Shown one piece after another: positions 1 to 59,579 of a stretch of DNA of 59,579 bases (position 1 is the first letter of the stretch; every line of letters begins with the position of its first letter). Source of the stretch: an uncultured Solobacterium sp. GTDB lineage: Bacteria > Bacillota_I > Bacilli_A > Erysipelotrichales > Erysipelotrichaceae. Location: positions 1 to 59,579 of the forward strand of contig URYK01000015.1 of assembly GCA_900552125.1 (NCBI GenBank), given 5' to 3'. Below the pieces are notes generated by a model. It saw nothing but the letters and a program-made list of their open reading frames with translations. It had not been told where the DNA came from and did no database searches. The translations under genes were made by a program, and so were the position numbers.

Positions 1-60
1 AAGGTGCCCGCTGCGTTTGGGAAGGGGCGAGGTCTTTAGACTTCGCCTATTTCACCTTTT
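1..60 (+). ncRNA. 3' end of an unidentified structured RNA (partial)
   Basis: The first 60 bases are much richer in G and C than the rest of the window. They contain a strong hairpin (GGCGAGGTCT pairing with AGACTTCGCC, about 27-48), and AAGGTG at the extreme left edge can pair with CACCTT near 53-58, followed by T residues. No open frame explains the block. This looks like the 3' tail of a stable RNA transcribed rightwards and ending here. I considered 6S RNA but could not confirm it from memory, and the rest lies outside the window. Confidence 0.3.
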
Positions 61-77
61 ATTATGCTTATTTACAC

Positions 78-110
78 AAAAAAAAGCAATCCATAATTCT
101 GAGAATTACT
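78..110 (-). terminator. Terminator after the amidase gene
   Basis: On the minus strand AGTAAT (105-110) pairs with ATTGCT (85-90, one wobble) and is followed by a run of eight T. It begins directly after the stop codon of the amidase gene and probably ends the phosphonate operon read-through. Confidence 0.5.
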
Positions 111-869
111 CTATGAATTCTGGACTGTACTTTCTTCTTCCTCTGCTTCCAATGTTTTTATGATTCCATCTGCGATTTCATTCGCAAATAACTTTCTTTT
201 TTCTTCATCTAATAAATAACTTCGATCCTGTTCACTCGCTAGAAAACCGGCTTCCATTAAGATAGCAGGTAAATCATTATTTTCTAATACATACAAAGGA
301 TATGTATCTTGATCTTTAGCACCACGATTTAAAGAATAACCTAATGTATCAATTTCCGTTAAGATATTTTCTGATAACGTCGCAACTTTTTCATTCTGCA
401 TCTTTCCCCATATTTCATAGCCATAACTCCCCATATCATATTCTGTCGCATTTGTATGAATAGATACGAAATATTTGGCGTCGCTATTATTGGAGATATT
501 TACACGTTCTTCCAAGTCCTCTTGTTCATTGCTTGGCCAAGAAACCTCATCACTTTCTCTAGTATAGGCTACAGGATAGCCATGTTCTTCCAGATAATCA
601 CCAATATCTTTGACAATTGCTAATGTAACATCTTTTTCATAAACATCCTGATAAACTGTTCCGCTATCATAGCCTCCATGACCAGCATCAAGCACTACGA
701 CTGGAGGTTCTTGTACAATAAGATTTTTAATGGGTTGTAAAATTGGACTATCTGGAAATATTTTGGTACAAACAATTAGTAATCCAACGATTATACACAA
801 TTCAATCGCAATAACGACTAATAAGCGTATGGGATTTATTCTCCTTTTTCGTCTTCTTTTCTTTGCCAT
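111..869 (-). CDS. N-acetylmuramoyl-L-alanine amidase, membrane anchored (CwlD-like)
   Basis: Zinc amidase of the Amidase_3 family that cuts the muramic acid-peptide amide bond of peptidoglycan. A basic N-terminus (residues 2-10) is followed by one membrane segment (about 14-36), so the catalytic domain lies outside the membrane. Zinc ligands are His64 (LDAGH), Glu78 (YEKD) and His138 (SIHTN); Glu206 (LMEAGF) is the catalytic acid. At 252 residues it matches CwlD in size and in lacking extra binding domains. CwlD makes muramic-delta-lactam in spore cortex, but vegetative paralogues share this layout, so the sporulation role is not proven. GTGAGGAA precedes the ATG. It lies 86 bases after the phosphatase gene in the same direction. 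Confidence 0.88.
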   Translation of the reverse strand: MAKKRRRKRRINPIRLLVVIAIELCIIVGLLIVCTKIFPDSPILQPIKNLIVQEPPVVVLDAGHGGYDSGTVYQDVYEKDVTLAIVKDIGDYLEEHGYPVAYTRESDEVSWPSNEQEDLEERVNISNNSDAKYFVSIHTNATEYDMGSYGYEIWGKMQNEKVATLSENILTEIDTLGYSLNRGAKDQDTYPLYVLENNDLPAILMEAGFLASEQDRSYLLDEEKRKLFANEIADGIIKTLEAEEEESTVQNS

Positions 870-955
870 TTCCTCACCAGACTTTCATGTTTTAATTATA
901 ACAAAACCAAAACATTATTCCTACCTGATGAAAATTAAAATTTAATGAAAATTTC

Positions 956-1714
956 TTATAAACAGCCTTTTTCAATTTGTGTGATCCATGCTTTTTGATT
1001 CGCAAATATACAGAATGTATTCTCATCTGTAAAGAATGTATTATGAATTGCATAAGCACCAGCAACTTCTTCTAAAATAATGATCGCAGCTGCATAATCC
1101 CAGCATTTTGCTTTAGAAGTAATATATAAATCTGTTATTCCCTGGGCAATATGCACAATGCTTAAGGAAGCACAGCCATAAGAACGATGTGCGCGAATCT
1201 TCTTTTGAAAATCAAATAAGTCATACTGAAAATGTTCCTTCATATAAGAAATTGCGGACATGCCTGCCTCTAAAACACATTCACTCAGCTTTTTTCTATG
1301 AAGCTTTTCTAATTTTGTATCATTCAGCCATGCACCTTTACCATGAATTCCTATAAATAATTCATCTCGCATCACATCATAAACAATTCCAAATACTGGT
1401 TTTTTCTTTTGATAATATGCTAGTGATATCGCAAAATCACGATGCATAGTCACAAAATTTGTAGTGCCATCAATGGGATCTAAAATCCATAGATAATCGC
1501 CCATTTCTTTTGTTTCTTCTTCTCCTAGAAACTGATGTGTAGGATACTGTTCCTGGATTTTTTTATGAATATATTGTTCGATCATACGATCATATTCTGT
1601 TACTAAATCCTGAATTCCTGTCTTATATTCTGCTTCTACACTGGATACTTCTCTTAATTTGTTTCCACATTCAAGTACTAAGTTTTTCGCAAAAGCTATC
1701 ATATCCTGCTGCAT
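956..1714 (-). CDS. Inositol monophosphatase family sugar phosphatase (SuhB-like)
   Basis: Magnesium-dependent phosphomonoesterase of the IMPase/FBPase superfamily. The metal-binding motifs are GEEE (about 64-67), WILDPIDGTTN (76-86) and CWDYAAA (about 200); length of 252 residues is typical. Its start lies inside the end of the PHP-domain gene (16-base overlap) and its own ribosome site is weak, so translation is probably coupled. That ties it to the phosphonate operon, where it could dephosphorylate a ribose phosphate or other by-product; the substrate cannot be told from sequence. The family also includes housekeeping inositol phosphatases and PAP phosphatases. Confidence 0.85.
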   Translation of the reverse strand: MQQDMIAFAKNLVLECGNKLREVSSVEAEYKTGIQDLVTEYDRMIEQYIHKKIQEQYPTHQFLGEEETKEMGDYLWILDPIDGTTNFVTMHRDFAISLAYYQKKKPVFGIVYDVMRDELFIGIHGKGAWLNDTKLEKLHRKKLSECVLEAGMSAISYMKEHFQYDLFDFQKKIRAHRSYGCASLSIVHIAQGITDLYITSKAKCWDYAAAIIILEEVAGAYAIHNTFFTDENTFCIFANQKAWITQIEKGCL

Positions 1715-2520
1715 AATGTCACATCACTTTCTTTCATATAGGGACTACATTCCCCAATATCTGGCTCATTACCATATCTGCCATGGGTATCACTGCCCCC
1801 TGTTTCTATTAGCTTATACCTTTTCGCAATTTGATGCAAGTCCTCCACTTCGCTTTTGCTGTGAGAGCTATGCCAGGTTTCTATGCCATCAATACCCATA
1901 GAAAGGTAATTTGGTATCTGTGACACTACCTTAGATAAATATGGATGAGCTAAAACTGCAATGCCATGGTCTGCATGAATAGCTCGTATTGCATCTGCTA
2001 CAGATACATATGGTATGGTACATTCACAAATACCGTTATTCTTAAATAATTTACGATACACATCAGAATAAATACCATCACTATAGCCATGTTTCATCAT
2101 CACATCCATAATATGCTGTTTATAAATAGCTGTAGAATCTATCGCAAGGTTTTCTACTTCTTCTTTTGTAATCTTGTAACCATGTTTTTTCAATTGCTCA
2201 ATCTGCCATAAAGAAGCTTTTAGACGATGTTGTAACGTAGTGGCACATAGGGCATCCACATGTGGTGTATCCTCTCCAAATCCATATCCAAGAATATGTA
2301 CTGGTTTTTGTAGCGTATCATCAAAAGCACTGATTTCGATTCCTTTCACAATTGCACATGGTAATGAATATTCTTGTAAATGCTTATAACATGCGAAGGT
2401 ATCATGATCCGTAATGGATATTGTATGCAGATTTTTTTCTTTTACGCTTGTTAGGATATCAGCTAAGGACAGTGATGAATCGCTATATACACTATGTATA
2501 TGCAAATCAATCGCATTCAT
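1699..2520 (-). CDS. PHP-domain phosphoesterase, PhnPP-like
   Basis: PHP-superfamily metal phosphoesterase. Metal-binding motifs include HIH (residues 7-9), DHD (38-40), Glu63 (KGIEIS), AHPY, WHSSHS and the C-terminal GGSDTHG. Characterised relatives in carbon-phosphorus lyase operons (PhnPP of Eggerthella lenta) open 5-phosphoribosyl 1,2-cyclic phosphate and then remove the second ester bond, yielding ribose 5-phosphate and phosphate. Its ATG overlaps the phnL stop (ATGA). The metallo-beta-lactamase-type PhnP and the kinase PhnN are missing from the operon, which fits this enzyme carrying both final steps. The family also holds other nucleotide phosphoesterases (TrpH/YciV type), so the role rests partly on context. 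Confidence 0.8.
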   Translation of the reverse strand: MNAIDLHIHSVYSDSSLSLADILTSVKEKNLHTISITDHDTFACYKHLQEYSLPCAIVKGIEISAFDDTLQKPVHILGYGFGEDTPHVDALCATTLQHRLKASLWQIEQLKKHGYKITKEEVENLAIDSTAIYKQHIMDVMMKHGYSDGIYSDVYRKLFKNNGICECTIPYVSVADAIRAIHADHGIAVLAHPYLSKVVSQIPNYLSMGIDGIETWHSSHSKSEVEDLHQIAKRYKLIETGGSDTHGRYGNEPDIGECSPYMKESDVTLCSRI

Positions 2521-3221
2521 GATAGAAAGCCTTTCTGCATATTATATTCTCGATCACACAATCCTTCCATAAACTCCAAATCATGGAAAATACCTAGCAT
2601 GGTTGTTCCTTCTTTTTTCAATTGTTCAATAAGGTCACGAACTTTTTGCTTTGATGAATTATCTAAACTTGCAGTTGGTTCATCCAATAATAATAATCTT
2701 GGTTTTTTTACCATTGCTGCCGCAATGTTTAATCTTAGTTTTTCTCCACCGCTAAAGGTATTTGGATACATGTCCCATAATGCTTTATCTAATTCAAAAT
2801 GTTCTAACATATGAATCGCTTCTTTTTGTGCGGTTTCTTCATCTGATCCCATTTCCAATAACGCATTCTCAATAATCTGTCTTGCGGTTGTCCTAGGCAT
2901 AATATTTAAAAACTGTGATACATATCCGATTTCATGACGACGAAGATAAATCATCTGACGTTCCGTTGCCTTACATAAATCAATCCATCCAAAAGCTGCA
3001 CTATGATAAAGAATACGCCCTTCCTGTGGAAGATTGGTACGATAAATCCCTTTTAAGATTGTAGATTTTCCACTACCGCTTTTTCCAGTAATACCCACAA
3101 ATTCTCCTGCATTTAATTGTAAAGAAATATGATCACAGGCATGAATCACTTTATTTGTGATATGCATTGTAAATGTTTTTGTTAAGTCTTCAATAATTAA
3201 TAATTCCTGTTGCTTAGTCAT
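2517..3221 (-). CDS. phnL: Phosphonate C-P lyase system protein PhnL (ABC-type ATPase)
   Basis: ABC ATPase without membrane partner. In E. coli PhnL acts with PhnI in forming ribose 1-phosphonate triphosphate from ATP and phosphonate. Walker A is GKSGSGKST, the signature is FSGGEKLRLNIAAAM, Walker B is LLLLDEPTASLD, and QFLNIMPRTTARQIIENAL is characteristic of PhnL. I chose the ATG at 3221 (234 residues), which has AAAGGA eight bases upstream; the frame is open to 3260 but that earlier start has no ribosome site. The start overlaps the end of the acetyltransferase gene by eight bases, showing operon coupling. Confidence 0.9.
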   Translation of the reverse strand: MTKQQELLIIEDLTKTFTMHITNKVIHACDHISLQLNAGEFVGITGKSGSGKSTILKGIYRTNLPQEGRILYHSAAFGWIDLCKATERQMIYLRRHEIGYVSQFLNIMPRTTARQIIENALLEMGSDEETAQKEAIHMLEHFELDKALWDMYPNTFSGGEKLRLNIAAAMVKKPRLLLLDEPTASLDNSSKQKVRDLIEQLKKEGTTMLGIFHDLEFMEGLCDREYNMQKGFLS

Positions 3222-3837
3222 GTGATTTATCCTTTCTATATTTATCAATAAATTTATCAATATCTAATGAAAAATCATCAATTCGCTGACGAAACACTTC
3301 ATCATCCCAATCCCACCAGGCAATTTCTTGTAGGGCTTCAATCTGTTTCTGCTCAAAACGAAAGCGAATGACTTTCGCCGGTACTCCTGCAACAATCGCA
3401 TAAGGAGGAACATCATGCGTCACAACTGCACCACTTCCAATAACTGCACCATTTCCGACATGAATACCTGCCTCAATAATAACACCATGTCCAATCCAGA
3501 CATCATGACCAATTTCTGTAATTGTATTTTCTCGGCGTTTAAAGAATTCTTTATCATCTTCCTGATGAATACCATACATTTGTTTACGATACGTAATATG
3601 ATGAGATGTCGGGCGTTCAATTGGATGCTGGGTAGCACCAATTCTTGCGTTTCTTGCGATATCCACGAAGCTATGAATAATAGTATTTTGAATCATGGTA
3701 TAGGGTTCACAATAGGAGTATTTGCCAAAACTGCTATTCTCGATCGTACAATCTTTTCCAACCTTATTATAGATGGAAAACGTTGTATTTACTACCTCTG
3801 CCCCTTTTTCAATATAAGGCTTTTTATCTAATTTCAT
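3214..3837 (-). CDS. Phosphonate-metabolism hexapeptide-repeat acetyltransferase
   Basis: Left-handed beta-helix (hexapeptide repeat) acyltransferase of 207 residues. It shows the CAT/NodL-type layout: irregular N-terminal coils, ATQHPIERPTSHH, the core WIGHGVIIEAGIHVGNGAVI with the catalytic-type His in the H-G motif, and PYAIVAGVPAKVIR. A named phosphonate-specific subfamily of these enzymes sits in many C-P lyase operons; it is thought to acylate an aminophosphonate or a pathway intermediate, as the GNAT PhnO does in E. coli. There is no clear ribosome site, and the start lies only three bases after the phnM stop, so translation is probably coupled. Confidence 0.82.
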   Translation of the reverse strand: MKLDKKPYIEKGAEVVNTTFSIYNKVGKDCTIENSSFGKYSYCEPYTMIQNTIIHSFVDIARNARIGATQHPIERPTSHHITYRKQMYGIHQEDDKEFFKRRENTITEIGHDVWIGHGVIIEAGIHVGNGAVIGSGAVVTHDVPPYAIVAGVPAKVIRFRFEQKQIEALQEIAWWDWDDEVFRQRIDDFSLDIDKFIDKYRKDKSHD

Positions 3838-3840
3838 AAG

Positions 3841-5010
3841 CTATATACGATAATGATTCTGTGCAATACACAGTCCATCCACAAATACATCTGTAATAGC
3901 AGGAAGATGATTAGGCAACATACGAATAATTAACAGATCAGCTTTTTTACCTTTTTCAATAGAACCATATTCTGAATCAATACCTGTTGCACGTGCAGGC
4001 ATGATAGTAACTTTTGCAATCATGTCTTCAAATTTCTGTCCTTTTTCAGTCATTTGAAATATCGCATGTAATAAGCTTGCAGGATAATAATCACTACATA
4101 AGATATCTGCCGCATTAGCTTCTATCGCATCTTTCGCATTCATATTTCCAGAGTGACTTCCTCCAAGTAAGATATTTGGAGCACCTACTACTGTATACAT
4201 TCCTCTACGTTTTGCTTCTTTTGCGACTTCTAAGGTAATTGGGAATTCAGAAATTGTTGCGCCGAAGTCTTGTACAACATCTAATTTTTCAATTGTATCA
4301 TCATCATGAGAGGCAATAGAAATTCCTTGTTCCTGAGCTAGTTTAGCAGCCTCTCGTATTTTATCAAGTGTTAATTTTTCACTATGCATATGACGCTGTA
4401 CTTCCTGTTCAACCTCTTCTTCGCTCATTTTCTTTTCTGAACGAATATACGTACGATAATGTTCAATATTTCGATATTGTCCCTGCCCAGGAGAATGATC
4501 CATAAAAGAAAGCAGATGAACTCGTTTCTTTTCCAGGTATTCCATCATTAAAGGAAACTGTTTGATATTATCAATTTCAAAGCGCATATGAAAACGATGA
4601 TGAATCAAATGCAGCTGTGAATGGCTTTTTTCAATAATATCTGCTAATTTTTTTACTAATTCCGGTCTACGCATAGGAGATGCCGCAACTCCATCTAGTA
4701 TACTAACGGAATGAAACATCGTTGTAATACCATGTGTACAACACTCTTTTTCAAACTCATAAACCGCTAACTCCATATCCATAATACTCGTAGCTCGCGG
4801 TGCAGCCATTTTTTCAATATGATCAGAATGTACATCGATAAAGCCAGGAGTAACATATCCACCATAAGCATTCACAACTTCATCTATTGGATAGGCATCC
4901 ATTTCTGTTTCTTTTACGATATCATAAATTCGTTCATCTTTTAGTAATAAAGTATAACCTTCTAAGATTTCATGTTCTAAGACAATTTTTCCATTCGTAA
5001 TAGCTAACAT
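3841..5010 (-). CDS. phnM: Alpha-D-ribose 1-methylphosphonate 5-triphosphate diphosphatase PhnM
   Basis: Amidohydrolase-superfamily enzyme that removes pyrophosphate from ribose 1-phosphonate 5-triphosphate before C-P bond cleavage. Motifs are VTPGFIDVHSDHIEKMAAPR (metal-binding HxxH variant), an internal SHDDDTIE, VVGAPNILLGGSHSGN and the C-terminal YGSIEKGKKADLLII typical of amidohydrolases. The length of 389 residues matches E. coli PhnM. AAGGAGG lies six bases before the ATG. It sits nine bases after phnK. Confidence 0.93.
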   Translation of the reverse strand: MLAITNGKIVLEHEILEGYTLLLKDERIYDIVKETEMDAYPIDEVVNAYGGYVTPGFIDVHSDHIEKMAAPRATSIMDMELAVYEFEKECCTHGITTMFHSVSILDGVAASPMRRPELVKKLADIIEKSHSQLHLIHHRFHMRFEIDNIKQFPLMMEYLEKKRVHLLSFMDHSPGQGQYRNIEHYRTYIRSEKKMSEEEVEQEVQRHMHSEKLTLDKIREAAKLAQEQGISIASHDDDTIEKLDVVQDFGATISEFPITLEVAKEAKRRGMYTVVGAPNILLGGSHSGNMNAKDAIEANAADILCSDYYPASLLHAIFQMTEKGQKFEDMIAKVTIMPARATGIDSEYGSIEKGKKADLLIIRMLPNHLPAITDVFVDGLCIAQNHYRI

Positions 5011-5019
5011 AGTTCCTCC

Positions 5020-5862
5020 TTATAATAATGAATAAACCAATTGCTGAGTATAAGGATGCTGAGGATCTTCCATAACCTGATCGGTTAAACCCTGTTCAAT
5101 AATTTCTCCATCCAACATAACAATCGTACGATCCGCTAACATTCTAATAACACCTAAGTCATGAGATACGACAATCATCGATACACCTAAATCACGCTGT
5201 ATCTTTTTAATTAAATCTAATACATTTGCCTGTACTGATAAATCCAGACCGGTTGTGACCTCATCTAGTAATAATACAGGAGGGTTATTACTTAAAGCTT
5301 TCGCAATCTGTACACGTTGCTGCATACCACCTGAAAAATTCTTAGGCTCTTCTTTCATTCGATGGGTAGGTATTTTTACTGCCTGCAGTAATTCCTCTCC
5401 ACGAGAACGCATCTCTGAGACATTTCGTTTTCCTGCCGCTATTAATTTTTCTGCGATATTTCCCATACTAGAAAAATTCATTTTTAAGCCTAAATATGGA
5501 TTTTGATATACCATACCTAGCACATGATTTCGAATATAACGCTGTTGTTGGGAAGTTAAATCAAAAATATTAGCTTCTCCATTTTTATAAGTTCTGATTG
5601 TACAGCTGCCACTTGTCACATATTGATCAAAGTATAGACACTGCATCATAGTAGATTTACCGCTACCGCTTTCTCCTACTACTCCTAAAATTTCTCCATC
5701 ATATACATCAAAGCTGATATCTCTACATGCATAGACTGTTCCACAGTTTGGACAATAATTGCCATGCAGATGTTCTGGATGTCCTTTACAATATATACAG
5801 CCATCTCCAAATTGTTTATTTAAGTTTTTCACCTGCATTAAAGGCACATCGCTAAATTGCAT
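5020..5862 (-). CDS. phnK: Phosphonate C-P lyase system protein PhnK with zinc-ribbon insert
   Basis: ABC ATPase subunit that docks on the PhnGHIJ core complex. Walker A is GVVGESGSGKST, the Q-loop is MVYQNPYLGLKM, the signature is FSGGMQQRVQIAKAL and Walker B is VLLLDEVTTGLD. Unlike E. coli PhnK, about 25 residues are inserted before the ATP-binding core: a Cys-x2-Cys-x11-Cys-x2-Cys pattern (starting at CIYC, ending at CPNC) that should form a zinc ribbon. I chose the ATG at 5862 because AAGGAGG lies eight bases upstream; the longer frame to 5883 starts upstream of that site. The start overlaps the phnJ end. Confidence 0.92.
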   Translation of the reverse strand: MQFSDVPLMQVKNLNKQFGDGCIYCKGHPEHLHGNYCPNCGTVYACRDISFDVYDGEILGVVGESGSGKSTMMQCLYFDQYVTSGSCTIRTYKNGEANIFDLTSQQQRYIRNHVLGMVYQNPYLGLKMNFSSMGNIAEKLIAAGKRNVSEMRSRGEELLQAVKIPTHRMKEEPKNFSGGMQQRVQIAKALSNNPPVLLLDEVTTGLDLSVQANVLDLIKKIQRDLGVSMIVVSHDLGVIRMLADRTIVMLDGEIIEQGLTDQVMEDPQHPYTQQLVYSLL

Positions 5863-6709
5863 TCTGTTTCCCTCCTTGTGCATTTAAACGCTCTAAACAT
5901 TGACTGGTATCATTACATTGATAACTTACACTACCATCTTCTTCATTGATGATTTCATCAAGATATACATGACTTGCCCCACATAAGCGACAGCATTTTC
6001 CTTTGAAATCTTCTTGTTCGAATGGATAATCCTCAAAGTCTAAAGATACAACCTTAGTATATGGCGGTACCGCATAGATTTTTTTCTCACGCCCTGCCCC
6101 AAGTAAAATCAAAGCTTCACTTTCCATCATCTTAGGATTATCAAATTTTGGAATAGGAGAAGGTGCCATGACATAACGATCATTTACCATTACAGGATGA
6201 TCTGCTCCCATTGTCATGCGATCAAATTTCATGATCTGTTCAAAAAGCATCAGCCATGCCCCTGTATATTCTTTTTCCGCATGTAAGATTTTTGTTTTTC
6301 TTTCACTTGGCTCATATTCACGTAAAGGTTCTGGTGTTGGTACCTGAAGAACTAGAATCTGATCTTTCTTTAAAGGAACCTCTGGGATACGATGACGAGA
6401 TTGTATCAAAGTAGCTTCACTTGTATGAATCGTCACATCTACTCCTGTTGTTGTCTGAATCAGATTTTTAATACTGATAGCATTAACACTTTCATCACTT
6501 CCCTGATCAATGACCTTTACTACATCTTCTTTTCCTACTAAAGATAAGGTTAACTGAATTCCACCAGTTCCCCAGCCTCTGGCTATCGGCATTTCTCTTG
6601 AGGCAAAAGGAACCTGATAGCCTGGAATACAAATAGCTTTTAGTGATGTTCTTCGTATTTCTCGTTTACTGCCTTCGTCAAAGAAAGCAAAATTATATTT
6701 CTTTTTCAT
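5852..6709 (-). CDS. phnJ: Alpha-D-ribose 1-methylphosphonate 5-phosphate C-P lyase PhnJ
   Basis: Radical SAM enzyme that cleaves the carbon-phosphorus bond, giving an alkane and ribose 1,2-cyclic phosphate 5-phosphate. The conserved Cys pattern is at the C-terminus: Cys240 and Cys243 (CRLC), Cys265 and Cys271 (CNDTSQC), matching Cys241/244/266/272 of E. coli, which bind the Fe-S cluster and supply the thiyl radical. The glycyl-radical region ARGWGTGG is present (about 43-50). Length 285 residues is normal. The ATG at 6709 is preferred over 6715 because AAAGGA is then at ideal spacing. Start overlaps the phnI end. Confidence 0.96.
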   Translation of the reverse strand: MKKKYNFAFFDEGSKREIRRTSLKAICIPGYQVPFASREMPIARGWGTGGIQLTLSLVGKEDVVKVIDQGSDESVNAISIKNLIQTTTGVDVTIHTSEATLIQSRHRIPEVPLKKDQILVLQVPTPEPLREYEPSERKTKILHAEKEYTGAWLMLFEQIMKFDRMTMGADHPVMVNDRYVMAPSPIPKFDNPKMMESEALILLGAGREKKIYAVPPYTKVVSLDFEDYPFEQEDFKGKCCRLCGASHVYLDEIINEEDGSVSYQCNDTSQCLERLNAQGGKQNAI

Positions 6710-7802
6710 AAGCATTTTCCTTTTTCGTTTTTCTAATACTATTTAATTTTGATTGGAAGGTTACATAATGAGGCAATTTCAAATGAGAAATAAAGCCTGT
6801 TGCTTCTACGGAATCAATATGATAAAGAACAAATTCTTCATCATTTACCGCAAAGCTTTTATCTTCACTCTCTAAACATGTGTCTAGAATACTCATCGCA
6901 ATTGCTTTTGTTTCATTTTGTCCAAATGTTAAACCATATCCAACTTTAAATTCTAATTCTTTATTTCCATCTGGATTCGTAATCGTAACTGGGATTAGAC
7001 TTTCTACCTCTGTTACTTTGATTTCTCCTATATAGTAAGAATCATCATCTGAATCCTGATGCATTGGATCCGCAATCGTTATAGGAAGCATACCAACACG
7101 TAATTCTCCAACTGTTGGATGCACGACTCCATAACCACGCAAAGAAGCATATCCTAAAGCTGTTACTGCCTGTGTCATCCCTCTGCTTAGAATCTGAAGA
7201 CGTTCACTTCGTTTTGTTGGGAAACTAAGCATTTGTTTTGTCGCATCCTTAGGAGGTGTATCATCGTTCTCTATTTCAGGAAGAAGCCCTTCTTTACGCA
7301 GATAATCACTTACCTTTGGAAGACGAAGATGATCTCTTTGGATAGTACATTCACGATGTAAAAATTCGTTAATAAATGTTTTTACCTCTTCTTCCTTTTC
7401 CTCCAGTAAATCAAAATCTAATAAACGATGTACATAGTCATAACTAGTTCCTAATATCTGCCCATCAGGGATATCTTTAAAGGCTGCCGAAATTCGTCTT
7501 TCTACTTCCATATCTTCACTATTTACGATATTAGAATAATAACTGCGAGGTAATGTAGATCGATAACTACGCAATAAGAATACTGCCTCTTCCATACTTC
7601 CCTCTGCCTGCTTAATAGCTAAAGCACATAAGGATGGATCATATAAGCTTGCTTCACTCATCACCTGATCTATCAATAAGCGCATCCCTTGTTCAATCTG
7701 TAATGTACTAGGACCTAAGCCTTGTTTTAAGCGTTCATATTTTAAACGGCGAATACTTTCATCAATTGCCTGTGCTCCACCTTTTACCGCAACATATGCC
7801 AT
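6693..7802 (-). CDS. phnI: Phosphonate C-P lyase subunit PhnI (ribose 1-phosphonate triphosphate synthase)
   Basis: Core C-P lyase subunit with nucleosidase activity; it displaces adenine from ATP with phosphonate, helped by PhnG, PhnH and PhnL. The opening MAYVAVKGGAQAI, AIKQAEGSMEEAVFLLR and GYASLRGYGVVHPTVGELRVG are hallmark PhnI segments. Length 369 residues is standard. AAAGGGG precedes the ATG and the gene starts three bases after phnH, overlapping phnJ at its end. Confidence 0.96.
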   Translation of the reverse strand: MAYVAVKGGAQAIDESIRRLKYERLKQGLGPSTLQIEQGMRLLIDQVMSEASLYDPSLCALAIKQAEGSMEEAVFLLRSYRSTLPRSYYSNIVNSEDMEVERRISAAFKDIPDGQILGTSYDYVHRLLDFDLLEEKEEEVKTFINEFLHRECTIQRDHLRLPKVSDYLRKEGLLPEIENDDTPPKDATKQMLSFPTKRSERLQILSRGMTQAVTALGYASLRGYGVVHPTVGELRVGMLPITIADPMHQDSDDDSYYIGEIKVTEVESLIPVTITNPDGNKELEFKVGYGLTFGQNETKAIAMSILDTCLESEDKSFAVNDEEFVLYHIDSVEATGFISHLKLPHYVTFQSKLNSIRKTKKENAYEKEI

Positions 7803-7805
7803 AGT

Positions 7806-8384
7806 TTATCCCCTTTCTATCTGTGTCGTCCTAGGTAATGCGACACAATTTGCGTTCGCATCAACGAGAATCATATCAAAGCCTAGCGGAAATTCTTCAT
7901 TCACAAGTTTTCTTTTGTCCACCCACTCTTCCTGTAAAGGAAGTGAGATTGTCTTTTTATCTTTAATTCCAGGTCCAGATAATGTCCACGCATCTCCACC
8001 ATACAAATCATCACATTCCACTAACATCGTTGCGCCTAAATGCGGATCTTCTAATGTTCCTACCTGAATCTGATCCATAACTTCTGTCAAATGATCAAGA
8101 TTCTTTTTTGTCACGATGACATGAGCTGCATCTGTTTGTTTTACTTGTTCACAATATGTTAAACGTGCAATCGTTAGAGCCAGTTCTTCATCATCTACTA
8201 CATGAAAACTAGTGTCCGCATCAAGAAGCATATAAAACAATACCTGCATACCTTTTACACAAGATAGCGGTAAATCAAGTTTATCCGCCTCTTCCTTTAA
8301 ACTAACAATCTCTCCTGGATAGGCGAATGCATGCACGATTTTACGATATGCATGCTGAATATCAAATACCATATCAAAGTTCAT
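7806..8384 (-). CDS. phnH: Phosphonate C-P lyase subunit PhnH
   Basis: Non-catalytic subunit of the PhnGHIJ core, 192 residues. The opening with AYRKIVHAFAYPGEIVSL and the later GATMLVECDDLYGG and LSGPGIKDKKTISL are recognisable PhnH segments. AAGGAG precedes the ATG; 11 bases separate it from phnG. It is short for the family but complete. Confidence 0.93.
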   Translation of the reverse strand: MNFDMVFDIQHAYRKIVHAFAYPGEIVSLKEEADKLDLPLSCVKGMQVLFYMLLDADTSFHVVDDEELALTIARLTYCEQVKQTDAAHVIVTKKNLDHLTEVMDQIQVGTLEDPHLGATMLVECDDLYGGDAWTLSGPGIKDKKTISLPLQEEWVDKRKLVNEEFPLGFDMILVDANANCVALPRTTQIERG

Positions 8385-8395
8385 AGATACTCTCC

Positions 8396-8818
8396 TTATA
8401 CATCCATCGTCTCAAAATTAACTCTTGTCTTTAATATCTGATTAACATATTTCTTATGCTGTTCTTCCTGCATTTCTTTTTGTTTTACAAGTTCTTTTTC
8501 TAAATCTTCAACTCCCGCAAGCTCTGCGTTACATGCCGCATCTAAGATTGCTAAGTCATAAGATTTTTCTAACTCATTTCCTTGAATAATTCCAATACCA
8601 ATCACTCCTTGGCATTCTACTCTTGTTTCACTGACCAAAACTTCACCTAGATAAAATAGTGTGTTCTGTGCACTTTCTCGCATTCGAATCATTGTCAATG
8701 CATTTTTTGGTTCTTCAATTACATGAAATTCATTTTGCTGTTTAAAGTATTCTGCCCATTGTCTAAGAAACTCTTTTTCACAATGAACCAGGATACGAGT
8801 TCTTTCTTTTCGTATCAT
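8396..8818 (-). CDS. phnG: Phosphonate C-P lyase subunit PhnG
   Basis: Small core subunit (140 residues) of the C-P lyase complex that joins PhnI in the first step. The central ESAQNTLFYLGEVLVSETRVECQGVIGIGIIQGNELEKSYDLAILDAA region matches the family's nucleotide/complex core (TLFYLGEVL and GxGxxxGN equivalents), and the C-terminus ends TRVNFETMDV. It is the first gene of the operon, with AGGAGG ahead of the ATG and about 150 bases of leader holding a dyad (8919-8938). Confidence 0.92.
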   Translation of the reverse strand: MIRKERTRILVHCEKEFLRQWAEYFKQQNEFHVIEEPKNALTMIRMRESAQNTLFYLGEVLVSETRVECQGVIGIGIIQGNELEKSYDLAILDAACNAELAGVEDLEKELVKQKEMQEEQHKKYVNQILKTRVNFETMDV

Positions 8819-8918
8819 AATTTCCTCCTCTTAACACGTCTATAGATTATCTTGTAGCCAAGAAAGAAGTGTTAAACAAATGTAAATGTTATGTATGAAA
8901 ATCATCAATTTTTATAAA

Positions 8919-8938
8919 TAATCAAGTGTAAGTGATTA
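8919..8938. promoter_or_regulatory. Inverted repeat upstream of phnG, candidate operator
   Basis: TAATCA and TGATTA form a perfect 6-base dyad around an 8-base centre, about 100 bases before the phnG start. A weak promoter follows on the minus strand (TTGATG about 18 bases before TACATT, about 8880-8910). The GntR-type regulator of the uptake operon or a phosphate regulator could bind here; no experimental site is known to me. Confidence 0.3.
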
Positions 8939-8961
8939 CATTTTTAAATTATTTTACAGGC

Positions 8962-9012
8962 AAAAAAAGAGACTCCATTCTATCGATTTAACACAATAGA
9001 CTTTGAAATCTC
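8962..9012 (-). terminator. Terminator after the UDP-GlcNAc 2-epimerase gene
   Basis: On the minus strand GAGATTTC pairs with GGAGTCTC (wobbles) and TCTAT with ATAGA inside it, followed by seven T. It lies 18 bases after the epimerase stop and insulates the downstream phn operon. Confidence 0.75.
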
Positions 9013-9029
9013 CTATTTGTTCCTATTCA

Positions 9030-10190
9030 TTAAATAGATACAAATTCCTGTGGTCTTTCCACAAATTGAGTTATATTACCTGAACCCTGTGATTGAAAAA
9101 ACATATGAATGGCATCTACTATACGTTTTGAAGCTTTACCATCACCATAAGGATTTTTAGCCTTACTCATTTTTTCATATTCTTCCATATCATCTAATAA
9201 GCATTGAGCATTACGAACAATGCCTTCTATCGAAGTTCCTACTAAACGAAGTGTACCAGCTCTTACTCCTTCAGGACGTTCTGTAGTGTTTCTTAACACT
9301 AACACAGGTTTTCCTAAACTAGGTGCTTCTTCCTGAATTCCTCCACTATCACTTAATACTAGATATGATCTTCGTAAAATGTTGTGGAAATCAAAAACTT
9401 CTAATGGTGGAACAATACGAATTCTTTCATCTTGATCCAATATTTCATGAGCTAGCTTTTGAATTTTAGGATTTGGGTGACAAGGATATAATACTTTAAC
9501 ATCAGGATTCTGATTTACTAATTGCTTGATCGCTCTAAAAATATTAGCCATATCTTCTCCCTGATTCTCTCTTCGATGCGCTGTCAGCAGTAATAAACGA
9601 CTATCACTTGACCATGTTAAATATTCATGTTTATAATCTGCATTTGTTGTATATTGCAAAGCATCGATAGCAGTATTACCAGTTACAAATATATGCTCAG
9701 GTAAAATATTTTCTTTAATTAAGTTATGACGACTGATTTCAGTAGGCGCAAAGTGTAAATCAGTTAAACGCCCTACCATTTGACGATTCATCTCTTCAGG
9801 GAAAGGAGAATATTTTTGATAAGTTCTTAACCCTGCTTCTATATGTCCAATGGGGATATGGTGATAATATGCACATAATGCTGCCGCAAATGTTGTGGTT
9901 GTGTCACCATGAACTAAAATCAGATCTGGTTTCTCTTTTTCAAAGACACTTTGAAGTCCCTGTAGAATTGCTTGTGTAATACCTTCCAATGTCTGTCCAT
10001 GTTTCATAATATCTAAATCATAATCTGGTTCAATGTTGAAGGCATGTAATACCGCATCCAATAATTCACGATGCTGAGCTGTTACACAAACTTTACTAAT
10101 AATATCGTGTTGTTTCTTCAATTCCAATATGACCGGAGCCATTTTAATGGCTTCTGGACGTGTTCCAAATATACTCATTACTTTTTTCAT
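9030..10190 (-). CDS. wecB: UDP-N-acetylglucosamine 2-epimerase (non-hydrolysing)
   Basis: Interconverts UDP-GlcNAc and UDP-ManNAc in the cytoplasm; also called MnaA in Gram-positives. Motifs FGTRPEAIKMAPVI, VHGDTTTTFAAALCAYYHHIPIGHIEAGLRT, TAHRREN and SDSGGIQEEAPSLGKPVLVLRNTTERPEG define the family; 386 residues is usual. AGGAG lies seven bases before the ATG at 10190; the frame extends to 10223 without a ribosome site. It is divergent from the polymer cluster that uses its product: UDP-ManNAc feeds the TagA/WecG-type transferase and the dehydrogenase. Confidence 0.95.
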   Translation of the reverse strand: MKKVMSIFGTRPEAIKMAPVILELKKQHDIISKVCVTAQHRELLDAVLHAFNIEPDYDLDIMKHGQTLEGITQAILQGLQSVFEKEKPDLILVHGDTTTTFAAALCAYYHHIPIGHIEAGLRTYQKYSPFPEEMNRQMVGRLTDLHFAPTEISRHNLIKENILPEHIFVTGNTAIDALQYTTNADYKHEYLTWSSDSRLLLLTAHRRENQGEDMANIFRAIKQLVNQNPDVKVLYPCHPNPKIQKLAHEILDQDERIRIVPPLEVFDFHNILRRSYLVLSDSGGIQEEAPSLGKPVLVLRNTTERPEGVRAGTLRLVGTSIEGIVRNAQCLLDDMEEYEKMSKAKNPYGDGKASKRIVDAIHMFFQSQGSGNITQFVERPQEFVSI

Positions 10191-10414
10191 AATATCACTC
10201 CTATTTGTTTTCATCTTAATCAAAAACGTAAAGTGAAAACATCAAAAGTACGTTAATTTGTGTTAAGAATTCGAAAACAAGTAAAATATTAGTCCTTTTT
10301 TCATATTTCAAAAATAAACAGAATTGAAATAAACATAACAGAAAAATAACCATTTAGAAACAAAACATGAATCCAGAAAATATAAAGTTAAACTGATAGA
10401 AAAGAGGTGGAAAC

Positions 10415-11149
10415 ATGAAAGAAATAAGTGTTCTAGGTGTACCAGTAACATCAACAACCATGGAAGAATTAAGCGATATTATCGCAGAACATATTAAACA
10501 AAATAAAAAACTAACTTTAACTGCCATCAATGCACGTAAAGTAGTGCGTTCAAAAGAAAACGCAAATATTGATAAATTATTAAAACAATTCGATATTCAT
10601 TTAGCAGATGGCGCATCCATTGTTCGTCAAGCATCAGAATCTATTCAAAGAATTACAGGAGTAGATTTAATGTCTTATCTTATTCAAAAAGCAGATCAGA
10701 TACAATTGCGAATCTTTTTATATGGTGCTAAAGAGGAAGTCAATATTCAGATGCAGAAAAAGCTAAAAGAAACATATCCTAATATCTGCATAGCTGGATA
10801 TTGTAATGGCTACGATGATCAAGATGTTATTAAAAAAATCAATATGAGTAATGCCAATATTATCTTTATTGCCAAAGGAAGTCCTACACAGGAACAATGG
10901 ATCATTAAAAATAAAGATCGTGTATGTACCAATGTATTCTTAGGTGTAGGTGGAGGTTTTGATATTATGGCAGGAGCATTAAAAAGAGCTCCAAAATGGA
11001 TTCAAAAACTTGGTCTAGAATGGCTATATCGTATGTGTCAGGAACCAAGAAGATTTCTCCAGCTGCCGGAATTATTAAAATTTTATATTTATGTGAAAAG
11101 AAATAAAAAGAAGAAAAATGAAGTAAGGGGTAAAGCATATGAAATGTGA
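10415..11149 (+). CDS. WecG/TagA/CpsF-family N-acetylmannosaminyltransferase
   Basis: GT26-family transferase that adds ManNAc (or ManNAcA) to the lipid-linked GlcNAc primer of wall teichoic acid or related polymers, at the inner membrane face. Family motifs are TAINARKVVRS, HLADGASIVRQA, FLYGAKEEV, FIAKGSPTQEQWI, FLGVGGGFDIMAGALKRAP and GLEWLYRMCQEPRR. Length 244 residues is normal. GAGGTGG precedes the ATG. It is the first gene of a rightward operon and overlaps the next gene by 11 bases. Confidence 0.92.
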   Translation: MKEISVLGVPVTSTTMEELSDIIAEHIKQNKKLTLTAINARKVVRSKENANIDKLLKQFDIHLADGASIVRQASESIQRITGVDLMSYLIQKADQIQLRIFLYGAKEEVNIQMQKKLKETYPNICIAGYCNGYDDQDVIKKINMSNANIIFIAKGSPTQEQWIIKNKDRVCTNVFLGVGGGFDIMAGALKRAPKWIQKLGLEWLYRMCQEPRRFLQLPELLKFYIYVKRNKKKKNEVRGKAYEM

Positions 11150-12353
11150 AATGAAAAAAATTAGTGTTGTTGGTTTAGGTTACATTGGTTTACCAACTGC
11201 AATAGTACTAGCAGATGCAGGACATCAGGTTTATGGATATGATGCAAATCCTAATGTACGAGAAAGCTTAAAAAATGGAAAAATACATATTGTGGAAAAA
11301 AATCTGCAAGAAGCATTTACTTCTGTATTAGAATCTGGTCATTTCCATGTCAGTGAAACACTGGAGGTATCCGATGTATATATCTTATGTGTACCAACTC
11401 CTTTTATTGGAGAAGAAAAAAAGGCTGATCTTCGATATGTAAAATCAGCAGCAGAACTAGTAGGAAATGTATTAAAAAAAGGAGACCTTGTAATTTTAGA
11501 ATCTACCGTACCTCCTCATACTACTAGCATGATGACAAAACTATTAGCGGAAACCAGCGGACTTAAGGAAGAAGATTTTTACACCGCACATTGTCCAGAA
11601 CGTGTATTACCTGGGAAAATCTTATATGAATTGCATCATAATGACCGTATTATTGGTGCTAAAAATGAAAAAGCTGCACTAATGACCAAAGAACTATACG
11701 ATACATTTGTACAAGAGGGAACCTGCTATACATGCGATGATGTTACAGCTGAAATGTGTAAATTAGTCGAAAATACATATCGTGATATAAATATCGCATT
11801 TGCAAATCAATTATCTGAAATATGCAAAACGGCTGGTATTGATGTTTTCAAACTCATAAATTTAGCAAACAAACATCCAAGAGTTAACATTCTAACTCCA
11901 GGTCTAGGAGTAGGAGGACATTGTCTAGCAGTTGATCCATGGTTTTTAGTTGAACAGTTCAAAGAAGAAGCAACTCTAATTCATACCGCAAGAGTTATTA
12001 ACGATGAAAAACCGCTATGGGTCATGAAACAGATTGAAGCCGAAATCCAATATGATACCAGCAAAAAAATTGGAATCTTAGGAATGGCATATAAGCCAAA
12101 TATTGATGATATGCGAGAAAGTCCTTCACTTTCATTAGCACATGCATTACAGGCAAAAGGCTATCAGGTTTACGGCTGTGAACCAAATGCAACACTTAAT
12201 CAGTTAGATACTGTACCGCTTTTATCTCTTCAGGAATGTATTGATCAATGCGATTACCTTGTATTTGCCTTAGCTCACAATGAATTTATCAATGACCAAG
12301 CAAAAGCTAAAATCTTCTCAAAACCTTGTTTTGATTGCATCGGAGTAAGATAA
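11139..12353 (+). CDS. UDP-N-acetyl-D-mannosamine dehydrogenase (WecC-like)
   Basis: NAD-dependent nucleotide-sugar dehydrogenase with an N-terminal Rossmann motif (GLGYIGLPTAIVLADAG), the substrate lid with ESTVPPHTT, and the catalytic Cys in LGVGGHCLAVDPWF. The C-terminal domain has GILGMAYKPNIDDMRESPS. With WecB next door the likely product is UDP-ManNAc uronic acid, giving an anionic polymer; UDP-glucose type dehydrogenases are less likely given the VGGHCLAVDP motif. AAGGGG lies eight bases before the first ATG. Confidence 0.88.
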   Translation: MKCEMKKISVVGLGYIGLPTAIVLADAGHQVYGYDANPNVRESLKNGKIHIVEKNLQEAFTSVLESGHFHVSETLEVSDVYILCVPTPFIGEEKKADLRYVKSAAELVGNVLKKGDLVILESTVPPHTTSMMTKLLAETSGLKEEDFYTAHCPERVLPGKILYELHHNDRIIGAKNEKAALMTKELYDTFVQEGTCYTCDDVTAEMCKLVENTYRDINIAFANQLSEICKTAGIDVFKLINLANKHPRVNILTPGLGVGGHCLAVDPWFLVEQFKEEATLIHTARVINDEKPLWVMKQIEAEIQYDTSKKIGILGMAYKPNIDDMRESPSLSLAHALQAKGYQVYGCEPNATLNQLDTVPLLSLQECIDQCDYLVFALAHNEFINDQAKAKIFSKPCFDCIGVR

Positions 12354-12355
12354 AA

Positions 12356-14488
12356 ATGACACAAAAAATATTACTATATGGGGATGTGGATTTAAACATC
12401 ATTGATGGATCCAGTATCTGGCTAGTCAATCTTGCCAAACTTCTAGCACAAAACAAAGATTGTATGGTTGATATTTTATTAAAAAAACGTATACGTAATG
12501 AAGTTTTGGTATCTGGAATAAAAAATATATATAACATAAGACTTCTTTATGTGAAAGAATATATCGATCATATTACAGAAATCGATGAGCATAATATTAC
12601 CAAAGCAATATCCGAAATAGACGCTGCGCGTGATTATTCCTGTTATATTATACGAGGAATGCGTGTTGTGAAAGCTTTTTATAAAAATGGTAACTGTGAG
12701 AAACTCGTACCTTATCTAACAGACTTCTGCCACAACGAACAGGAAATAAGCAAAGAAGAAGTACAATTTCTTGCGTCCCTTTATCAGAAAGTACATTTAT
12801 TTTTTGTACAAACTGAGGCAATGAAAGAATACTTAGAAAAAATATTACGAGTTGATGGGCAAAAATTTCATATCTTATATCCTATCGTATTCGATATTCC
12901 AGAACCTAAATATAAGGAAAAAAATTCTATTGTATATGCAGGTAAAATTGCGAAAGATTGGAATATCTTAGAATTAATGGATATTATGGATGAATTAGCA
13001 CAAACAAACCCTGAGATTCATTTACATATGATTGGTGATAAAGTCAATGCGGATATGGCTGAACAAAAGAAACAGCTTTTTCATCACATGAATCAAGCCG
13101 ATAACATTATCTTTCATGGCAGTTTACCAAGAGAAAGTGTCATGACTTATGTAAATCAAAGTATGTTAGGTTATTCTTTTCGAAGCCGTAAAGTTGATCA
13201 TGACCACTCTTTAGAAGTATCTGTTAAATTACTGGAATATTGTCGTGCCGGTGTTCCAATGGTTTTACGCAGAACTCGTATACATGAAGAAATCTTAGGA
13301 AAAGATTATCCTTTATATGTAGAATCAAAAGAAGAATGCAAAGAAAAAATAAAACAATGGATCAACAGTGAAAAACTAATAGAATTAGGCAAACAGCTGA
13401 AACAAAATAGTGAACAATTCCGTGCTTCTACCATTGCGAAAGGATTATTCAAAGCATTATCTATTTATCCCCAAAAAACAATACGTCTTTTAATCAGCGG
13501 ACATGACTTGAAATTCTTAAAACCTTTACTTCCTTTTATGAAACAACATTATGATGTGCAGGTACAAGAATTAAGTGAATATTATGTCTTCTCAGAAAAA
13601 GAAGCTAAAACTTATATACAGCAGGCAGACATCATTTGGTGTGAATGGCTTCTTACTGCGGCACAATGGTATTCTTTACATCGTTATCCACATCAGCACC
13701 TTTATATTAGAGGACATCGTTTCGAAGTATATCGGGCTTTTGGAAAAAATTTAAAATTAATAAATGTAGATAAACTTATAACTGTCTCTTATTACTATTA
13801 TGAAGAATTTAGACGGGCATTCAACATTCCATTAGAAAAGATAACAATTATTAATAACTTTATAGATGTGGCAGCCTACCCTACTGAAAAAACATCAGAT
13901 GCCTTTTACCATTTAGCTTTAATTGGAGCCTTGCCTAAACGAAAAGGATTACTAAAAGCTATTGAGTTATTACATATACTAAAAGAAAGTGATAAACGTT
14001 ATTGTCTACATGTGCCTGGAAAACGCCCAGAAGAATTTCCAAACACTAAAAATGTAGAAGAAGAATGGAATTATTACCAGGAAGTTTACACAACAATCAA
14101 ACGATATCATTTAGAAGACTCTGTCTTTTTTGATGGCTGGGTAGATGTTTCTGCATTTCTAAAAAATATTGGCTATGTACTATCCTTAAGCGATCCGAAA
14201 CAACCTGAAAGCTTTCATGTGACACCTTTTGAAGGCTTAGCATCCAACGCTATGGCTCTTGCATTACCATGGGAAGGAATTGAATACCTTTATCCAAAAG
14301 TATGTCGTACAGCATCCATACAGGATATGGCTAATAGAATACTCTATTATAATCAAAATCCTGAACAGCGTACCAATGATATTCAAAGCGCAAGGGAATA
14401 TGTAATACATAATTATGATATATCTCTTATCTGGGCACAAATTCATTCATTATTGAAAGGAGAATATAATGAAAAGCCGTTTGATTAA
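12356..14488 (+). CDS. Large glycosyltransferase with two GT4-like domains
   Basis: A 710-residue cytoplasmic protein that appears to hold two glycosyltransferase units. The first (about 1-380) has IVYAGKIAKDW, IIFHGSLPRESVMTYV and the nucleotide-sugar segment SVKLLEYCRAGVPMVLRR with HEEILG. The second (about 390-700) has LLISGHDLKFLKPL, INNFIDV, LALIGALPKRKGLLKAIELL, VFFDGWV and a C-terminal PESFHVTPFEGLASN. The second lacks a clear E-x7-E and shows PFEGLASN instead. It likely builds the repeat unit of the exported polymer. I chose the ATG at 12356 (GGAG ten bases upstream), just after the dehydrogenase stop. Confidence 0.8.
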   Translation: MTQKILLYGDVDLNIIDGSSIWLVNLAKLLAQNKDCMVDILLKKRIRNEVLVSGIKNIYNIRLLYVKEYIDHITEIDEHNITKAISEIDAARDYSCYIIRGMRVVKAFYKNGNCEKLVPYLTDFCHNEQEISKEEVQFLASLYQKVHLFFVQTEAMKEYLEKILRVDGQKFHILYPIVFDIPEPKYKEKNSIVYAGKIAKDWNILELMDIMDELAQTNPEIHLHMIGDKVNADMAEQKKQLFHHMNQADNIIFHGSLPRESVMTYVNQSMLGYSFRSRKVDHDHSLEVSVKLLEYCRAGVPMVLRRTRIHEEILGKDYPLYVESKEECKEKIKQWINSEKLIELGKQLKQNSEQFRASTIAKGLFKALSIYPQKTIRLLISGHDLKFLKPLLPFMKQHYDVQVQELSEYYVFSEKEAKTYIQQADIIWCEWLLTAAQWYSLHRYPHQHLYIRGHRFEVYRAFGKNLKLINVDKLITVSYYYYEEFRRAFNIPLEKITIINNFIDVAAYPTEKTSDAFYHLALIGALPKRKGLLKAIELLHILKESDKRYCLHVPGKRPEEFPNTKNVEEEWNYYQEVYTTIKRYHLEDSVFFDGWVDVSAFLKNIGYVLSLSDPKQPESFHVTPFEGLASNAMALALPWEGIEYLYPKVCRTASIQDMANRILYYNQNPEQRTNDIQSAREYVIHNYDISLIWAQIHSLLKGEYNEKPFD

Positions 14489-14846
14489 ATTCATAAAGAT
14501 GAATCCTATTTTATATCGAATAGCTAAACGCTTCTACAGGAAGATAAAGCCCGCAAAGCCTACACTCTACCAACAAAAAGATTACTGGATAACCTGCACC
14601 CTAACAAAAAAAGAAGATATCCAAAAAATTTTAGCCTATTATAAACAAATCAAAAAAGATAATTATCGTTTATTAATTTTGGCAGAAGCAGATCCTTTAG
14701 AAATTCATGAATGGATACGAAGTTACCCTTCTATATCCTTCCTATCAATGGATTATTATAAGACATATAAGAAAAAGCTTAATATTCCTAATATGATTTA
14801 TGTTGATTGGCAAAGTCAAGTCCCTCAATTTCTGGAATATTTATAG
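14469..14846 (+). CDS. Small protein of the wall polymer cluster, unknown function
   Basis: A 125-residue protein I do not recognise. It starts with a basic, amphipathic stretch (MKSRLIKFIK and RFYRKIKP) and continues as a soluble, Lys- and Tyr-rich domain with a segment LILAEADPLEIHEWIRSYP that resembles the donor-sugar half of a short glycosyltransferase but lacks its motifs. It overlaps the previous gene by 20 bases, has GAAAGGAG upstream, and is followed at 15 bases by the export permease, so it very likely belongs to polymer assembly. No signal peptide or membrane segment. Confidence 0.6.
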   Translation: MKSRLIKFIKMNPILYRIAKRFYRKIKPAKPTLYQQKDYWITCTLTKKEDIQKILAYYKQIKKDNYRLLILAEADPLEIHEWIRSYPSISFLSMDYYKTYKKKLNIPNMIYVDWQSQVPQFLEYL

Positions 14847-14861
14847 AATGGAGTAATAAAG

Positions 14862-15665
14862 ATGTTGAAAAAAATACGGACACATATAAAACGCTATAAC
14901 CCTTACTCAATATATGCGGCCAAATCAGAATTAAAAAGCGAAGTAAGTTCTTCCTATCTAACATGGGTATGGTGGATCTTAGATCCAGTATTATTTATGT
15001 TGGTATATGTATTTATTACAGTGGTTGTTTTTCAAAGCGAAGGTGAATATTTACCTGTAGTCGTAATTATCGGTCTAACAATCTGGAATTTCTTTAATAA
15101 AAATGTTTCCATCTCTGTAAAAATCGTAAACACTTTTCGAGGTATCGTATCAAAAATATATATTCCAAAATATATGCTTATCCTCGAAAAAATGTATGTC
15201 AATTTCTTTAAAATGATGATTTCCTTTGGCATTGTAGTGATGTTTATGATTGCCTATCAGATCCCATTTCGCTGGCAATTGATTTACTGTATACCTTTAG
15301 TTTTCCTAGTATTCCTACTCACTCTTGCATGTTGTGTCATAGTCGCTCATTTTGGTGTTTATGTCAATGACCTATACAATATCGTTCAAGTAATTCTTCG
15401 CTTTATGTTTTATTTATCTGGTGTCTTTTATGATATCAGTGATCGATTAGGAGAACGTTTATTCTTAGGATTTCATATTGGAAGATTAATGACCTTAGTA
15501 AATCCGATTGCATATATCATCGATGAATTACGAAATATTATTATTTATGGTGAAACAATACGATGGGATATCTTTTTATATTGGACATTATTTTCTCTCA
15601 TTTTTCTATTCATTGGTCTCTGGCTCATGTATCGTCATGAAAACAATTATGTAAAGGTGGTGTAG
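14862..15665 (+). CDS. tagG: ABC-2 type polysaccharide export permease (TagG-like)
   Basis: Membrane half of an ABC exporter for teichoic acid or other lipid-linked polysaccharide. It is 267 residues with about six membrane segments and the characteristic opening in which SELKSEVSSSYLTWVWWILDP leads into the first helix; VNPIAYIIDELRNIIIYG is the conserved segment near the end. GGAG precedes the ATG. The ATPase gene follows two bases after the stop. Confidence 0.9.
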   Translation: MLKKIRTHIKRYNPYSIYAAKSELKSEVSSSYLTWVWWILDPVLFMLVYVFITVVVFQSEGEYLPVVVIIGLTIWNFFNKNVSISVKIVNTFRGIVSKIYIPKYMLILEKMYVNFFKMMISFGIVVMFMIAYQIPFRWQLIYCIPLVFLVFLLTLACCVIVAHFGVYVNDLYNIVQVILRFMFYLSGVFYDISDRLGERLFLGFHIGRLMTLVNPIAYIIDELRNIIIYGETIRWDIFLYWTLFSLIFLFIGLWLMYRHENNYVKVV

Positions 15666-15667
15666 CT

Positions 15668-16429
15668 ATGGAAAATGCAATTGAAGTACGAGATGTACGT
15701 TTATCCTATCGTAGTATGAAATCATTTTCTATAAGAAAGAGTCTAGGGAAAATAAGACAGCGAAGAGATTGTTACGAAGCATTAAGAGGTGTCACTTTCA
15801 GTGTACCAAAAGGTAAAATCGTAGGTATTATTGGAAAAAACGGAAGTGGAAAATCTACATTATTAAAAACGATTGCAGGTGTATTTGCACCTGATGAAGG
15901 AACAATTGAAACCTTTCAGAATCGTATTTCTTTACTAGCTATTGGAATTGGTTTTCAAGCTTCTTTAAGCGGTCTAGAAAATATTTATTTATCTGGTCTA
16001 CTATTAGGATTTAGTGAAAAACAAATCAAAGAACGTCTACAGGATATTATTGAATTTTCTGAATTAGGTGATTTTATATATAAACCTGTACAAACTTATT
16101 CTAGTGGTATGTATTCAAAATTAGCCTTTTCAATCACTGCTATTCTAGACACAGAAATCATCTTAATTGATGAAGTTCTAAGTGTTGGTGATATCAATTT
16201 TCGTGAAAAAAGCTATGCGAAAATGAAAGAAATCATCTCCGATAAGAATAAAACGGTAATGATTGTATCTCATAGTAATTCTAGCATATTAGAACTATGC
16301 GATGATGCTTTATGGATCCATGATGGTGTAGTAAAAGAATATGGTCCTGCTAAAGAAGTAGTAGAAAACTATGAGGGATTTATGAGAAGATATCGAAAAC
16401 GTCATGAAAATGACCATCTAAAGAAATAA
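15668..16429 (+). CDS. tagH: ABC polysaccharide export ATPase (TagH-like)
   Basis: ATPase partner of the preceding permease. Walker A is GIIGKNGSGKST, the signature is TYSSGMYSKLAFS, Walker B is IILIDEVLSVGD and the switch His is in IVSHSN. At 253 residues it lacks the long C-terminal tail of B. subtilis TagH and the carbohydrate-binding domain of O-antigen Wzt, so it is the short form. Last gene of the operon; a terminator follows. Confidence 0.9.
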   Translation: MENAIEVRDVRLSYRSMKSFSIRKSLGKIRQRRDCYEALRGVTFSVPKGKIVGIIGKNGSGKSTLLKTIAGVFAPDEGTIETFQNRISLLAIGIGFQASLSGLENIYLSGLLLGFSEKQIKERLQDIIEFSELGDFIYKPVQTYSSGMYSKLAFSITAILDTEIILIDEVLSVGDINFREKSYAKMKEIISDKNKTVMIVSHSNSSILELCDDALWIHDGVVKEYGPAKEVVENYEGFMRRYRKRHENDHLKK

Positions 16430-16442
16430 ACAAGAAACTTTA

Positions 16443-16480
16443 AAAAGGTATATGAACATAAGCTTTCATATACCTTTTCT
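16443..16480 (+). terminator. Terminator of the wall polymer operon
   Basis: AAAAGGTATATGA pairs with TCATATACCTTTT around a short loop, 14 bases after the tagH stop, with a T-rich 3' side. Confidence 0.8.
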
Positions 16481-16715
16481 ATTAATTGATAGACTTAGAT
16501 ATGTTATTCAATCTAAACATGCTTTAGTCCTATAAGTTACGGCTAATTTCATATTCAATCTTATATTTGCCGATTTCTTGATTTTCATTGATACTAATTA
16601 AATAATTTAAATGCTTTATAATGAACCCAGCAATCCTAATGGTAAAGAAGCCACAAGTTTTGAGGCTTTGCATATCAACTGAATAAAATCTGTTATTTCT
16701 CAAAATTACAATAAG

Positions 16716-16767
16716 ATAAAAAGTTTACTGAATACAAAATTATCATATCTTTCAGTAAACTTTTTTT
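16716..16767 (-). terminator. Terminator after the GNAT gene (probably bidirectional)
   Basis: AAAAGTTTACTGAA pairs with TTCAGTAAACTTTT around a roughly 20-base loop, with A-run and T-run on opposite sides so that it can work in both directions. It lies 11 bases beyond the end of the GNAT coding region on the minus strand. Confidence 0.75.
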
Positions 16768-16777
16768 AATTCAACAA

Positions 16778-17290
16778 TTATTCTTCACTGTATTTATAAA
16801 TCATTTTTAGCTCAATATTTTCACTCCCCAACATAACCTTCTTTTCTTCCCCATTAAATACAAAACCTACTTTCTCATAAAAGCTGATAGCTTTGTCGTT
16901 ACCCTTTAGTACCCATAAAACAATCTGTTTATATTGAGATAATGATTGAATTGCTTCCATCATCAGTTTATAACCAATTTTCTTATTTTGATATTCATTT
17001 AAGACATATAAGGCATAAACTTCTCCTGTATTAGGCATATCTTCACGATTTTCTCCAAAACTGATAAATCCAACAACTTTATCATTATCTTTAGCCAATA
17101 TAGATGTTGAAATATTTCTTTCTTTTTCCATCCTAGCCATCCTGATACAATTTTCTAATGTTTGTCTTGTGTCTAAAAATGATTGATCAATTAAACCGGT
17201 ATAAGTTTCCATCCAAGACTTCCAATGAACATAGCCTTTCCCTTGAACATCTGACTCTGATTCTACTAGTGATAATTCATAATCTTTCAT
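16778..17290 (-). CDS. GNAT family N-acetyltransferase
   Basis: 170-residue acetyl-CoA dependent transferase. The fold's strand-helix core is visible: VVGFISFGENRED, then VYALYVLNEYQNKKIGYKLMMEA (acetyl-CoA loop, with Q-N-K-K-I-G-Y in place of the common Q-x-x-G-x-G/A) and LWVLKGNDKAISFYEKVGF. It resembles acetyltransferases that act on small amines or peptides; the substrate is unknown. AGGAGG lies nine bases before the ATG. It ends a run of small same-strand genes. Confidence 0.85.
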   Translation of the reverse strand: MKDYELSLVESESDVQGKGYVHWKSWMETYTGLIDQSFLDTRQTLENCIRMARMEKERNISTSILAKDNDKVVGFISFGENREDMPNTGEVYALYVLNEYQNKKIGYKLMMEAIQSLSQYKQIVLWVLKGNDKAISFYEKVGFVFNGEEKKVMLGSENIELKMIYKYSEE

Positions 17291-17330
17291 TTCTACACAC
17301 CTCCTAGATTTAAGTAAATATCCTTATTTT

Positions 17331-17876
17331 TTAATTTGTTTTACAAAAATATTTTGGCTTAAAGCCTTTTACTTGTATTGTCTTCATCATCGCTTTGAAA
17401 GTTTCTTGATCAAAATCATCATCCATACAGAATACTTCATAATCTACTCCTAAATAAGATAGAAAAAAACCAGTTTCTTTATAGCCATTGCGTAGATAGA
17501 AATTACGTCTTCTTTCTCTTTGAACGCTATTATTTGCGGAATCATCTAACATTTCAAAATCCACTACTTGTTTCTTTTCAGGATATTCTGCTTTCAATGT
17601 TTCTATAGCACGGCTTCCATACCCTTTTGAACGACAAGATGAAACGATTGCTAAAAAGAAGAGATATGCAAGATTCTCATAAGTTAAAACAACCATGAAT
17701 CCAACAAAAGAATCCTCATCCTTTAATGCTAAAAAATCAAAATTATCTGCTTTTGCCATCTCTACTAATTTTGCTGGTTCAATGTATTCTTCAGGTGGAA
17801 AAGCTTCTTTCGCTAAAATATTTACGTTATTCCAATAATTACTATTTTCGGTAATGTGTTCTGTATGTAATTTCAT
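17331..17876 (-). CDS. GNAT family N-acetyltransferase
   Basis: 181-residue GNAT protein. Conserved pieces are FVGFMVVLTYENLAYLFFLAI, the acetyl-CoA loop SCRSKGYGSRAIETLK and RNFYLRNGYKETGFFL. The C-terminal tail (about 150-181) is longer than the core needs. AGAGG sits five bases before the ATG at 17876; the in-frame GTG at 17882 overlaps that site and is rejected. Substrate unknown. Confidence 0.83.
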   Translation of the reverse strand: MKLHTEHITENSNYWNNVNILAKEAFPPEEYIEPAKLVEMAKADNFDFLALKDEDSFVGFMVVLTYENLAYLFFLAIVSSCRSKGYGSRAIETLKAEYPEKKQVVDFEMLDDSANNSVQRERRRNFYLRNGYKETGFFLSYLGVDYEVFCMDDDFDQETFKAMMKTIQVKGFKPKYFCKTN

Positions 17877-17924
17877 AAGCACCTCTCACATATTTCATAC
17901 CAATTAAAATCAGTATTCAAAACT

Positions 17925-18755
17925 TTACGATAAGCATATTACTCTTGCATATTTATTTTCAGAGTCTTCTATTACTCTTATTTTTCCCTTTTGAATATAA
18001 TAATCAATTCTTTTCGCATACCACCAATCACTGATTCCCACCCTATCAAATGCTAGCATCTCTCCAATCAATCTTGCCTGTTTCTCTGGCTTTCGAGTAA
18101 TTCTTTTCCAAAGTAAAAAGTCATAAAAATCTTCTGGCACACCATGTATTCTTCCATTAATCAATGCACGTAAGGGACTATTATCTTCTTTTAATTCATT
18201 CCAAACCTCAGCATTTACCTGAATTTCTAATGAAGAAAGTTCTTTCTGATATGACAAGAATTTTTCAAAATCTTTAGGTGAAACTTCCCCCCAATGATTG
18301 TAGGAAACAATACAATTCTTAGAATAAATATATTCCGGTAGTTTCACAATAAAAACTTTACTATTATAATTTTCTAGGATACTACACAAATGATAAAACC
18401 CACATAATGAGTAAGGACAATCACTATACCATACTCTAACTGGTTCTCCAGTAGATAGATAACCTTTCAATCTGTTTAATTCCTCACAATATAAATTGCC
18501 TAATTCCCGCAATTCCTCATCCATTGCCTCATGTTTTCCCCATGGTTCTTGTGCATAGAGAGAATAGACTAATTTTTTCCGATATAGACTATCGACTTCT
18601 TCATTAATATCTCCTATATCCAGCAAAAAGCCAAGGCATATCACATCTTCTATCTTTCCTGTAGTTTCTTGATTATTATAGTCTTTACTGCTTAATAAGG
18701 AAGTGTATTCTTTCATAGAACCAGCTTCACTTTCTCCAAACAATATTTCTACCAT
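17925..18755 (-). CDS. DUF1835/DUF3658-type protein, unknown function
   Basis: A 276-residue soluble protein. The N-terminal half (MVEILFGESEAGSMK, then CLGFLLDIGDIN, and the VRVWYSDCPYSLCGFYHLC segment) and the C-terminal half (PLRALINGRIHGVPEDFYDFLLWK, then RIDYYIQKGKIRVI) match the paired DUF1835 and DUF3658 domains as I remember them. Members are found in many Firmicutes next to acetyltransferases and regulators, as here, but the biochemistry is unknown. GAGGAGG precedes the ATG. Confidence 0.7.
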   Translation of the reverse strand: MVEILFGESEAGSMKEYTSLLSSKDYNNQETTGKIEDVICLGFLLDIGDINEEVDSLYRKKLVYSLYAQEPWGKHEAMDEELRELGNLYCEELNRLKGYLSTGEPVRVWYSDCPYSLCGFYHLCSILENYNSKVFIVKLPEYIYSKNCIVSYNHWGEVSPKDFEKFLSYQKELSSLEIQVNAEVWNELKEDNSPLRALINGRIHGVPEDFYDFLLWKRITRKPEKQARLIGEMLAFDRVGISDWWYAKRIDYYIQKGKIRVIEDSENKYARVICLS

Positions 18756-18833
18756 AGTTACCTCCTCTATATTAAAATAAAAATCATATTATTTTTCTAT
18801 ATTCTATGTTCCACCTATAACTATAAACTAGAT

Positions 18834-19259
18834 CTATTTCTTCCAACTCATAATAAATTCTTTTTCATTGTTATCATCTATATTCTTAGACTGAATGATA
18901 AACTGTTCCCTCTGATAAAAGGATATTGCACGCATATTTTTTTGATAAACACTTAAGCTTAAAGTGGTTTTGATTTCTTTCACATAGTTTAATAACTGTT
19001 TTCCTATACCTCTTGATTGTGCATTTTCCTGTACAAAGATCCCCGCAATATAATTTTCTGTCAATCCAATAAATCCAATTATTTGTTGAGTATCTTCTTC
19101 CTCATATACATATACTTCTGCTTGTGGCAACATTTCTTTTACTGCTGGATAATTACTTATCCAATACTCTTTAGGTATAAAGTAATGGGCTTTGATATTT
19201 GAATCAAGCCATATTTCTATAACAGCTGCTAAATCGTTTTCTCTTAGTTTTCTTATCAT
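18834..19259 (-). CDS. GNAT family N-acetyltransferase (YjaB-like)
   Basis: 141-residue single-domain acetyltransferase. It opens MIRKLRENDLAAVIEIWL, has IIGFIGLTENYIAGIFV followed by the acetyl-CoA loop QSRGIGKQLLNYVK, and ends with KNMRAISFYQREQFII. The order and length match the YjaB/YiaC type that act on small molecules or protein termini. AGGT precedes the ATG. Confidence 0.85.
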   Translation of the reverse strand: MIRKLRENDLAAVIEIWLDSNIKAHYFIPKEYWISNYPAVKEMLPQAEVYVYEEEDTQQIIGFIGLTENYIAGIFVQENAQSRGIGKQLLNYVKEIKTTLSLSVYQKNMRAISFYQREQFIIQSKNIDDNNEKEFIMSWKK

Positions 19260-19267
19260 ACTGTTAC

Positions 19268-19543
19268 CTATTTTTTATTTTTAAATAATGAAATTGAATT
19301 TATTATAATAGAAGCAATTGTACATATCCATAATGCAGTAGACATTGTCGGCATAATATCCATTAATCCAGATATATCTTCATTAAGAACTCTGCTTGCC
19401 CCATCAGAATAAAAAGAACATACAGTAAGTGCTGTTAAAGATAAGCTCATATATCTGAACCATTTAGTTTCTTTATTTTGAAATGTATAAACAATATTAA
19501 GAATTGCGAAAATAATAGCTCCTACACCAAATAATATCCACAT
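19268..19543 (-). CDS. Small membrane protein, unknown function
   Basis: 91 residues with three predicted membrane segments (about 2-18, 28-46 and 66-86). It lies eight bases upstream of the GNAT gene and 24 bases after the SdpI-like gene, with GAGGTG before the ATG. The neighbourhood suggests a joint unit with SdpI, but I recognise no domain. Confidence 0.65.
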   Translation of the reverse strand: MWILFGVGAIIFAILNIVYTFQNKETKWFRYMSLSLTALTVCSFYSDGASRVLNEDISGLMDIMPTMSTALWICTIASIIINSISLFKNKK

Positions 19544-19567
19544 AATAACACCTCACCAAAATTTATT

Positions 19568-19945
19568 TTATCTATGTATTCCTTCATCTGTAAACGTCTT
19601 CTTTAATACTCTTTCTGTCAAAATTATAGAACCTATTAATACAATACTTTGAAGAGCAATTAAACCTAAACTAAGACTTCCTATAACTTTTTCTGATGCC
19701 TCATAGAACGGAATATGAAGAATGATTGTGATTGGTAATAAGAGCCATCCTACCTTAAACCAAAGTTTTCCAGAATAATGATGAGCAAAAATCCATGTAT
19801 CCATATTCTTCATAGAACGTTCACTTCTATATCCCATTAAACTATTTATTTCTTTAGGAGGATGCTTCCACATGATTCGTCCCCCTACTATCATTAATAC
19901 TGGTATCAATACATCACAACATTGCATAAACCACCAAAACCACAT
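19568..19945 (-). CDS. SdpI family membrane protein
   Basis: 125 residues, three membrane segments, with the SdpI/YhfL-type motif NSLMGYRSERSMKNMDTW followed by AHHYSGKLW. B. subtilis SdpI gives immunity to the SdpC killing peptide; most family members of this short kind have no known toxin partner and none is visible here. AAGGAG lies eight bases before the ATG at 19945; the frame runs to 19963 but lacks a site there. Confidence 0.8.
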   Translation of the reverse strand: MWFWWFMQCCDVLIPVLMIVGGRIMWKHPPKEINSLMGYRSERSMKNMDTWIFAHHYSGKLWFKVGWLLLPITIILHIPFYEASEKVIGSLSLGLIALQSIVLIGSIILTERVLKKTFTDEGIHR

Positions 19946-20146
19946 ATTCCCATCTCCTTGCAAGTGAAAATTGAGATTATTTTTAAATATTTCTACCTAA
20001 TTTAGTTATAGTATATGGTTAGGATTTCTTTTCCTCGTTGTCATTTTGTTTTCCAATAATCTACGTTGTTTATTTTCATCATCTTATATTTTTATTCTAC
20101 ATCATATTATTTTCATAAACAACCATTATTTATTTACAATAATATT

Positions 20147-20195
20147 AAAAAAATGAGGTTTCAAAATCTTATGTTTAACATAGATATGAAACCTC
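20147..20195 (-). terminator. Terminator of the phosphonate uptake operon
   Basis: GAGGTTTCA (20155-20163) pairs with TGAAACCTC (20187-20195); on the minus strand the stem is followed by seven T. It lies about 27 bases after the second phnE stop. Confidence 0.85.
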
Positions 20196-20221
20196 TGTTA
20201 GTAAATAATGATAACTTCTCG

Positions 20222-21076
20222 TTACTCTGTCACAATACTTCTTTGTTTATATAAAGTAATAAAAATTTCGAATAATAATGCTACCACAAAGATTGCCAAT
20301 ACACATAAACCTACTGTTCCATATCCTCCACTTCTTTGATAAGAGTTTAAGATTGAACCAATAGTGCCTGGTACTCCAACCGCTGGTCCTATAATAACAG
20401 CAGCCGCAAAGTTCATTTCACTTCGCATCGCAATCCAGGAAATCATTTTAGTAAATGAAACTGGAATAATTGCACTCCATATGATCTGCCACCATTTAGC
20501 TCCTGTAGCTTTCATTGCCTCAATTGCTCCGGCATCTACTTCTTCAAATGCTTCTGAATATGATTTAATGAAGTAGGCAACACTATGAAATGACATTCCG
20601 ACAATTGCAGTTGTGGCAGTTAATCCAAAACCTGAAATAAAGATTAATACCCAAATAATCGTTGGTACTGCACGAATCAATCCTGCAAAAGATCGAACTA
20701 ACATACAAATAACAGGATGAGATAAATTTCTTGCGGCTAATAAACCAAATAGAATTCCAATAACTGCACCAATAATTGTTGTGACAAATGCTAAAGCGAT
20801 TGTATTAACTAGACTTGTGAATACTTCTATTGCGGTTGAAGAAGTAACTGTGGAAAAGTCTAAGAAACTCATCAGATATGTTTGTATTAAAGCTGGACGT
20901 ACCTGATCCCATTTATACTCACACACAAAGAATATAAAATAGAAAAATACAAGTGCAAATACTAAAATAACTCCTTTAGTTAAATAGCTTGATGTATCTT
21001 TTTTCTTTAATACATAACGACCTTTTTTCTTTCTTTCTAATGCTGATACATTATTTGTTAAAATTGCTGTTTCCAT
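20222..21076 (-). CDS. phnE: Phosphonate ABC transporter permease PhnE (second copy)
   Basis: Binding-protein-dependent permease, 284 residues, about six membrane segments after a basic cytoplasmic N-terminus (KKKGRYVLKKK). The EAA loop is GAIEAMKATGAKWWQIIWSAIIP, characteristic of PhnE. It pairs with the other PhnE as a heterodimeric channel for phosphonate. Its ATG overlaps the stop of the first phnE (TAATG). Confidence 0.92.
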   Translation of the reverse strand: METAILTNNVSALERKKKGRYVLKKKDTSSYLTKGVILVFALVFFYFIFFVCEYKWDQVRPALIQTYLMSFLDFSTVTSSTAIEVFTSLVNTIALAFVTTIIGAVIGILFGLLAARNLSHPVICMLVRSFAGLIRAVPTIIWVLIFISGFGLTATTAIVGMSFHSVAYFIKSYSEAFEEVDAGAIEAMKATGAKWWQIIWSAIIPVSFTKMISWIAMRSEMNFAAAVIIGPAVGVPGTIGSILNSYQRSGGYGTVGLCVLAIFVVALLFEIFITLYKQRSIVTE

Positions 21077-21864
21077 TACATGATCCTCTTTCTAATTTGT
21101 GATGATATCTGGTCTGTTAGAATAACAGTAATAACTACTAATAAAATACAAGAAGCCATTAGCTGATACCCCTGATATCCTACATATAATCCACCTTGAT
21201 AAATACTCATTAAGTAACCAATTCCTCCACCTGCTAACATTCCTACAACAGTAGCACTTCTTATGTTATTTTCCGCAGAGTATAACGTCCAGGAAATTAA
21301 GGAAGGTAACGTTTCTGGAATGACTGCATGAATGATGATCTGCCAATAGCTTGCCCCTGTTGCCTCTAATGCTTCCATACAATTGGCGTTTGTTTCATCA
21401 ATTGAATCCGCAAAAGAACGAGTTAGGAATCCATAGGATATTATACAAAGAACTAAAAATCCTAAGAAATCTCCATACCATAACAACGGCAATAATAAGA
21501 CAGCCCATACAGCTTCAGGTATATTTCTAGTTAGTGACGCAAAAGCACGAATAATGTATTTTAATACTCGAAATCTTGCGGTCTTAGAGGAAATTGCTAA
21601 AGCAGAGAAGAATGACAATATCATTCCTACAAAAGCTCCGGCAATAGAAATTATAATTGTTACCCATAATTGATATAGCTGTTCCCCTATTTCAGAAAAA
21701 TCAATTGGAAGATACGTTTTCGTAAAACGAACGACAGATACTTGAAAGTTAGTTAAAATCAAACCCCAATCAATTTCTAAGCGCCAGGTACATAACATCA
21801 TCAATATCACAACAATCATTAAGGCTAAAGCCCATGTTATTCTTTTTCTTTTAAAATAACTCAT
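21076..21864 (-). CDS. phnE: Phosphonate ABC transporter permease PhnE (first copy)
   Basis: 262-residue permease with about six membrane segments. EAA loop: CMEALEATGASYWQIIIHAVIPETLPSL. The two PhnE proteins are homologous but diverged, as in other two-permease phosphonate systems. The ATG overlaps the phnC stop (ATGA), showing translational coupling. Confidence 0.92.
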   Translation of the reverse strand: MSYFKRKRITWALALMIVVILMMLCTWRLEIDWGLILTNFQVSVVRFTKTYLPIDFSEIGEQLYQLWVTIIISIAGAFVGMILSFFSALAISSKTARFRVLKYIIRAFASLTRNIPEAVWAVLLLPLLWYGDFLGFLVLCIISYGFLTRSFADSIDETNANCMEALEATGASYWQIIIHAVIPETLPSLISWTLYSAENNIRSATVVGMLAGGGIGYLMSIYQGGLYVGYQGYQLMASCILLVVITVILTDQISSQIRKRIM

Positions 21865-22649
21865 GCTTTCACCTCATCTACTTTACTGATCAATTCATCC
21901 ATACTTACACCATAAATTTTTTCAATTGTAGCACTATCCAAATCCTGTGGTTTTCCATTAAATACAATTTCCCCCTTATGCATCCCAATAATACGGTCAG
22001 AATAATGCATTGCCACATCTACTTGATGAAGATTTACAATACAAGGAATTTTCATCTGCTTTGTGATATCTTTTAAATATTCCATAATAACTTTACTAGA
22101 CTGAGGGTCTAACGAAGCAATTGGTTCATCACATAACACCATTTTAGGATTTTGTATCAACGCTCTTGCGATACCTACACGCTGTTTTTGCCCACCTGAT
22201 AAGTCACAGCACTTATCATAAAGTTTATCCCCTAGTCCAAGCATTTCTAATAATTTAGCTGCCTGTTCTATATCTTTTTGATCATATAAACCTAGCGTAG
22301 TTTTCCATGTTGGATAATAGCCTAAGCGTCCATGTAAAACATTTTCCAATACATTTAAGCGGTATACTAGATTATAGTGCTGAAAAATCATTCCTATATT
22401 TCTTCGGATATCACGAATCTGCTTTTTGTTGGCAGATGTTACTTCATAATTTAAGAATTGAATACTTCCACTTGTCACATCAATCATTCGATTGATACAT
22501 CTCAATAATGTACTCTTACCTGATCCACTAGGACCAATGATGGAAATTAATTCTCCTTCATTTACAGTAAAGCTAGCATTCTGTAATGCTTTTACCGCAT
22601 TATCTTCATATGTTTTAGAAACGTTCTGTACACGCAAAATTTCACTCAT
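21861..22649 (-). CDS. phnC: Phosphonate ABC transporter ATPase PhnC
   Basis: 262-residue ATPase. Walker A GPSGSGKST, Q-loop MIFQHYNLVYRLNVLENVLHGRLG (a PhnC hallmark), signature LSGGQKQRVGIARAL, Walker B MVLCDEPIASLDP and switch His in IVNLHQVDVA. AGGTGG precedes the ATG. A hairpin with T-run separates it from phnD. Confidence 0.95.
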   Translation of the reverse strand: MSEILRVQNVSKTYEDNAVKALQNASFTVNEGELISIIGPSGSGKSTLLRCINRMIDVTSGSIQFLNYEVTSANKKQIRDIRRNIGMIFQHYNLVYRLNVLENVLHGRLGYYPTWKTTLGLYDQKDIEQAAKLLEMLGLGDKLYDKCCDLSGGQKQRVGIARALIQNPKMVLCDEPIASLDPQSSKVIMEYLKDITKQMKIPCIVNLHQVDVAMHYSDRIIGMHKGEIVFNGKPQDLDSATIEKIYGVSMDELISKVDEVKA

Positions 22650-22766
22650 TTCTTTACCACCTTTTCTTTTTATTTCACAGAAACATTGTACCTTGTGAAA
22701 AGATGAAAAGTGTTAATACCATGTAAATCCTTCGTAATCCTTTCTTTAAAAACTTTTGGTAAATAT

Positions 22767-22797
22767 AAAAAATACACCTCGATAATACGAGATGTAT
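22767..22797 (-). terminator. Hairpin with T-run between phnD and phnC
   Basis: ATACACCTCG pairs with CGAGATGTAT (one mismatch) six bases after the phnD stop, followed on the minus strand by six T. As phnC-E-E have no obvious promoter of their own, this is likely a partial terminator that sets binding protein above transporter levels. Confidence 0.65.
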
Positions 22798-22802
22798 GAA
22801 TA

Positions 22803-23783
22803 TTACTGTTCTTTATACATATCCAGAATAAACTGATAGCGAGATAGATCTGTTTCAAAGAACTTATAATTTGAAGGATCATCTTCTGCTTCAAAGAAGA
22901 ATCCATTTTCTTTATCAAAGAAATTTTCATTAGCTGCATTTTCTGGAGTTAAGTTTACAAAATGATCTACAATTTTATTAATTTCATCTTCAGTTAAAGC
23001 TGTTGTATTTACCCAAAGTGGTCCATTAGGCACAAACTGTGTATCTAAGATTTCTAATTCATCTTTATATTCATAGCCATATGTACAGCAGAATGCACCT
23101 GCATAAACTTTATCATTTACTAATAGCTGTACAGCACCCTGATGGTCTCCACCATTTTGTACTTCAGAGAAGATACCGCCATCTTCTTCACTCTTAATAT
23201 TAATCTGATCTTTTTCAGTAACTGTCTGATCTCCATCTGGTCCAAATAAATTCCAGAATGTAGTTGTTGGAACTAGACAGCCGGAAGTTGATGTTGGTGA
23301 TACAAATCCAAAGGATTTACCTTTTAAAGATTTTAATTTTTCTTCTGTTGTCATTCCTTCAAAATCAGAGGCATGTTTTTTATTTGTTGCGATATAAGCA
23401 TTGTATCCGCTCTTATCTGGATCTCCTTCAGGTCCATAGGATAGTATTGGAAGAATGTTGTTATCTTTCATATAAGATGCCGCAAATGTTCCGCCGCTTT
23501 CCCAAGCAATCTGCGCAGTTCCTGATACCATAGCTTCCGTTACAGCATTGTAGTTATCTAGTTTCGCAATCTTAACATCATAAGAATCACCTAATGCTGC
23601 TTGAACCTCATCTCTCAACATGTTAAACGCATTTTTACTTCTTTCTGCATTTTCATCCTCATTTGGCAAGAAAGCAATTGTAATTTCTTTTTTATCCCCT
23701 GCACCATCATTACTTGAACTACATCCAGCTAACATGGTACATGCTAACATTCCTGCCATACATAAATTCAACAATTTTTTCAT
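22803..23783 (-). CDS. phnD: Phosphonate ABC transporter substrate-binding lipoprotein PhnD
   Basis: 326 residues with a lipoprotein signal (hydrophobic 3-18, lipobox LAGC, Cys at 21), so it is anchored outside the membrane. The mature part has ITIAFLPNEDENAERSKNAF, MVSGTAQIAWESGGTF, FGFVSPTSTSGCLVP and FCCTYGYEYKDE, matching PhnD/PhnX-type periplasmic-binding proteins. The STSG segment forms the phosphonate pocket in relatives. AAGGAG lies before the ATG. Confidence 0.93.
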   Translation of the reverse strand: MKKLLNLCMAGMLACTMLAGCSSSNDGAGDKKEITIAFLPNEDENAERSKNAFNMLRDEVQAALGDSYDVKIAKLDNYNAVTEAMVSGTAQIAWESGGTFAASYMKDNNILPILSYGPEGDPDKSGYNAYIATNKKHASDFEGMTTEEKLKSLKGKSFGFVSPTSTSGCLVPTTTFWNLFGPDGDQTVTEKDQINIKSEEDGGIFSEVQNGGDHQGAVQLLVNDKVYAGAFCCTYGYEYKDELEILDTQFVPNGPLWVNTTALTEDEINKIVDHFVNLTPENAANENFFDKENGFFFEAEDDPSNYKFFETDLSRYQFILDMYKEQ

Positions 23784-23821
23784 TTACTATTTCTCCTTTA
23801 TCTCTGTGCTTTCTGCACATG

Positions 23822-23827
23822 ATTATA
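23822..23827 (-). promoter_or_regulatory. Candidate -10 box for phnD
   Basis: TATAAT on the minus strand about 40 bases before the phnD start. The matching -35 (TTTTTT at 17 bases) is poor, which fits an activated or repressed promoter. ACATTTT and AAAATGT form a dyad just upstream of it (about 23830-23852). Confidence 0.4.
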
Positions 23828-23890
23828 ATAAACATTTTCGAATGAAAAAATGTGAATAGGCAGTTAATATAATGTAATATTTCTATCAAA

Positions 23891-24592
23891 TTACATCTTG
23901 AAGATGAATTTATCACCTCTATATATAATCGTGGATACTTCTAAAATTTCATTACTTGCATTTCGTGTTCTGCTTTTCACTAGAAGACAAGGCACAATCC
24001 CACTTACATTCATATATACACGTTCTTCTGTGTTTAAGTTTGAAACCATTAAGCTTACATCTTCTGTCTTTAAACCTTCCATTCCTTCCTTATGAAAAAA
24101 TGCATACAAGCTAGGATTTTGTCCTAATGCTTCTTTAATTGTTGGAAAGCGTTGTTGTTTAACATAAGAAATATGCATAGCTGATGGCATTTGATCAATA
24201 TAGCGTAATCGTTTTATACAAAGTACTGTTTCATCTTCTTTAGCCTGTAATTGTGCATAGATTTCCCTTTGATAAGAAATTTTATCACAGCTTATAACTC
24301 TTGTATAAAATCGATCTGACATTGTACTCATCTTATTTGAAAAGCTATCACAGGATGATAAAGAAAGTTCTACTTTTTCTAGATATCCTGCATAATAATT
24401 TCCTTTTCCCTGTTTAGAATATACATATCCTAATTCTTTTAGGCGATCATACGCTTTTCTTATTTCAATTCTTGTTAGTTGAAAACGCTGTGCTAATTCA
24501 TGTTCACTTGGCAGCTTTTCATCTTTTTTATATACCTGCTTCTGCATATTCTGCAAAAGATAATCTACTACTGGTTCCCAGCTTGTTATCAT
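23891..24592 (-). CDS. GntR family regulator with UTRA domain, probable phosphonate-uptake regulator
   Basis: 233-residue HutC-type repressor. An N-terminal winged helix-turn-helix (about 1-68: LPSEHELAQRFQLTRIEIRKAYDRLKELGYV with GKGNYY wing) is followed by a UTRA ligand domain (about 80-230; VLCIKRLRYIDQMPSAMHISY, TEERVYMNVSG, RNASNEILEVSTIIYRGDKF). PhnF of the same type represses phosphonate genes elsewhere; position directly upstream of phnD supports this, the ligand is not known. GAGGTG lies eight bases before the ATG at 24592. A perfect palindrome lies in its leader. Confidence 0.87.
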   Translation of the reverse strand: MITSWEPVVDYLLQNMQKQVYKKDEKLPSEHELAQRFQLTRIEIRKAYDRLKELGYVYSKQGKGNYYAGYLEKVELSLSSCDSFSNKMSTMSDRFYTRVISCDKISYQREIYAQLQAKEDETVLCIKRLRYIDQMPSAMHISYVKQQRFPTIKEALGQNPSLYAFFHKEGMEGLKTEDVSLMVSNLNTEERVYMNVSGIVPCLLVKSRTRNASNEILEVSTIIYRGDKFIFKM

Positions 24593-24615
24593 AATTCTAA
24601 CACCTCTATCATATC

Positions 24616-24627
24616 TTATCATGATAA
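24616..24627. promoter_or_regulatory. 12-base palindrome ahead of the GntR regulator, candidate operator
   Basis: TTATCATGATAA is a perfect palindrome 24 bases upstream of the regulator start, near its ribosome site. Such position suits autoregulation by a GntR/HutC dimer, though the sequence does not match the usual GTnTAnAC HutC consensus. Confidence 0.35.
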
Positions 24628-24692
24628 AAGCTGTATTTACTTTACTTTACAAAACCTTAACGAATCACTAACGAAAAGAAAACAAATTACAT

Positions 24693-25739
24693 TTACTTTA
24701 TATGCAAGATTACATATTCGCTATGCATCTGTGTTCTTATTGGAAATCCCCAAACACCAGCACCAGATGTATTGATTGCATGCATCTGATTGATCTTTTT
24801 TACTCCATAATTTAATTCATTGATATTTAATAGTTCAAACATATAATACATTGGAAATATTTGCCCAGCATGAGTGTGACCAGATAAATGTAGATCTATA
24901 CCTTTATCCGCATTCTCATCTAAATCTCTAGGCTGATGATCTAAAACAATCAAATAATCTTCCTGATTACATTTTTTTAATAACTCATTAATATCTAAGC
25001 GTGCTTTATTTGCATAATCATCTCGTCCAATCAGAGTAATATCATCATTTATCTCTAATATTTCATCTTTTAATACTTCTATACCGTTATCTTCTGTAAT
25101 ACGTTCTAGCTCTTGAGAAGATATTTTATTATTGATCGAATACTGTCCCAAATCATGATTGCCATAAATATAGACTACTTTACTTGTCTTATTCAATTTA
25201 CCTAGTATCTGAAATACTTCTTCTCTCTGCTCCACAGATGTATGTTCATCTATAATATCTCCTCCTAGTACAACTACATCACAGTTTTCCTTATTTATCT
25301 CTGCTACTAGTTCTTCTACATCACTTTTGGTAGTAGATGAAGGATAATGTAAATCAGATAATAATGCTATCTTATAGTCATCTGATATAGTTTTATCTGT
25401 ATCAAAATAGTATTCTGTCTTAACGATATGTCTAGCATTGCAGTAACCATAACCGATACATAAACCAGAAAGAAGCAGTGATAAAATACTGCACATTATG
25501 ATTTTAGTTATTCTATCCATGGAGAAAAAGTGTAAAATGCATCTTATTATTATCGTAAATACAATAAAATGCACTTCTAATATAAATAAAATACTATTTG
25601 TTTTTAATGCAGGTAGTGCTAAAAAACATGAAAAGAATAATATAGATAGATTAGAAAGAAAAAGATATTTTTTAAAGAAACGATAAAAATATAATGTAAA
25701 TAGTATATACGTTAAAAGAGATATCATTAACATAAACAT
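24693..25739 (-). CDS. Membrane-anchored metallophosphoesterase (YkuE/YaeI-like)
   Basis: 348 residues: about four N-terminal membrane segments (first 100 residues) then a calcineurin-type phosphoesterase domain. Metal motifs in order are LLSDLHY, VVLGGDIIDEH, YIYGNHDL, DHQPRDL and SGHTHAGQIFP. Relatives hydrolyse UDP-diacylglucosamine-like lipids or other phosphodiesters; the substrate here is unknown. The frame opens with GTG at 25748, but GAGGTG spaced six bases from ATG at 25739 decides the start. Next to the GntR gene on the same strand, 100 bases away, but with no sign of coupling. Confidence 0.87.
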   Translation of the reverse strand: MFMLMISLLTYILFTLYFYRFFKKYLFLSNLSILFFSCFLALPALKTNSILFILEVHFIVFTIIIRCILHFFSMDRITKIIMCSILSLLLSGLCIGYGYCNARHIVKTEYYFDTDKTISDDYKIALLSDLHYPSSTTKSDVEELVAEINKENCDVVVLGGDIIDEHTSVEQREEVFQILGKLNKTSKVVYIYGNHDLGQYSINNKISSQELERITEDNGIEVLKDEILEINDDITLIGRDDYANKARLDINELLKKCNQEDYLIVLDHQPRDLDENADKGIDLHLSGHTHAGQIFPMYYMFELLNINELNYGVKKINQMHAINTSGAGVWGFPIRTQMHSEYVILHIK

Positions 25740-26144
25740 TGTTCTCACCTCTTGTATAAGATACTCTATAATTATTAAAAATTATACTACCTTTTTCTTA
25801 AATTTTCTTTTTCTGACAAAACAAAAAAAATCAAATGATTATACTTTTAAGGTGTATACATACTTATGTAGATTATTATTTTCTGTAAAAAAGCTGACTA
25901 CTTCGTGTAAATTCTAAACAGATATTTTTTTATGATGAACAAACTTTGAGATTAGTATTAAAGCGATACCTAAAACAAACGTAAACATATGAATCATCAT
26001 AATCCATGTGTTGACAACTAGGAAATCTCTTCATAGTATCTCGAATATACAATATTCTATACTTATTAAGATTTATGATTTATGATATATCAAAAAGGAT
26101 TTACGTTATGAGAAGTAAATCTTATAACATAAATCCATAGTATA
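25740..26144. other. Intergenic region upstream of the metallophosphoesterase
   Basis: 405 bases, very AT-rich. It ends with the terminator at 26092-26136. A 27-codon hydrophobic frame (MMIHMFTFVLGIALILIS..., minus strand, about 25917-26000) lacks a ribosome site and may be a gene remnant. No other structure seen. Confidence 0.5.
26092..26136 (-). terminator. Terminator of the secreted/cytosolic gene pair
   Basis: GGATTTACGTTAT (26097-26109) pairs with ATAACATAAATCC (to 26136) with one mismatch; on the minus strand five T follow. Confidence 0.8.
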
Positions 26145-26510
26145 TTATTCTTTTAGATTTTCAAACATTTCCTTTATCTCTTCAGCTTCCCTTTTTGTTT
26201 TATGAAATTCATCTGAAAATTGTTGTTGCTTTTCTTCTGAAACATAAGCATAGACTTTTTTATTGTCGTCAAATACTATTTCAATCCCTACATAAACATT
26301 TTTCATTGCGACAAAAAGCGGCTCAAAAGAACTTAATAACAATGTGTGTGAAAATGGTGGTGATTTCTTATAATACTTAGCATCTTCATATAAAATTCGT
26401 ACTTTTTTCACTTTTAATAAATCATATTCTCCGATATCGCCTGATAAAATCTTAAATTTCTTCTTATCTCTATCAAAAATTATAGAGTTTACTTTCTTAC
26501 CTAATTCCAT
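26145..26510 (-). CDS. Hypothetical cytosolic protein
   Basis: 121 residues with beta-rich first half (SIIFDRDKKKFKILSGDIGEYDLLKVKKVRILYED) and a charged, probably coiled C-terminus (EEKQQQFSDEFHKTKREAEEIKEMFENL). I do not recognise a named family. It has no ribosome site of its own and overlaps the preceding gene by 14 bases, so the two are translated together. No signal peptide. Confidence 0.55.
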   Translation of the reverse strand: MELGKKVNSIIFDRDKKKFKILSGDIGEYDLLKVKKVRILYEDAKYYKKSPPFSHTLLLSSFEPLFVAMKNVYVGIEIVFDDNKKVYAYVSEEKQQQFSDEFHKTKREAEEIKEMFENLKE

Positions 26511-27084
26511 TATATTTTTCTATTTCTTCAATACTAACGCCATATTTTTCAGAAAATCTTTGTGCTGCTGTGGCATCATAATGAAGCTCCTTTCCTGGTT
26601 CATAAATTAGCTCAAATTGACCATCCGTTGTCCTCATTCTAGTTAAATCAATATTATCTAAATCTAATGCAAATGGACGATCTACCACAACAAAAGTTAA
26701 TGTATCGGTAGTCGTTCCAACATACATATAACCACCTGTCCCTAGCATTGTAGATACATCTACATTAACTTTATATGTTGCAGCATTAACAGAATGAATA
26801 TTCACTGATTTTTGGCTAGTTTCTATGCCACATCCAAAAGAACCAACCGCTAAACTATTATTACAGTTCTGTTGAGAAAAACGCAAATCACCTGCAGAAA
26901 TAATCGTTTTATTTTTATGTTCAAGTGAAACCGTAACCATATATCTATATACATAAGTTGTGAGATAATTTGAATTTACCCACCTATTTGTTGTAAATGT
27001 CGCAGCATAAATAGGAGAAACCGTCGATAGCATAAGAATTGCTAAAGAGGTAGCAAATGTAATTATTCTTTTTAATGTTTTCAT
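26497..27084 (-). CDS. Secreted protein of unknown function
   Basis: 195 residues with a classic signal peptide (KRI start, hydrophobic about 8-22, likely cleavage after IYA). The mature part is Ser/Thr/Asn-rich with YMYVGTTTDTLTFVVVDRPFALDLDNIDL and ends AAQRFSEKYGVSIEEIEKYNGIR. No cell-wall motif or known domain. AGGAAG lies eight bases before the ATG at 27084 (a GTG at 27093 overlaps that site). Pairs with the overlapping downstream gene. Confidence 0.7.
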   Translation of the reverse strand: MKTLKRIITFATSLAILMLSTVSPIYAATFTTNRWVNSNYLTTYVYRYMVTVSLEHKNKTIISAGDLRFSQQNCNNSLAVGSFGCGIETSQKSVNIHSVNAATYKVNVDVSTMLGTGGYMYVGTTTDTLTFVVVDRPFALDLDNIDLTRMRTTDGQFELIYEPGKELHYDATAAQRFSEKYGVSIEEIEKYNGIR

Positions 27085-27252
27085 TAATTTCACTTCCTAT
27101 CTATTTACTTATTTTTTGCCTGAGCCATTATTATGCTATTCTAAATTTTTACACTGTTTTTAACTTATATTAATAACATAACCTCAGGCGAAATATAAAT
27201 AAGAGTAAATTAATTTTTCTTATCATAAATATCTCTCCCTTCTTTCAATTAT

Positions 27253-27280
27253 AATATACCACAAATCACACCAAAGTAAA
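27253..27280 (-). promoter_or_regulatory. Promoter for the secreted protein operon
   Basis: TTTACT, 16 bases, TATATT on the minus strand; a sigma-A type match about 170 bases before the start codon. Confidence 0.45.
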
Positions 27281-27441
27281 GCGTTTTCAAAAATGATTTA
27301 ATTTAACAGCTAGGTACCCGTAAACTTATAATCACTATGAGTAAAAGTTTTTTTGAATTTTATATTGCATTAATGAAATATATTCTATTTACAGTATTAT
27401 TATTTCTTTATTCAATAAGTACCTTTTCGTTTAATTAAGCC

Positions 27442-27482
27442 AAAAAAGACCCCATAAAAGAGGAATCTTCTACAGGGTCTTT
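27442..27482 (-). terminator. Terminator of nifJ
   Basis: AAAGACCC and GGGTCTTT form a stem on the minus strand followed by six T, about 12 bases after the nifJ stop. Confidence 0.88.
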
Positions 27483-27493
27483 ATTTGAAATTA

Positions 27494-30400
27494 TTACATA
27501 TCTTCTTTAGCGATAGCTTCTAATCTCTTACGACGACGCATAGCATCTTTCTTAGTTTTTTCAAACATTTCGTATGCTGTTTCACCTTTTACTTTTGGTA
27601 ATTGGCTATAACGAGTTTCTGTCATCATAAAGTCTAACATCTTATCGTAATCTGGTGTTTTAGAATCGATTGTTAGAGGAGTTTCTTTTCTTGGATCATA
27701 ACGGTATAGATCGAAGTAACCACATTCAACAGCTTTAGCCTGAGTTCTCTGGTGGTTAGCTAGACCTCCCTTAATACCATGTTCAGCACATGGAGAGTAA
27801 GCCAAGATTAGAGATGGTCCATCATAGCTTTCAGCTTCTTTGATAGCTTTTAGAGTCTGGTTTTTGTTTGCACCCATAGCGATAGATGCTACATAAACAT
27901 GACCATAAGCCATAGCAATCTGTCCTAAGTCTTTCTTAGCAGTTGTTTTACCACCAGCAGCGAACTTAGCGATAGATGCAGCCTGACTAGATTTAGAAGA
28001 CTGTCCACCTGTGTTAGAGTAAACTTCAGTATCAAGTACTAATACGTTTACATTCAAGTCGTTAGCTAATACGTGGTCTAATCCACCGTAGCCGATGTCA
28101 TAAGCCCATCCGTCTCCACCAACGATCCAGATAGATTTAGAGATTAAGTCTTGTTCTGCAAGTTCTTTTACAGCTTCAATATCAGATTTAGCAGCCAATT
28201 CTTTGATTGTTGGAGCTACTTCTCTTTCAGCTTCACGATCTCCGTGAACTTCAATATATTTAGCGAATGCTTCTTTCAATGCAGGTTCAACATTTTCCAT
28301 GTTGTCTTCCATTGTTTTTAGAATTCTAGCTTCTTTGTAGTTCTGAGATAATGCCATACCATATCCGAATTCAGCATTGTCTTCGAATAATGAGTTAGCC
28401 CAAGCAACACCTTCACCATTTTTATCATTTACGAATGGAGTAGATGGAGTTGAAGAACAGTAGATCATTGAACATCCAGTTGCATTTGCTACTAGCATGT
28501 CACGTCCGAATAACTGAGAAACTAATTTGTAGTATGGAGTTTCCCCACATCCTGGACAAGAACCACTTACTTCGAAGTAAGGCATTAAGAACTGAGATCC
28601 CTTAACAGTATCTGTTGGGAAGAATTCAGATTTGTATTCAGTATGTTTGAATAGGTAATCTGCCAATGGTTCTTCATCAAGTTTTTCGTTGATATCAACC
28701 ATTTCAAGAGCTTTGTTACCAGCTTTACCTGGACATTCAACCGCACATAGACCACAACCTACACAGTTTGCAGGAGTAACCTGGATACGATATTTCATGT
28801 TTTCTACACCTTTACCCATAGCAGGAATTGTTTCGAATTCCATAGGTGCATTAGCAACTTCTTCATCAGTTAATAAGAATGGACGAATTGTTGCATGTGG
28901 ACACACGAAGCTACAGATTCCACACTGGATACAGTTTTCTGGATGCCAAGTAGGTACCTGAACAGCGATTGTACGTTTTTCTTCGAATGCTACGTTGTTG
29001 CGGATAGAACCATCTAATAAGAAGTCACCAGCAAATGCGCTAACTGGCATATCGTAACCTTCAAGACCGTTAATTACAGCTACATGGTTATCGAAGTATT
29101 CATCACCAGTTAATTTACGAGTTGCATCGTATGGAAGTTCTGCCCAAGCTGGATCTACTTCAACGCTTTCAATACCAGCTTTACCAGCATCGATAGCTTT
29201 GTAGTTCAACTGAACAACTGCATCACCTTTTTTAGAGTAAGATTTTTTAGCAGCAGCTTTCATTAAATCAACTGCAGTATCATAAGGCATGATCTGTTCA
29301 TTCAATGCGAAGAATGCTGACTGTAGAATTGTGTTTGTTCTACGTCCCATACCGATTTCCTGAGCAATCTTAGTTGCATTGATGATGTACAATTTAGCTT
29401 TTTTCTTAGCTAACTGTGCTTTCATACGGTTAGGCATATGTTCAACGATTTCTTCTTTAGAGAATGTTGTATTTAATAAGAATGTTCCACCTTCTTTGAT
29501 GTCTTTAGCCATGTCATATTTGAACATGTAAGCATCTAATGAACAAGAAATGAAGTCTGCATTTCCAATGTAGTAAGTAGAACGGATTGGAGAGTTACCG
29601 AAACGTAAGTGAGAACGAGTAACCCCACCAGCTTTTTTAGAGTCATATGCAAAGTAAGCCTGTGCATACTGATCTGTGTTATCACCGATGATCTTAACTG
29701 TTGATTTGTTTGCAGATACTGTACCATCAGATCCTAATCCCCAGAATAAGCAAGAAGTATAATCTGCAGGAACGTGGAAGTTTTTATCTGCTTCAAGACT
29801 CAAGTTAGTTACATCATCCACAATACCGATTGTGAAGCTGTTTTTCATTTCGTCTTTCTTCAATTCATCAAATACGGCTTTGATGTGGTAAGGCTGAGTA
29901 TCTTTAGAACCTAAACCATAACGTCCACCGATGATTTCGATGTCTTTATCTTTCAATGCAGAAAGTACATCTAAGTATAGAGGTTCTCCCATTGAACCAG
30001 TTTCTTTAGTACGATCTAGTACTGCAATTTTCTTAACTGTTTCTGGTAATACAGCTAATAAATATTTAACAGAGAATGGACGATATAAGTGAACTTTCAC
30101 CATACCAACTTTTTCTCCAGCAGCAGTTAGTGCATCGATTGTTTCTTTTGCAGCTTCTGTAACAGAACCCATTGCAACGATTACACGTTCTGCGTCACTC
30201 GCACCATAATAAGTGAATGGAGCATATTCACGACCAGTGATTTCACTGATTTTCTTCATATAATCCGCAACGATATCAGGAATAGCATCATAGTGTTTAT
30301 TTCTAGCTTCTACACCCTGGAAGAAGATATCGTCGTTTTCAGCACCACCACGAGTAACTGGGTTAGTGTGTGGGTTTAAAGCATTCTTACGGAATTTCGC

Positions 30401-31000
30401 AAGAGCTTCCTTATCAATTAAATCTTTGAATACTTCTGTATCCATTACCTCGATTTTCTGAATTTCGTGAGATGTACGGAATCCATCAAAGAAGTGAATG
30501 AAAGGAACAGATCCTTTGATTGCAGCTAAGTGTGCAACACCAGCTAAATCCATAGCTTCCTGAACTGAGTGAGAAGCTAACATACATACACCGCTCTGAC
30601 GAACAGCGTATACGTCTTCGTGATCACCGAAGATGTTTAATGCTCTAGTTGCAAGTGCACGAGCTGCTACATGGATAACCCCTGGCAAGCATTCCCCTAC
30701 CATCTTATAGATGTTTGGAATCATCAACAATAGCCCCTGAGAAGCTGTAAATGTTGTTGCCAGTGTTCCTGCCTGTAAAGCACCGTGAACAGCACCAGCT
30801 GCACCACCTTCAGATTGAAGTTCCGCAACTTTCACAACACTGTCAAAAATATTTTTGCGACCCTGTGTAGCCCACTGATCTACAACTTCAGCCATTGGTG
30901 AAGATGGAGTGATTGGGTAAATCGCAGATAGCTCGGTAAACGCATAGGCACAATGTGCAGCAGCAGTATTACCGTCCATTGACATAAATTTCTTAGTCAT
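27494..31000 (-). CDS. nifJ: Pyruvate:ferredoxin (flavodoxin) oxidoreductase
   Basis: Homodimeric PFOR: pyruvate + CoA + oxidised ferredoxin to acetyl-CoA + CO2, a key anaerobic step. At 1168 residues all domains are fused: domain I (AYPITPSSPMAE), the gamma domain (near 420-640), two [4Fe-4S] ferredoxin motifs (CIQCGICSFVC then CVGCGLCAVEC), an additional cluster site with GSCPGCGETPY, and the thiamine site VGGDGWAYDIGYGGLDH with NTGGQ. AAGGAGG seven bases before the ATG at 31000 fixes the start; the frame to 31018 starts before that site. Codon use is biased to highly expressed codons. Confidence 0.97.
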   Translation of the reverse strand: MTKKFMSMDGNTAAAHCAYAFTELSAIYPITPSSPMAEVVDQWATQGRKNIFDSVVKVAELQSEGGAAGAVHGALQAGTLATTFTASQGLLLMIPNIYKMVGECLPGVIHVAARALATRALNIFGDHEDVYAVRQSGVCMLASHSVQEAMDLAGVAHLAAIKGSVPFIHFFDGFRTSHEIQKIEVMDTEVFKDLIDKEALAKFRKNALNPHTNPVTRGGAENDDIFFQGVEARNKHYDAIPDIVADYMKKISEITGREYAPFTYYGASDAERVIVAMGSVTEAAKETIDALTAAGEKVGMVKVHLYRPFSVKYLLAVLPETVKKIAVLDRTKETGSMGEPLYLDVLSALKDKDIEIIGGRYGLGSKDTQPYHIKAVFDELKKDEMKNSFTIGIVDDVTNLSLEADKNFHVPADYTSCLFWGLGSDGTVSANKSTVKIIGDNTDQYAQAYFAYDSKKAGGVTRSHLRFGNSPIRSTYYIGNADFISCSLDAYMFKYDMAKDIKEGGTFLLNTTFSKEEIVEHMPNRMKAQLAKKKAKLYIINATKIAQEIGMGRRTNTILQSAFFALNEQIMPYDTAVDLMKAAAKKSYSKKGDAVVQLNYKAIDAGKAGIESVEVDPAWAELPYDATRKLTGDEYFDNHVAVINGLEGYDMPVSAFAGDFLLDGSIRNNVAFEEKRTIAVQVPTWHPENCIQCGICSFVCPHATIRPFLLTDEEVANAPMEFETIPAMGKGVENMKYRIQVTPANCVGCGLCAVECPGKAGNKALEMVDINEKLDEEPLADYLFKHTEYKSEFFPTDTVKGSQFLMPYFEVSGSCPGCGETPYYKLVSQLFGRDMLVANATGCSMIYCSSTPSTPFVNDKNGEGVAWANSLFEDNAEFGYGMALSQNYKEARILKTMEDNMENVEPALKEAFAKYIEVHGDREAEREVAPTIKELAAKSDIEAVKELAEQDLISKSIWIVGGDGWAYDIGYGGLDHVLANDLNVNVLVLDTEVYSNTGGQSSKSSQAASIAKFAAGGKTTAKKDLGQIAMAYGHVYVASIAMGANKNQTLKAIKEAESYDGPSLILAYSPCAEHGIKGGLANHQRTQAKAVECGYFDLYRYDPRKETPLTIDSKTPDYDKMLDFMMTETRYSQLPKVKGETAYEMFEKTKKDAMRRRKRLEAIAKEDM

Positions 31001-31031
31001 TTGTTTTCCTCCTTGCATAACTTACCCTTTT

Positions 31032-31037
31032 ATTATA
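31032..31037 (-). promoter_or_regulatory. Candidate -10 box for nifJ
   Basis: TATAAT on the minus strand, 32 bases before the ATG at 31000. No convincing -35 at 17 bases. Confidence 0.35.
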
Positions 31038-31172
31038 AAACTTTATTTTTGATTTTACTAGGATTTTTATACAAATTTCATGGTAATTCTTAGGATTTTT
31101 TATCACTTTTCCAGTTTTATTCATATTCCACATGATTTTTTTGTATTCTGAAAGAAAATGTATCTTATACTG

Positions 31173-31202
31173 AAAAAAAAGACCTATTTTTCAAGGTCTT
31201 TT
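31173..31202 (-). terminator. Terminator of the giant repeat gene
   Basis: AAAAGACCT and AGGTCTTTT form a stem right after the stop codon, followed by eight T on the minus strand. Confidence 0.85.
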
Positions 31203-31206
31203 CTCA

Positions 31207-34200
31207 TTAGTCGATAATGATTTTTACACTCCCCGCAGAAGCAGAAGAGGCAACGATCGGATTCACTACTTCTACTGTATTTCTTCTTCCGCTATTAATA
31301 TCCAATATCCCTTGTGTACTTTCCTCTCCATTCACAATAAATGTTGGATTCATTTCTCCGCTCGTCTCATGAAACGTATAGCGTCCATAAGGTAAATTCG
31401 TCAATGTGTAAGAAAAATCATTATCTTTATCTAAAGCTACGGATTGTTCAAATGAAGGAGAAATAACCTGAACAATATAAGAATTTCGAATATCCGGTTT
31501 TCTTAGATTGCCAAATGCATCTTTCATCAGTTTTCCCAAAACAATCTGTCCGTTTTCTACATTACCCAGTACATTGATAATTCCTACGACAACTGTCATA
31601 CCAGCTGAAATTTTAAATACTGCTTCATCCATTAACTCTGGTGAATTTACTAAATACTGTATTTTATTCTGAGAAGACAATTCTTCAATACGATAGGTTC
31701 CGCTAGGATATGTCGTAAGTGACTGATGCCATTCATTATCCTGTCTTAACTCATAGACTTCATCAAAACCATTCCCGCTGATTCGAAAAGAGAATACTTC
31801 TTCAGACTGCGGAGGAACATAATTGCCATTCATATCTAAAACATATTTAAATACTTCAATTGTATTTTGATTTACTTGTAATTCATTTAAAATATCCACC
31901 GTGTTTTCCGCATTCTCATCCATCTCAACAACCGCCTGACTTACTTCTTCGCCACCATTTATACGATATGTTGAGATATATTGTGCATCACTGATTTCAC
32001 GAACACGATAAGTTCCATTAGGCAGATCATTGAATTCATATTGAAAATTATTTCTGCCATTCAATTCTATGACCCTTGTTACATCCATATTATATACTTC
32101 GATACGATAACGATCTCCATCTGCTGGTGTAATTAAGGTTCCATCCGCCTGTTTACTATACTTTGTAATGCGTAAGCTTCCATACTGCATTTTTGTTCCA
32201 TTTATCATATGCACATCATGATGATTATTGCTTACATCTACACTTGCTGATGAAGTTTCTTCACCATCATCAATGTGATATGTCACTTCATAATCTGACC
32301 CCTGTTCAGATATACGATAAGTTCCATTTTCTAAATCATGCAGTGTCGTTTTAAAATTATTTCGATCCTGTAAAACGACACTCGTATGCATGTCATCACT
32401 TTCCACATCAACAATAAATCTTTCATTTTCCGGTGTAGTCAGCTCACCATTATTATTTTTCAGATGTTTCATAAGTGTAATTGAACCTCGTGTCTCACAA
32501 TCATTTTGAATAATTAAAACTTCATTATCATTATGGTCCACATGAATATTGCCATAGGCTACTTCACTGCCTTGATTGATACAGTATGTCACATTCGAAT
32601 TATTCTCTTCATGAACCGCATACCAGCCATCTTCTATATTATGAAATACTGCCTGCCAATTATTTTCTTTCTGTAATACACACGTATTCTGATAATCTGG
32701 TCTTGAAATATGAATATGACTTTGACTAGAATCCTCAGGTACTGTTAATGTTCCGTCTTTTTTACGTACCTGTTTACGAATTGTTAGACTTCCTAGTGCA
32801 GATTCTTCTTCTAATATAACCTGGACCTGATGCGTATCCTGTTTTATTTGAATTACCGCCCAATCTACCTCACTGCCCTGATTGATGCAGTATTTGCATG
32901 CATTTTCTTTTGTCACTTCATCAATCACATAATATCCGTCTAATAAATTATCAATCATACATGAGAATTGATTACTTTGATCCAGTGTAAAAACCTCATT
33001 ATATCCTGGACGTGAAATATGCATTTGCCATACATCAGATGCTTTTGGTTCTTGAAGCTCTCCCTTATTTCTTATAAAAGCATGTAACTGAATTTTCCCT
33101 TGTCCTGTACTTTCTTCTCTTTGAGCTTCCTGATTAGCTCTACCTAGGATTTGTACCTGATGCATAGAATCCTGAATATGAACGATAGCACAATCTACCT
33201 GTGATCCTCCATCAATGATATACGTATCCTCTTCATCTAATGCATCAATTACATACATACCATCACGCAGATTCGAAATCACAGCGCTATATTTATTCTC
33301 AGGTGTTAACATGACAACTTCATTATAGCCGATGGAAGAGATATGAATGCGATACTCCCCTTGCATCGCTTTTTTCCATAATCCCTGTTCATCTTCTAGA
33401 TAATGATGAAGTACGATACTTCCTCTGTTTTCCTGTTGTGAAACGATATTAATTGTATTGACATTCTTCAATACCTGTACCATTCCTCTTTCTTTTGCAC
33501 TGGCATTATTCACCACATAGTGTGAGGAAGTTCGTTCATTTTCCTCTGCGATTTCATACCAGCCATCTCTTAGATTTACAACACTGGCATGAAACTGATT
33601 CGCTTTATTTAACAGAACTCTGCTTGTATCACTCTCTCCCTTAATACTCACCCAATAGCCTTCTTCATCTGTCGGCTGATGGTAGTTCCCCTGTTCATCT
33701 TGAACTAGTCTGCATATTTCAATACAGCCTTTTTCCTGATGTTCTTTTTCATAAAGGACAATAACCTGTGCGGTATCATCTTCAATTCTAACATGTCCAT
33801 GCATAGTTTCCTGTTTCCCATTAATTATAAAGGATACTTCTTTATCCTGATTTGTGATTTCATAATTCCCGAAAGGTAAAGAAGTCACATGTTTTTTCCA
33901 ATTATTTTCTTCATTTAAAGCTACTGTCTGATGATAATTATCCCCTCTGATATGCATTACCAACTCTACATCTTTTTCCGGCTGTTTTAAACAATCACAG
34001 CTTTGTTTCTTTAGATATGCGGATAATAAGATACTGCCTTTCTGTTTTGGTTTTTGATATAACATGCGCATATGAAGATCATGGCGCAGTGTAAAGGAAG
34101 AGGAAGCCGGTTCATGATTTCCCGTATAATAAGAAACCTGCTGTTCTTGATTCGATTGTTTAATTTCATAGTCGCCAAAAGGAAGTTCTTCCATCACGTG

Positions 34201-37200
34201 CCAGCGATTGTTTTTATTAAATAATAAGGTTCTCTGAATACGATTTCCTATGATATCTATTTCAAACTTCTGTGTATCATCCATCTGTTGAATTTCTTCA
34301 CCACTTACCATATCTGCATATAGATGAAGCTGAGCCATTGCATCATAGGCATTTAATACTCGCACTTCAACATGATCTTGCATCAGTTCAAAGCTGCCAT
34401 GCTCCCTTGGTTCTTCATCATTTATCTGATAACGTACATCATAATCATTCATTTCGCATATTTCATATTTCCCAGGTAATTGGTTTTGTAAATGGACACA
34501 CCAATCATTCTGATGATCAAGTACTACTTCCTGATATTCTTTATCTTTATATAGTCGAATTGTATAACTATTATCCTTATCTGGTAAGCTTTGTTGGCCA
34601 TACTGATCTTCCATATACTTACGAATTGTAATAGAACCTTTAGCTTCCTGCACAACCACAGCTCTTACATGAATACATTCATCTTTCAGTTCTACACATA
34701 CATCATTTTCAAAGACACAGTCTTCAATTTCAAAACGCAATGTCTGTCCAACCCCCTGTAATACATAGGAACCAGCTAATAAGTCACATAAATCATACGT
34801 GAAATCATTCTGATCATGCAGACAGATTATTTCTGTATTTTGTTTATTGGTTACTTCAATCTTTACTTCTTCATCTTCTAATGGATCTCGTCTTTGACTA
34901 TTTTCCTCAAACTGTGCAGTAAAATGGATACTTCCATTTCCTTTTGGTGTTTGAATCATTGTCACACAAACATCTTCATCCTGAATATCTGCCACTGCCT
35001 TACTGTATGGCATGCCATTGATGAGCCAGCTAACCGTCATGTCCTGCTCATCTCTACTCTGGATTTCATAATGTCCTTGTGGCAGATCATATAAACGAAT
35101 ACAGAAGTCATTTTGTGAATTTAGCTCCACCTGTTTATAAAAGGTATCACTTGTGATCATTACCCCAAAGCTCTGTGACATATGCGGCACACCTAAGTTA
35201 CCACAGTCATCTTTAACTTTTGCCTCTAGCATCATGCAGCCATAACGTTCTTCTAGATTTAAAATTTTAATCTGTTTAAAGCTGCCATCATATAAGAAAT
35301 ATGCTGAGTCCATCTCTTCCCCATTAACATCATAGATAACTCGATTACTATTCAATTCTTTTACTTCATAATGCTGGTTTTTCAAATGATTAAAACTAAT
35401 ACAGAAATCATTCCCCGCATGAAGCTCATAAATTTCATGACAGCCTTTCCCCTTTAGTAGAAATTTAAAACAGGCATCATTAGGTGGCATGACAAACTGA
35501 TTCCCCTGCTGGATTCTTTTCTCTACTACAACACAACTGTTTTCTTTTGATAAATTCACAATATCCACATATACATCTTTTTGTGCTAATGTAAAACAGC
35601 CACGCTCACTTGGTTTTCCCTGGATATGATAAGTGACATGACAATTACTATCCAGTTCAGTAATTTCATATTGCCCTTCAGATAAATCATCAAAATATAT
35701 ACAGAAATCATTTCTCGCACATAGTTTATAAGTCTGCTTAATAGATTGTCCCTGTAATAAGAATCGGAATTCATCCTGAAGATTAGGCATTTCAAGATTG
35801 CCATAAGCATCTTCTACATATTTCGTTACAAATACACTTCCACTGCAATTAGTTTCTTCATTAATTATGAATACTTCTACATCATTTTGTGTTAATTCCA
35901 CATTGCCAAAGCTACGATCTTGTCCTTGAATGCGATAATGTATCTTATATCCAAAATTATCTTTTTGAATAATACGATAATGTCCGGGATCTAAATGATC
36001 TAATACCACACACCAGTTATTTTGCGCATGCAGGCTTACCTGTTCACTGACATCTCTTCCCTCAATTAAAACATCAATTACCATATTTCTTGATGGATAC
36101 TGTAATACCTCTTCGCAAGTTAAAATCTTCGCATTTAGCTTCAGCATACCGCTATGTGTAAAATGATTCAAGATACATACTTCCTGATTATTCTGATCCA
36201 TACAGACAATCGCATCATGCATTTGTTTTTGATTCACAAAATAGGAAACTTCCTGTCCATACGCATCTTTTTCATAGATTCGATATTCATTTTCCTCTAA
36301 TCCTTCTAATAGTACACAGAAGTTATTACTAGCTTTTAAAGTATATACACCTCTAAAATCTGAGCTTTCTACATATACTTCAAATTCTTTATGACTAGCA
36401 GGTTTTACCCATTGTTTCCCCCGTGTTTCTTCAAATTTATCAATTTTTAAGATTCCGCAGTTCTGTTTTACAACACGATTAATAATTCGCACTTCGTGTT
36501 CCTTGCAATTATCAATGATAAATCGTCCAGACTTCATCTCTTTTCCATGATTCAACTGATATGTGACCTGATATTCTTCGTCACATGAATCTTCTTTTAT
36601 TTCATAGCTTCCAAAACGAAGGTTATCAATAAGAATTGTCCAATCATTTTCCGCATGAAGTTCAAAACATTGTTTACTGAAAAAAGAACGTAATGTAACA
36701 TGGAAACATTGATCCTTATTTGGACGAATCAGTTCACCACAGTCATTTCTTAGATATTTACTTACACGAAGGGCTCCTGCATTGCGTTCTTCATGAATAA
36801 TGGAAATGCAGTAAGAATCATCATCCTGCAGCTGTACACAGGCACTCGTTCTTTCTTTCCCATCATTAATGATATAGCTAGTAGTGAAATCATCATTACA
36901 GCTAACATCTTCAATACAATATTCACCTTTACAGATATTGGCAATATCTACACAAAAATTATTATTGGCATTTAAATTAAATACTTCCTGTTTCCCACAC
37001 CCGCAAACCATGACCTGAAACTGCATATCTTCATTAGGTTTTTGAATACAGCCATTACAATCTCGTACGTAAGCACAGATTCTTAATGGAGAAAATACAT
37101 CACATTCTTCAAACTGTATTTCTTCCAGCATAACAACTGATGAACGACAGCCTTCCATAATTTCCACATGGGCATACCACTGTTCTTTTCTTCCATTCAC

Positions 37201-37902
37201 CATATAACAGATACTATCTTCTTTACTTTTGTCTAAAACACTCACATCATAAAATCCTGGATTTAAACCACACAATACATTTTGATATTCGTTATCTTCA
37301 CACAAAACAACGATTTGTTCATCATCTTCTGAACGTACACGTACACTATATTCTCCATGCATTGGTTTTGAAAGCTGTCCATTGCTTGTTCGCTGATACA
37401 GTTCTAAGCTTAATTCTGTTTCAGCCATTTGGACTGTGCTGTCTTCCTTCATAAAATAATCTTCCTTTTCTTCCCATCGATCATTCGATAATTCATGATG
37501 AATGATATGAATGGCGTGATGTGTCTGATTATCAAAATCAACACTCGCATATTCCTCATTAACTTTCTGCCCATCAACAATATAGCTTATTGACAACCCT
37601 TCACTAGATGTTAGCTGTTGTCCTTGATCATCTGTTTCCACAACCAAATATTCTGTTGGCTGTAAATCAAATATCGTGATAGTTCCTATACCTGTGGATG
37701 GATTAATTTCAACATCGAATTGACGACATTCATTTTGCGAGCGGCAGACCTTGATATGACGCATTCTCTTTGTAAATCCTGCTTCACCTGTCCGCATTCT
37801 TTCTTCGATTGTAATATCCATGCGATAATCACATGGCTGTACCGTTTCCAGAAGGCTGATAGGCAATAAGCGATGCAAGACGTTTCTTATGCGTTTGCTC
37901 AT
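31207..37902 (-). CDS. Giant tandem-repeat protein with prealbumin-like (SpaA/Cna-B-like) domains
   Basis: 2231 residues made of about 21 repeats of roughly 103 residues. Typical unit: G-S-L-x-I-x-K, D-x-x-G-x-L-x-x-P, F-x-V, L-x-x-x-N-(D/N)-(F/W), L-x-x-G-x-Y-x-I-x-E, Y-x-I-N-G and V-x-I-x-N near its end. This resembles prealbumin-like fold domains of pilins and Cna-B proteins, where Lys, Glu and Asn form isopeptide bonds; many units keep all three. The first unit (about 25-135) is diverged. There is no signal peptide, membrane segment or sortase motif. Cys is common in units 2-10 (N-D-F-C-I) and rare after. AAAGGAGG precedes the ATG, with a SigmaK-like promoter match upstream. Monocistronic. 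I infer a structural role, perhaps in a spore layer; a mis-targeted surface protein is less likely. Confidence 0.75.
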   Translation of the reverse strand: MSKRIRNVLHRLLPISLLETVQPCDYRMDITIEERMRTGEAGFTKRMRHIKVCRSQNECRQFDVEINPSTGIGTITIFDLQPTEYLVVETDDQGQQLTSSEGLSISYIVDGQKVNEEYASVDFDNQTHHAIHIIHHELSNDRWEEKEDYFMKEDSTVQMAETELSLELYQRTSNGQLSKPMHGEYSVRVRSEDDEQIVVLCEDNEYQNVLCGLNPGFYDVSVLDKSKEDSICYMVNGRKEQWYAHVEIMEGCRSSVVMLEEIQFEECDVFSPLRICAYVRDCNGCIQKPNEDMQFQVMVCGCGKQEVFNLNANNNFCVDIANICKGEYCIEDVSCNDDFTTSYIINDGKERTSACVQLQDDDSYCISIIHEERNAGALRVSKYLRNDCGELIRPNKDQCFHVTLRSFFSKQCFELHAENDWTILIDNLRFGSYEIKEDSCDEEYQVTYQLNHGKEMKSGRFIIDNCKEHEVRIINRVVKQNCGILKIDKFEETRGKQWVKPASHKEFEVYVESSDFRGVYTLKASNNFCVLLEGLEENEYRIYEKDAYGQEVSYFVNQKQMHDAIVCMDQNNQEVCILNHFTHSGMLKLNAKILTCEEVLQYPSRNMVIDVLIEGRDVSEQVSLHAQNNWCVVLDHLDPGHYRIIQKDNFGYKIHYRIQGQDRSFGNVELTQNDVEVFIINEETNCSGSVFVTKYVEDAYGNLEMPNLQDEFRFLLQGQSIKQTYKLCARNDFCIYFDDLSEGQYEITELDSNCHVTYHIQGKPSERGCFTLAQKDVYVDIVNLSKENSCVVVEKRIQQGNQFVMPPNDACFKFLLKGKGCHEIYELHAGNDFCISFNHLKNQHYEVKELNSNRVIYDVNGEEMDSAYFLYDGSFKQIKILNLEERYGCMMLEAKVKDDCGNLGVPHMSQSFGVMITSDTFYKQVELNSQNDFCIRLYDLPQGHYEIQSRDEQDMTVSWLINGMPYSKAVADIQDEDVCVTMIQTPKGNGSIHFTAQFEENSQRRDPLEDEEVKIEVTNKQNTEIICLHDQNDFTYDLCDLLAGSYVLQGVGQTLRFEIEDCVFENDVCVELKDECIHVRAVVVQEAKGSITIRKYMEDQYGQQSLPDKDNSYTIRLYKDKEYQEVVLDHQNDWCVHLQNQLPGKYEICEMNDYDVRYQINDEEPREHGSFELMQDHVEVRVLNAYDAMAQLHLYADMVSGEEIQQMDDTQKFEIDIIGNRIQRTLLFNKNNRWHVMEELPFGDYEIKQSNQEQQVSYYTGNHEPASSSFTLRHDLHMRMLYQKPKQKGSILLSAYLKKQSCDCLKQPEKDVELVMHIRGDNYHQTVALNEENNWKKHVTSLPFGNYEITNQDKEVSFIINGKQETMHGHVRIEDDTAQVIVLYEKEHQEKGCIEICRLVQDEQGNYHQPTDEEGYWVSIKGESDTSRVLLNKANQFHASVVNLRDGWYEIAEENERTSSHYVVNNASAKERGMVQVLKNVNTINIVSQQENRGSIVLHHYLEDEQGLWKKAMQGEYRIHISSIGYNEVVMLTPENKYSAVISNLRDGMYVIDALDEEDTYIIDGGSQVDCAIVHIQDSMHQVQILGRANQEAQREESTGQGKIQLHAFIRNKGELQEPKASDVWQMHISRPGYNEVFTLDQSNQFSCMIDNLLDGYYVIDEVTKENACKYCINQGSEVDWAVIQIKQDTHQVQVILEEESALGSLTIRKQVRKKDGTLTVPEDSSQSHIHISRPDYQNTCVLQKENNWQAVFHNIEDGWYAVHEENNSNVTYCINQGSEVAYGNIHVDHNDNEVLIIQNDCETRGSITLMKHLKNNNGELTTPENERFIVDVESDDMHTSVVLQDRNNFKTTLHDLENGTYRISEQGSDYEVTYHIDDGEETSSASVDVSNNHHDVHMINGTKMQYGSLRITKYSKQADGTLITPADGDRYRIEVYNMDVTRVIELNGRNNFQYEFNDLPNGTYRVREISDAQYISTYRINGGEEVSQAVVEMDENAENTVDILNELQVNQNTIEVFKYVLDMNGNYVPPQSEEVFSFRISGNGFDEVYELRQDNEWHQSLTTYPSGTYRIEELSSQNKIQYLVNSPELMDEAVFKISAGMTVVVGIINVLGNVENGQIVLGKLMKDAFGNLRKPDIRNSYIVQVISPSFEQSVALDKDNDFSYTLTNLPYGRYTFHETSGEMNPTFIVNGEESTQGILDINSGRRNTVEVVNPIVASSASAGSVKIIID

Positions 37903-37947
37903 CTTTATCCTCCTTTTTCATATAAGCGATTCATTTCTTATACATTC

Positions 37948-37974
37948 TAGTATATGAGCCTACATCAGATTTGT
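37948..37974 (-). promoter_or_regulatory. SigmaK-like promoter match ahead of the giant gene
   Basis: On the minus strand AC (37973-37974), 16 bases, then CATATACTA (37948-37956) fits the published B. subtilis SigmaK pattern (AC, 16-17 bases, CATAnnnTA). It also carries TATACT, a fair sigma-A -10, but the hexamer at 17 bases is a poor -35. Start codon lies about 45 bases downstream. Confidence 0.35.
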
Positions 37975-38006
37975 TCTACAAGAAAAGAAAGAATGTTTAC
38001 CAATAC

Positions 38007-38031
38007 AAAAAAACCGTTAATTTAATAACGG
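38007..38031 (-). terminator. Terminator after the 44-residue gene
   Basis: CCGTTA and TAACGG pair around ATTTAA, with seven T following on the minus strand. The stem includes the stop codon of the small gene. Confidence 0.85.
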
Positions 38032-38151
38032 CTCTAAACGAATCATCATATAAGGCTCCCCCTCTTTGCGTACCATGTGAATTCGCATAATAATATACGT
38101 ATTTTCACTATGAAGCGTAAGAATCATTGGGCTTTGATATTCAATATACAT
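38017..38151 (-). CDS. Small 44-residue protein, unknown function
   Basis: A short open frame with AAGGTG five bases before the ATG, ending in a terminator stem. The protein opens MYIEYQSPMILTLHS and continues with YIIMRIHMVRKEGEPYMMIRLEPLLN; Met-rich, slightly basic, beta-prone, no membrane segment. It lies 35 bases after the membrane protein gene in the same direction, forming the last gene of that unit. I recognise no family. Its real ribosome site and placement between a gene and a terminator argue that it is translated. Confidence 0.6.
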   Translation of the reverse strand: MYIEYQSPMILTLHSENTYIIMRIHMVRKEGEPYMMIRLEPLLN

Positions 38152-38186
38152 TTGATCACCTTACTTTATTATATGAATTTTACTTC

Positions 38187-38993
38187 TTATACGTGAACAT
38201 CATCATCAAAAATACAAACCATGAACATATAATAATAAATTAAGATAAAACTCATCACCAACCCATAACAAAGCGCAAGAATAAAAGGTGCAATCAGCTG
38301 ACTATTCCCAGAAAGAGAAAGTCCTAATTCTAAAGCATCAGTCAAAGGGTTACTGCGTACCATGATATCCATAACAGCAGTGCTTGGTGAGAAGAGATAT
38401 CCATATTGAAAAAATGCTTCCATGGCAAAGTTATAAATAACTGCGACTAACAGCAGTACCAGCATACTGTAGAAAACAGAACGATAATGATGAATAATTT
38501 TCATCACTGCATCTTTTAAAATCACAAGGGGATTTCTAGCTCCATCATAAATCGCAAAACATGCGAATACCTGTACAGGAATATAAAACATCATTAGGAT
38601 CAGCATAATAGGAGTCATCACAACATTTGCCTGCTTCATACCCATCATCATAAACTGAAAAGATAGAAAGCTGCTACCTGCCAATAAAATAAATAATATC
38701 GTCTGCACTCCAAAAATTGGAATTAAATATTGTTTCATTTTTAGATCTGATGAATCTTTACGCTTGGTACGAATAAACTGAAACATTACGATCATGTACA
38801 CATAAGCACTAATCATAATTAACAGGTAATGAAACACATACCAGGCTATACGATCTCCACTACGCCCTGCAAAATAGATAACTGTCTGATATAGTGAACA
38901 ATATAGAAAACTTAATAAGGCGAGCATTAAAAATAAACTCCACTTGCTTTCTTTTATATGTGTATACGATAAAAATTCTTTCCATGTTTTCAT
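38187..38993 (-). CDS. Multi-pass membrane protein, unknown function
   Basis: 268 residues with about six membrane segments and a cytoplasmic N-terminus (MKTWKEFLSYTHIKESKW). It shares its layout and short stretches (FQFIRTKRK against FQFIKRVRN in the upstream gene, then a long hydrophobic block and FAIYD/YRVYD) with its neighbour, so the two are probably diverged paralogues acting together. Similar to small DUF-type membrane proteins, no named domain recognised. AGGAG lies ten bases before the ATG at 38993; the frame opens with GTG at 39002 over that site. Ends IYYYMFMVCIFDDDVHV. Confidence 0.65.
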   Translation of the reverse strand: MKTWKEFLSYTHIKESKWSLFLMLALLSFLYCSLYQTVIYFAGRSGDRIAWYVFHYLLIMISAYVYMIVMFQFIRTKRKDSSDLKMKQYLIPIFGVQTILFILLAGSSFLSFQFMMMGMKQANVVMTPIMLILMMFYIPVQVFACFAIYDGARNPLVILKDAVMKIIHHYRSVFYSMLVLLLVAVIYNFAMEAFFQYGYLFSPSTAVMDIMVRSNPLTDALELGLSLSGNSQLIAPFILALCYGLVMSFILIYYYMFMVCIFDDDVHV

Positions 38994-39010
38994 AATATTC
39001 ACTCTCCTAT

Positions 39011-39775
39011 CTATTTTACATCCTCATATATATCTGCTGTTAATAGATATAGCGGCACTAACAAATAAAACTGTACAATATAGTATAAAATATAAATACC
39101 GATTACGCTTAATGTTGCCTGTGGGTAAACTATTATCTTTGAGAATACCTGTGTCATACTAGTAACACCACTACCTAGAAATGTCGGTATGATCACAATT
39201 AGAATGGCTAATTGTGCCAAAACAAACCATGCCATATAAAGTAAAGATCCTCTTAATAGGATTTTAATATGATCCTTCATCAGATAAAAGTTATCCGCAA
39301 TTAAAACCTTAATACTTGTTTCATGATCATAAACACGATATGCAATCAATGAATTCCATAATATACATAGAATATTAATGATACTAACCGCAATATAAAA
39401 CAATAACGGGAAAAAAGCTAAGAACGCACATAGTGTGGTTGTGACCATTTGAATTGCACTTAATACAATACCTGAAATCAGTAAAGCCCCTATACTAGAA
39501 GCACTTAACTTCAAATCCTGTTTATGAAAGGTTTCATTTCTTACACGTTTGATAAACTGGAATAATACTACATAATTTACCAATGAACAAAATAGGGAAA
39601 AAATAAAATCTACTAATACAAATAGCATAGAGCTTGAACCAAATAGAAATTGAAGGCCATAAGAACATCCTGATATGATAATACTTGTGATAAAAAGTAC
39701 CAAAAACAAGGACATTCGATGACCTTGCAGCTGTGACTGTATCTGTTCTTTATATTGAATATATGTTTTACTCAT
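39011..39775 (-). CDS. Multi-pass membrane protein, paralogue of the next gene
   Basis: 254 residues with about six membrane segments; N-terminus SKTYIQYKEQIQSQLQGHRMS is cytoplasmic. Pattern similar to the downstream neighbour (see there), with a gap of 17 bases between stop and the next ATG. The predicted topology suggests a membrane complex, but no transport motif, catalytic residue or known family is visible. Confidence 0.65.
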   Translation of the reverse strand: MSKTYIQYKEQIQSQLQGHRMSLFLVLFITSIIISGCSYGLQFLFGSSSMLFVLVDFIFSLFCSLVNYVVLFQFIKRVRNETFHKQDLKLSASSIGALLISGIVLSAIQMVTTTLCAFLAFFPLLFYIAVSIINILCILWNSLIAYRVYDHETSIKVLIADNFYLMKDHIKILLRGSLLYMAWFVLAQLAILIVIIPTFLGSGVTSMTQVFSKIIVYPQATLSVIGIYILYYIVQFYLLVPLYLLTADIYEDVK

Positions 39776-39837
39776 AGTGTTTCCTCTCTTATCTTATAGG
39801 GAATATTATAGAAAAAAGTGATAGAAAAAGCAACACA

Positions 39838-40299
39838 CTACAATGCATGCTGCTTATTTGTCGATGATTCTTGAGAAAAAGGTGCATATTTCGCAAAGTA
39901 TTTCTTCACTTTCTTAGCCGATACGCATTTTAACGAGATACATTGACGATTTCGTAATTCAATATTTAAAACATCTAAATCAAAACGACTACTCACAATG
40001 TTCCATGAAGTGATATCTTCCCAAAATAGAATAAAACATTCTTCATTCCCATTATTAAGATAAAACACTGCATAGTCTTCATAAAATTCAACCAATGTAA
40101 CATTTTTGATAAACAACAGACAGTATAGGAATAAGAAACTAATAACAATGCCTATTAAATAAAAACTTGTGAATAAAAGCATGATTCCTACTAATAAGAA
40201 AACAATTAAAACCAAATATGGCTTCGCATTGATTTTGTCAATCTTTTTACTGCCGGTGGGTAAATTTCTGATTTTTAGTACCTTACTTTTTACATTCAC
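39838..40299 (-). CDS. Membrane protein with PH-like C-terminal part
   Basis: 153 residues, probable GTG start with AAGGTG eight bases upstream. Two close membrane segments (about 28-64) are followed by a beta-rich soluble part (VEFYEDYAVFYLNNGNEECFILFWEDITSWNIV) that resembles short bacterial PH-like domains in its WEDI turn. Lies 62 bases upstream of the membrane pair in the same direction. Function unknown. Confidence 0.55.
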   Translation of the reverse strand: MNVKSKVLKIRNLPTGSKKIDKINAKPYLVLIVFLLVGIMLLFTSFYLIGIVISFLFLYCLLFIKNVTLVEFYEDYAVFYLNNGNEECFILFWEDITSWNIVSSRFDLDVLNIELRNRQCISLKCVSAKKVKKYFAKYAPFSQESSTNKQHAL

Positions 40300-40447
40300 G
40301 CGTCCAACACCTTCTTACTAAATTCCATTATAAAGGAAATAATCGGAATATCAATACAATCACATAATTCCACTTATTTCTTATATATATTTCGCACAAT
40401 TCCATGTATAATAAATCTATAAGTCGCTTTAGAAAGGAAGTATGTTT

Positions 40448-41323
40448 ATGATTGAAATTCTTTCAGATATCAATACATGGGGTGAAGGAACCTTGTTTAA
40501 ATTCGGCTTCTTAGAAAGTATATTCTACATGCTGTTATTTCTTATTCTCGCATTTATTTTATATCGTATCATACGTCGCTGGATCAGAAAAAAAGCATTC
40601 GCAAATACATTATTCATTATTAGAATTGTGAAAATATCATTATCTGTAATTGCAGGCTATGGCTGTCTATCTTTATTAACACCATTTGATAGTGTCCTCA
40701 GTAAGATATGGGGAAGTGCCGGAATCATTGCCGTAGTTGTTGGTTTAGCTGCACAGGAATCCATGGGTAATTTTGTCAATGGATTATTAATATCAACATT
40801 CAAGCCTTTTAAAATCGGAGATTTAGTAAAAGTAGATAATGGAGAATATGAAGGATATGTTGTAGATATCTCATTACGAGATACAGTCATTCAGACATAT
40901 GAAAACACAAAAATTATTATTCCTAACAGTACCATGAATAAGTCGGTATTAGAAAATGTCAGTGAAACAGATCAGACAAAAGGAAACTTTCTAACATTAG
41001 ATATCTCCTATGAAAGTGATTTGGATTTAGCTATGCAGATCATAAAGGAAGAAGTAGTAAAACATCCATCTTTCCTTGATCCACGAAGCGAAGAGGAAAT
41101 CAAAAATAATGTAGAACCCGTTGTCGTCCGTTTAACATCCTTTAATGAATCCAGTATGACACTACGAACTACCATCTACTCACGCACCAATGCAGAGGGG
41201 TTTGCGATGTTATCAGACTTAAGAATTGCGATCAAAAAGCGATTTGATAAAGAAGGTATAGAATTTCCTTATCCACATCGCACTATTACGTATAAAAATC
41301 CCGAAGAACGTATACAAAAATAA
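40448..41323 (+). CDS. Small-conductance mechanosensitive channel (MscS family)
   Basis: Releases solutes under osmotic downshock. About three membrane segments, of which the last (GSAGIIAVVVGLAAQESMGNFVNGLLI) is the pore helix with the Gly/Ala pattern, then the beta domain (FKIGDLVKVDNGEYEGYVVDISLRDTVI) and IIPNSTMNKSV with a C-terminal alpha/beta part ending near EFPYPHRTI. 291 residues, close to E. coli MscS. AAGGA at good spacing selects the second ATG at 40448. A TATAAT at 40407 is a plausible -10. Confidence 0.92.
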   Translation: MIEILSDINTWGEGTLFKFGFLESIFYMLLFLILAFILYRIIRRWIRKKAFANTLFIIRIVKISLSVIAGYGCLSLLTPFDSVLSKIWGSAGIIAVVVGLAAQESMGNFVNGLLISTFKPFKIGDLVKVDNGEYEGYVVDISLRDTVIQTYENTKIIIPNSTMNKSVLENVSETDQTKGNFLTLDISYESDLDLAMQIIKEEVVKHPSFLDPRSEEEIKNNVEPVVVRLTSFNESSMTLRTTIYSRTNAEGFAMLSDLRIAIKKRFDKEGIEFPYPHRTITYKNPEERIQK

Positions 41324-41358
41324 CAGTGATGAATCCTATTTTTCATCACTGTCTTTTT
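41324..41358. terminator. Bidirectional terminator between mscS and the helicase
   Basis: CAGTGATGA and TCATCACTG form a stem just after the channel stop, followed by CTTTTTG on the plus side and preceded by an A-poor stretch. It serves the channel and lies six bases from the convergent helicase stop. Confidence 0.75.
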
Positions 41359-41363
41359 GTCTA

Positions 41364-43076
41364 TTAGCTTCTTACCTTTTTAGTTTTTCTTACACTTTTT
41401 TCATGGTTTCGAGAACGTCCTCTTCTTCCCTGTGCTTCCTGTTTCGGTTTACGACTAGAACTTTTTGAAGAAGAGCGTGTATTTTTCTTACGTTTAGGCG
41501 CACTGTCAATTTCAACCATAACTTCTACACCACGAATATGACTACGCTGCATACTGTTTAGGACAGAATCAACTTTTCCTGCCTCTACATCTACTAATGT
41601 AAATTCTTTACGGACATCAATACGACCTATTGCTTTCCCGTTTAAGCCAGTTTCTTCAATGATTGCGGCAACGATATTACCAGGCTGTACCCCATCTTTT
41701 CTTCCTACACTGAATTTTAATGTAATGCAGTCAAATGCAGAAGCATAACGCTGCATATCTTCATCAGCTTCAATATCAATGATTTCATTTTTATAAGTCA
41801 TAGAAATTAATGCCGAAATGATATTTTCTAACGCAATTCCTTCCGCCATCAATTCATTCGCAATTTCCATGCTTTCTTCAGTAATACCTTCATTACAAGC
41901 TTCTTTTACCTTTGTCACAAACGCATTGCGGTTTGCTTCCATCAATTGTTTGCTGGTTGGTAAAGCATGACGTGTAATGTTTGTTTTCGTATATCGAATG
42001 ATATCACGAATACCGGCTCTTTGTTTACCACCACTGACTAATGTGATTGCTAAACCTTTCTTACCTGCACGACCTGTACGACCAACACGGTGTATGTAAT
42101 ATTCATTATCCTGTGGAATATCAAAATTAACTACTAGGTCAATATCATCCACATCAATACCACGTGCCGCAACATCTGTCGCAATTAAAATAGGATAATT
42201 CCCGCTACGGAACTGCTCCATTACACGTGAACGGAATTCCTGTTTCATATCTCCATGTAAAGAGATTGCCTTGATATCGTGTTTGTTCAGCTCATCGCAT
42301 AATTCATCTACCATTTTCTTTGTATTACAGAAAATCATACATAAATCAGGATCATAATGATTCAGCAGTACACGTAAAGCATTTGCTTTTTTCCCGCGTG
42401 GTGCTTCATAGTAAATCTGTTCTACAGTATCAATCGTACGCTGTGCCGATTTGATTTCTACACGCACTGGATCTTTCTGGAATTGTTTTGTAATACGTAA
42501 GATTTCTTCTGGCCAAGTAGCTGAGAACAGAATCGTCTGATGTTCTTTATCTTTTGGCATCATGGATAATATCTCTTCGATATCTTCCTTAAAGCCCATA
42601 TTCAGCATCTCATCTGCTTCATCAAGAATAATCATATTCATATCGTTTAATTTCAAAGTACGACGATTTAAATGATCCATGATACGTCCTGGTGTACCAA
42701 CAATGATACCGCATCCTCGTTTCAATAATTGAATCTGACGCTCGATTGGCTGACCACCATAAATAGGGACGATTTTTACTCCTTCTTTATATTTAGAGAA
42801 TTTACGCAGTTCCATCGCAACCTGTGTAACTAACTCTCTTGTTGGACATATTATCAAAGCATTCGGATTTTTAGATCCCGGATTTACCATCTCAATGGCT
42901 GGGATACCGAAAGCTGCCGTTTTACCTGTTCCTGTATTTGATCGACCCAACACATCTTTTCCCTCTAAAATCTTAGGAATAGCCTGTGATTGTATATCGG
43001 TAGCTTGTTCGTATCCTATTTCCTCAACAGCTTTTAATACCTCGCTGCTTAATTGTAATTCATTAAATTTTGTCAT
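41364..43076 (-). CDS. DEAD-box ATP-dependent RNA helicase (CshA/DeaD-like)
   Basis: 570 residues. Motifs in order: Q motif (GYEQATDIQSQAIP), Walker A SNTGTGKT, PTRELVTQVA, DEAD, SAT, FCNTKKMVDEL, ATDVAARGIDVDDI and HRVGRTGR. The C-terminal third holds a DbpA-type RNA-binding domain (about 460-535) and a basic Ser/Arg/Lys-rich tail. Such helicases work in ribosome assembly, RNA decay and cold adaptation. AGAGGT precedes the ATG. The nearly 180-residue basic extension suits CshA or DeaD rather than RhlE; the exact orthologue is not certain. Confidence 0.93.
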   Translation of the reverse strand: MTKFNELQLSSEVLKAVEEIGYEQATDIQSQAIPKILEGKDVLGRSNTGTGKTAAFGIPAIEMVNPGSKNPNALIICPTRELVTQVAMELRKFSKYKEGVKIVPIYGGQPIERQIQLLKRGCGIIVGTPGRIMDHLNRRTLKLNDMNMIILDEADEMLNMGFKEDIEEILSMMPKDKEHQTILFSATWPEEILRITKQFQKDPVRVEIKSAQRTIDTVEQIYYEAPRGKKANALRVLLNHYDPDLCMIFCNTKKMVDELCDELNKHDIKAISLHGDMKQEFRSRVMEQFRSGNYPILIATDVAARGIDVDDIDLVVNFDIPQDNEYYIHRVGRTGRAGKKGLAITLVSGGKQRAGIRDIIRYTKTNITRHALPTSKQLMEANRNAFVTKVKEACNEGITEESMEIANELMAEGIALENIISALISMTYKNEIIDIEADEDMQRYASAFDCITLKFSVGRKDGVQPGNIVAAIIEETGLNGKAIGRIDVRKEFTLVDVEAGKVDSVLNSMQRSHIRGVEVMVEIDSAPKRKKNTRSSSKSSSRKPKQEAQGRRGRSRNHEKSVRKTKKVRS

Positions 43077-43410
43077 TGTTACCTCTTTCCATCATTAGAA
43101 GTCTAAAACTTGTAATAACTTACTAAGTTTACCACACGAAACATTATCCGTCAATTTATATTTACAAATCCTGCTCTTTTAGTATGTTTTTTGTATTTTT
43201 ATAGTTCAAAGCAGATTAGATTTTGTATCGAATTATAAATTCTATTACTAAAAACCTTAATTATATAGTTATATGATTTCATATATTGTATACTAATAAT
43301 ATATAACTCTTCCCTCTCATATAATTGATTGTTACAAGGTAGTAGAGAAATAAGAATTTCTATTTAGCCAATTAACTTATAAATAATATAAAATAGGAGG
43401 TTTTTCAATC
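43077..43410. other. Divergent intergenic region helicase/methyltransferase
   Basis: 334 bases, AT-rich, between two divergent genes. It must hold both promoters, but I find no strong -35/-10 pair, no RNA gene and no dyad of note. Confidence 0.45.
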
Positions 43411-44151
43411 ATGAGCAAGCAAAACATTTATGATAATGAAATCTTTTTCGAACAATATAAAAACATTAGAAAACACGAAGCAAATGCTAATAATTTATTC
43501 GAAAAGCCTGCTTTGTTTTCCTTATTACCTGATTTACATGGGAAAACAATCCTTGATTTAGGTTGTGGCTACGGTGAACATTGCATGCATTATATAAAAA
43601 ATGGTGCTGAGAAAGTCGTAGGAATTGATATTTCTGAGAAAATGCTTGAAGTCGCAAGAACAGAATATGCTAATCCAAATATCACCTATATTCATATGCC
43701 TATGGAAGATATCTTAAAGATAGGTGGAAAATACGATATTATCGTTAGTTCTCTAGCTATTCATTATGTAAAAGATTTTAAAGCATTAGTACAAAACGTT
43801 TATGAATTATTAAATGATAAAGGGTTATTTATTTTTTCTCAGGAAAATCCAATAAACACATGTTTTTCAACAGGTAATCGATGGACAAAAGATGAAAAAG
43901 GAAATAAGCTTTATGCCAATCTTTCTAATTATGGAATAGAAGGTGAACGCAAATCCACATGGTTTGTGGATGGTGTTGAAAAATATCATCGAACCTTCTC
44001 AACTATTATCAACACTTTGACAGAAACAGGATTTAGTATTGTAAAAATGTTAGAACCATTACCAACAGAAGAAATATTAAAACAATATCCTGAATACAAA
44101 GATCTATATCACAGACCTGACTTTCTCTTATTGAAACTGAAAAAGAATTAA
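43411..44151 (+). CDS. Class I SAM-dependent methyltransferase
   Basis: 246 residues, single domain. Motif I is ILDLGCGYGEHCMHY, followed by VVGIDISEKMLEVA, IVSSLAIHYVKD and KGLFIFSQENP. Small-molecule methyltransferase of the UbiE/BioC group type; the substrate is unknown. The late WFVDGVEKYHRTFSTIINTL with EPLPTEEILKQYPEYKD is common in Firmicute members annotated only as methyltransferase. AGGAGG ahead of the ATG; stands alone. Confidence 0.88.
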   Translation: MSKQNIYDNEIFFEQYKNIRKHEANANNLFEKPALFSLLPDLHGKTILDLGCGYGEHCMHYIKNGAEKVVGIDISEKMLEVARTEYANPNITYIHMPMEDILKIGGKYDIIVSSLAIHYVKDFKALVQNVYELLNDKGLFIFSQENPINTCFSTGNRWTKDEKGNKLYANLSNYGIEGERKSTWFVDGVEKYHRTFSTIINTLTETGFSIVKMLEPLPTEEILKQYPEYKDLYHRPDFLLLKLKKN

Positions 44152-44160
44152 AATACATAT

Positions 44161-44198
44161 AAAAAGCATAGACTCTCAAATTGAAGCTATGCTTTTTA
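44161..44198. terminator. Bidirectional terminator
   Basis: AAAAAGCATAG and CTATGCTTTTT form a near-perfect stem between convergent genes (methyltransferase stop at 44151, ATPase stop at 44202). Confidence 0.85.
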
Positions 44199-44201
44199 CT
44201 A

Positions 44202-45293
44202 TTAATCAATGCGCAATTCTGTTTCTGGATCAAAGAAATGTATTTTACTTAAATCCATGGTGAGGGATAAGGTTGAATGCGCACTAGGATTTAGTCGGCT
44301 TGCAACTTTTGCACGCATAGGCTGATTAAATAAAGTGCCATGCAAGATATACTCATGTCCTAATAATTCCGCAATATCTACATCAAAATCAAAACATGCA
44401 CTTGGATACGTATCTGTCACAATACCTTCTCCATATAAATCTTCTGGACGAATGCCTAAAATAATCTGTTTCCCTTCATATGAAGATAGTTTAGACACAA
44501 ACATATCAGGTAAATCTATTTTCATATTCTCTAATATAAATTGTTTATTCGAATATGTGCCTGTGATAAAGTTTGTGGCTGGAGCACCTAGAAATCCTGC
44601 GACAAACATATTTGCCGGATTATGATAAATTTCTCTAGGAGTTCCGATCTGCTGTACATAGCCATCTTTCATGACTACGATACGATCTGCCATTGTCATT
44701 GCCTCTGTCTGATCATGTGTAACATAAATTGTTGTTGCGCCAATACGTTCATGCAGCTTGATAATTTCACTACGCATCTGAACACGAAGCTTAGCATCTA
44801 AATTAGATAGTGGTTCATCCATTAAGAATAGCTTCGCATTTCGAACAATCGCTCTACCTAATGCTACACGCTGTCTTTGTCCGCCTGATAAAGCTTTGGG
44901 TTTACGTTTTAAATACTGATCAATTTCTAGTATTTTTGCTGCATCTCGTACTCGTTTATCAATTTCCTCTTTAGGAATTTTTTTTATTTTTAAGCCAAAT
45001 GCCATATTATCATAAACACTCATGTGCGGATATAATGCATAAGACTGAAATACCATTGCGATATCTCGATTCTTTGGCTCTACATCATTCATACGTTTAT
45101 CATCAATATAAAGAGTACCAGATGTAATATCTTCTAATCCTGCAATCATTCGTAGTGTTGTTGATTTTCCACAGCCAGATGGGCCTACAAAAACGATAAA
45201 CTCTTTGTCTTTGATGTCCAGGTTAAAATCAAATACAGCCTGAACATTATTATCATATATTTTGTTTATAGATTCTAAACGAACCGTTGCCAT
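44202..45293 (-). CDS. Carbohydrate ABC transporter ATPase (MsmK/UgpC-like)
   Basis: 363 residues. Walker A GPSGCGKST, Q-loop MVFQSYALYPHMSVYDNMAFGL, signature LSGGQRQRVALGRAI, Walker B LFLMDEPLSNLDA and a C-terminal regulatory beta domain (about 240-363; LGIRPEDLYGEG). It belongs to the CUT1 subgroup used for oligosaccharides or glycerophosphodiesters and may serve several importers. GAGGT at six bases favours the second ATG (45293). Sits last in the operon, after the LacI gene. Confidence 0.93.
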   Translation of the reverse strand: MATVRLESINKIYDNNVQAVFDFNLDIKDKEFIVFVGPSGCGKSTTLRMIAGLEDITSGTLYIDDKRMNDVEPKNRDIAMVFQSYALYPHMSVYDNMAFGLKIKKIPKEEIDKRVRDAAKILEIDQYLKRKPKALSGGQRQRVALGRAIVRNAKLFLMDEPLSNLDAKLRVQMRSEIIKLHERIGATTIYVTHDQTEAMTMADRIVVMKDGYVQQIGTPREIYHNPANMFVAGFLGAPATNFITGTYSNKQFILENMKIDLPDMFVSKLSSYEGKQIILGIRPEDLYGEGIVTDTYPSACFDFDVDIAELLGHEYILHGTLFNQPMRAKVASRLNPSAHSTLSLTMDLSKIHFFDPETELRID

Positions 45294-45345
45294 ACACATA
45301 CCTCATTTCTTATTCATGTCCTAGCATAACCTATTAAACATGATT

Positions 45346-46353
45346 TTATTTTTTCATAAATGTTACGGTAGCTCCATTTATAATTTGAAAAGGCACTACT
45401 TCATGTACTCCTTTTCGAGAAAAATTTATTCGTAATAGCAAGTCCTCTACCGCTTTACGTGCCATTTGTTCTGTATCCTGATGAATCGTAGACAATCTAG
45501 GGATGCAATACTGTCCTAATTCAATCCCATCAAATCCAATAAGTGAAATATCTTTAGGTACTTCATATCCTAAATCACAAAGGCTTCTTAATGCTCCTAA
45601 GGCAATGGTATCACCTAATGCGAATATTGCGGTGATTTCAGGGTGGCGCTTTAATAAATGAGAAGCTGCTGTATAACCGCCATCTAGTGAAAAGCGGCTT
45701 GGCTCATACATATCATCCTGAAATGTAATATTGCATTTTTTCATTTGTGATACGGCCCCCAATAAACGATGCTTTGTGATTCGGCTTTCATGATTTCCCC
45801 CAATAATTCCTATATGTTTATGGTTCTGATCCACCAGATACTGAATAGCACTCGCTGCTGCTAATTCATTGTCTGTTGAAAATGAAGAAATTTGTGGGTT
45901 CCTTAAATCTTTTGCCGTATTCGTCAATAAGACACAAGGAATATCAATATTCGCAAATACAGTATCAAATTTCTCCAATCCCCCGCCAAGAAAAATAATT
46001 CCTTTTGGTTTCTTTTCTAGAAATAATGTATATGCTGCTTCTACTTCATCTGCATTTTCATCTAAATAATGGATAGACACCTCTTGTCCTGATCCATCTA
46101 ATATATGCTGTAGCTGTTCTACCAATTCCGCAAAGAACATATTTGCATATCCTTTGACCAAGATTGCCACGATATTGCTGCTCTTTAATTTCATATTTTT
46201 CGCATTAGAATTTGGCTGATAATTTTCACGTTCAATTACTTCCTGAATTATTTTTCTTGCCTTTTGTGATACATCAGGATGATTATTAATGACTCGAGAA
46301 ACTGTTCCAATACTATATCCGCTTAATTTTGCGATATCATGAATTGTTGCCAT
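45346..46353 (-). CDS. LacI family transcriptional regulator
   Basis: 335 residues. N-terminal LacI helix-turn-helix (TIHDIAKLSGYSIGTVSRVINNHPDVS) and hinge (NAKNMKLKSS) precede a sugar-binding domain (VAILVKGYANMFFAELVEQL, then GFDGIELGQYCIPRLSTI). Located inside the transporter operon, it very likely represses this operon through the GTAAACG-type sites at 49496-49551. The inducer sugar is not evident. AAAGGATG precedes the ATG. Confidence 0.92.
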   Translation of the reverse strand: MATIHDIAKLSGYSIGTVSRVINNHPDVSQKARKIIQEVIERENYQPNSNAKNMKLKSSNIVAILVKGYANMFFAELVEQLQHILDGSGQEVSIHYLDENADEVEAAYTLFLEKKPKGIIFLGGGLEKFDTVFANIDIPCVLLTNTAKDLRNPQISSFSTDNELAAASAIQYLVDQNHKHIGIIGGNHESRITKHRLLGAVSQMKKCNITFQDDMYEPSRFSLDGGYTAASHLLKRHPEITAIFALGDTIALGALRSLCDLGYEVPKDISLIGFDGIELGQYCIPRLSTIHQDTEQMARKAVEDLLLRINFSRKGVHEVVPFQIINGATVTFMKK

Positions 46354-46389
46354 TATAAATCCATCCTTTCCAATTACTTCTATCCTATT

Positions 46390-47223
46390 TTACCCTTTCA
46401 CTGCTCCTGCCGCAACACCTTTAATGATATATTTTTGGCAGCTTAAATAGAAGATAATAACTGGAATTACCGCCAATATCAGCGATGCCATGATTGCACC
46501 CATATCGACACGTCCATAACTTCCTTTCATGTACTGTATCGCAATGGATAACGTTTTATATTTATTGATATCTAATACCAGATATGGCAATAAGAAGTCA
46601 TTCCATATCCACATGGTTTCCAGTATACCTACCGATATATATGTTGGTTTCATAATTGGCAGTACAACTTTAAAGAATGTTTGAAGCGGAGTGCATCCAT
46701 CAATCAATGCTGCTTCTTCAATTTCTACAGGAATTGCCTTAACAAATCCGCAGAACATGAAGACGGCTAAACCTGCCCCAAAGCCTAAATATATAATAAC
46801 GATTCCCCATGGTGTTACTAATCCAAGCATGTTCGCAATCTTACTTAAAGTAAACATGACCATCTGGAAAGGCACGACCATAGAAAATACACATAGGACA
46901 TAAATTGTCTTTGTTACCTTATTTTTAACACGCGTAATAAACCATGCACACATACTTGTACATATTAAGATTACTGCTACACTAGCAACCGTAATAAACA
47001 CTGTCCATAAAATAGCCTGCAATAAATCATAATGAGTAATAGCTTCCTGATAATTCTCTAAACCTACAAATGTTTTCTCATTTGGTAATGTAAATGGTGA
47101 CTGGCTGATCCATGCTTTCTTTTTAAATGAATTAAACAGCACGATTGCGATTGGTGCAATCCATAATATAGAGATCAGGGCCAGTGTTCCTGTACCAAAC
47201 ATTCCACGAATCTTATGTTTCAT
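46390..47223 (-). CDS. Carbohydrate ABC transporter permease (MalG-type)
   Basis: 277 residues, six membrane segments. EAA loop: EIEEAALIDGCTPLQTFFKVVLPIMKP. The final VAAGAVKG is a common ending of CUT1 permeases. The start lies one base after the stop of the other permease. Confidence 0.92.
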   Translation of the reverse strand: MKHKIRGMFGTGTLALISILWIAPIAIVLFNSFKKKAWISQSPFTLPNEKTFVGLENYQEAITHYDLLQAILWTVFITVASVAVILICTSMCAWFITRVKNKVTKTIYVLCVFSMVVPFQMVMFTLSKIANMLGLVTPWGIVIIYLGFGAGLAVFMFCGFVKAIPVEIEEAALIDGCTPLQTFFKVVLPIMKPTYISVGILETMWIWNDFLLPYLVLDINKYKTLSIAIQYMKGSYGRVDMGAIMASLILAVIPVIIFYLSCQKYIIKGVAAGAVKG

Positions 47224-47224
47224 A

Positions 47225-48067
47225 TTACTGTTCTACCTCCCTGCTTCTAGTTACTTTAAGCTGTATCAATCCAATACTTACTACGATGAGAAAGAATAAC
47301 ACTGCTTTCGCTTGTCCAACTCCCTCAAAACCAGTACGCCCATAAAATGTATTAAAGATATTTAACGCCATCATCTCACTCATTTTAGCTGGCTCTCCAG
47401 CTGTCAAAGCTAGGTTTTGGTCAAATAACTTAAATCCATTAGTGACAGAAAGGAAGGTACAGATGGTTATTGATGGCATCATCATTGGAATCGTGATGCG
47501 AAATAATCTTTGTATTCGATTAGCTCCATCAATCTGTGCTGCTTCTAATACATCTTCTGGTATGGATTGAAGTCCTGCTATATAAATTATCATCATATAA
47601 CCAATCTGCTGCCAGGAGACTAATATGATCAAGCCCCAAAAACCAAGCGTACTGTCTAGGTTAATAGCCATATTATATTGACTTAGTATTCCTGAAAATA
47701 TCAACTGCCAGATGTATCCTAATACAATACCGCCAATCAGATTTGGCATAAAGAATATTGTTCGAAATAGATTGGTTCCTCTTAATTTTTTTGTCAGTGC
47801 CAGTGCGAAGGCAAAAGCTATAACATTAATAATAATTAAAGAAACAACCGAAAACGCTGTCGTATACCAGAAAGAATGCTGGAATATTGTATCCTGAATT
47901 GCTTTCACATAGTTTCCTAATCCAATAAATGTCGCATCCGTTACAGTTGTGAATTTACAAAATGATAAATAGATTCCCATCAAGAAAGGAAGCAGAAACC
48001 CTATCACAAATGCAGCGAGTGTAGGAAATACAAAAATCGGCCAGAATTTTTTTATATTCTTTTCCAT
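47225..48067 (-). CDS. Carbohydrate ABC transporter permease (MalF-type)
   Basis: 280 residues, six membrane segments. EAA loop: VLEAAQIDGANRIQRLFRITIPMMMP. AGAGG six bases before the ATG at 48067 selects the start (MEKNIKKFW); the longer frame to 48124 would run through the hairpin after the binding-protein gene. Partner of the MalG-type permease. Confidence 0.92.
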   Translation of the reverse strand: MEKNIKKFWPIFVFPTLAAFVIGFLLPFLMGIYLSFCKFTTVTDATFIGLGNYVKAIQDTIFQHSFWYTTAFSVVSLIIINVIAFAFALALTKKLRGTNLFRTIFFMPNLIGGIVLGYIWQLIFSGILSQYNMAINLDSTLGFWGLIILVSWQQIGYMMIIYIAGLQSIPEDVLEAAQIDGANRIQRLFRITIPMMMPSITICTFLSVTNGFKLFDQNLALTAGEPAKMSEMMALNIFNTFYGRTGFEGVGQAKAVLFFLIVVSIGLIQLKVTRSREVEQ

Positions 48068-48096
48068 ATAATTCCTCTTTTCAATTACAGAAAACA

Positions 48097-48124
48097 GTGA
48101 ATAAGCAATGGTATGCTTATTCAC
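48097..48124 (-). terminator. Perfect 11-base stem after the binding-protein gene
   Basis: GTGAATAAGCA pairs with TGCTTATTCAC around ATGGTA, 13 bases after the binding-protein stop. The T-tract is weak (TGTTTTCTG), so it may protect the 5' message from decay or partially terminate, giving more binding protein than permease. Confidence 0.6.
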
Positions 48125-48137
48125 CGCTTATTGTTAC

Positions 48138-49460
48138 TTATTCTTTTGTAGCTGCTTTTTCCGTTGCCCATCCATCGACAAAGGCTTTCACAACTTTATC
48201 CCAATTTGCATCAGATTGATCAGATGCATAGGTTGTTAATGCACTACCAACTCCATTTTTCCATTCTTCACTTGGCATAGTAGTAAAGTTCCAAGTTACT
48301 GGCTGCTTACCTTCTTTTTCATATTCAGAAGCAATATTAACTAATGGATTTACACTTTCTAGGTTTTTCTTAAATGGAATATTGAATCCCATACCTGCTA
48401 AGCCACTTTCCATAGCACCTTCACCACCACATAATGCATTTAATCCTGTTTCACTTGTTACACACCAGTTCATAAAATCTAAAGTTGCCTGAATATCTTC
48501 TTCACTAGCTTTTGAATTCACACACCAGTAGTTTTCTGTACCAGTTGTAAGGCCTTGATTTTCTTCACCTTCAACACCGATATAAATAGGAAGCATATCT
48601 AGGTTTTCATCCCCAAGTTCTGCTACATCGTTGTATGCCCAAGTACCATTCTGATAGAATACCGCTTGTTCTGTCACAAAATCTGCTACAGCATCATCTG
48701 CTGTTTTAGTAGATAGCTGACTAGGATCTACAGTTTCATTGTTAATGTATAAATCCCAGATTGCACGATAATTATCTAAATAAGTCCCTTTAATAGCATC
48801 TGTATCATTGATTCCATCTGCTTTATATTCGTAATAAATCGGAAGATTTGCTAGATGTGTTTTGAATCTCCAATCACTAGATCCATCCATACCAGCACTT
48901 GTAAATGCACTGAATCCTAATTCATCTTTACGAGCTGTAATGTCTTCTGCTACTTTTTTCAAAGAATCATAGTTTGTGATATCTTCCATTTTATATCCAG
49001 CTTCAGATAATAATTTTGTATTCACAATAATTCCATAAGTTTCTGTTACATACCCGATACCTGACATTTTGTCGCCTTCCATTAATGCGAAGTCTTCACT
49101 TGTCAGCTGTTTAGCAATTTCACTGTCACTCAAATCATAACAATAGTCTTTCCAGCTTGCTAGACCGACTGGTCCATTCACCTGGAATAAAGTAGGTGCT
49201 TCACTTTTAGCCATTTCAGACTTCAAAGTAGCTTCATATTGACCGCTTGCTGCCGTTAATACTTTTACAGGAACACCAGTTTCTTCTGTATAAGCTTTCG
49301 CTAATTCCTGCCATTGAGCATCGGCTTCCGGTTTAAAGTTCAAATAATAAACAGAACCTTTCGCATCCCCAGTCGCATTAGAATCATCGCCTGATGAACA
49401 CCCTGCTAACATTGTAAATGATAAAGCTACAGCTAAACTACCAGTTAGAAATTTCTTCAT
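48138..49460 (-). CDS. Extracellular solute-binding lipoprotein, family 1 (carbohydrate)
   Basis: 440 residues with lipoprotein signal (MKKFLTGSLAVALSF, lipobox LAGC). The mature domain begins after SSGDDSNATGDAKGSVYYLNFKPEADAQWQELAKAY, has AVFYQNGTWAYNDV and TTGTENYWCVN, and ends MPSEEWKNGVGSAL, all typical of CUT1 sugar-binding proteins. GAGGAGG six bases before ATG 49460 decides the start; upstream in-frame codons are part of that site. Specificity (oligosaccharide or other) cannot be told; no glycosidase lies nearby. Confidence 0.92.
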   Translation of the reverse strand: MKKFLTGSLAVALSFTMLAGCSSGDDSNATGDAKGSVYYLNFKPEADAQWQELAKAYTEETGVPVKVLTAASGQYEATLKSEMAKSEAPTLFQVNGPVGLASWKDYCYDLSDSEIAKQLTSEDFALMEGDKMSGIGYVTETYGIIVNTKLLSEAGYKMEDITNYDSLKKVAEDITARKDELGFSAFTSAGMDGSSDWRFKTHLANLPIYYEYKADGINDTDAIKGTYLDNYRAIWDLYINNETVDPSQLSTKTADDAVADFVTEQAVFYQNGTWAYNDVAELGDENLDMLPIYIGVEGEENQGLTTGTENYWCVNSKASEEDIQATLDFMNWCVTSETGLNALCGGEGAMESGLAGMGFNIPFKKNLESVNPLVNIASEYEKEGKQPVTWNFTTMPSEEWKNGVGSALTTYASDQSDANWDKVVKAFVDGWATEKAATKE

Positions 49461-49495
49461 ATTCATCCTCCTCAACAAATTTCAAACCCGATTTC

Positions 49496-49551
49496 GTAAA
49501 CGTTTCCGTAACCGTTTACAATCACATTACCATCATACTATAAGCGGTTAC
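49496..49551. promoter_or_regulatory. LacI-type operators of the transporter operon
   Basis: Three related sites: GTAAACGTTTCC (49496-49507), GTAACCGTTTAC (49508-49519) and AAGCGGTTAC (49542-49551). They share the CG-centred LacI-family pattern. The third lies between -35 and -10 and the first two just downstream of the start of transcription, ideal for repression. Confidence 0.7.
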
Positions 49552-49560
49552 ATTCGTCAA
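49532..49560 (-). promoter_or_regulatory. Sigma-A promoter of the transporter operon
   Basis: TTGACG (49555-49560), 17 bases, TATGAT (49532-49537) on the minus strand; a close sigma-A match. Confidence 0.75.
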
Positions 49561-49794
49561 TCTAATTTTGATATTTTTCTTAAAAATGTGACATATTTGT
49601 GATTTTATGTCTATAAATGGTGTATTTCATAAAAAATCAATGCATTTTTTTATCCTTTCCTAAATCATTCGCTTATTTTATTTTATGCTGTTTATATATC
49701 CATAGAACCTTATTACTAAGAAACAATGCACAATTTTTTATCATTTTATTCTATTTATAAGCTAACTTCTATTTCCATATTTTTCTATACTTAC

Positions 49795-49821
49795 TATACA
49801 TAATTATATTGATTATGTATA
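49795..49821. promoter_or_regulatory. 27-base dyad over the -35 of the polymerase gene, candidate operator
   Basis: TATACATAAT and ATTATGTATA form a perfect 10-base inverted repeat with a 7-base centre. It overlaps the -35 TTGATT (49809-49814). It does not resemble the Gram-positive LexA box (CGAACnnnnGTTCG/GAAC-N4-GTTC), so another repressor is expected. Confidence 0.6.
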
Positions 49822-49836
49822 TTTTAGGTGTATAAT
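49809..49836 (+). promoter_or_regulatory. Promoter of the Y-family polymerase operon
   Basis: TTGATT, 16 bases, TATAAT (49831-49836), 23 bases before the start codon. The -35 sits inside the inverted repeat. Confidence 0.65.
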
Positions 49837-49858
49837 AAGACTATGAAATGGAGGACTT

Positions 49859-51115
49859 ATGATGCAGAAAATTTATTTATGTATTGACCTAAAATCTTTC
49901 TATGCTTCTGTAGAATGTGCGGACAGAGGACTCGACCCTTTTACAGTCAATCTTGTAGTAGCTGATCCTACCAGAGGAAGTGGAGCCATTACCCTAGCCG
50001 CAACACCAGCTATTAAGCGATATGGGGTAAAAAGTCGTGGACGCATTTTTGAAATACCAAAAGGAATTGAATATATTACTGCTATGCCTAGAATGACTTT
50101 ATATATGGAATATTCCGCAAGAATATATCGTATCTTTTTAAAATACATCTCATCAGAAGATATCCATGTCTACTCTATTGACGAATCCTTTTTGGATATA
50201 ACTCCTTATCTGAGTTTATACAACATGCGTGCTAAACAATTAGCTAAAATGATCTTAGATGATATTTTAGAAGAAACCGGTATTACTGCCACTGTTGGCA
50301 TAGGAACTAATTTATATTTGGCTAAAGTTGCTTTGGATATTACCGCAAAACATACAAAGGATAATATGGGAGTTCTTACAGAAGATTTATATAAACAAAC
50401 ACTATGGCATCATCGTCCAATTACTGATTTTTGGATGATTGGCAAGGGAAATGCCCGACGGCTAGAAAAGCTTGGTATTTACGATATGTATGGAGTTGCC
50501 CACTTTCCACAGGAAAAACTATATAAAGTATTTGGTGTAAATGCAGAGTATTTAATTGATCACGCCTGGGGAAAAGAACCAGTTGAAATCGCTGATATCA
50601 AGGCCTATCAGCCTTCCTGCAATTCAATTTCTAATTCACAGATTTTATTTGAAGATTATAACTATCAGGATGCTTTTTTAGTGATGAAAGAAATGGTAGA
50701 AAGCAATGTATTATCTTTAACAGAAAAACATCTTGTAACCAATCATATTTCTCTTTATATCGGTTATTCTAAAGATATTATCAAACCATCTAGAGGAAGC
50801 AGAAAAATAACAAATACAACAAACTCTTATCGCCTGCTTATTGAAGAATTTATTAAATTATATAGAAAAATCACCAATCCAAATTATCCGATACGACAAA
50901 TCGCAATCAGTTTTGGAAATGTGAAAGACGAAATTTATGAACAATACGATTTATTTGCCGATGTCGAAGATATTGAAAAAGAAAAGCGAGTACAAAAAAC
51001 ACTTGTCAATATCCGTAATAAATACGGTAAAAACGCTGCATTAAAAGGAATGAATTTCCAAGAAAAAGCTACCGCAAGAAAACGAAATAAATTAGTAGGT
51101 GGTCATAATGCCTAG
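49859..51115 (+). CDS. Y-family DNA polymerase (UmuC/YqjW-like)
   Basis: Translesion polymerase, 418 residues. Palm motifs are CIDLKSFYASVECADRGL (first catalytic Asp) and VYSIDESFLDITPY (second), with the TVGIGTNLYLAK(V/I)A segment, helix-hairpin-helix around MIGKGNARRLEKLGIYDMYG, and a little-finger domain. It is of the B. subtilis YqjW/UvrX type rather than DinB. The YolD-like gene that follows overlaps it by eight bases. GGAGG stands four to seven bases from two adjacent ATG codons, so the start could be 49862. Confidence 0.92.
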   Translation: MMQKIYLCIDLKSFYASVECADRGLDPFTVNLVVADPTRGSGAITLAATPAIKRYGVKSRGRIFEIPKGIEYITAMPRMTLYMEYSARIYRIFLKYISSEDIHVYSIDESFLDITPYLSLYNMRAKQLAKMILDDILEETGITATVGIGTNLYLAKVALDITAKHTKDNMGVLTEDLYKQTLWHHRPITDFWMIGKGNARRLEKLGIYDMYGVAHFPQEKLYKVFGVNAEYLIDHAWGKEPVEIADIKAYQPSCNSISNSQILFEDYNYQDAFLVMKEMVESNVLSLTEKHLVTNHISLYIGYSKDIIKPSRGSRKITNTTNSYRLLIEEFIKLYRKITNPNYPIRQIAISFGNVKDEIYEQYDLFADVEDIEKEKRVQKTLVNIRNKYGKNAALKGMNFQEKATARKRNKLVGGHNA

Positions 51116-51422
51116 AACAAGAGCACAAAGAGCACAGATATTTCAGTCCTTTGATGCATTAAAAGGATTTCGTGAATTATTAAAGGAACAGGAAAAAGTC
51201 ATAGTACAAAGAAAAACACTATCAGAAGATGACTTAGAAGAATTAGATCGAAAAGTACATCAAATCCAGATTGGCATGATCATTACAGTTATTTATTTCA
51301 GTAATGGACAATATATCCAATTAACAGGTAGAGTCTCAAAACTTAATTTTGACACAAAAACGATTCAAATCGTAAAAACAAAGTTAAATATTAAAAGTAT
51401 TGTCGATATAGAATTTGAATAA
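51108..51422 (+). CDS. YolD-like protein
   Basis: 104 residues of the YolD-like family that always accompanies UmuC-type polymerases in Firmicutes (YqjX, YolD); thought to act as a polymerase accessory. Visible segments: FDALKGFRELLKEQEKVIVQRKTLSEDD, VIYFSNGQYIQLTGRVSKLNFDTKTIQIVKTKLNI. GGTGG is five bases before the ATG at 51108, inside the end of the polymerase frame; the GTG at 51099 is rejected. Confidence 0.88.
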   Translation: MPRTRAQRAQIFQSFDALKGFRELLKEQEKVIVQRKTLSEDDLEELDRKVHQIQIGMIITVIYFSNGQYIQLTGRVSKLNFDTKTIQIVKTKLNIKSIVDIEFE

Positions 51423-51502
51423 CTACTAAATATAGCTATATTCGCATAGATATATTTATGCTAAAATGATACTTGTGTGAAAGAAAGGGTTATACGAGTA
51501 TT

Positions 51503-52414
51503 ATGAAACATGTATTTATAGTAAGTTCACAGATAAAAGAAAGAAAACGCAGAAAATTTTATGATAATATTCATACTATTTATAAAAATCAGGAATATAT
51601 AATCAAAGAGACAGCATATGCGGGTCATGCAAAGGATATTGCTAAAGAAATGACAGCTAACAATGAATATATTCGTTTATATGCCTGTGGCGGTGATGGA
51701 ACATTGCATCAGATCATCAATGGTATTCAAGATTTTTCTAAAGTTGAGGTTGCTATTATTCCTTTAGGTACTGGAAACGATTTTATAAAATCATTTCTTC
51801 CACTGAATAAAAAAGATTTTATTAATTTATATAATTATCAGCACGATCATACAAATTCATGTAATCTATTAAAAGTAAATGAATATTATGCAATTAATAC
51901 AGCTTCTATTGGATTAGATGTAAAGATTGCGAAAAATGTAGAACACTTCAAATTCTTTTCTTTCTTAGGAAGTTCTGTCCCTTATTATCTAGGATTACTT
52001 TATAGTATGATGCACTCATTAAGCTCTTCCTATAAAATCAAAATTAACAATCAGATAGTTCAAGATGATTTTGCTTTTATTGTATGTGGGAATGGTAAAT
52101 ATTATGGAGGTGGCTATTGTCCTGTCCCTGATGCAAAAGTCGATGATAATCGAATGGATATCTGTCTTATAAAGAAAGTTACACGAAGAAAAATCCTAAC
52201 ATTATCTCATAAATATAAAACAGGCAAGCATATAGAATATGAAGACTTAGTTTCTATCTATCAGGCAAATTCATTAGAAATCTTATCTCCATCAAAACAA
52301 TTAACTCTTAATCTAGATGGTGAATTAGAAACAGTGGATTCATTACATATTTGCTTAGCGGATAATAACGTAAAAATCGTATTACCTAAAAATTCAATAG
52401 ACGAAAAAAAATGA
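51503..52414 (+). CDS. Diacylglycerol/lipid kinase (YegS/DagK family)
   Basis: 303-residue soluble lipid kinase. Nucleotide site motifs are YACGGDGTLHQIINGI and IPLGTGNDFIKS; the C-terminal beta domain has FVIVCGNGKYYGGGYCPVPDAKVDD and LDGELETVDSL. DgkB-type enzymes recycle diacylglycerol from lipoteichoic acid synthesis. The frame is open from 51473, but the ATG at 51503 matches the family start MKHVFIV; its ribosome site is weak (AAAGGG at 13 bases). Confidence 0.88.
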   Translation: MKHVFIVSSQIKERKRRKFYDNIHTIYKNQEYIIKETAYAGHAKDIAKEMTANNEYIRLYACGGDGTLHQIINGIQDFSKVEVAIIPLGTGNDFIKSFLPLNKKDFINLYNYQHDHTNSCNLLKVNEYYAINTASIGLDVKIAKNVEHFKFFSFLGSSVPYYLGLLYSMMHSLSSSYKIKINNQIVQDDFAFIVCGNGKYYGGGYCPVPDAKVDDNRMDICLIKKVTRRKILTLSHKYKTGKHIEYEDLVSIYQANSLEILSPSKQLTLNLDGELETVDSLHICLADNNVKIVLPKNSIDEKK

Positions 52415-52436
52415 GCTTTTAAAAACTCATTTTTTC
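52404..52436. terminator. Bidirectional terminator
   Basis: AAAAAATGAG and CTCATTTTTT form a perfect stem around CTTTTAAAAA between the convergent kinase and antiporter genes. Confidence 0.85.
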
Positions 52437-52442
52437 TTTAAA

Positions 52443-54065
52443 CTATATTCCGGATTTATTATCTTTATTCATTAAAGTCTTACGATTACATGCGACAATA
52501 AGATCTTCTTTAGCCAAAATAGTAGATCCATTAGGTATAAAGTAATTATCTTCTCGTTTAATTAAAACAATCAACAGATGTGATGCATCGATTTCAGAAA
52601 TAGGTTTACCAATCCAATTTTTATGATTCGATAATGGTATTTCTTCTAACTCTATATCAATTCCCTGATGTGTACTTGTTAGAGCTACCATCAAATGATC
52701 TCGATATTGGATACAAGTATTTCCATCCGGTACAATCAATTCACCATTGCGCCATAAAAGAGCTACAATCATCTGAGAAGGTATCTGAATATCTTTTATA
52801 TAAGAGCCAATCCAAGGATGATTAGGAATAATCGGCAAGTCAAGAAGATGTAATGGAGTATCTTTTAAATAGTCATTAAATGTTTTTGATGTATCATTAG
52901 TCTCATCAATAACCTGAAGCCATTTAGCAGCTTTAGGTAATAACATTCCCTGTAAAGTAATTGACAACAATGAAACAATCATAACGATATGAAAGATATC
53001 GAAATCCGTCTGAGCAGTAGAAACAACTGCCGCAATCGCAAACACAATTGACGCAGCACCACGTAAACCACACCACGATAAAAACAGTTTTTCTCGTATA
53101 CTAAATGAAAATGGTATTAAGCATATAAATACCGCAATAGGACGAGCAACAAATGTTAATATCAAGGCAATTATGATTCCACTTCCTGCAACAGATGGCA
53201 ATTGAGACGGGAATGATAATAATCCTAACATGAAGAATAAAATAATCTGCATCATGGATGATATTGAATCAAAAAAGTATATCAATTCATGTTTTTTAGA
53301 CAATTTGGAATTTCCCAAAATGATTCCACATAAATAGACACTTAGAAAACCATTTCCTCCAATATAAGAAGCAAAAGCATATGATAGTAAGGCACATGCT
53401 GCTAGTAAAATACTGTTCATTCCAATTTCTTTTATTTTAAAGTAACGAAGCAGTAAATAACTAATTCCTGCTATTATGATTCCACTAGCGATTCCAAAGA
53501 CAATCTGCTGCAAAGATAAAACGAAGATAGAGGTTTCTTCTCCACTTATCAAAGATAGCGTAATCATTGTTAATAAGAAAGCAAAAGGATCATTACTTCC
53601 ACTTTCCATTTCCAGGATTGGGGCAAGGCCATGTTTTAAATTCAACTTTTTCATACGTAAAATACTGAAAACACTTGCTGCATCGGTTGATGCTAAAACA
53701 GACCCTATTAATAGTGACTCTAGCCAGGAAAAAGGTAATAACAGATGACATCCAGCCGCAAGCACAAGTGCACTAATAACAATTCCAACAGTAGAAAGAA
53801 TTGCTGAAGGTAGTATAAAAGGACGTGCAGCTTTAAGATTTAGACAAAATCCACCATAGAACATTATAAAAATTAAAGCGAAATAACTAATTTGTTCCGC
53901 AAATTCATAATCATCAAAATGAATTCGCATCAAACCATCACTACCAAATACCATTCCTATCAATAAGAAAACGACTAAAGCAGGTAACCCTATTTTAGCT
54001 GAGATTTTTGAAAAACAAATACAAAGAATAACAATCAAAGCACATAATAATAGCCATTCGTTCAT
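52443..54065 (-). CDS. CPA1-type cation/proton antiporter with TrkA-C (RCK_C) regulatory domains
   Basis: 540 residues: about 12-13 membrane segments (1-390) with the exchanger core (ASTDAASVFSIL and LEMESGSNDPFAF, where the Asp residues bind the cation), then two TrkA-C-like units (about 425-475 and 485-535; LIVPDGNTCIQYRDHLMVA and FIPNGSTILAKEDLIVA). This layout is NhaP2/CvrA, a potassium/proton antiporter. The ND motif is of the sodium or potassium exchanging type; the ion is not proven. AAAGGGGG precedes the ATG. Confidence 0.9.
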   Translation of the reverse strand: MNEWLLLCALIVILCICFSKISAKIGLPALVVFLLIGMVFGSDGLMRIHFDDYEFAEQISYFALIFIMFYGGFCLNLKAARPFILPSAILSTVGIVISALVLAAGCHLLLPFSWLESLLIGSVLASTDAASVFSILRMKKLNLKHGLAPILEMESGSNDPFAFLLTMITLSLISGEETSIFVLSLQQIVFGIASGIIIAGISYLLLRYFKIKEIGMNSILLAACALLSYAFASYIGGNGFLSVYLCGIILGNSKLSKKHELIYFFDSISSMMQIILFFMLGLLSFPSQLPSVAGSGIIIALILTFVARPIAVFICLIPFSFSIREKLFLSWCGLRGAASIVFAIAAVVSTAQTDFDIFHIVMIVSLLSITLQGMLLPKAAKWLQVIDETNDTSKTFNDYLKDTPLHLLDLPIIPNHPWIGSYIKDIQIPSQMIVALLWRNGELIVPDGNTCIQYRDHLMVALTSTHQGIDIELEEIPLSNHKNWIGKPISEIDASHLLIVLIKREDNYFIPNGSTILAKEDLIVACNRKTLMNKDNKSGI

Positions 54066-54619
54066 TTTGTTCCCCCTTTCTAACTTATATATGTGTTATT
54101 ATAACATGATTTTTTCTATTCGCAAAATCACAAGAATGATGAATTCATCAAATCCACCACAGCTATAAAGATACAATAATACTTAATTTCTTCATAACAT
54201 ATTCTACTTTATATTTGTATTAATAGTAATATCAACATAGCAAGAGTTCCAGACAGTCACACTGGAACTCTATTATAATTTATTTACTTCAGCTCTTTTT
54301 CATATATGCTGCACCTAAAAGCATTCAAAGAAAAGCAAGAATAACAGAATTTTACTCAGTATCGTCTAAGTTCTCATGGATAAATTTAATACTTTGTCTG
54401 TACTTTTTAATTTGATTACTAACTTCCATCTTTAATATTCCTCCTACTCATATCCTATATGAAGAGATAAAACCATTCTATCAAAGATATTTTACATCCC
54501 ATTATATACCTGCAAAATTAGTTTTACATGCGTTAAATTTAAAGATTTCCACAAATATTATAGTTTTCATCGTATCATTAACAATTATTCTTATTTTGAT
54601 TTTAATTTATAGAAGTTGT
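54066..54619. other. Long gene-poor region with a regulator remnant and a hairpin
   Basis: 554 bases, AT-rich. It holds a 10-base perfect stem AGAGTTCCAG/CTGGAACTCT (54244-54271), probably a terminator or decayed element, and the XRE remnant below. No tRNA, repeat or complete gene seen. Confidence 0.5.
54352..54429 (-). pseudogene. Remnant of an XRE-type regulator gene (N-terminus only)
   Basis: A 25-codon frame with a strong AGGAGG site eight bases before the ATG. It reads MEVSNQIKKYRQSIKFIHEN before stopping; the opening MEVSNQIKKYRQS is the standard start of a large family of short helix-turn-helix regulators, which would continue about 60 or more residues. Downstream sequence encodes LLGAAYMKKS in another frame, like a membrane tail. 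So the gene looks deleted inside and decayed. A very short live peptide cannot be excluded. Confidence 0.55.
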
Positions 54620-55099
54620 CTATCCCAAATTGAAAAGTACACTTTCATAGTCTTTCACATAGTATTTAATATTCTTGCGCCCTTTTTCAATAAATGTATG
54701 GCCTTCAGCCTCTAGCTTTTCTTTTTGCACTTCTATGCCTCCCGGATATTTTGGATTCAATTCTCCATTTGCTTTTAGTGTTCGCCAATATGGAGTTTCA
54801 TCTTCAGCTCGCTGATAACTTGCCCATGCCGCAATGGATACAAAAATTCCTGCAGTGATAGGCTCAGTAAAATCTGCACCATTTTGCTGAGCAAAGTATT
54901 CTCGGATTTTTCCAATGGTAATTACTTTTCCATAAGGTATTTTTTTCATTACTTTGTCGTAATCAATCGGTGGAGCAAAATACATATTATTTCCACCATA
55001 TTTTTCAATACTTTTTTTATCTGTGATTATCTGAAACTTAGGCATGTCTTTACTATCGTGTAACATGGCGTTAAAATCCTTTTTTTCTTCATTAGCCAT
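54620..55099 (-). CDS. Alkyltransferase-like (ATL) DNA-binding protein, MGMT fold
   Basis: 159 residues containing the DNA-binding half of O6-alkylguanine-DNA alkyltransferases (about 45-135; IPYGKVITIGKIREYFAQQNG, then ...PYWRTLKANGELNPKYPGG). The active-site Pro-Cys-His-Arg is replaced by Pro-Tyr-Trp-Arg, so it cannot accept an alkyl group; ATL proteins flag the lesion for nucleotide excision repair. The N-terminal 40 residues are extra. AGGTG precedes the ATG. Confidence 0.8.
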   Translation of the reverse strand: MANEEKKDFNAMLHDSKDMPKFQIITDKKSIEKYGGNNMYFAPPIDYDKVMKKIPYGKVITIGKIREYFAQQNGADFTEPITAGIFVSIAAWASYQRAEDETPYWRTLKANGELNPKYPGGIEVQKEKLEAEGHTFIEKGRKNIKYYVKDYESVLFNLG

Positions 55100-55198
55100 A
55101 CTTTAACACCTATCTTAATTATAAGAAAGTAAAATATTCAATGCAATGAGACTGTTTGAAATACCACATATAATTTCTAGCATTTACAATTTAATATT

Positions 55199-55260
55199 AT
55201 AAAAAAGATAGGAAATATGCACATACAATCAAACTGTTTATATGCTCTCCTACCTTTTTA
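55199..55260. terminator. Terminator after the XRE regulator
   Basis: AAAAAGATAGGA pairs with TCCTACCTTTTT (one mismatch) with a long loop; T-runs on both sides suit both directions. Lies about 50 bases after the regulator stop. Confidence 0.6.
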
Positions 55261-55310
55261 TTCATCAACACAAATGAAAATTAACCACTGCGTATTAAAT
55301 GTGTGCAAAG

Positions 55311-55985
55311 CTATTTGATAATTTCTATATTTTCATTCTCAGTACCTGGATTTTTCTGTATTACCGTATAAAATAATGTTTTATGTTCAACTATATCATC
55401 ACCATAAGATTTTGCATAACTAAATCTAGGAACTTGATGATATTCTGTAACAGCAATATAATCTGAAATAGTAAAAATACCAAAGAGTACAATAACACAA
55501 CCTATAACGCTCAATATTTGAGAATTTCTTTTTAGTAGTACAGACTTAATACTAAGATAAATTCCTAAAGTTAATATGATTCCACCAATAATTGCACAAA
55601 TACTACCCCAGCTACTTTCATTAGGAAATATTGATAACGCAGAAATAATAATAAGTGCACCAAACACTATAAACAGAATTCCTGTTATTTTTTTCTTCGC
55701 CATATTAACCTCGTTCTTGCTATACTCCGCCATTTTAATTGCAGTGTCTTTTGTTTCTTGATTCATTTTCTCACTTTTCCTTTCTCCATCAATAATCTCA
55801 GGTATACTAACTTGATAGAATTCAGAAATTTCAATCAGCAAACTGATATCTGGCATATTACTTCCAGTTTCCCATCTGGATACTGTTCTACTAGATACAT
55901 TTAATGTTTCTGCTAACACTTCCTGAGTTATATTTTTTTCTTTACGTAGTGTTTTCAAAAACTGACCTATTTTTTTCTGATCCAT
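55311..55985 (-). CDS. XRE-type helix-turn-helix regulator with membrane C-terminus
   Basis: 224 residues. The helix-turn-helix (about 5-62; KTLRKEKNITQEVLAETLNVSSRTVSRWETGSNMPDISLL) is followed by a linker and about four membrane segments (100-185) and a small outside domain ending NIEIIK. Membrane-bound XRE regulators of this type are frequent in Firmicutes and may sense membrane stress. AGGAGG precedes the ATG. Confidence 0.87.
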   Translation of the reverse strand: MDQKKIGQFLKTLRKEKNITQEVLAETLNVSSRTVSRWETGSNMPDISLLIEISEFYQVSIPEIIDGERKSEKMNQETKDTAIKMAEYSKNEVNMAKKKITGILFIVFGALIIISALSIFPNESSWGSICAIIGGIILTLGIYLSIKSVLLKRNSQILSVIGCVIVLFGIFTISDYIAVTEYHQVPRFSYAKSYGDDIVEHKTLFYTVIQKNPGTENENIEIIK

Positions 55986-56380
55986 TCACTATACCTCCTC
56001 AATTAACAGATTAAGCTAACAGTTCGTATATTTACACGACATAAAGTGAGAAAATGTCATATTTTTCAATCCGACAATCTTGTCTAGATTGAAATCTATA
56101 CTCTATTACAGGTTCTATAAAGGTTTTAATCATTGTGTCATTTAATATACTCTGAAGTTTCACTTCTTTTATAAATCCAACGTCTTATACAGGACATGAA
56201 TTTCTTCCATAATAGTATAATAATCAAATAATTTATTTTCAACGTATCTGATATTTTTCTAAATCTAGCCGCATCGTGAATCTTTGGAATATTGTCTATC
56301 TTTTCTTTAATAAATTTCTATCAGTAATTCTTTGAAATATCTCTATCACATACAAATTTTGTTCCTTAACATTATATTTA
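55986..56380. other. Intergenic region with possible decayed coding sequence
   Basis: 395 bases. On the minus strand, fragments such as IDNIPKIHDAARFRKISDTLKIN and TIMEEIHVLYKTLDL (about 56170-56330) are open in different frames and look like decayed gene pieces, not assigned to a family. No RNA or strong dyad. Confidence 0.35.
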
Positions 56381-56863
56381 TTATTTCTTTTCCAGTGCAT
56401 CCTCAATAATCTCTATTCCTCCGTTGACAAAGCTGATTTTTATCTTGATTGTATCTTTTCCATTTTCTGAAATTGACACATAAGCTATGCTTAGCTGATC
56501 ATTCTCTGTTGGAGTACTCTCTCCCATCAATGTTGTCCATTCTACATCTACATCAGATTCTGTAATACTCGTATTAAAGTCAAGTTCATATTGTGCTGGT
56601 TCATACAAACCAGAGTTAGATTTTGAACTAACTAATATTTTATTATTTTCATCTTGATATATTTCCACAGTGTAGTTCACAACATCTTCTTCATTTTCAA
56701 CATATTCCTTGTTTGGTGAGATTGTTTCTTCATATATCAATTTTCCATTTTGAGTCGTTACATCATTATTAGTTGTACCAGTATCTTGTGAAGAACATCC
56801 ACCCAAACCGAAAACTAATAAAAACATAAAACAGACTGAAAAAATTGAATTTCTTACTTTCAT
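56381..56863 (-). CDS. Small lipoprotein, unknown function
   Basis: 160 residues with lipoprotein signal (MKVRNSIFSVCFMFLLVFG, lipobox LGGC). Mature part is acidic and beta-rich (VVNYTVEIYQDENNKILVSS, DTIKIKISFVNGGIEIIED). No known domain. AGAGGTG six bases before the ATG at 56863; the frame open to 56905 overlaps the next gene's end and is rejected. Confidence 0.65.
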   Translation of the reverse strand: MKVRNSIFSVCFMFLLVFGLGGCSSQDTGTTNNDVTTQNGKLIYEETISPNKEYVENEEDVVNYTVEIYQDENNKILVSSKSNSGLYEPAQYELDFNTSITESDVDVEWTTLMGESTPTENDQLSIAYVSISENGKDTIKIKISFVNGGIEIIEDALEKK

Positions 56864-56888
56864 TATTAACACCTCTCTAAGTTCCAAT

Positions 56889-57347
56889 TTATCGCAAACA
56901 TGCATTTATAAATTTCATTGGTACGTTCATACGTTCCGCTACTTGTTCCGGTGTCATTCCACTATTTAAGAATCGTTTGCATACTACTTTTAAGTTTTCT
57001 CCAACTTCGATAATATGCTTATCTGGATCATAGAATCGAACTACACGTTGTCCCCATGAATGTTCAATAACAGGATGTACATATTCAATATCACATTTCT
57101 TTAATTTATCAATAAACTTATCAAAATTATCTTCTTCAAAATATATTTCAAAATTGTTAGTTCCAAAAGAAATTTCATTTGTTCCAATAAATTCTTTATA
57201 TGTTTCAACTGTCTGTAAAGCCAAACCTCCAGTTAAGGTTTTATTTGCTCCAAAATCCATAATAACATGAAGTCCAAAAACCTTTTTATAAAACTCCACT
57301 GACTTATCTATATCAGTGACTACCAGCATTGGGTTCTTTAATTTCAT
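56889..57347 (-). CDS. VOC family protein (glyoxalase/bleomycin-resistance/dioxygenase superfamily)
   Basis: 152 residues. One VOC domain (about 5-125; PMLVVTDIDKSVEFYKKVFGLHV, LALQTVETYKEFIG, HSWGQRVVRFYDPDKHIIEVGE with metal-ligand His and Glu positions) and a 30-residue tail (MTPEQVAERMNVPMKFINACL) with helix-turn-helix-like pattern common in this group. Substrate unknown. AGGAGG eight bases before the ATG at 57347 favours it over 57353. Confidence 0.82.
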   Translation of the reverse strand: MKLKNPMLVVTDIDKSVEFYKKVFGLHVIMDFGANKTLTGGLALQTVETYKEFIGTNEISFGTNNFEIYFEEDNFDKFIDKLKKCDIEYVHPVIEHSWGQRVVRFYDPDKHIIEVGENLKVVCKRFLNSGMTPEQVAERMNVPMKFINACLR

Positions 57348-57360
57348 TTTCATTTCCTCC

Positions 57361-57396
57361 TGTAATAATAATGTATTTTATATCATTATTATTACA
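57361..57396. promoter_or_regulatory. Perfect 13-base inverted repeat ahead of the VOC gene
   Basis: TGTAATAATAATG and CATTATTATTACA are perfect complements with a 10-base centre, directly upstream of the VOC ribosome site. TATAAT occurs just upstream (57397-57403 region, minus strand). It could be an operator downstream of the promoter, or an RNA hairpin near the ribosome site. Confidence 0.5.
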
Positions 57397-57448
57397 TTAT
57401 AAAAAATGTTTTACAATAATTAACTATATCTAGTTTTTTGATTTTATA

Positions 57449-58453
57449 TTAATATGAGAATTTAAAACGATAATCTTGCTTATAAGGTTTTCTTGACGGA
57501 TTTCCTTCGACTCTATAGATTTTTTTATTTTTGATATCATAAACTACAGACCATACTGTATCTGCCCCTTTTTTTCTATCATGCTGACACATAAATCCAT
57601 GCTTTCCAGATAAGATATCAAAAATAAGATTTATTGATAAATCGTTATTTTTTAATGACCGATGAGCAATTTGATTTCTTAATGATGAATTCCAGTCATC
57701 AATATTATATTCATTATACTTTTTCATTTGTGAAGAGTTAAAGTTATTCGCTGTAGAAATGAAATTTTCATTCTCTAGAGGATAAATAACCTCAACATTT
57801 TGGCTATTGCATTCCACTATCGCAATATTTCCTAAAGCATCTGCTATTGTAATTGTTTGATTAGAAGCAACTGGAACTGTCTTTATAAATTGGACAGCTT
57901 CCTGTAATGTTTGACATTTTTCTAAAATATAACGAACAATCATTCCTGCATTCATTCCAGGCATAATGTTCTGTGGATAAATAAATGTCATTCCTACTGC
58001 TAAGCCATATTCATTGATACCATCTTCCATTTCAACAAACGCTGTAGTATTTCCATTAAATGAGTAACAATTATCTAAATTATACAAACAGTTCATATAA
58101 AGTTTCTCTAGTTCGACTAAAAAATCACTGTTTCTTCCCAGGATAATTTGGTCTTTATCACTGATTGCTATACACGTACATTTATTATTGAACTCAAAAC
58201 AGTACATACTCAATAGAAAAGTAAGCATATCTTCATATGATGTCTGTTGTCCATTAGCAATTCCTTTTATTTCATCTAAAATTTCAGGATAAAACTCCTC
58301 ATAAATAGGTATGCATTGTTTAGTAAACGCTTTTCTTTCTTCACTGATAACAAATGTATGCTGATTAGCAATAAATTTATTATTTTTTCTTAATAAAGCT
58401 CCCCAACGGAAACCACAATCATAGTGACTACCTTTGAATCTTCCATGATACAT
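57449..58453 (-). CDS. C45 family autoproteolytic hydrolase/acyltransferase (AAT-like)
   Basis: 334-residue Ntn-hydrolase. It has the family opening FKGSHYDCGFRWGALLR, then KCTCIAISDKDQIILGRNSDF, where one of the Cys residues before Ile-Ala is the expected nucleophile exposed by self-cleavage, and NEYGLAVGMTFI. Relatives include isopenicillin N acyltransferases and phospholipase B-like or choloylglycine-like amidases; no substrate can be assigned. AGGAGG lies nine bases before the ATG. Confidence 0.8.
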   Translation of the reverse strand: MYHGRFKGSHYDCGFRWGALLRKNNKFIANQHTFVISEERKAFTKQCIPIYEEFYPEILDEIKGIANGQQTSYEDMLTFLLSMYCFEFNNKCTCIAISDKDQIILGRNSDFLVELEKLYMNCLYNLDNCYSFNGNTTAFVEMEDGINEYGLAVGMTFIYPQNIMPGMNAGMIVRYILEKCQTLQEAVQFIKTVPVASNQTITIADALGNIAIVECNSQNVEVIYPLENENFISTANNFNSSQMKKYNEYNIDDWNSSLRNQIAHRSLKNNDLSINLIFDILSGKHGFMCQHDRKKGADTVWSVVYDIKNKKIYRVEGNPSRKPYKQDYRFKFSY

Positions 58454-58611
58454 TTCATTTTACCTCCTCGTTTATTTCGAGCAAGATCTTCCTCAATTTC
58501 AATCTTAATTGAATAAAAATTTTATGTCAATGAATTAAAATTTTACATAAAATATATATGTTTAAACACATTATTTGTTTACGATGTATGCAAGAAAACA
58601 AGCAGATAGCA

Positions 58612-59579
58612 TTCAAGAAAGTAGGAGATAGTCATTAAACTACCTCCCCTTATCAAACCGCATGTGCCCTATTAAGGCGTACGGCTTACCAATATGCCTA
58701 TCTATGCCTGAATCATTACTATTTCGCAAACACATATCCTGTGCTTGCGATTTTTCTTATTCTTGCCTGTGTATAATACTCTATTCCTTTTTCCTTCAGC
58801 TTCTCTATGTATCTTTCATGTCTCTTTTTATTCGCTTCTGTTTGTATTCTCATATAAACTTCTATCGTATACGTTGGATACATCTCTTTATAATAATGCC
58901 ATGCTGATGGTATCAGTCCAATCTTACAGAAGAATTCGATATTCCACTTCCATTTTTTGCCAAACGATTTTCTTATGCTCGGATGATTATGTATCATGCA
59001 TACCCTTAATCGTTGTCTTATGTACGCGTCAATTCTATGTAAATCTTTGATACATCCTTTGACGTAACAGTGACTTTCCTGTCCTGCCTGTCTGTTCAGT
59101 TCTATAGCTTTTTGTACTATTTTATAGTAATTCACTTTTCCTACTATGACTGAATTTACCCTCTTTATCCATTCCTCTTTATCCATTCCTCTTTGCTTAT
59201 GGTTAGGGTTTTCTTTGTTTTCTCTTTGATTTTCTTTTTAAAATCTTTCAGCGATTTCTCGCTCGGTCTTACTAGAAAGTATGGTTTATTGTCCTTCTTT
59301 CTGTTTCTCCAATGTAGGAAATCAAATCCTACAAATGTGAAATCATCATTATGGAAGTCAACTATCTTCGTTTTCTCCATGGACATCTCTAATCCTAGTT
59401 CTTCGATTACCTTTTTCGCTACTTCTCCTGCCATCATGATTTCTTCTTCACTGTTCGCGAATAACAGAAAATCATCTGCATATCGTACAAAATAGATTCC
59501 TGCTTTATGTAGCTCCCAGTCTAGTTCATTTAGGTAGATGTTTGCCAACAGCGGTGATATTACTCCCCCTTGCTGTGTT
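58612..59579 (-). mobile_element. Group II intron, 3' part (continues past window end)
   Basis: On the minus strand the reverse transcriptase frame is followed by an RNA domain V hairpin (about 58655-58687; starts AGCCGT with the AGC catalytic triad, loop TTAA and closing GCGGTTT) and domain VI (about 58621-58651; GGAGGTAGT pairing with ACTATCTCC). The 3' splice end is near 58612-58616 but not exactly placed. Its 5' portion lies beyond the window. It is inserted about 160 bases upstream of the C45 gene. Confidence 0.82.
58719..59579 (-). pseudogene. ltrA: Group II intron reverse transcriptase/maturase (LtrA-like), frameshifted and partial
   Basis: From the window edge the frame reads TQQGGVISPLLANIYLNELD then the catalytic RYADDFLLF, and the thumb/maturase part follows. 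The frame stops after SKEEWIKRNG at 59165. The same protein resumes in another frame with EEWIKRVNSVIVGKVNYYKIV and runs to 58719 with a tail ending IRKIASTGYVFAK. The break is a 14-base tandem duplication (59161-59188, unit CTCTTTATCCATTC on the plus strand). Removing one copy restores one continuous frame, so the disruption is recent. Could also be a sequencing error. Confidence 0.85.

Follow-up and report, generated by a model that had tools for sequence, protein, structure and literature searches.

Pilins and adhesins of the SpaA/CnaB type, such as the major pilin of S. pyogenes (3b2m), the TIE protein of B. anthracis (6fwv) and PitA of S. oralis (7vcr), carry their units in tandem, and Lys-Asn isopeptide bonds are used by pilins according to the passages of PMC8619143 that deal with them. 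The same passages describe Ena of Bacillus cereus as a covalently stabilised spore-surface structure made of beta-sandwich blocks (PMC8619143). Two Cys-rich exosporium proteins, CdeC of C. difficile and CsxA of C. sporogenes, self-assemble as far as the relevant sections of PMC7677010 and PMC4942563 tell, the CdeC monomer running at 42 kDa. A CnaB-type protein on spores of Erysipelotrichaceae is not described in the portions consulted of the literature on isopeptide bonds and CnaB domains, coat, exosporium and appendages, among the matches listed. Here we describe a giant protein encoded in a window of 59,579 nucleotides (the whole stretch of DNA analysed) that shares features with each of these systems, and we judge it more likely than not that this protein has a structural role at the spore surface, in the coat or exosporium and possibly as a fibre, with the mother cell producing it and depositing it from the cytoplasm.

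The gene occupies 31207..37902 on the minus strand, which the sequence-only reading had left unstated, starts with ATG behind a ribosome binding site AGGAGG (37909..37914, minus strand) and encodes 2231 residues. An iterated repeat profile finds 21 CnaB/SpaA-like units, 20 of them strong (43.9-100.9 bits) and one weak (22.8 bits), the latter being the divergent first unit (residues 28-135; 37498..37821, minus strand). It is preceded by an N-terminal leader (residues 1-27; 37822..37902, minus strand), whose 'MSK...SFLET'-like pattern recurs among many family members and which by hydropathy is not a signal peptide. The family is sharply bounded: 47 of the 48 homologues measure 2144-2728 residues, at identities mostly of 30-44%. 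Since this length is kept, the reading frame is not a chance ORF, and the sequence-only reading, which had counted about 21 prealbumin-like repeats in a protein of 2231 residues, holds in both respects. Its statement that no named family exists stands insofar as no NCBIfam model scores above its cut-off against the window protein, but 48 homologues do exist, and one bears the source name 'MSCRAMM family protein'. A phage protein was rejected, as tblastn gave no match at 1e-5 among 50,697 phage records.

The units are predicted with high confidence (pLDDT 96.1) to fold as CnaB-like beta-sandwiches. Foldseek gave pilins and CnaB adhesins as top matches (best 3.5e-8); two-domain TM-scores were low (0.2-0.4), and the fold matches are not exclusive, similar Z values being obtained for UGGT and further beta-sandwich chains. 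At the level of sequence profiles, the whole window protein reaches 34.5 bits with Pfam SpaA (cut-off 23.1), with no single stretch above the cut-off alone, and among 108 tandem pairs SpaA matches 8 and Cna_B 6 at 1e-3, while phmmer with the whole protein found no match in the PDB. A profile match to 6fwv_A (6.1e-6) aligns Lys and Glu, namely the first-strand Lys and the Glu of Y-x-I-x-E, and places the Asn within one residue. The units look CnaB-like in profile and model, down to the residues with which pilins form isopeptide bonds inside a domain; they are of SpaA/CnaB type without an export signal, as proposed earlier, but not of an unknown kind.

We read the Lys-Glu-Asn triad in 28 sequences, where 611 units were found, 27 were unreadable and 468 of the 584 readable ones have it complete. 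Lys and Glu are lost together across units (phi 0.88, the highest value among 171 column pairs, where the runner-up has 0.61 and the median is 0.08). In the window protein only nine of the 21 units have a complete triad, and such units are predicted to form the isopeptide bond. The protein contains 61 Cys (61-116 per protein in the 28 sequences), placed mostly in the first half, with the final 400 residues free of them. Units 1-17 make up the Cys-rich part (residues 28-1799; 32506..37821, minus strand), in which units 4, 5, 7, 8 and 11 keep the triad, and units 18-21 (residues 1806-2214; 31261..32487, minus strand) are Cys-free with the triad complete in 4/4. The chain closes with a tail (residues 2215-2231; 31210..31260, minus strand) whose end, SVKIIID, is a conserved motif and which is coil in the monomer model, the last two blocks having pLDDT values of 80 and 69; a donor-strand role was considered for it, which this coil neither supports nor contradicts. 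Pairing of Cys residues into disulfides by co-occurrence gave a weak signal (best correlation 0.45), and we claim no pairing.

Upstream of the gene lies a promoter-like site, AC-N16-CATATACTA (37948..37974, minus strand), which forms the core of a block conserved at orthologues and combines a sigma-K-type -35 with a sigma E/K-type -10, as judged against the elements given in the pertinent part of PMC3789822. The element CATATA(A/C)T, a -10 of the kind read by the mother-cell factors sigma E and sigma K, stands upstream of the giant gene in 14/14 strong carriers and in the window, compared with 2/100 other ORFs; the AC -35 of sigma K is present at 7 of the 15 promoters and absent at 8. A longer conserved block occurs exactly once, at the giant gene, in 10 of the 15 genomes searched (reversed control 0). 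The gene would be read by a sigma factor of the E/K type. Taken by itself, the sigma-K pattern shows no enrichment: four genomes have 31 sites where the control has 23, and the window has 3 where 3.4 are expected. It was dropped as a genome-wide detector on this account. Thirty of its loci were read: 4 are the giant gene, 17 precede no ORF, and 9 precede another ORF, none of these nine being a recognised spore gene. Terminator-like hairpins lie on both sides. The upstream one (38010..38035, minus strand; terminator scan) ends the preceding transcription unit, and downstream the stretch 31166-31212 folds into a hairpin with a terminal U run (z -4.0; 31174..31205, minus strand), which the terminator scan did not flag. 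The gene therefore appears, as the sequence-only reading had it, to form a transcription unit of its own.

Whether orthologues track spore formers had been posed as a check, and a link is seen. In a survey of 196 genomes of the order, a set distinct from the window's own genome, spoIVA is present in 14/14 strong carriers and in 61 of the 196 genomes overall (Fisher p 2.6e-8, kinship ignored); the 14 carriers are related, so this co-occurrence does not represent 14 independent events. A strong match is absent from 47 of the 61 spoIVA-positive genomes, hence this is not a general spore gene, and two genomes (G007, G008) lack the giant gene yet have spoIVA and a sigma-K-like factor. The only intermediate-strength match without spoIVA is a short, diverged relative in G009. 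With the sigma-K model, 13 of the 14 strong carriers show a factor at 277-297 bits, just below the cut-off of 298.65, and in six genomes that lack the giant gene (G011-G015, G017) the highest score is 72.9 bits. Models for SpoIIID, which had no match in 23 genomes, and YhcN/YlaJ were uninformative as additional spore markers.

With a unit fold and repeats like those of surface pilins and MSCRAMMs, and with the annotation of one member pointing the same way, the protein could be an adhesin or pilin-like protein on the surface of vegetative cells, released by lysis or through an export route that escapes recognition. We consider this improbable. Signal peptides were judged by the best 12-residue hydropathy stretch within the first 45 residues: the window protein reaches 1.18 and the 48 homologues at most 1.58, compared with 1.98-3.34 for four window controls, so that 0/49 sequences attain the level of the controls. 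A C-terminal LPxTG sorting signal is found in 0/49 sequences, the motif of sortase pilins, W-x3-V-x-V-Y-P-K, in 0/28, and a sortase in none of the ten neighbourhood genes scanned; with neither signal peptide nor LPxTG nor pilin motif found, a sortase pilin or LPxTG adhesin was rejected. The most hydrophobic 19 residues, at residue 2094, score 1.94, above three of the four controls and above the usual membrane-helix threshold of 1.6. This stretch lies inside unit 20 and forms beta strands in the model, and no membrane helix is therefore predicted there. The earlier claims that signal peptide, LPxTG motif and transmembrane helix are missing are in agreement with these results. Further against an adhesin stand spoIVA in every strong carrier and the 61-116 Cys per protein, which are unusual for a secreted Gram-positive adhesin. 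Compared with SpaA/CnaB pilins, the giant protein also differs in its 21 units per chain, its Cys-rich first half and its tie to spore formers.

Because it has no export tag and its relatives occur in spore formers, the giant protein probably forms part of the outer shell of the spore. The mother cell would synthesise it at a late stage of sporulation and deposit it onto the forespore from the cytoplasm, which would make a signal peptide unnecessary. The 21 CnaB-like units would form a rod, in which Glu of the triad units would catalyse the intramolecular Lys-Asn isopeptide bond that locks each of them. Disulfides may fix the Cys-rich N-terminal part in the spore layer, and the Cys-free, triad-complete C-terminal units with the conserved tail may point away from the layer or bind a partner. 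Spore location, orientation and the role of the tail are inferred, as are the sigma factor and bond formation. A scaffold or template for assembly in the mother-cell cytoplasm, acting in sporulation and absent from the finished spore, would have the promoter and co-occurrence evidence equally on its side, along with the missing export signal. A self-crosslinking, Cys-rich design would nevertheless suit a lasting structure more than a transient template, to which we give as small a chance as to the adhesin. Over the cytoplasmic scaffold of the sequence-only reading, too, we prefer a structural protein at the spore surface. Less credible still is a cytoplasmic protein unrelated to spores, whose match with spore formers reflects the ancestry of one clade: related carriers, the 47/61 spoIVA-positive genomes without a strong match, the frequent metabolic neighbour nifJ (7/9 loci) and a -10 also readable as TATA(A/C)T, as with a housekeeping sigma factor, agree with it, but the initial C of CATATA(A/C)T, which a housekeeping -10 does not need, is kept at 15/15 promoters, the sigma-70-type scan has no match at the promoter site of the window, and the relative in G009, alone in matching at intermediate strength without spoIVA, is short and diverged.

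For the spore-surface protein, Ena and the Cys-rich exosporium proteins offer the nearest parallels. Beta-sandwich building blocks are common to Ena and the giant protein, whose place on the spore is our proposal; Ena, however, is a helical assembly of jelly-roll subunits joined by disulfides, whereas the giant protein strings CnaB-like units along one chain, and isopeptide bonds are predicted inside the units. Judged by family name, none of the 12 Pfam matches of the window protein to E 1 is Ena. With CdeC and CsxA it shares many cysteines and an occurrence in spore formers; CdeC is far smaller. We put forward tentatively, and with more doubt than confidence, that the single giant chain represents a new class of spore-surface fibre, mother-cell-made, hardened within its units by self-forming isopeptide bonds, held in place through disulfides of the Cys-rich end and docking by its conserved tail into a partner or neighbour.

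If true, the isopeptide-pilus principle, at home on cell surfaces built by sortases, would be at work on the spore as well. Should bond formation take place in the cytoplasm of the mother cell, self-crosslinking by isopeptides would extend beyond proteins that are exported, and covalent locks for use inside cells could naturally be drawn from these units. Gut Erysipelotrichaceae are believed to pass between hosts as spores. Each unit that closes an isopeptide bond should lose ~17 Da in mass, and a discrete family the size of one gene, with so clear a biochemical prediction, makes the spore surface of these bacteria testable.

The genome contigs scanned directly with the window protein yielded no relative, and the locus was thus reached through its neighbour, a pyruvate:ferredoxin oxidoreductase of nifJ type (27494..31018, minus strand; named by eye and by relatives); plasmids searched with the nifJ DNA gave nothing. 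Among the nine carriers with a nifJ locus fetched, the giant gene lies directly upstream of nifJ in seven; in the carriers G006 (L006) and G018 (L041) it is located away from nifJ.

The gene at 31207-37902 on the minus strand of the window, preceded by a good ribosome binding site, encodes a 2231-residue protein. A repeat profile built from this protein and the 27 homologues of our protein search divides it into 21 CnaB/SpaA-like units of 92-108 residues, of which unit 1 (residues 28-135) is divergent; the linkers are mostly 5-10 residues long, two being longer (14 and 26). The same profile recognizes 20-24 units in each of the 26 full-length proteins among those 27 and 13 in the truncated homologue P0004, and in Pfam the SpaA match is weak (34.5 bits for the whole protein at a cut-off of 23.1, no single stretch exceeding it). 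The sequence-only reading had described a protein of this length with about 21 repeats and neither signal peptide, transmembrane helix nor LPxTG motif, a finding that holds and was for the most part correctly interpreted: the open reading frame and unit count bear it out, and an N-terminal hydrophobic stretch at the level of the controls (four secreted or membrane proteins from the window) was found in 0/49 proteins, as was LPxTG. The most hydrophobic stretch of the window protein (19 residues, 1.94, residue 2094) lies inside unit 20, which is built from strands in the model, in agreement with the claimed lack of a transmembrane helix. We consider it rather probable, judging from sequence, that the gene is best explained as encoding a self-crosslinking spore-surface protein made in the mother cell.

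The family to which this protein belongs is sharply bounded, since no weaker matches trail the 48 homologues combined from both searches within the search range of 0.55-1.75x query length. The protein search gave 27 homologues out of 4335 candidates (lowest score 1174 bits) and the profile search 46 out of 1794 (lowest 1764 bits); 47 span 2144-2728 residues, the exception being P0004 (1422 residues), whose end is lost. The family profile also matched weakly, as second hits, at G010:C11:94430-95437 and on C21 and C22 of genome G003; these hits lie in open frames of 436, 1433 and 857 aa and are perhaps other SpaA-type proteins. The window protein and P0003, which is 99% identical to it, keep complete Lys-Glu-Asn isopeptide triads in 9/21 units, against 15-20 in each of the 25 remaining full-length homologues examined; we read this deficit as relaxation within one lineage.

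The window protein has 61 cysteines, and the 28 sequences counted range from 61 to 116; cysteines are commoner in the first half of all 49 proteins, while the last 400 residues hold none in the window protein and 0-3 in other full-length members. This asymmetric distribution suggests that the N-terminal part may be anchored and the outer part Cys-free; Cys-rich exosporium proteins of C. difficile and C. sporogenes are described as self-assembling in PMC7677010 and PMC4942563. A leader of the MSK...SFLET type recurs in many members, and the terminal motif (I/V)K(I/V)V(I/L)E is strict in 43/49 and nearly so in five, P0004 being truncated; the orthologues at loci L003 and L004 have other N-termini and close with RLVL and KLIL. 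Modeled as units 20-21 plus tail (47 rows), the C-terminus reaches a pLDDT of 93.5, with a last block of 69 in coil. This end, conserved yet loose, is a candidate docking peptide.

As to whether orthologues track spore formers, a question already raised from the sequence, a survey of 196 genomes of the order, scoring the best two candidates per genome, gave 14 strong matches (E below 1e-160), one intermediate (G009) and 19 weak only. The spore marker spoIVA occurs in 61 of the 196, including 14/14 strong carriers and not G009 (raw counts, uncorrected for kinship). A sigma-K-like factor was found in 13/14 strong carriers, all but G002, at 277-297 bits, just below the curated cut-off of 298.65. 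The same model scored 239 bits in G009, at most 72.9 in six gene-less genomes (G011-G015, G017), and 267 and 259 in G007 and G008, which have spoIVA and lack the giant gene. The SpoIIID model TIGR02844, which matched in the Bacillus subtilis control, gave 0/23 (G001-G018, G063, G078, G092, G113, G158), spoIVA-positive genomes included. According to PMC8340488, Erysipelotrichaceae comprise spore formers and former spore formers, and Longicatena caecimuris, first isolated from ethanol-treated faeces, was not recovered once exposed to ethanol in the test reported there. The window also encodes an amidase (111-869, minus strand) that matches the spore protein CwlD below threshold, at 118 bits against a cut-off of 221.6.

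Upstream of the start, CATATA(A/C)T is present in 14/14 strong carriers and the window, with AC 16 bp ahead of it in 7/15 (window, G001, G002, G010, G016, G113 and G158, the last being read by eye since a T follows its -10). For C. difficile, PMC3789822 gives very similar -10 elements for sigma E and sigma K, a -35 of AC for sigma K and ATA for sigma E, and a sigK promoter with AC and the -10 CATATAAT. The longer block GGGCTCATATANTAGAATGT (<=2 mismatches) occurs exactly once, at the giant gene, in 10/15 genomes searched, the exceptions being G003, G004, G113, G158 and G009; its reverse, searched as a control, occurs in none of the 15. Within 130 bp, CATATA(A/C)T precedes 12/12 family genes, two of which (L034, L081) come from one and the same genome, versus 2/100 other ORFs. 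The bare sigma-K pattern is unenriched, both in the window (3 versus 3.4 expected) and over four genomes (31 versus 23), and the sigma assignment thus rests on conservation at the giant gene rather than on the pattern. Among 30 loci with this pattern, four are the giant gene, nine stand ahead of another ORF, none of them a recognized spore gene, and 17 precede no ORF.

Of nine strong carriers whose nifJ locus was fetched, seven have the giant gene directly upstream of nifJ, namely L001 (Amedibacillus dolichus), L018 (L. caecimuris), L003 (Merdibacter massiliensis), L002, L004, L005 and L034. The arrangement in the window (nifJ at 27494-31018, minus strand) is alike, and over the best segment the window's nifJ product shares 94% identity with its A. 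dolichus counterpart and 93% with the L. caecimuris one. The fetched nifJ stretches of L006 (G006) and L041 (G018) contain no family match; these carriers have the gene elsewhere, away from nifJ, which implies at least one relocation of the locus. In G009, which has sigma E/K-like factors, a short diverged relative lies upstream of nifJ (L014, 8053-9907). It consists of a 507-aa ORF with four units, preceded by a 108-aa ORF, and is a short variant or else a gene in decay. Between the giant gene and the upstream membrane-protein gene, the window has a 44-aa ORF (38017-38151, minus strand); similar small ORFs occupy the equivalent place in L001, L002 and L018, and none was seen there in L005 or L034. 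Elsewhere in the window (3214-8818 and 20222-23783, minus strand), PhnM lies within an apparent phosphonate C-P lyase operon, and there is also a phosphonate-binding ABC transporter set, the remaining gene names of this region being assigned by eye.
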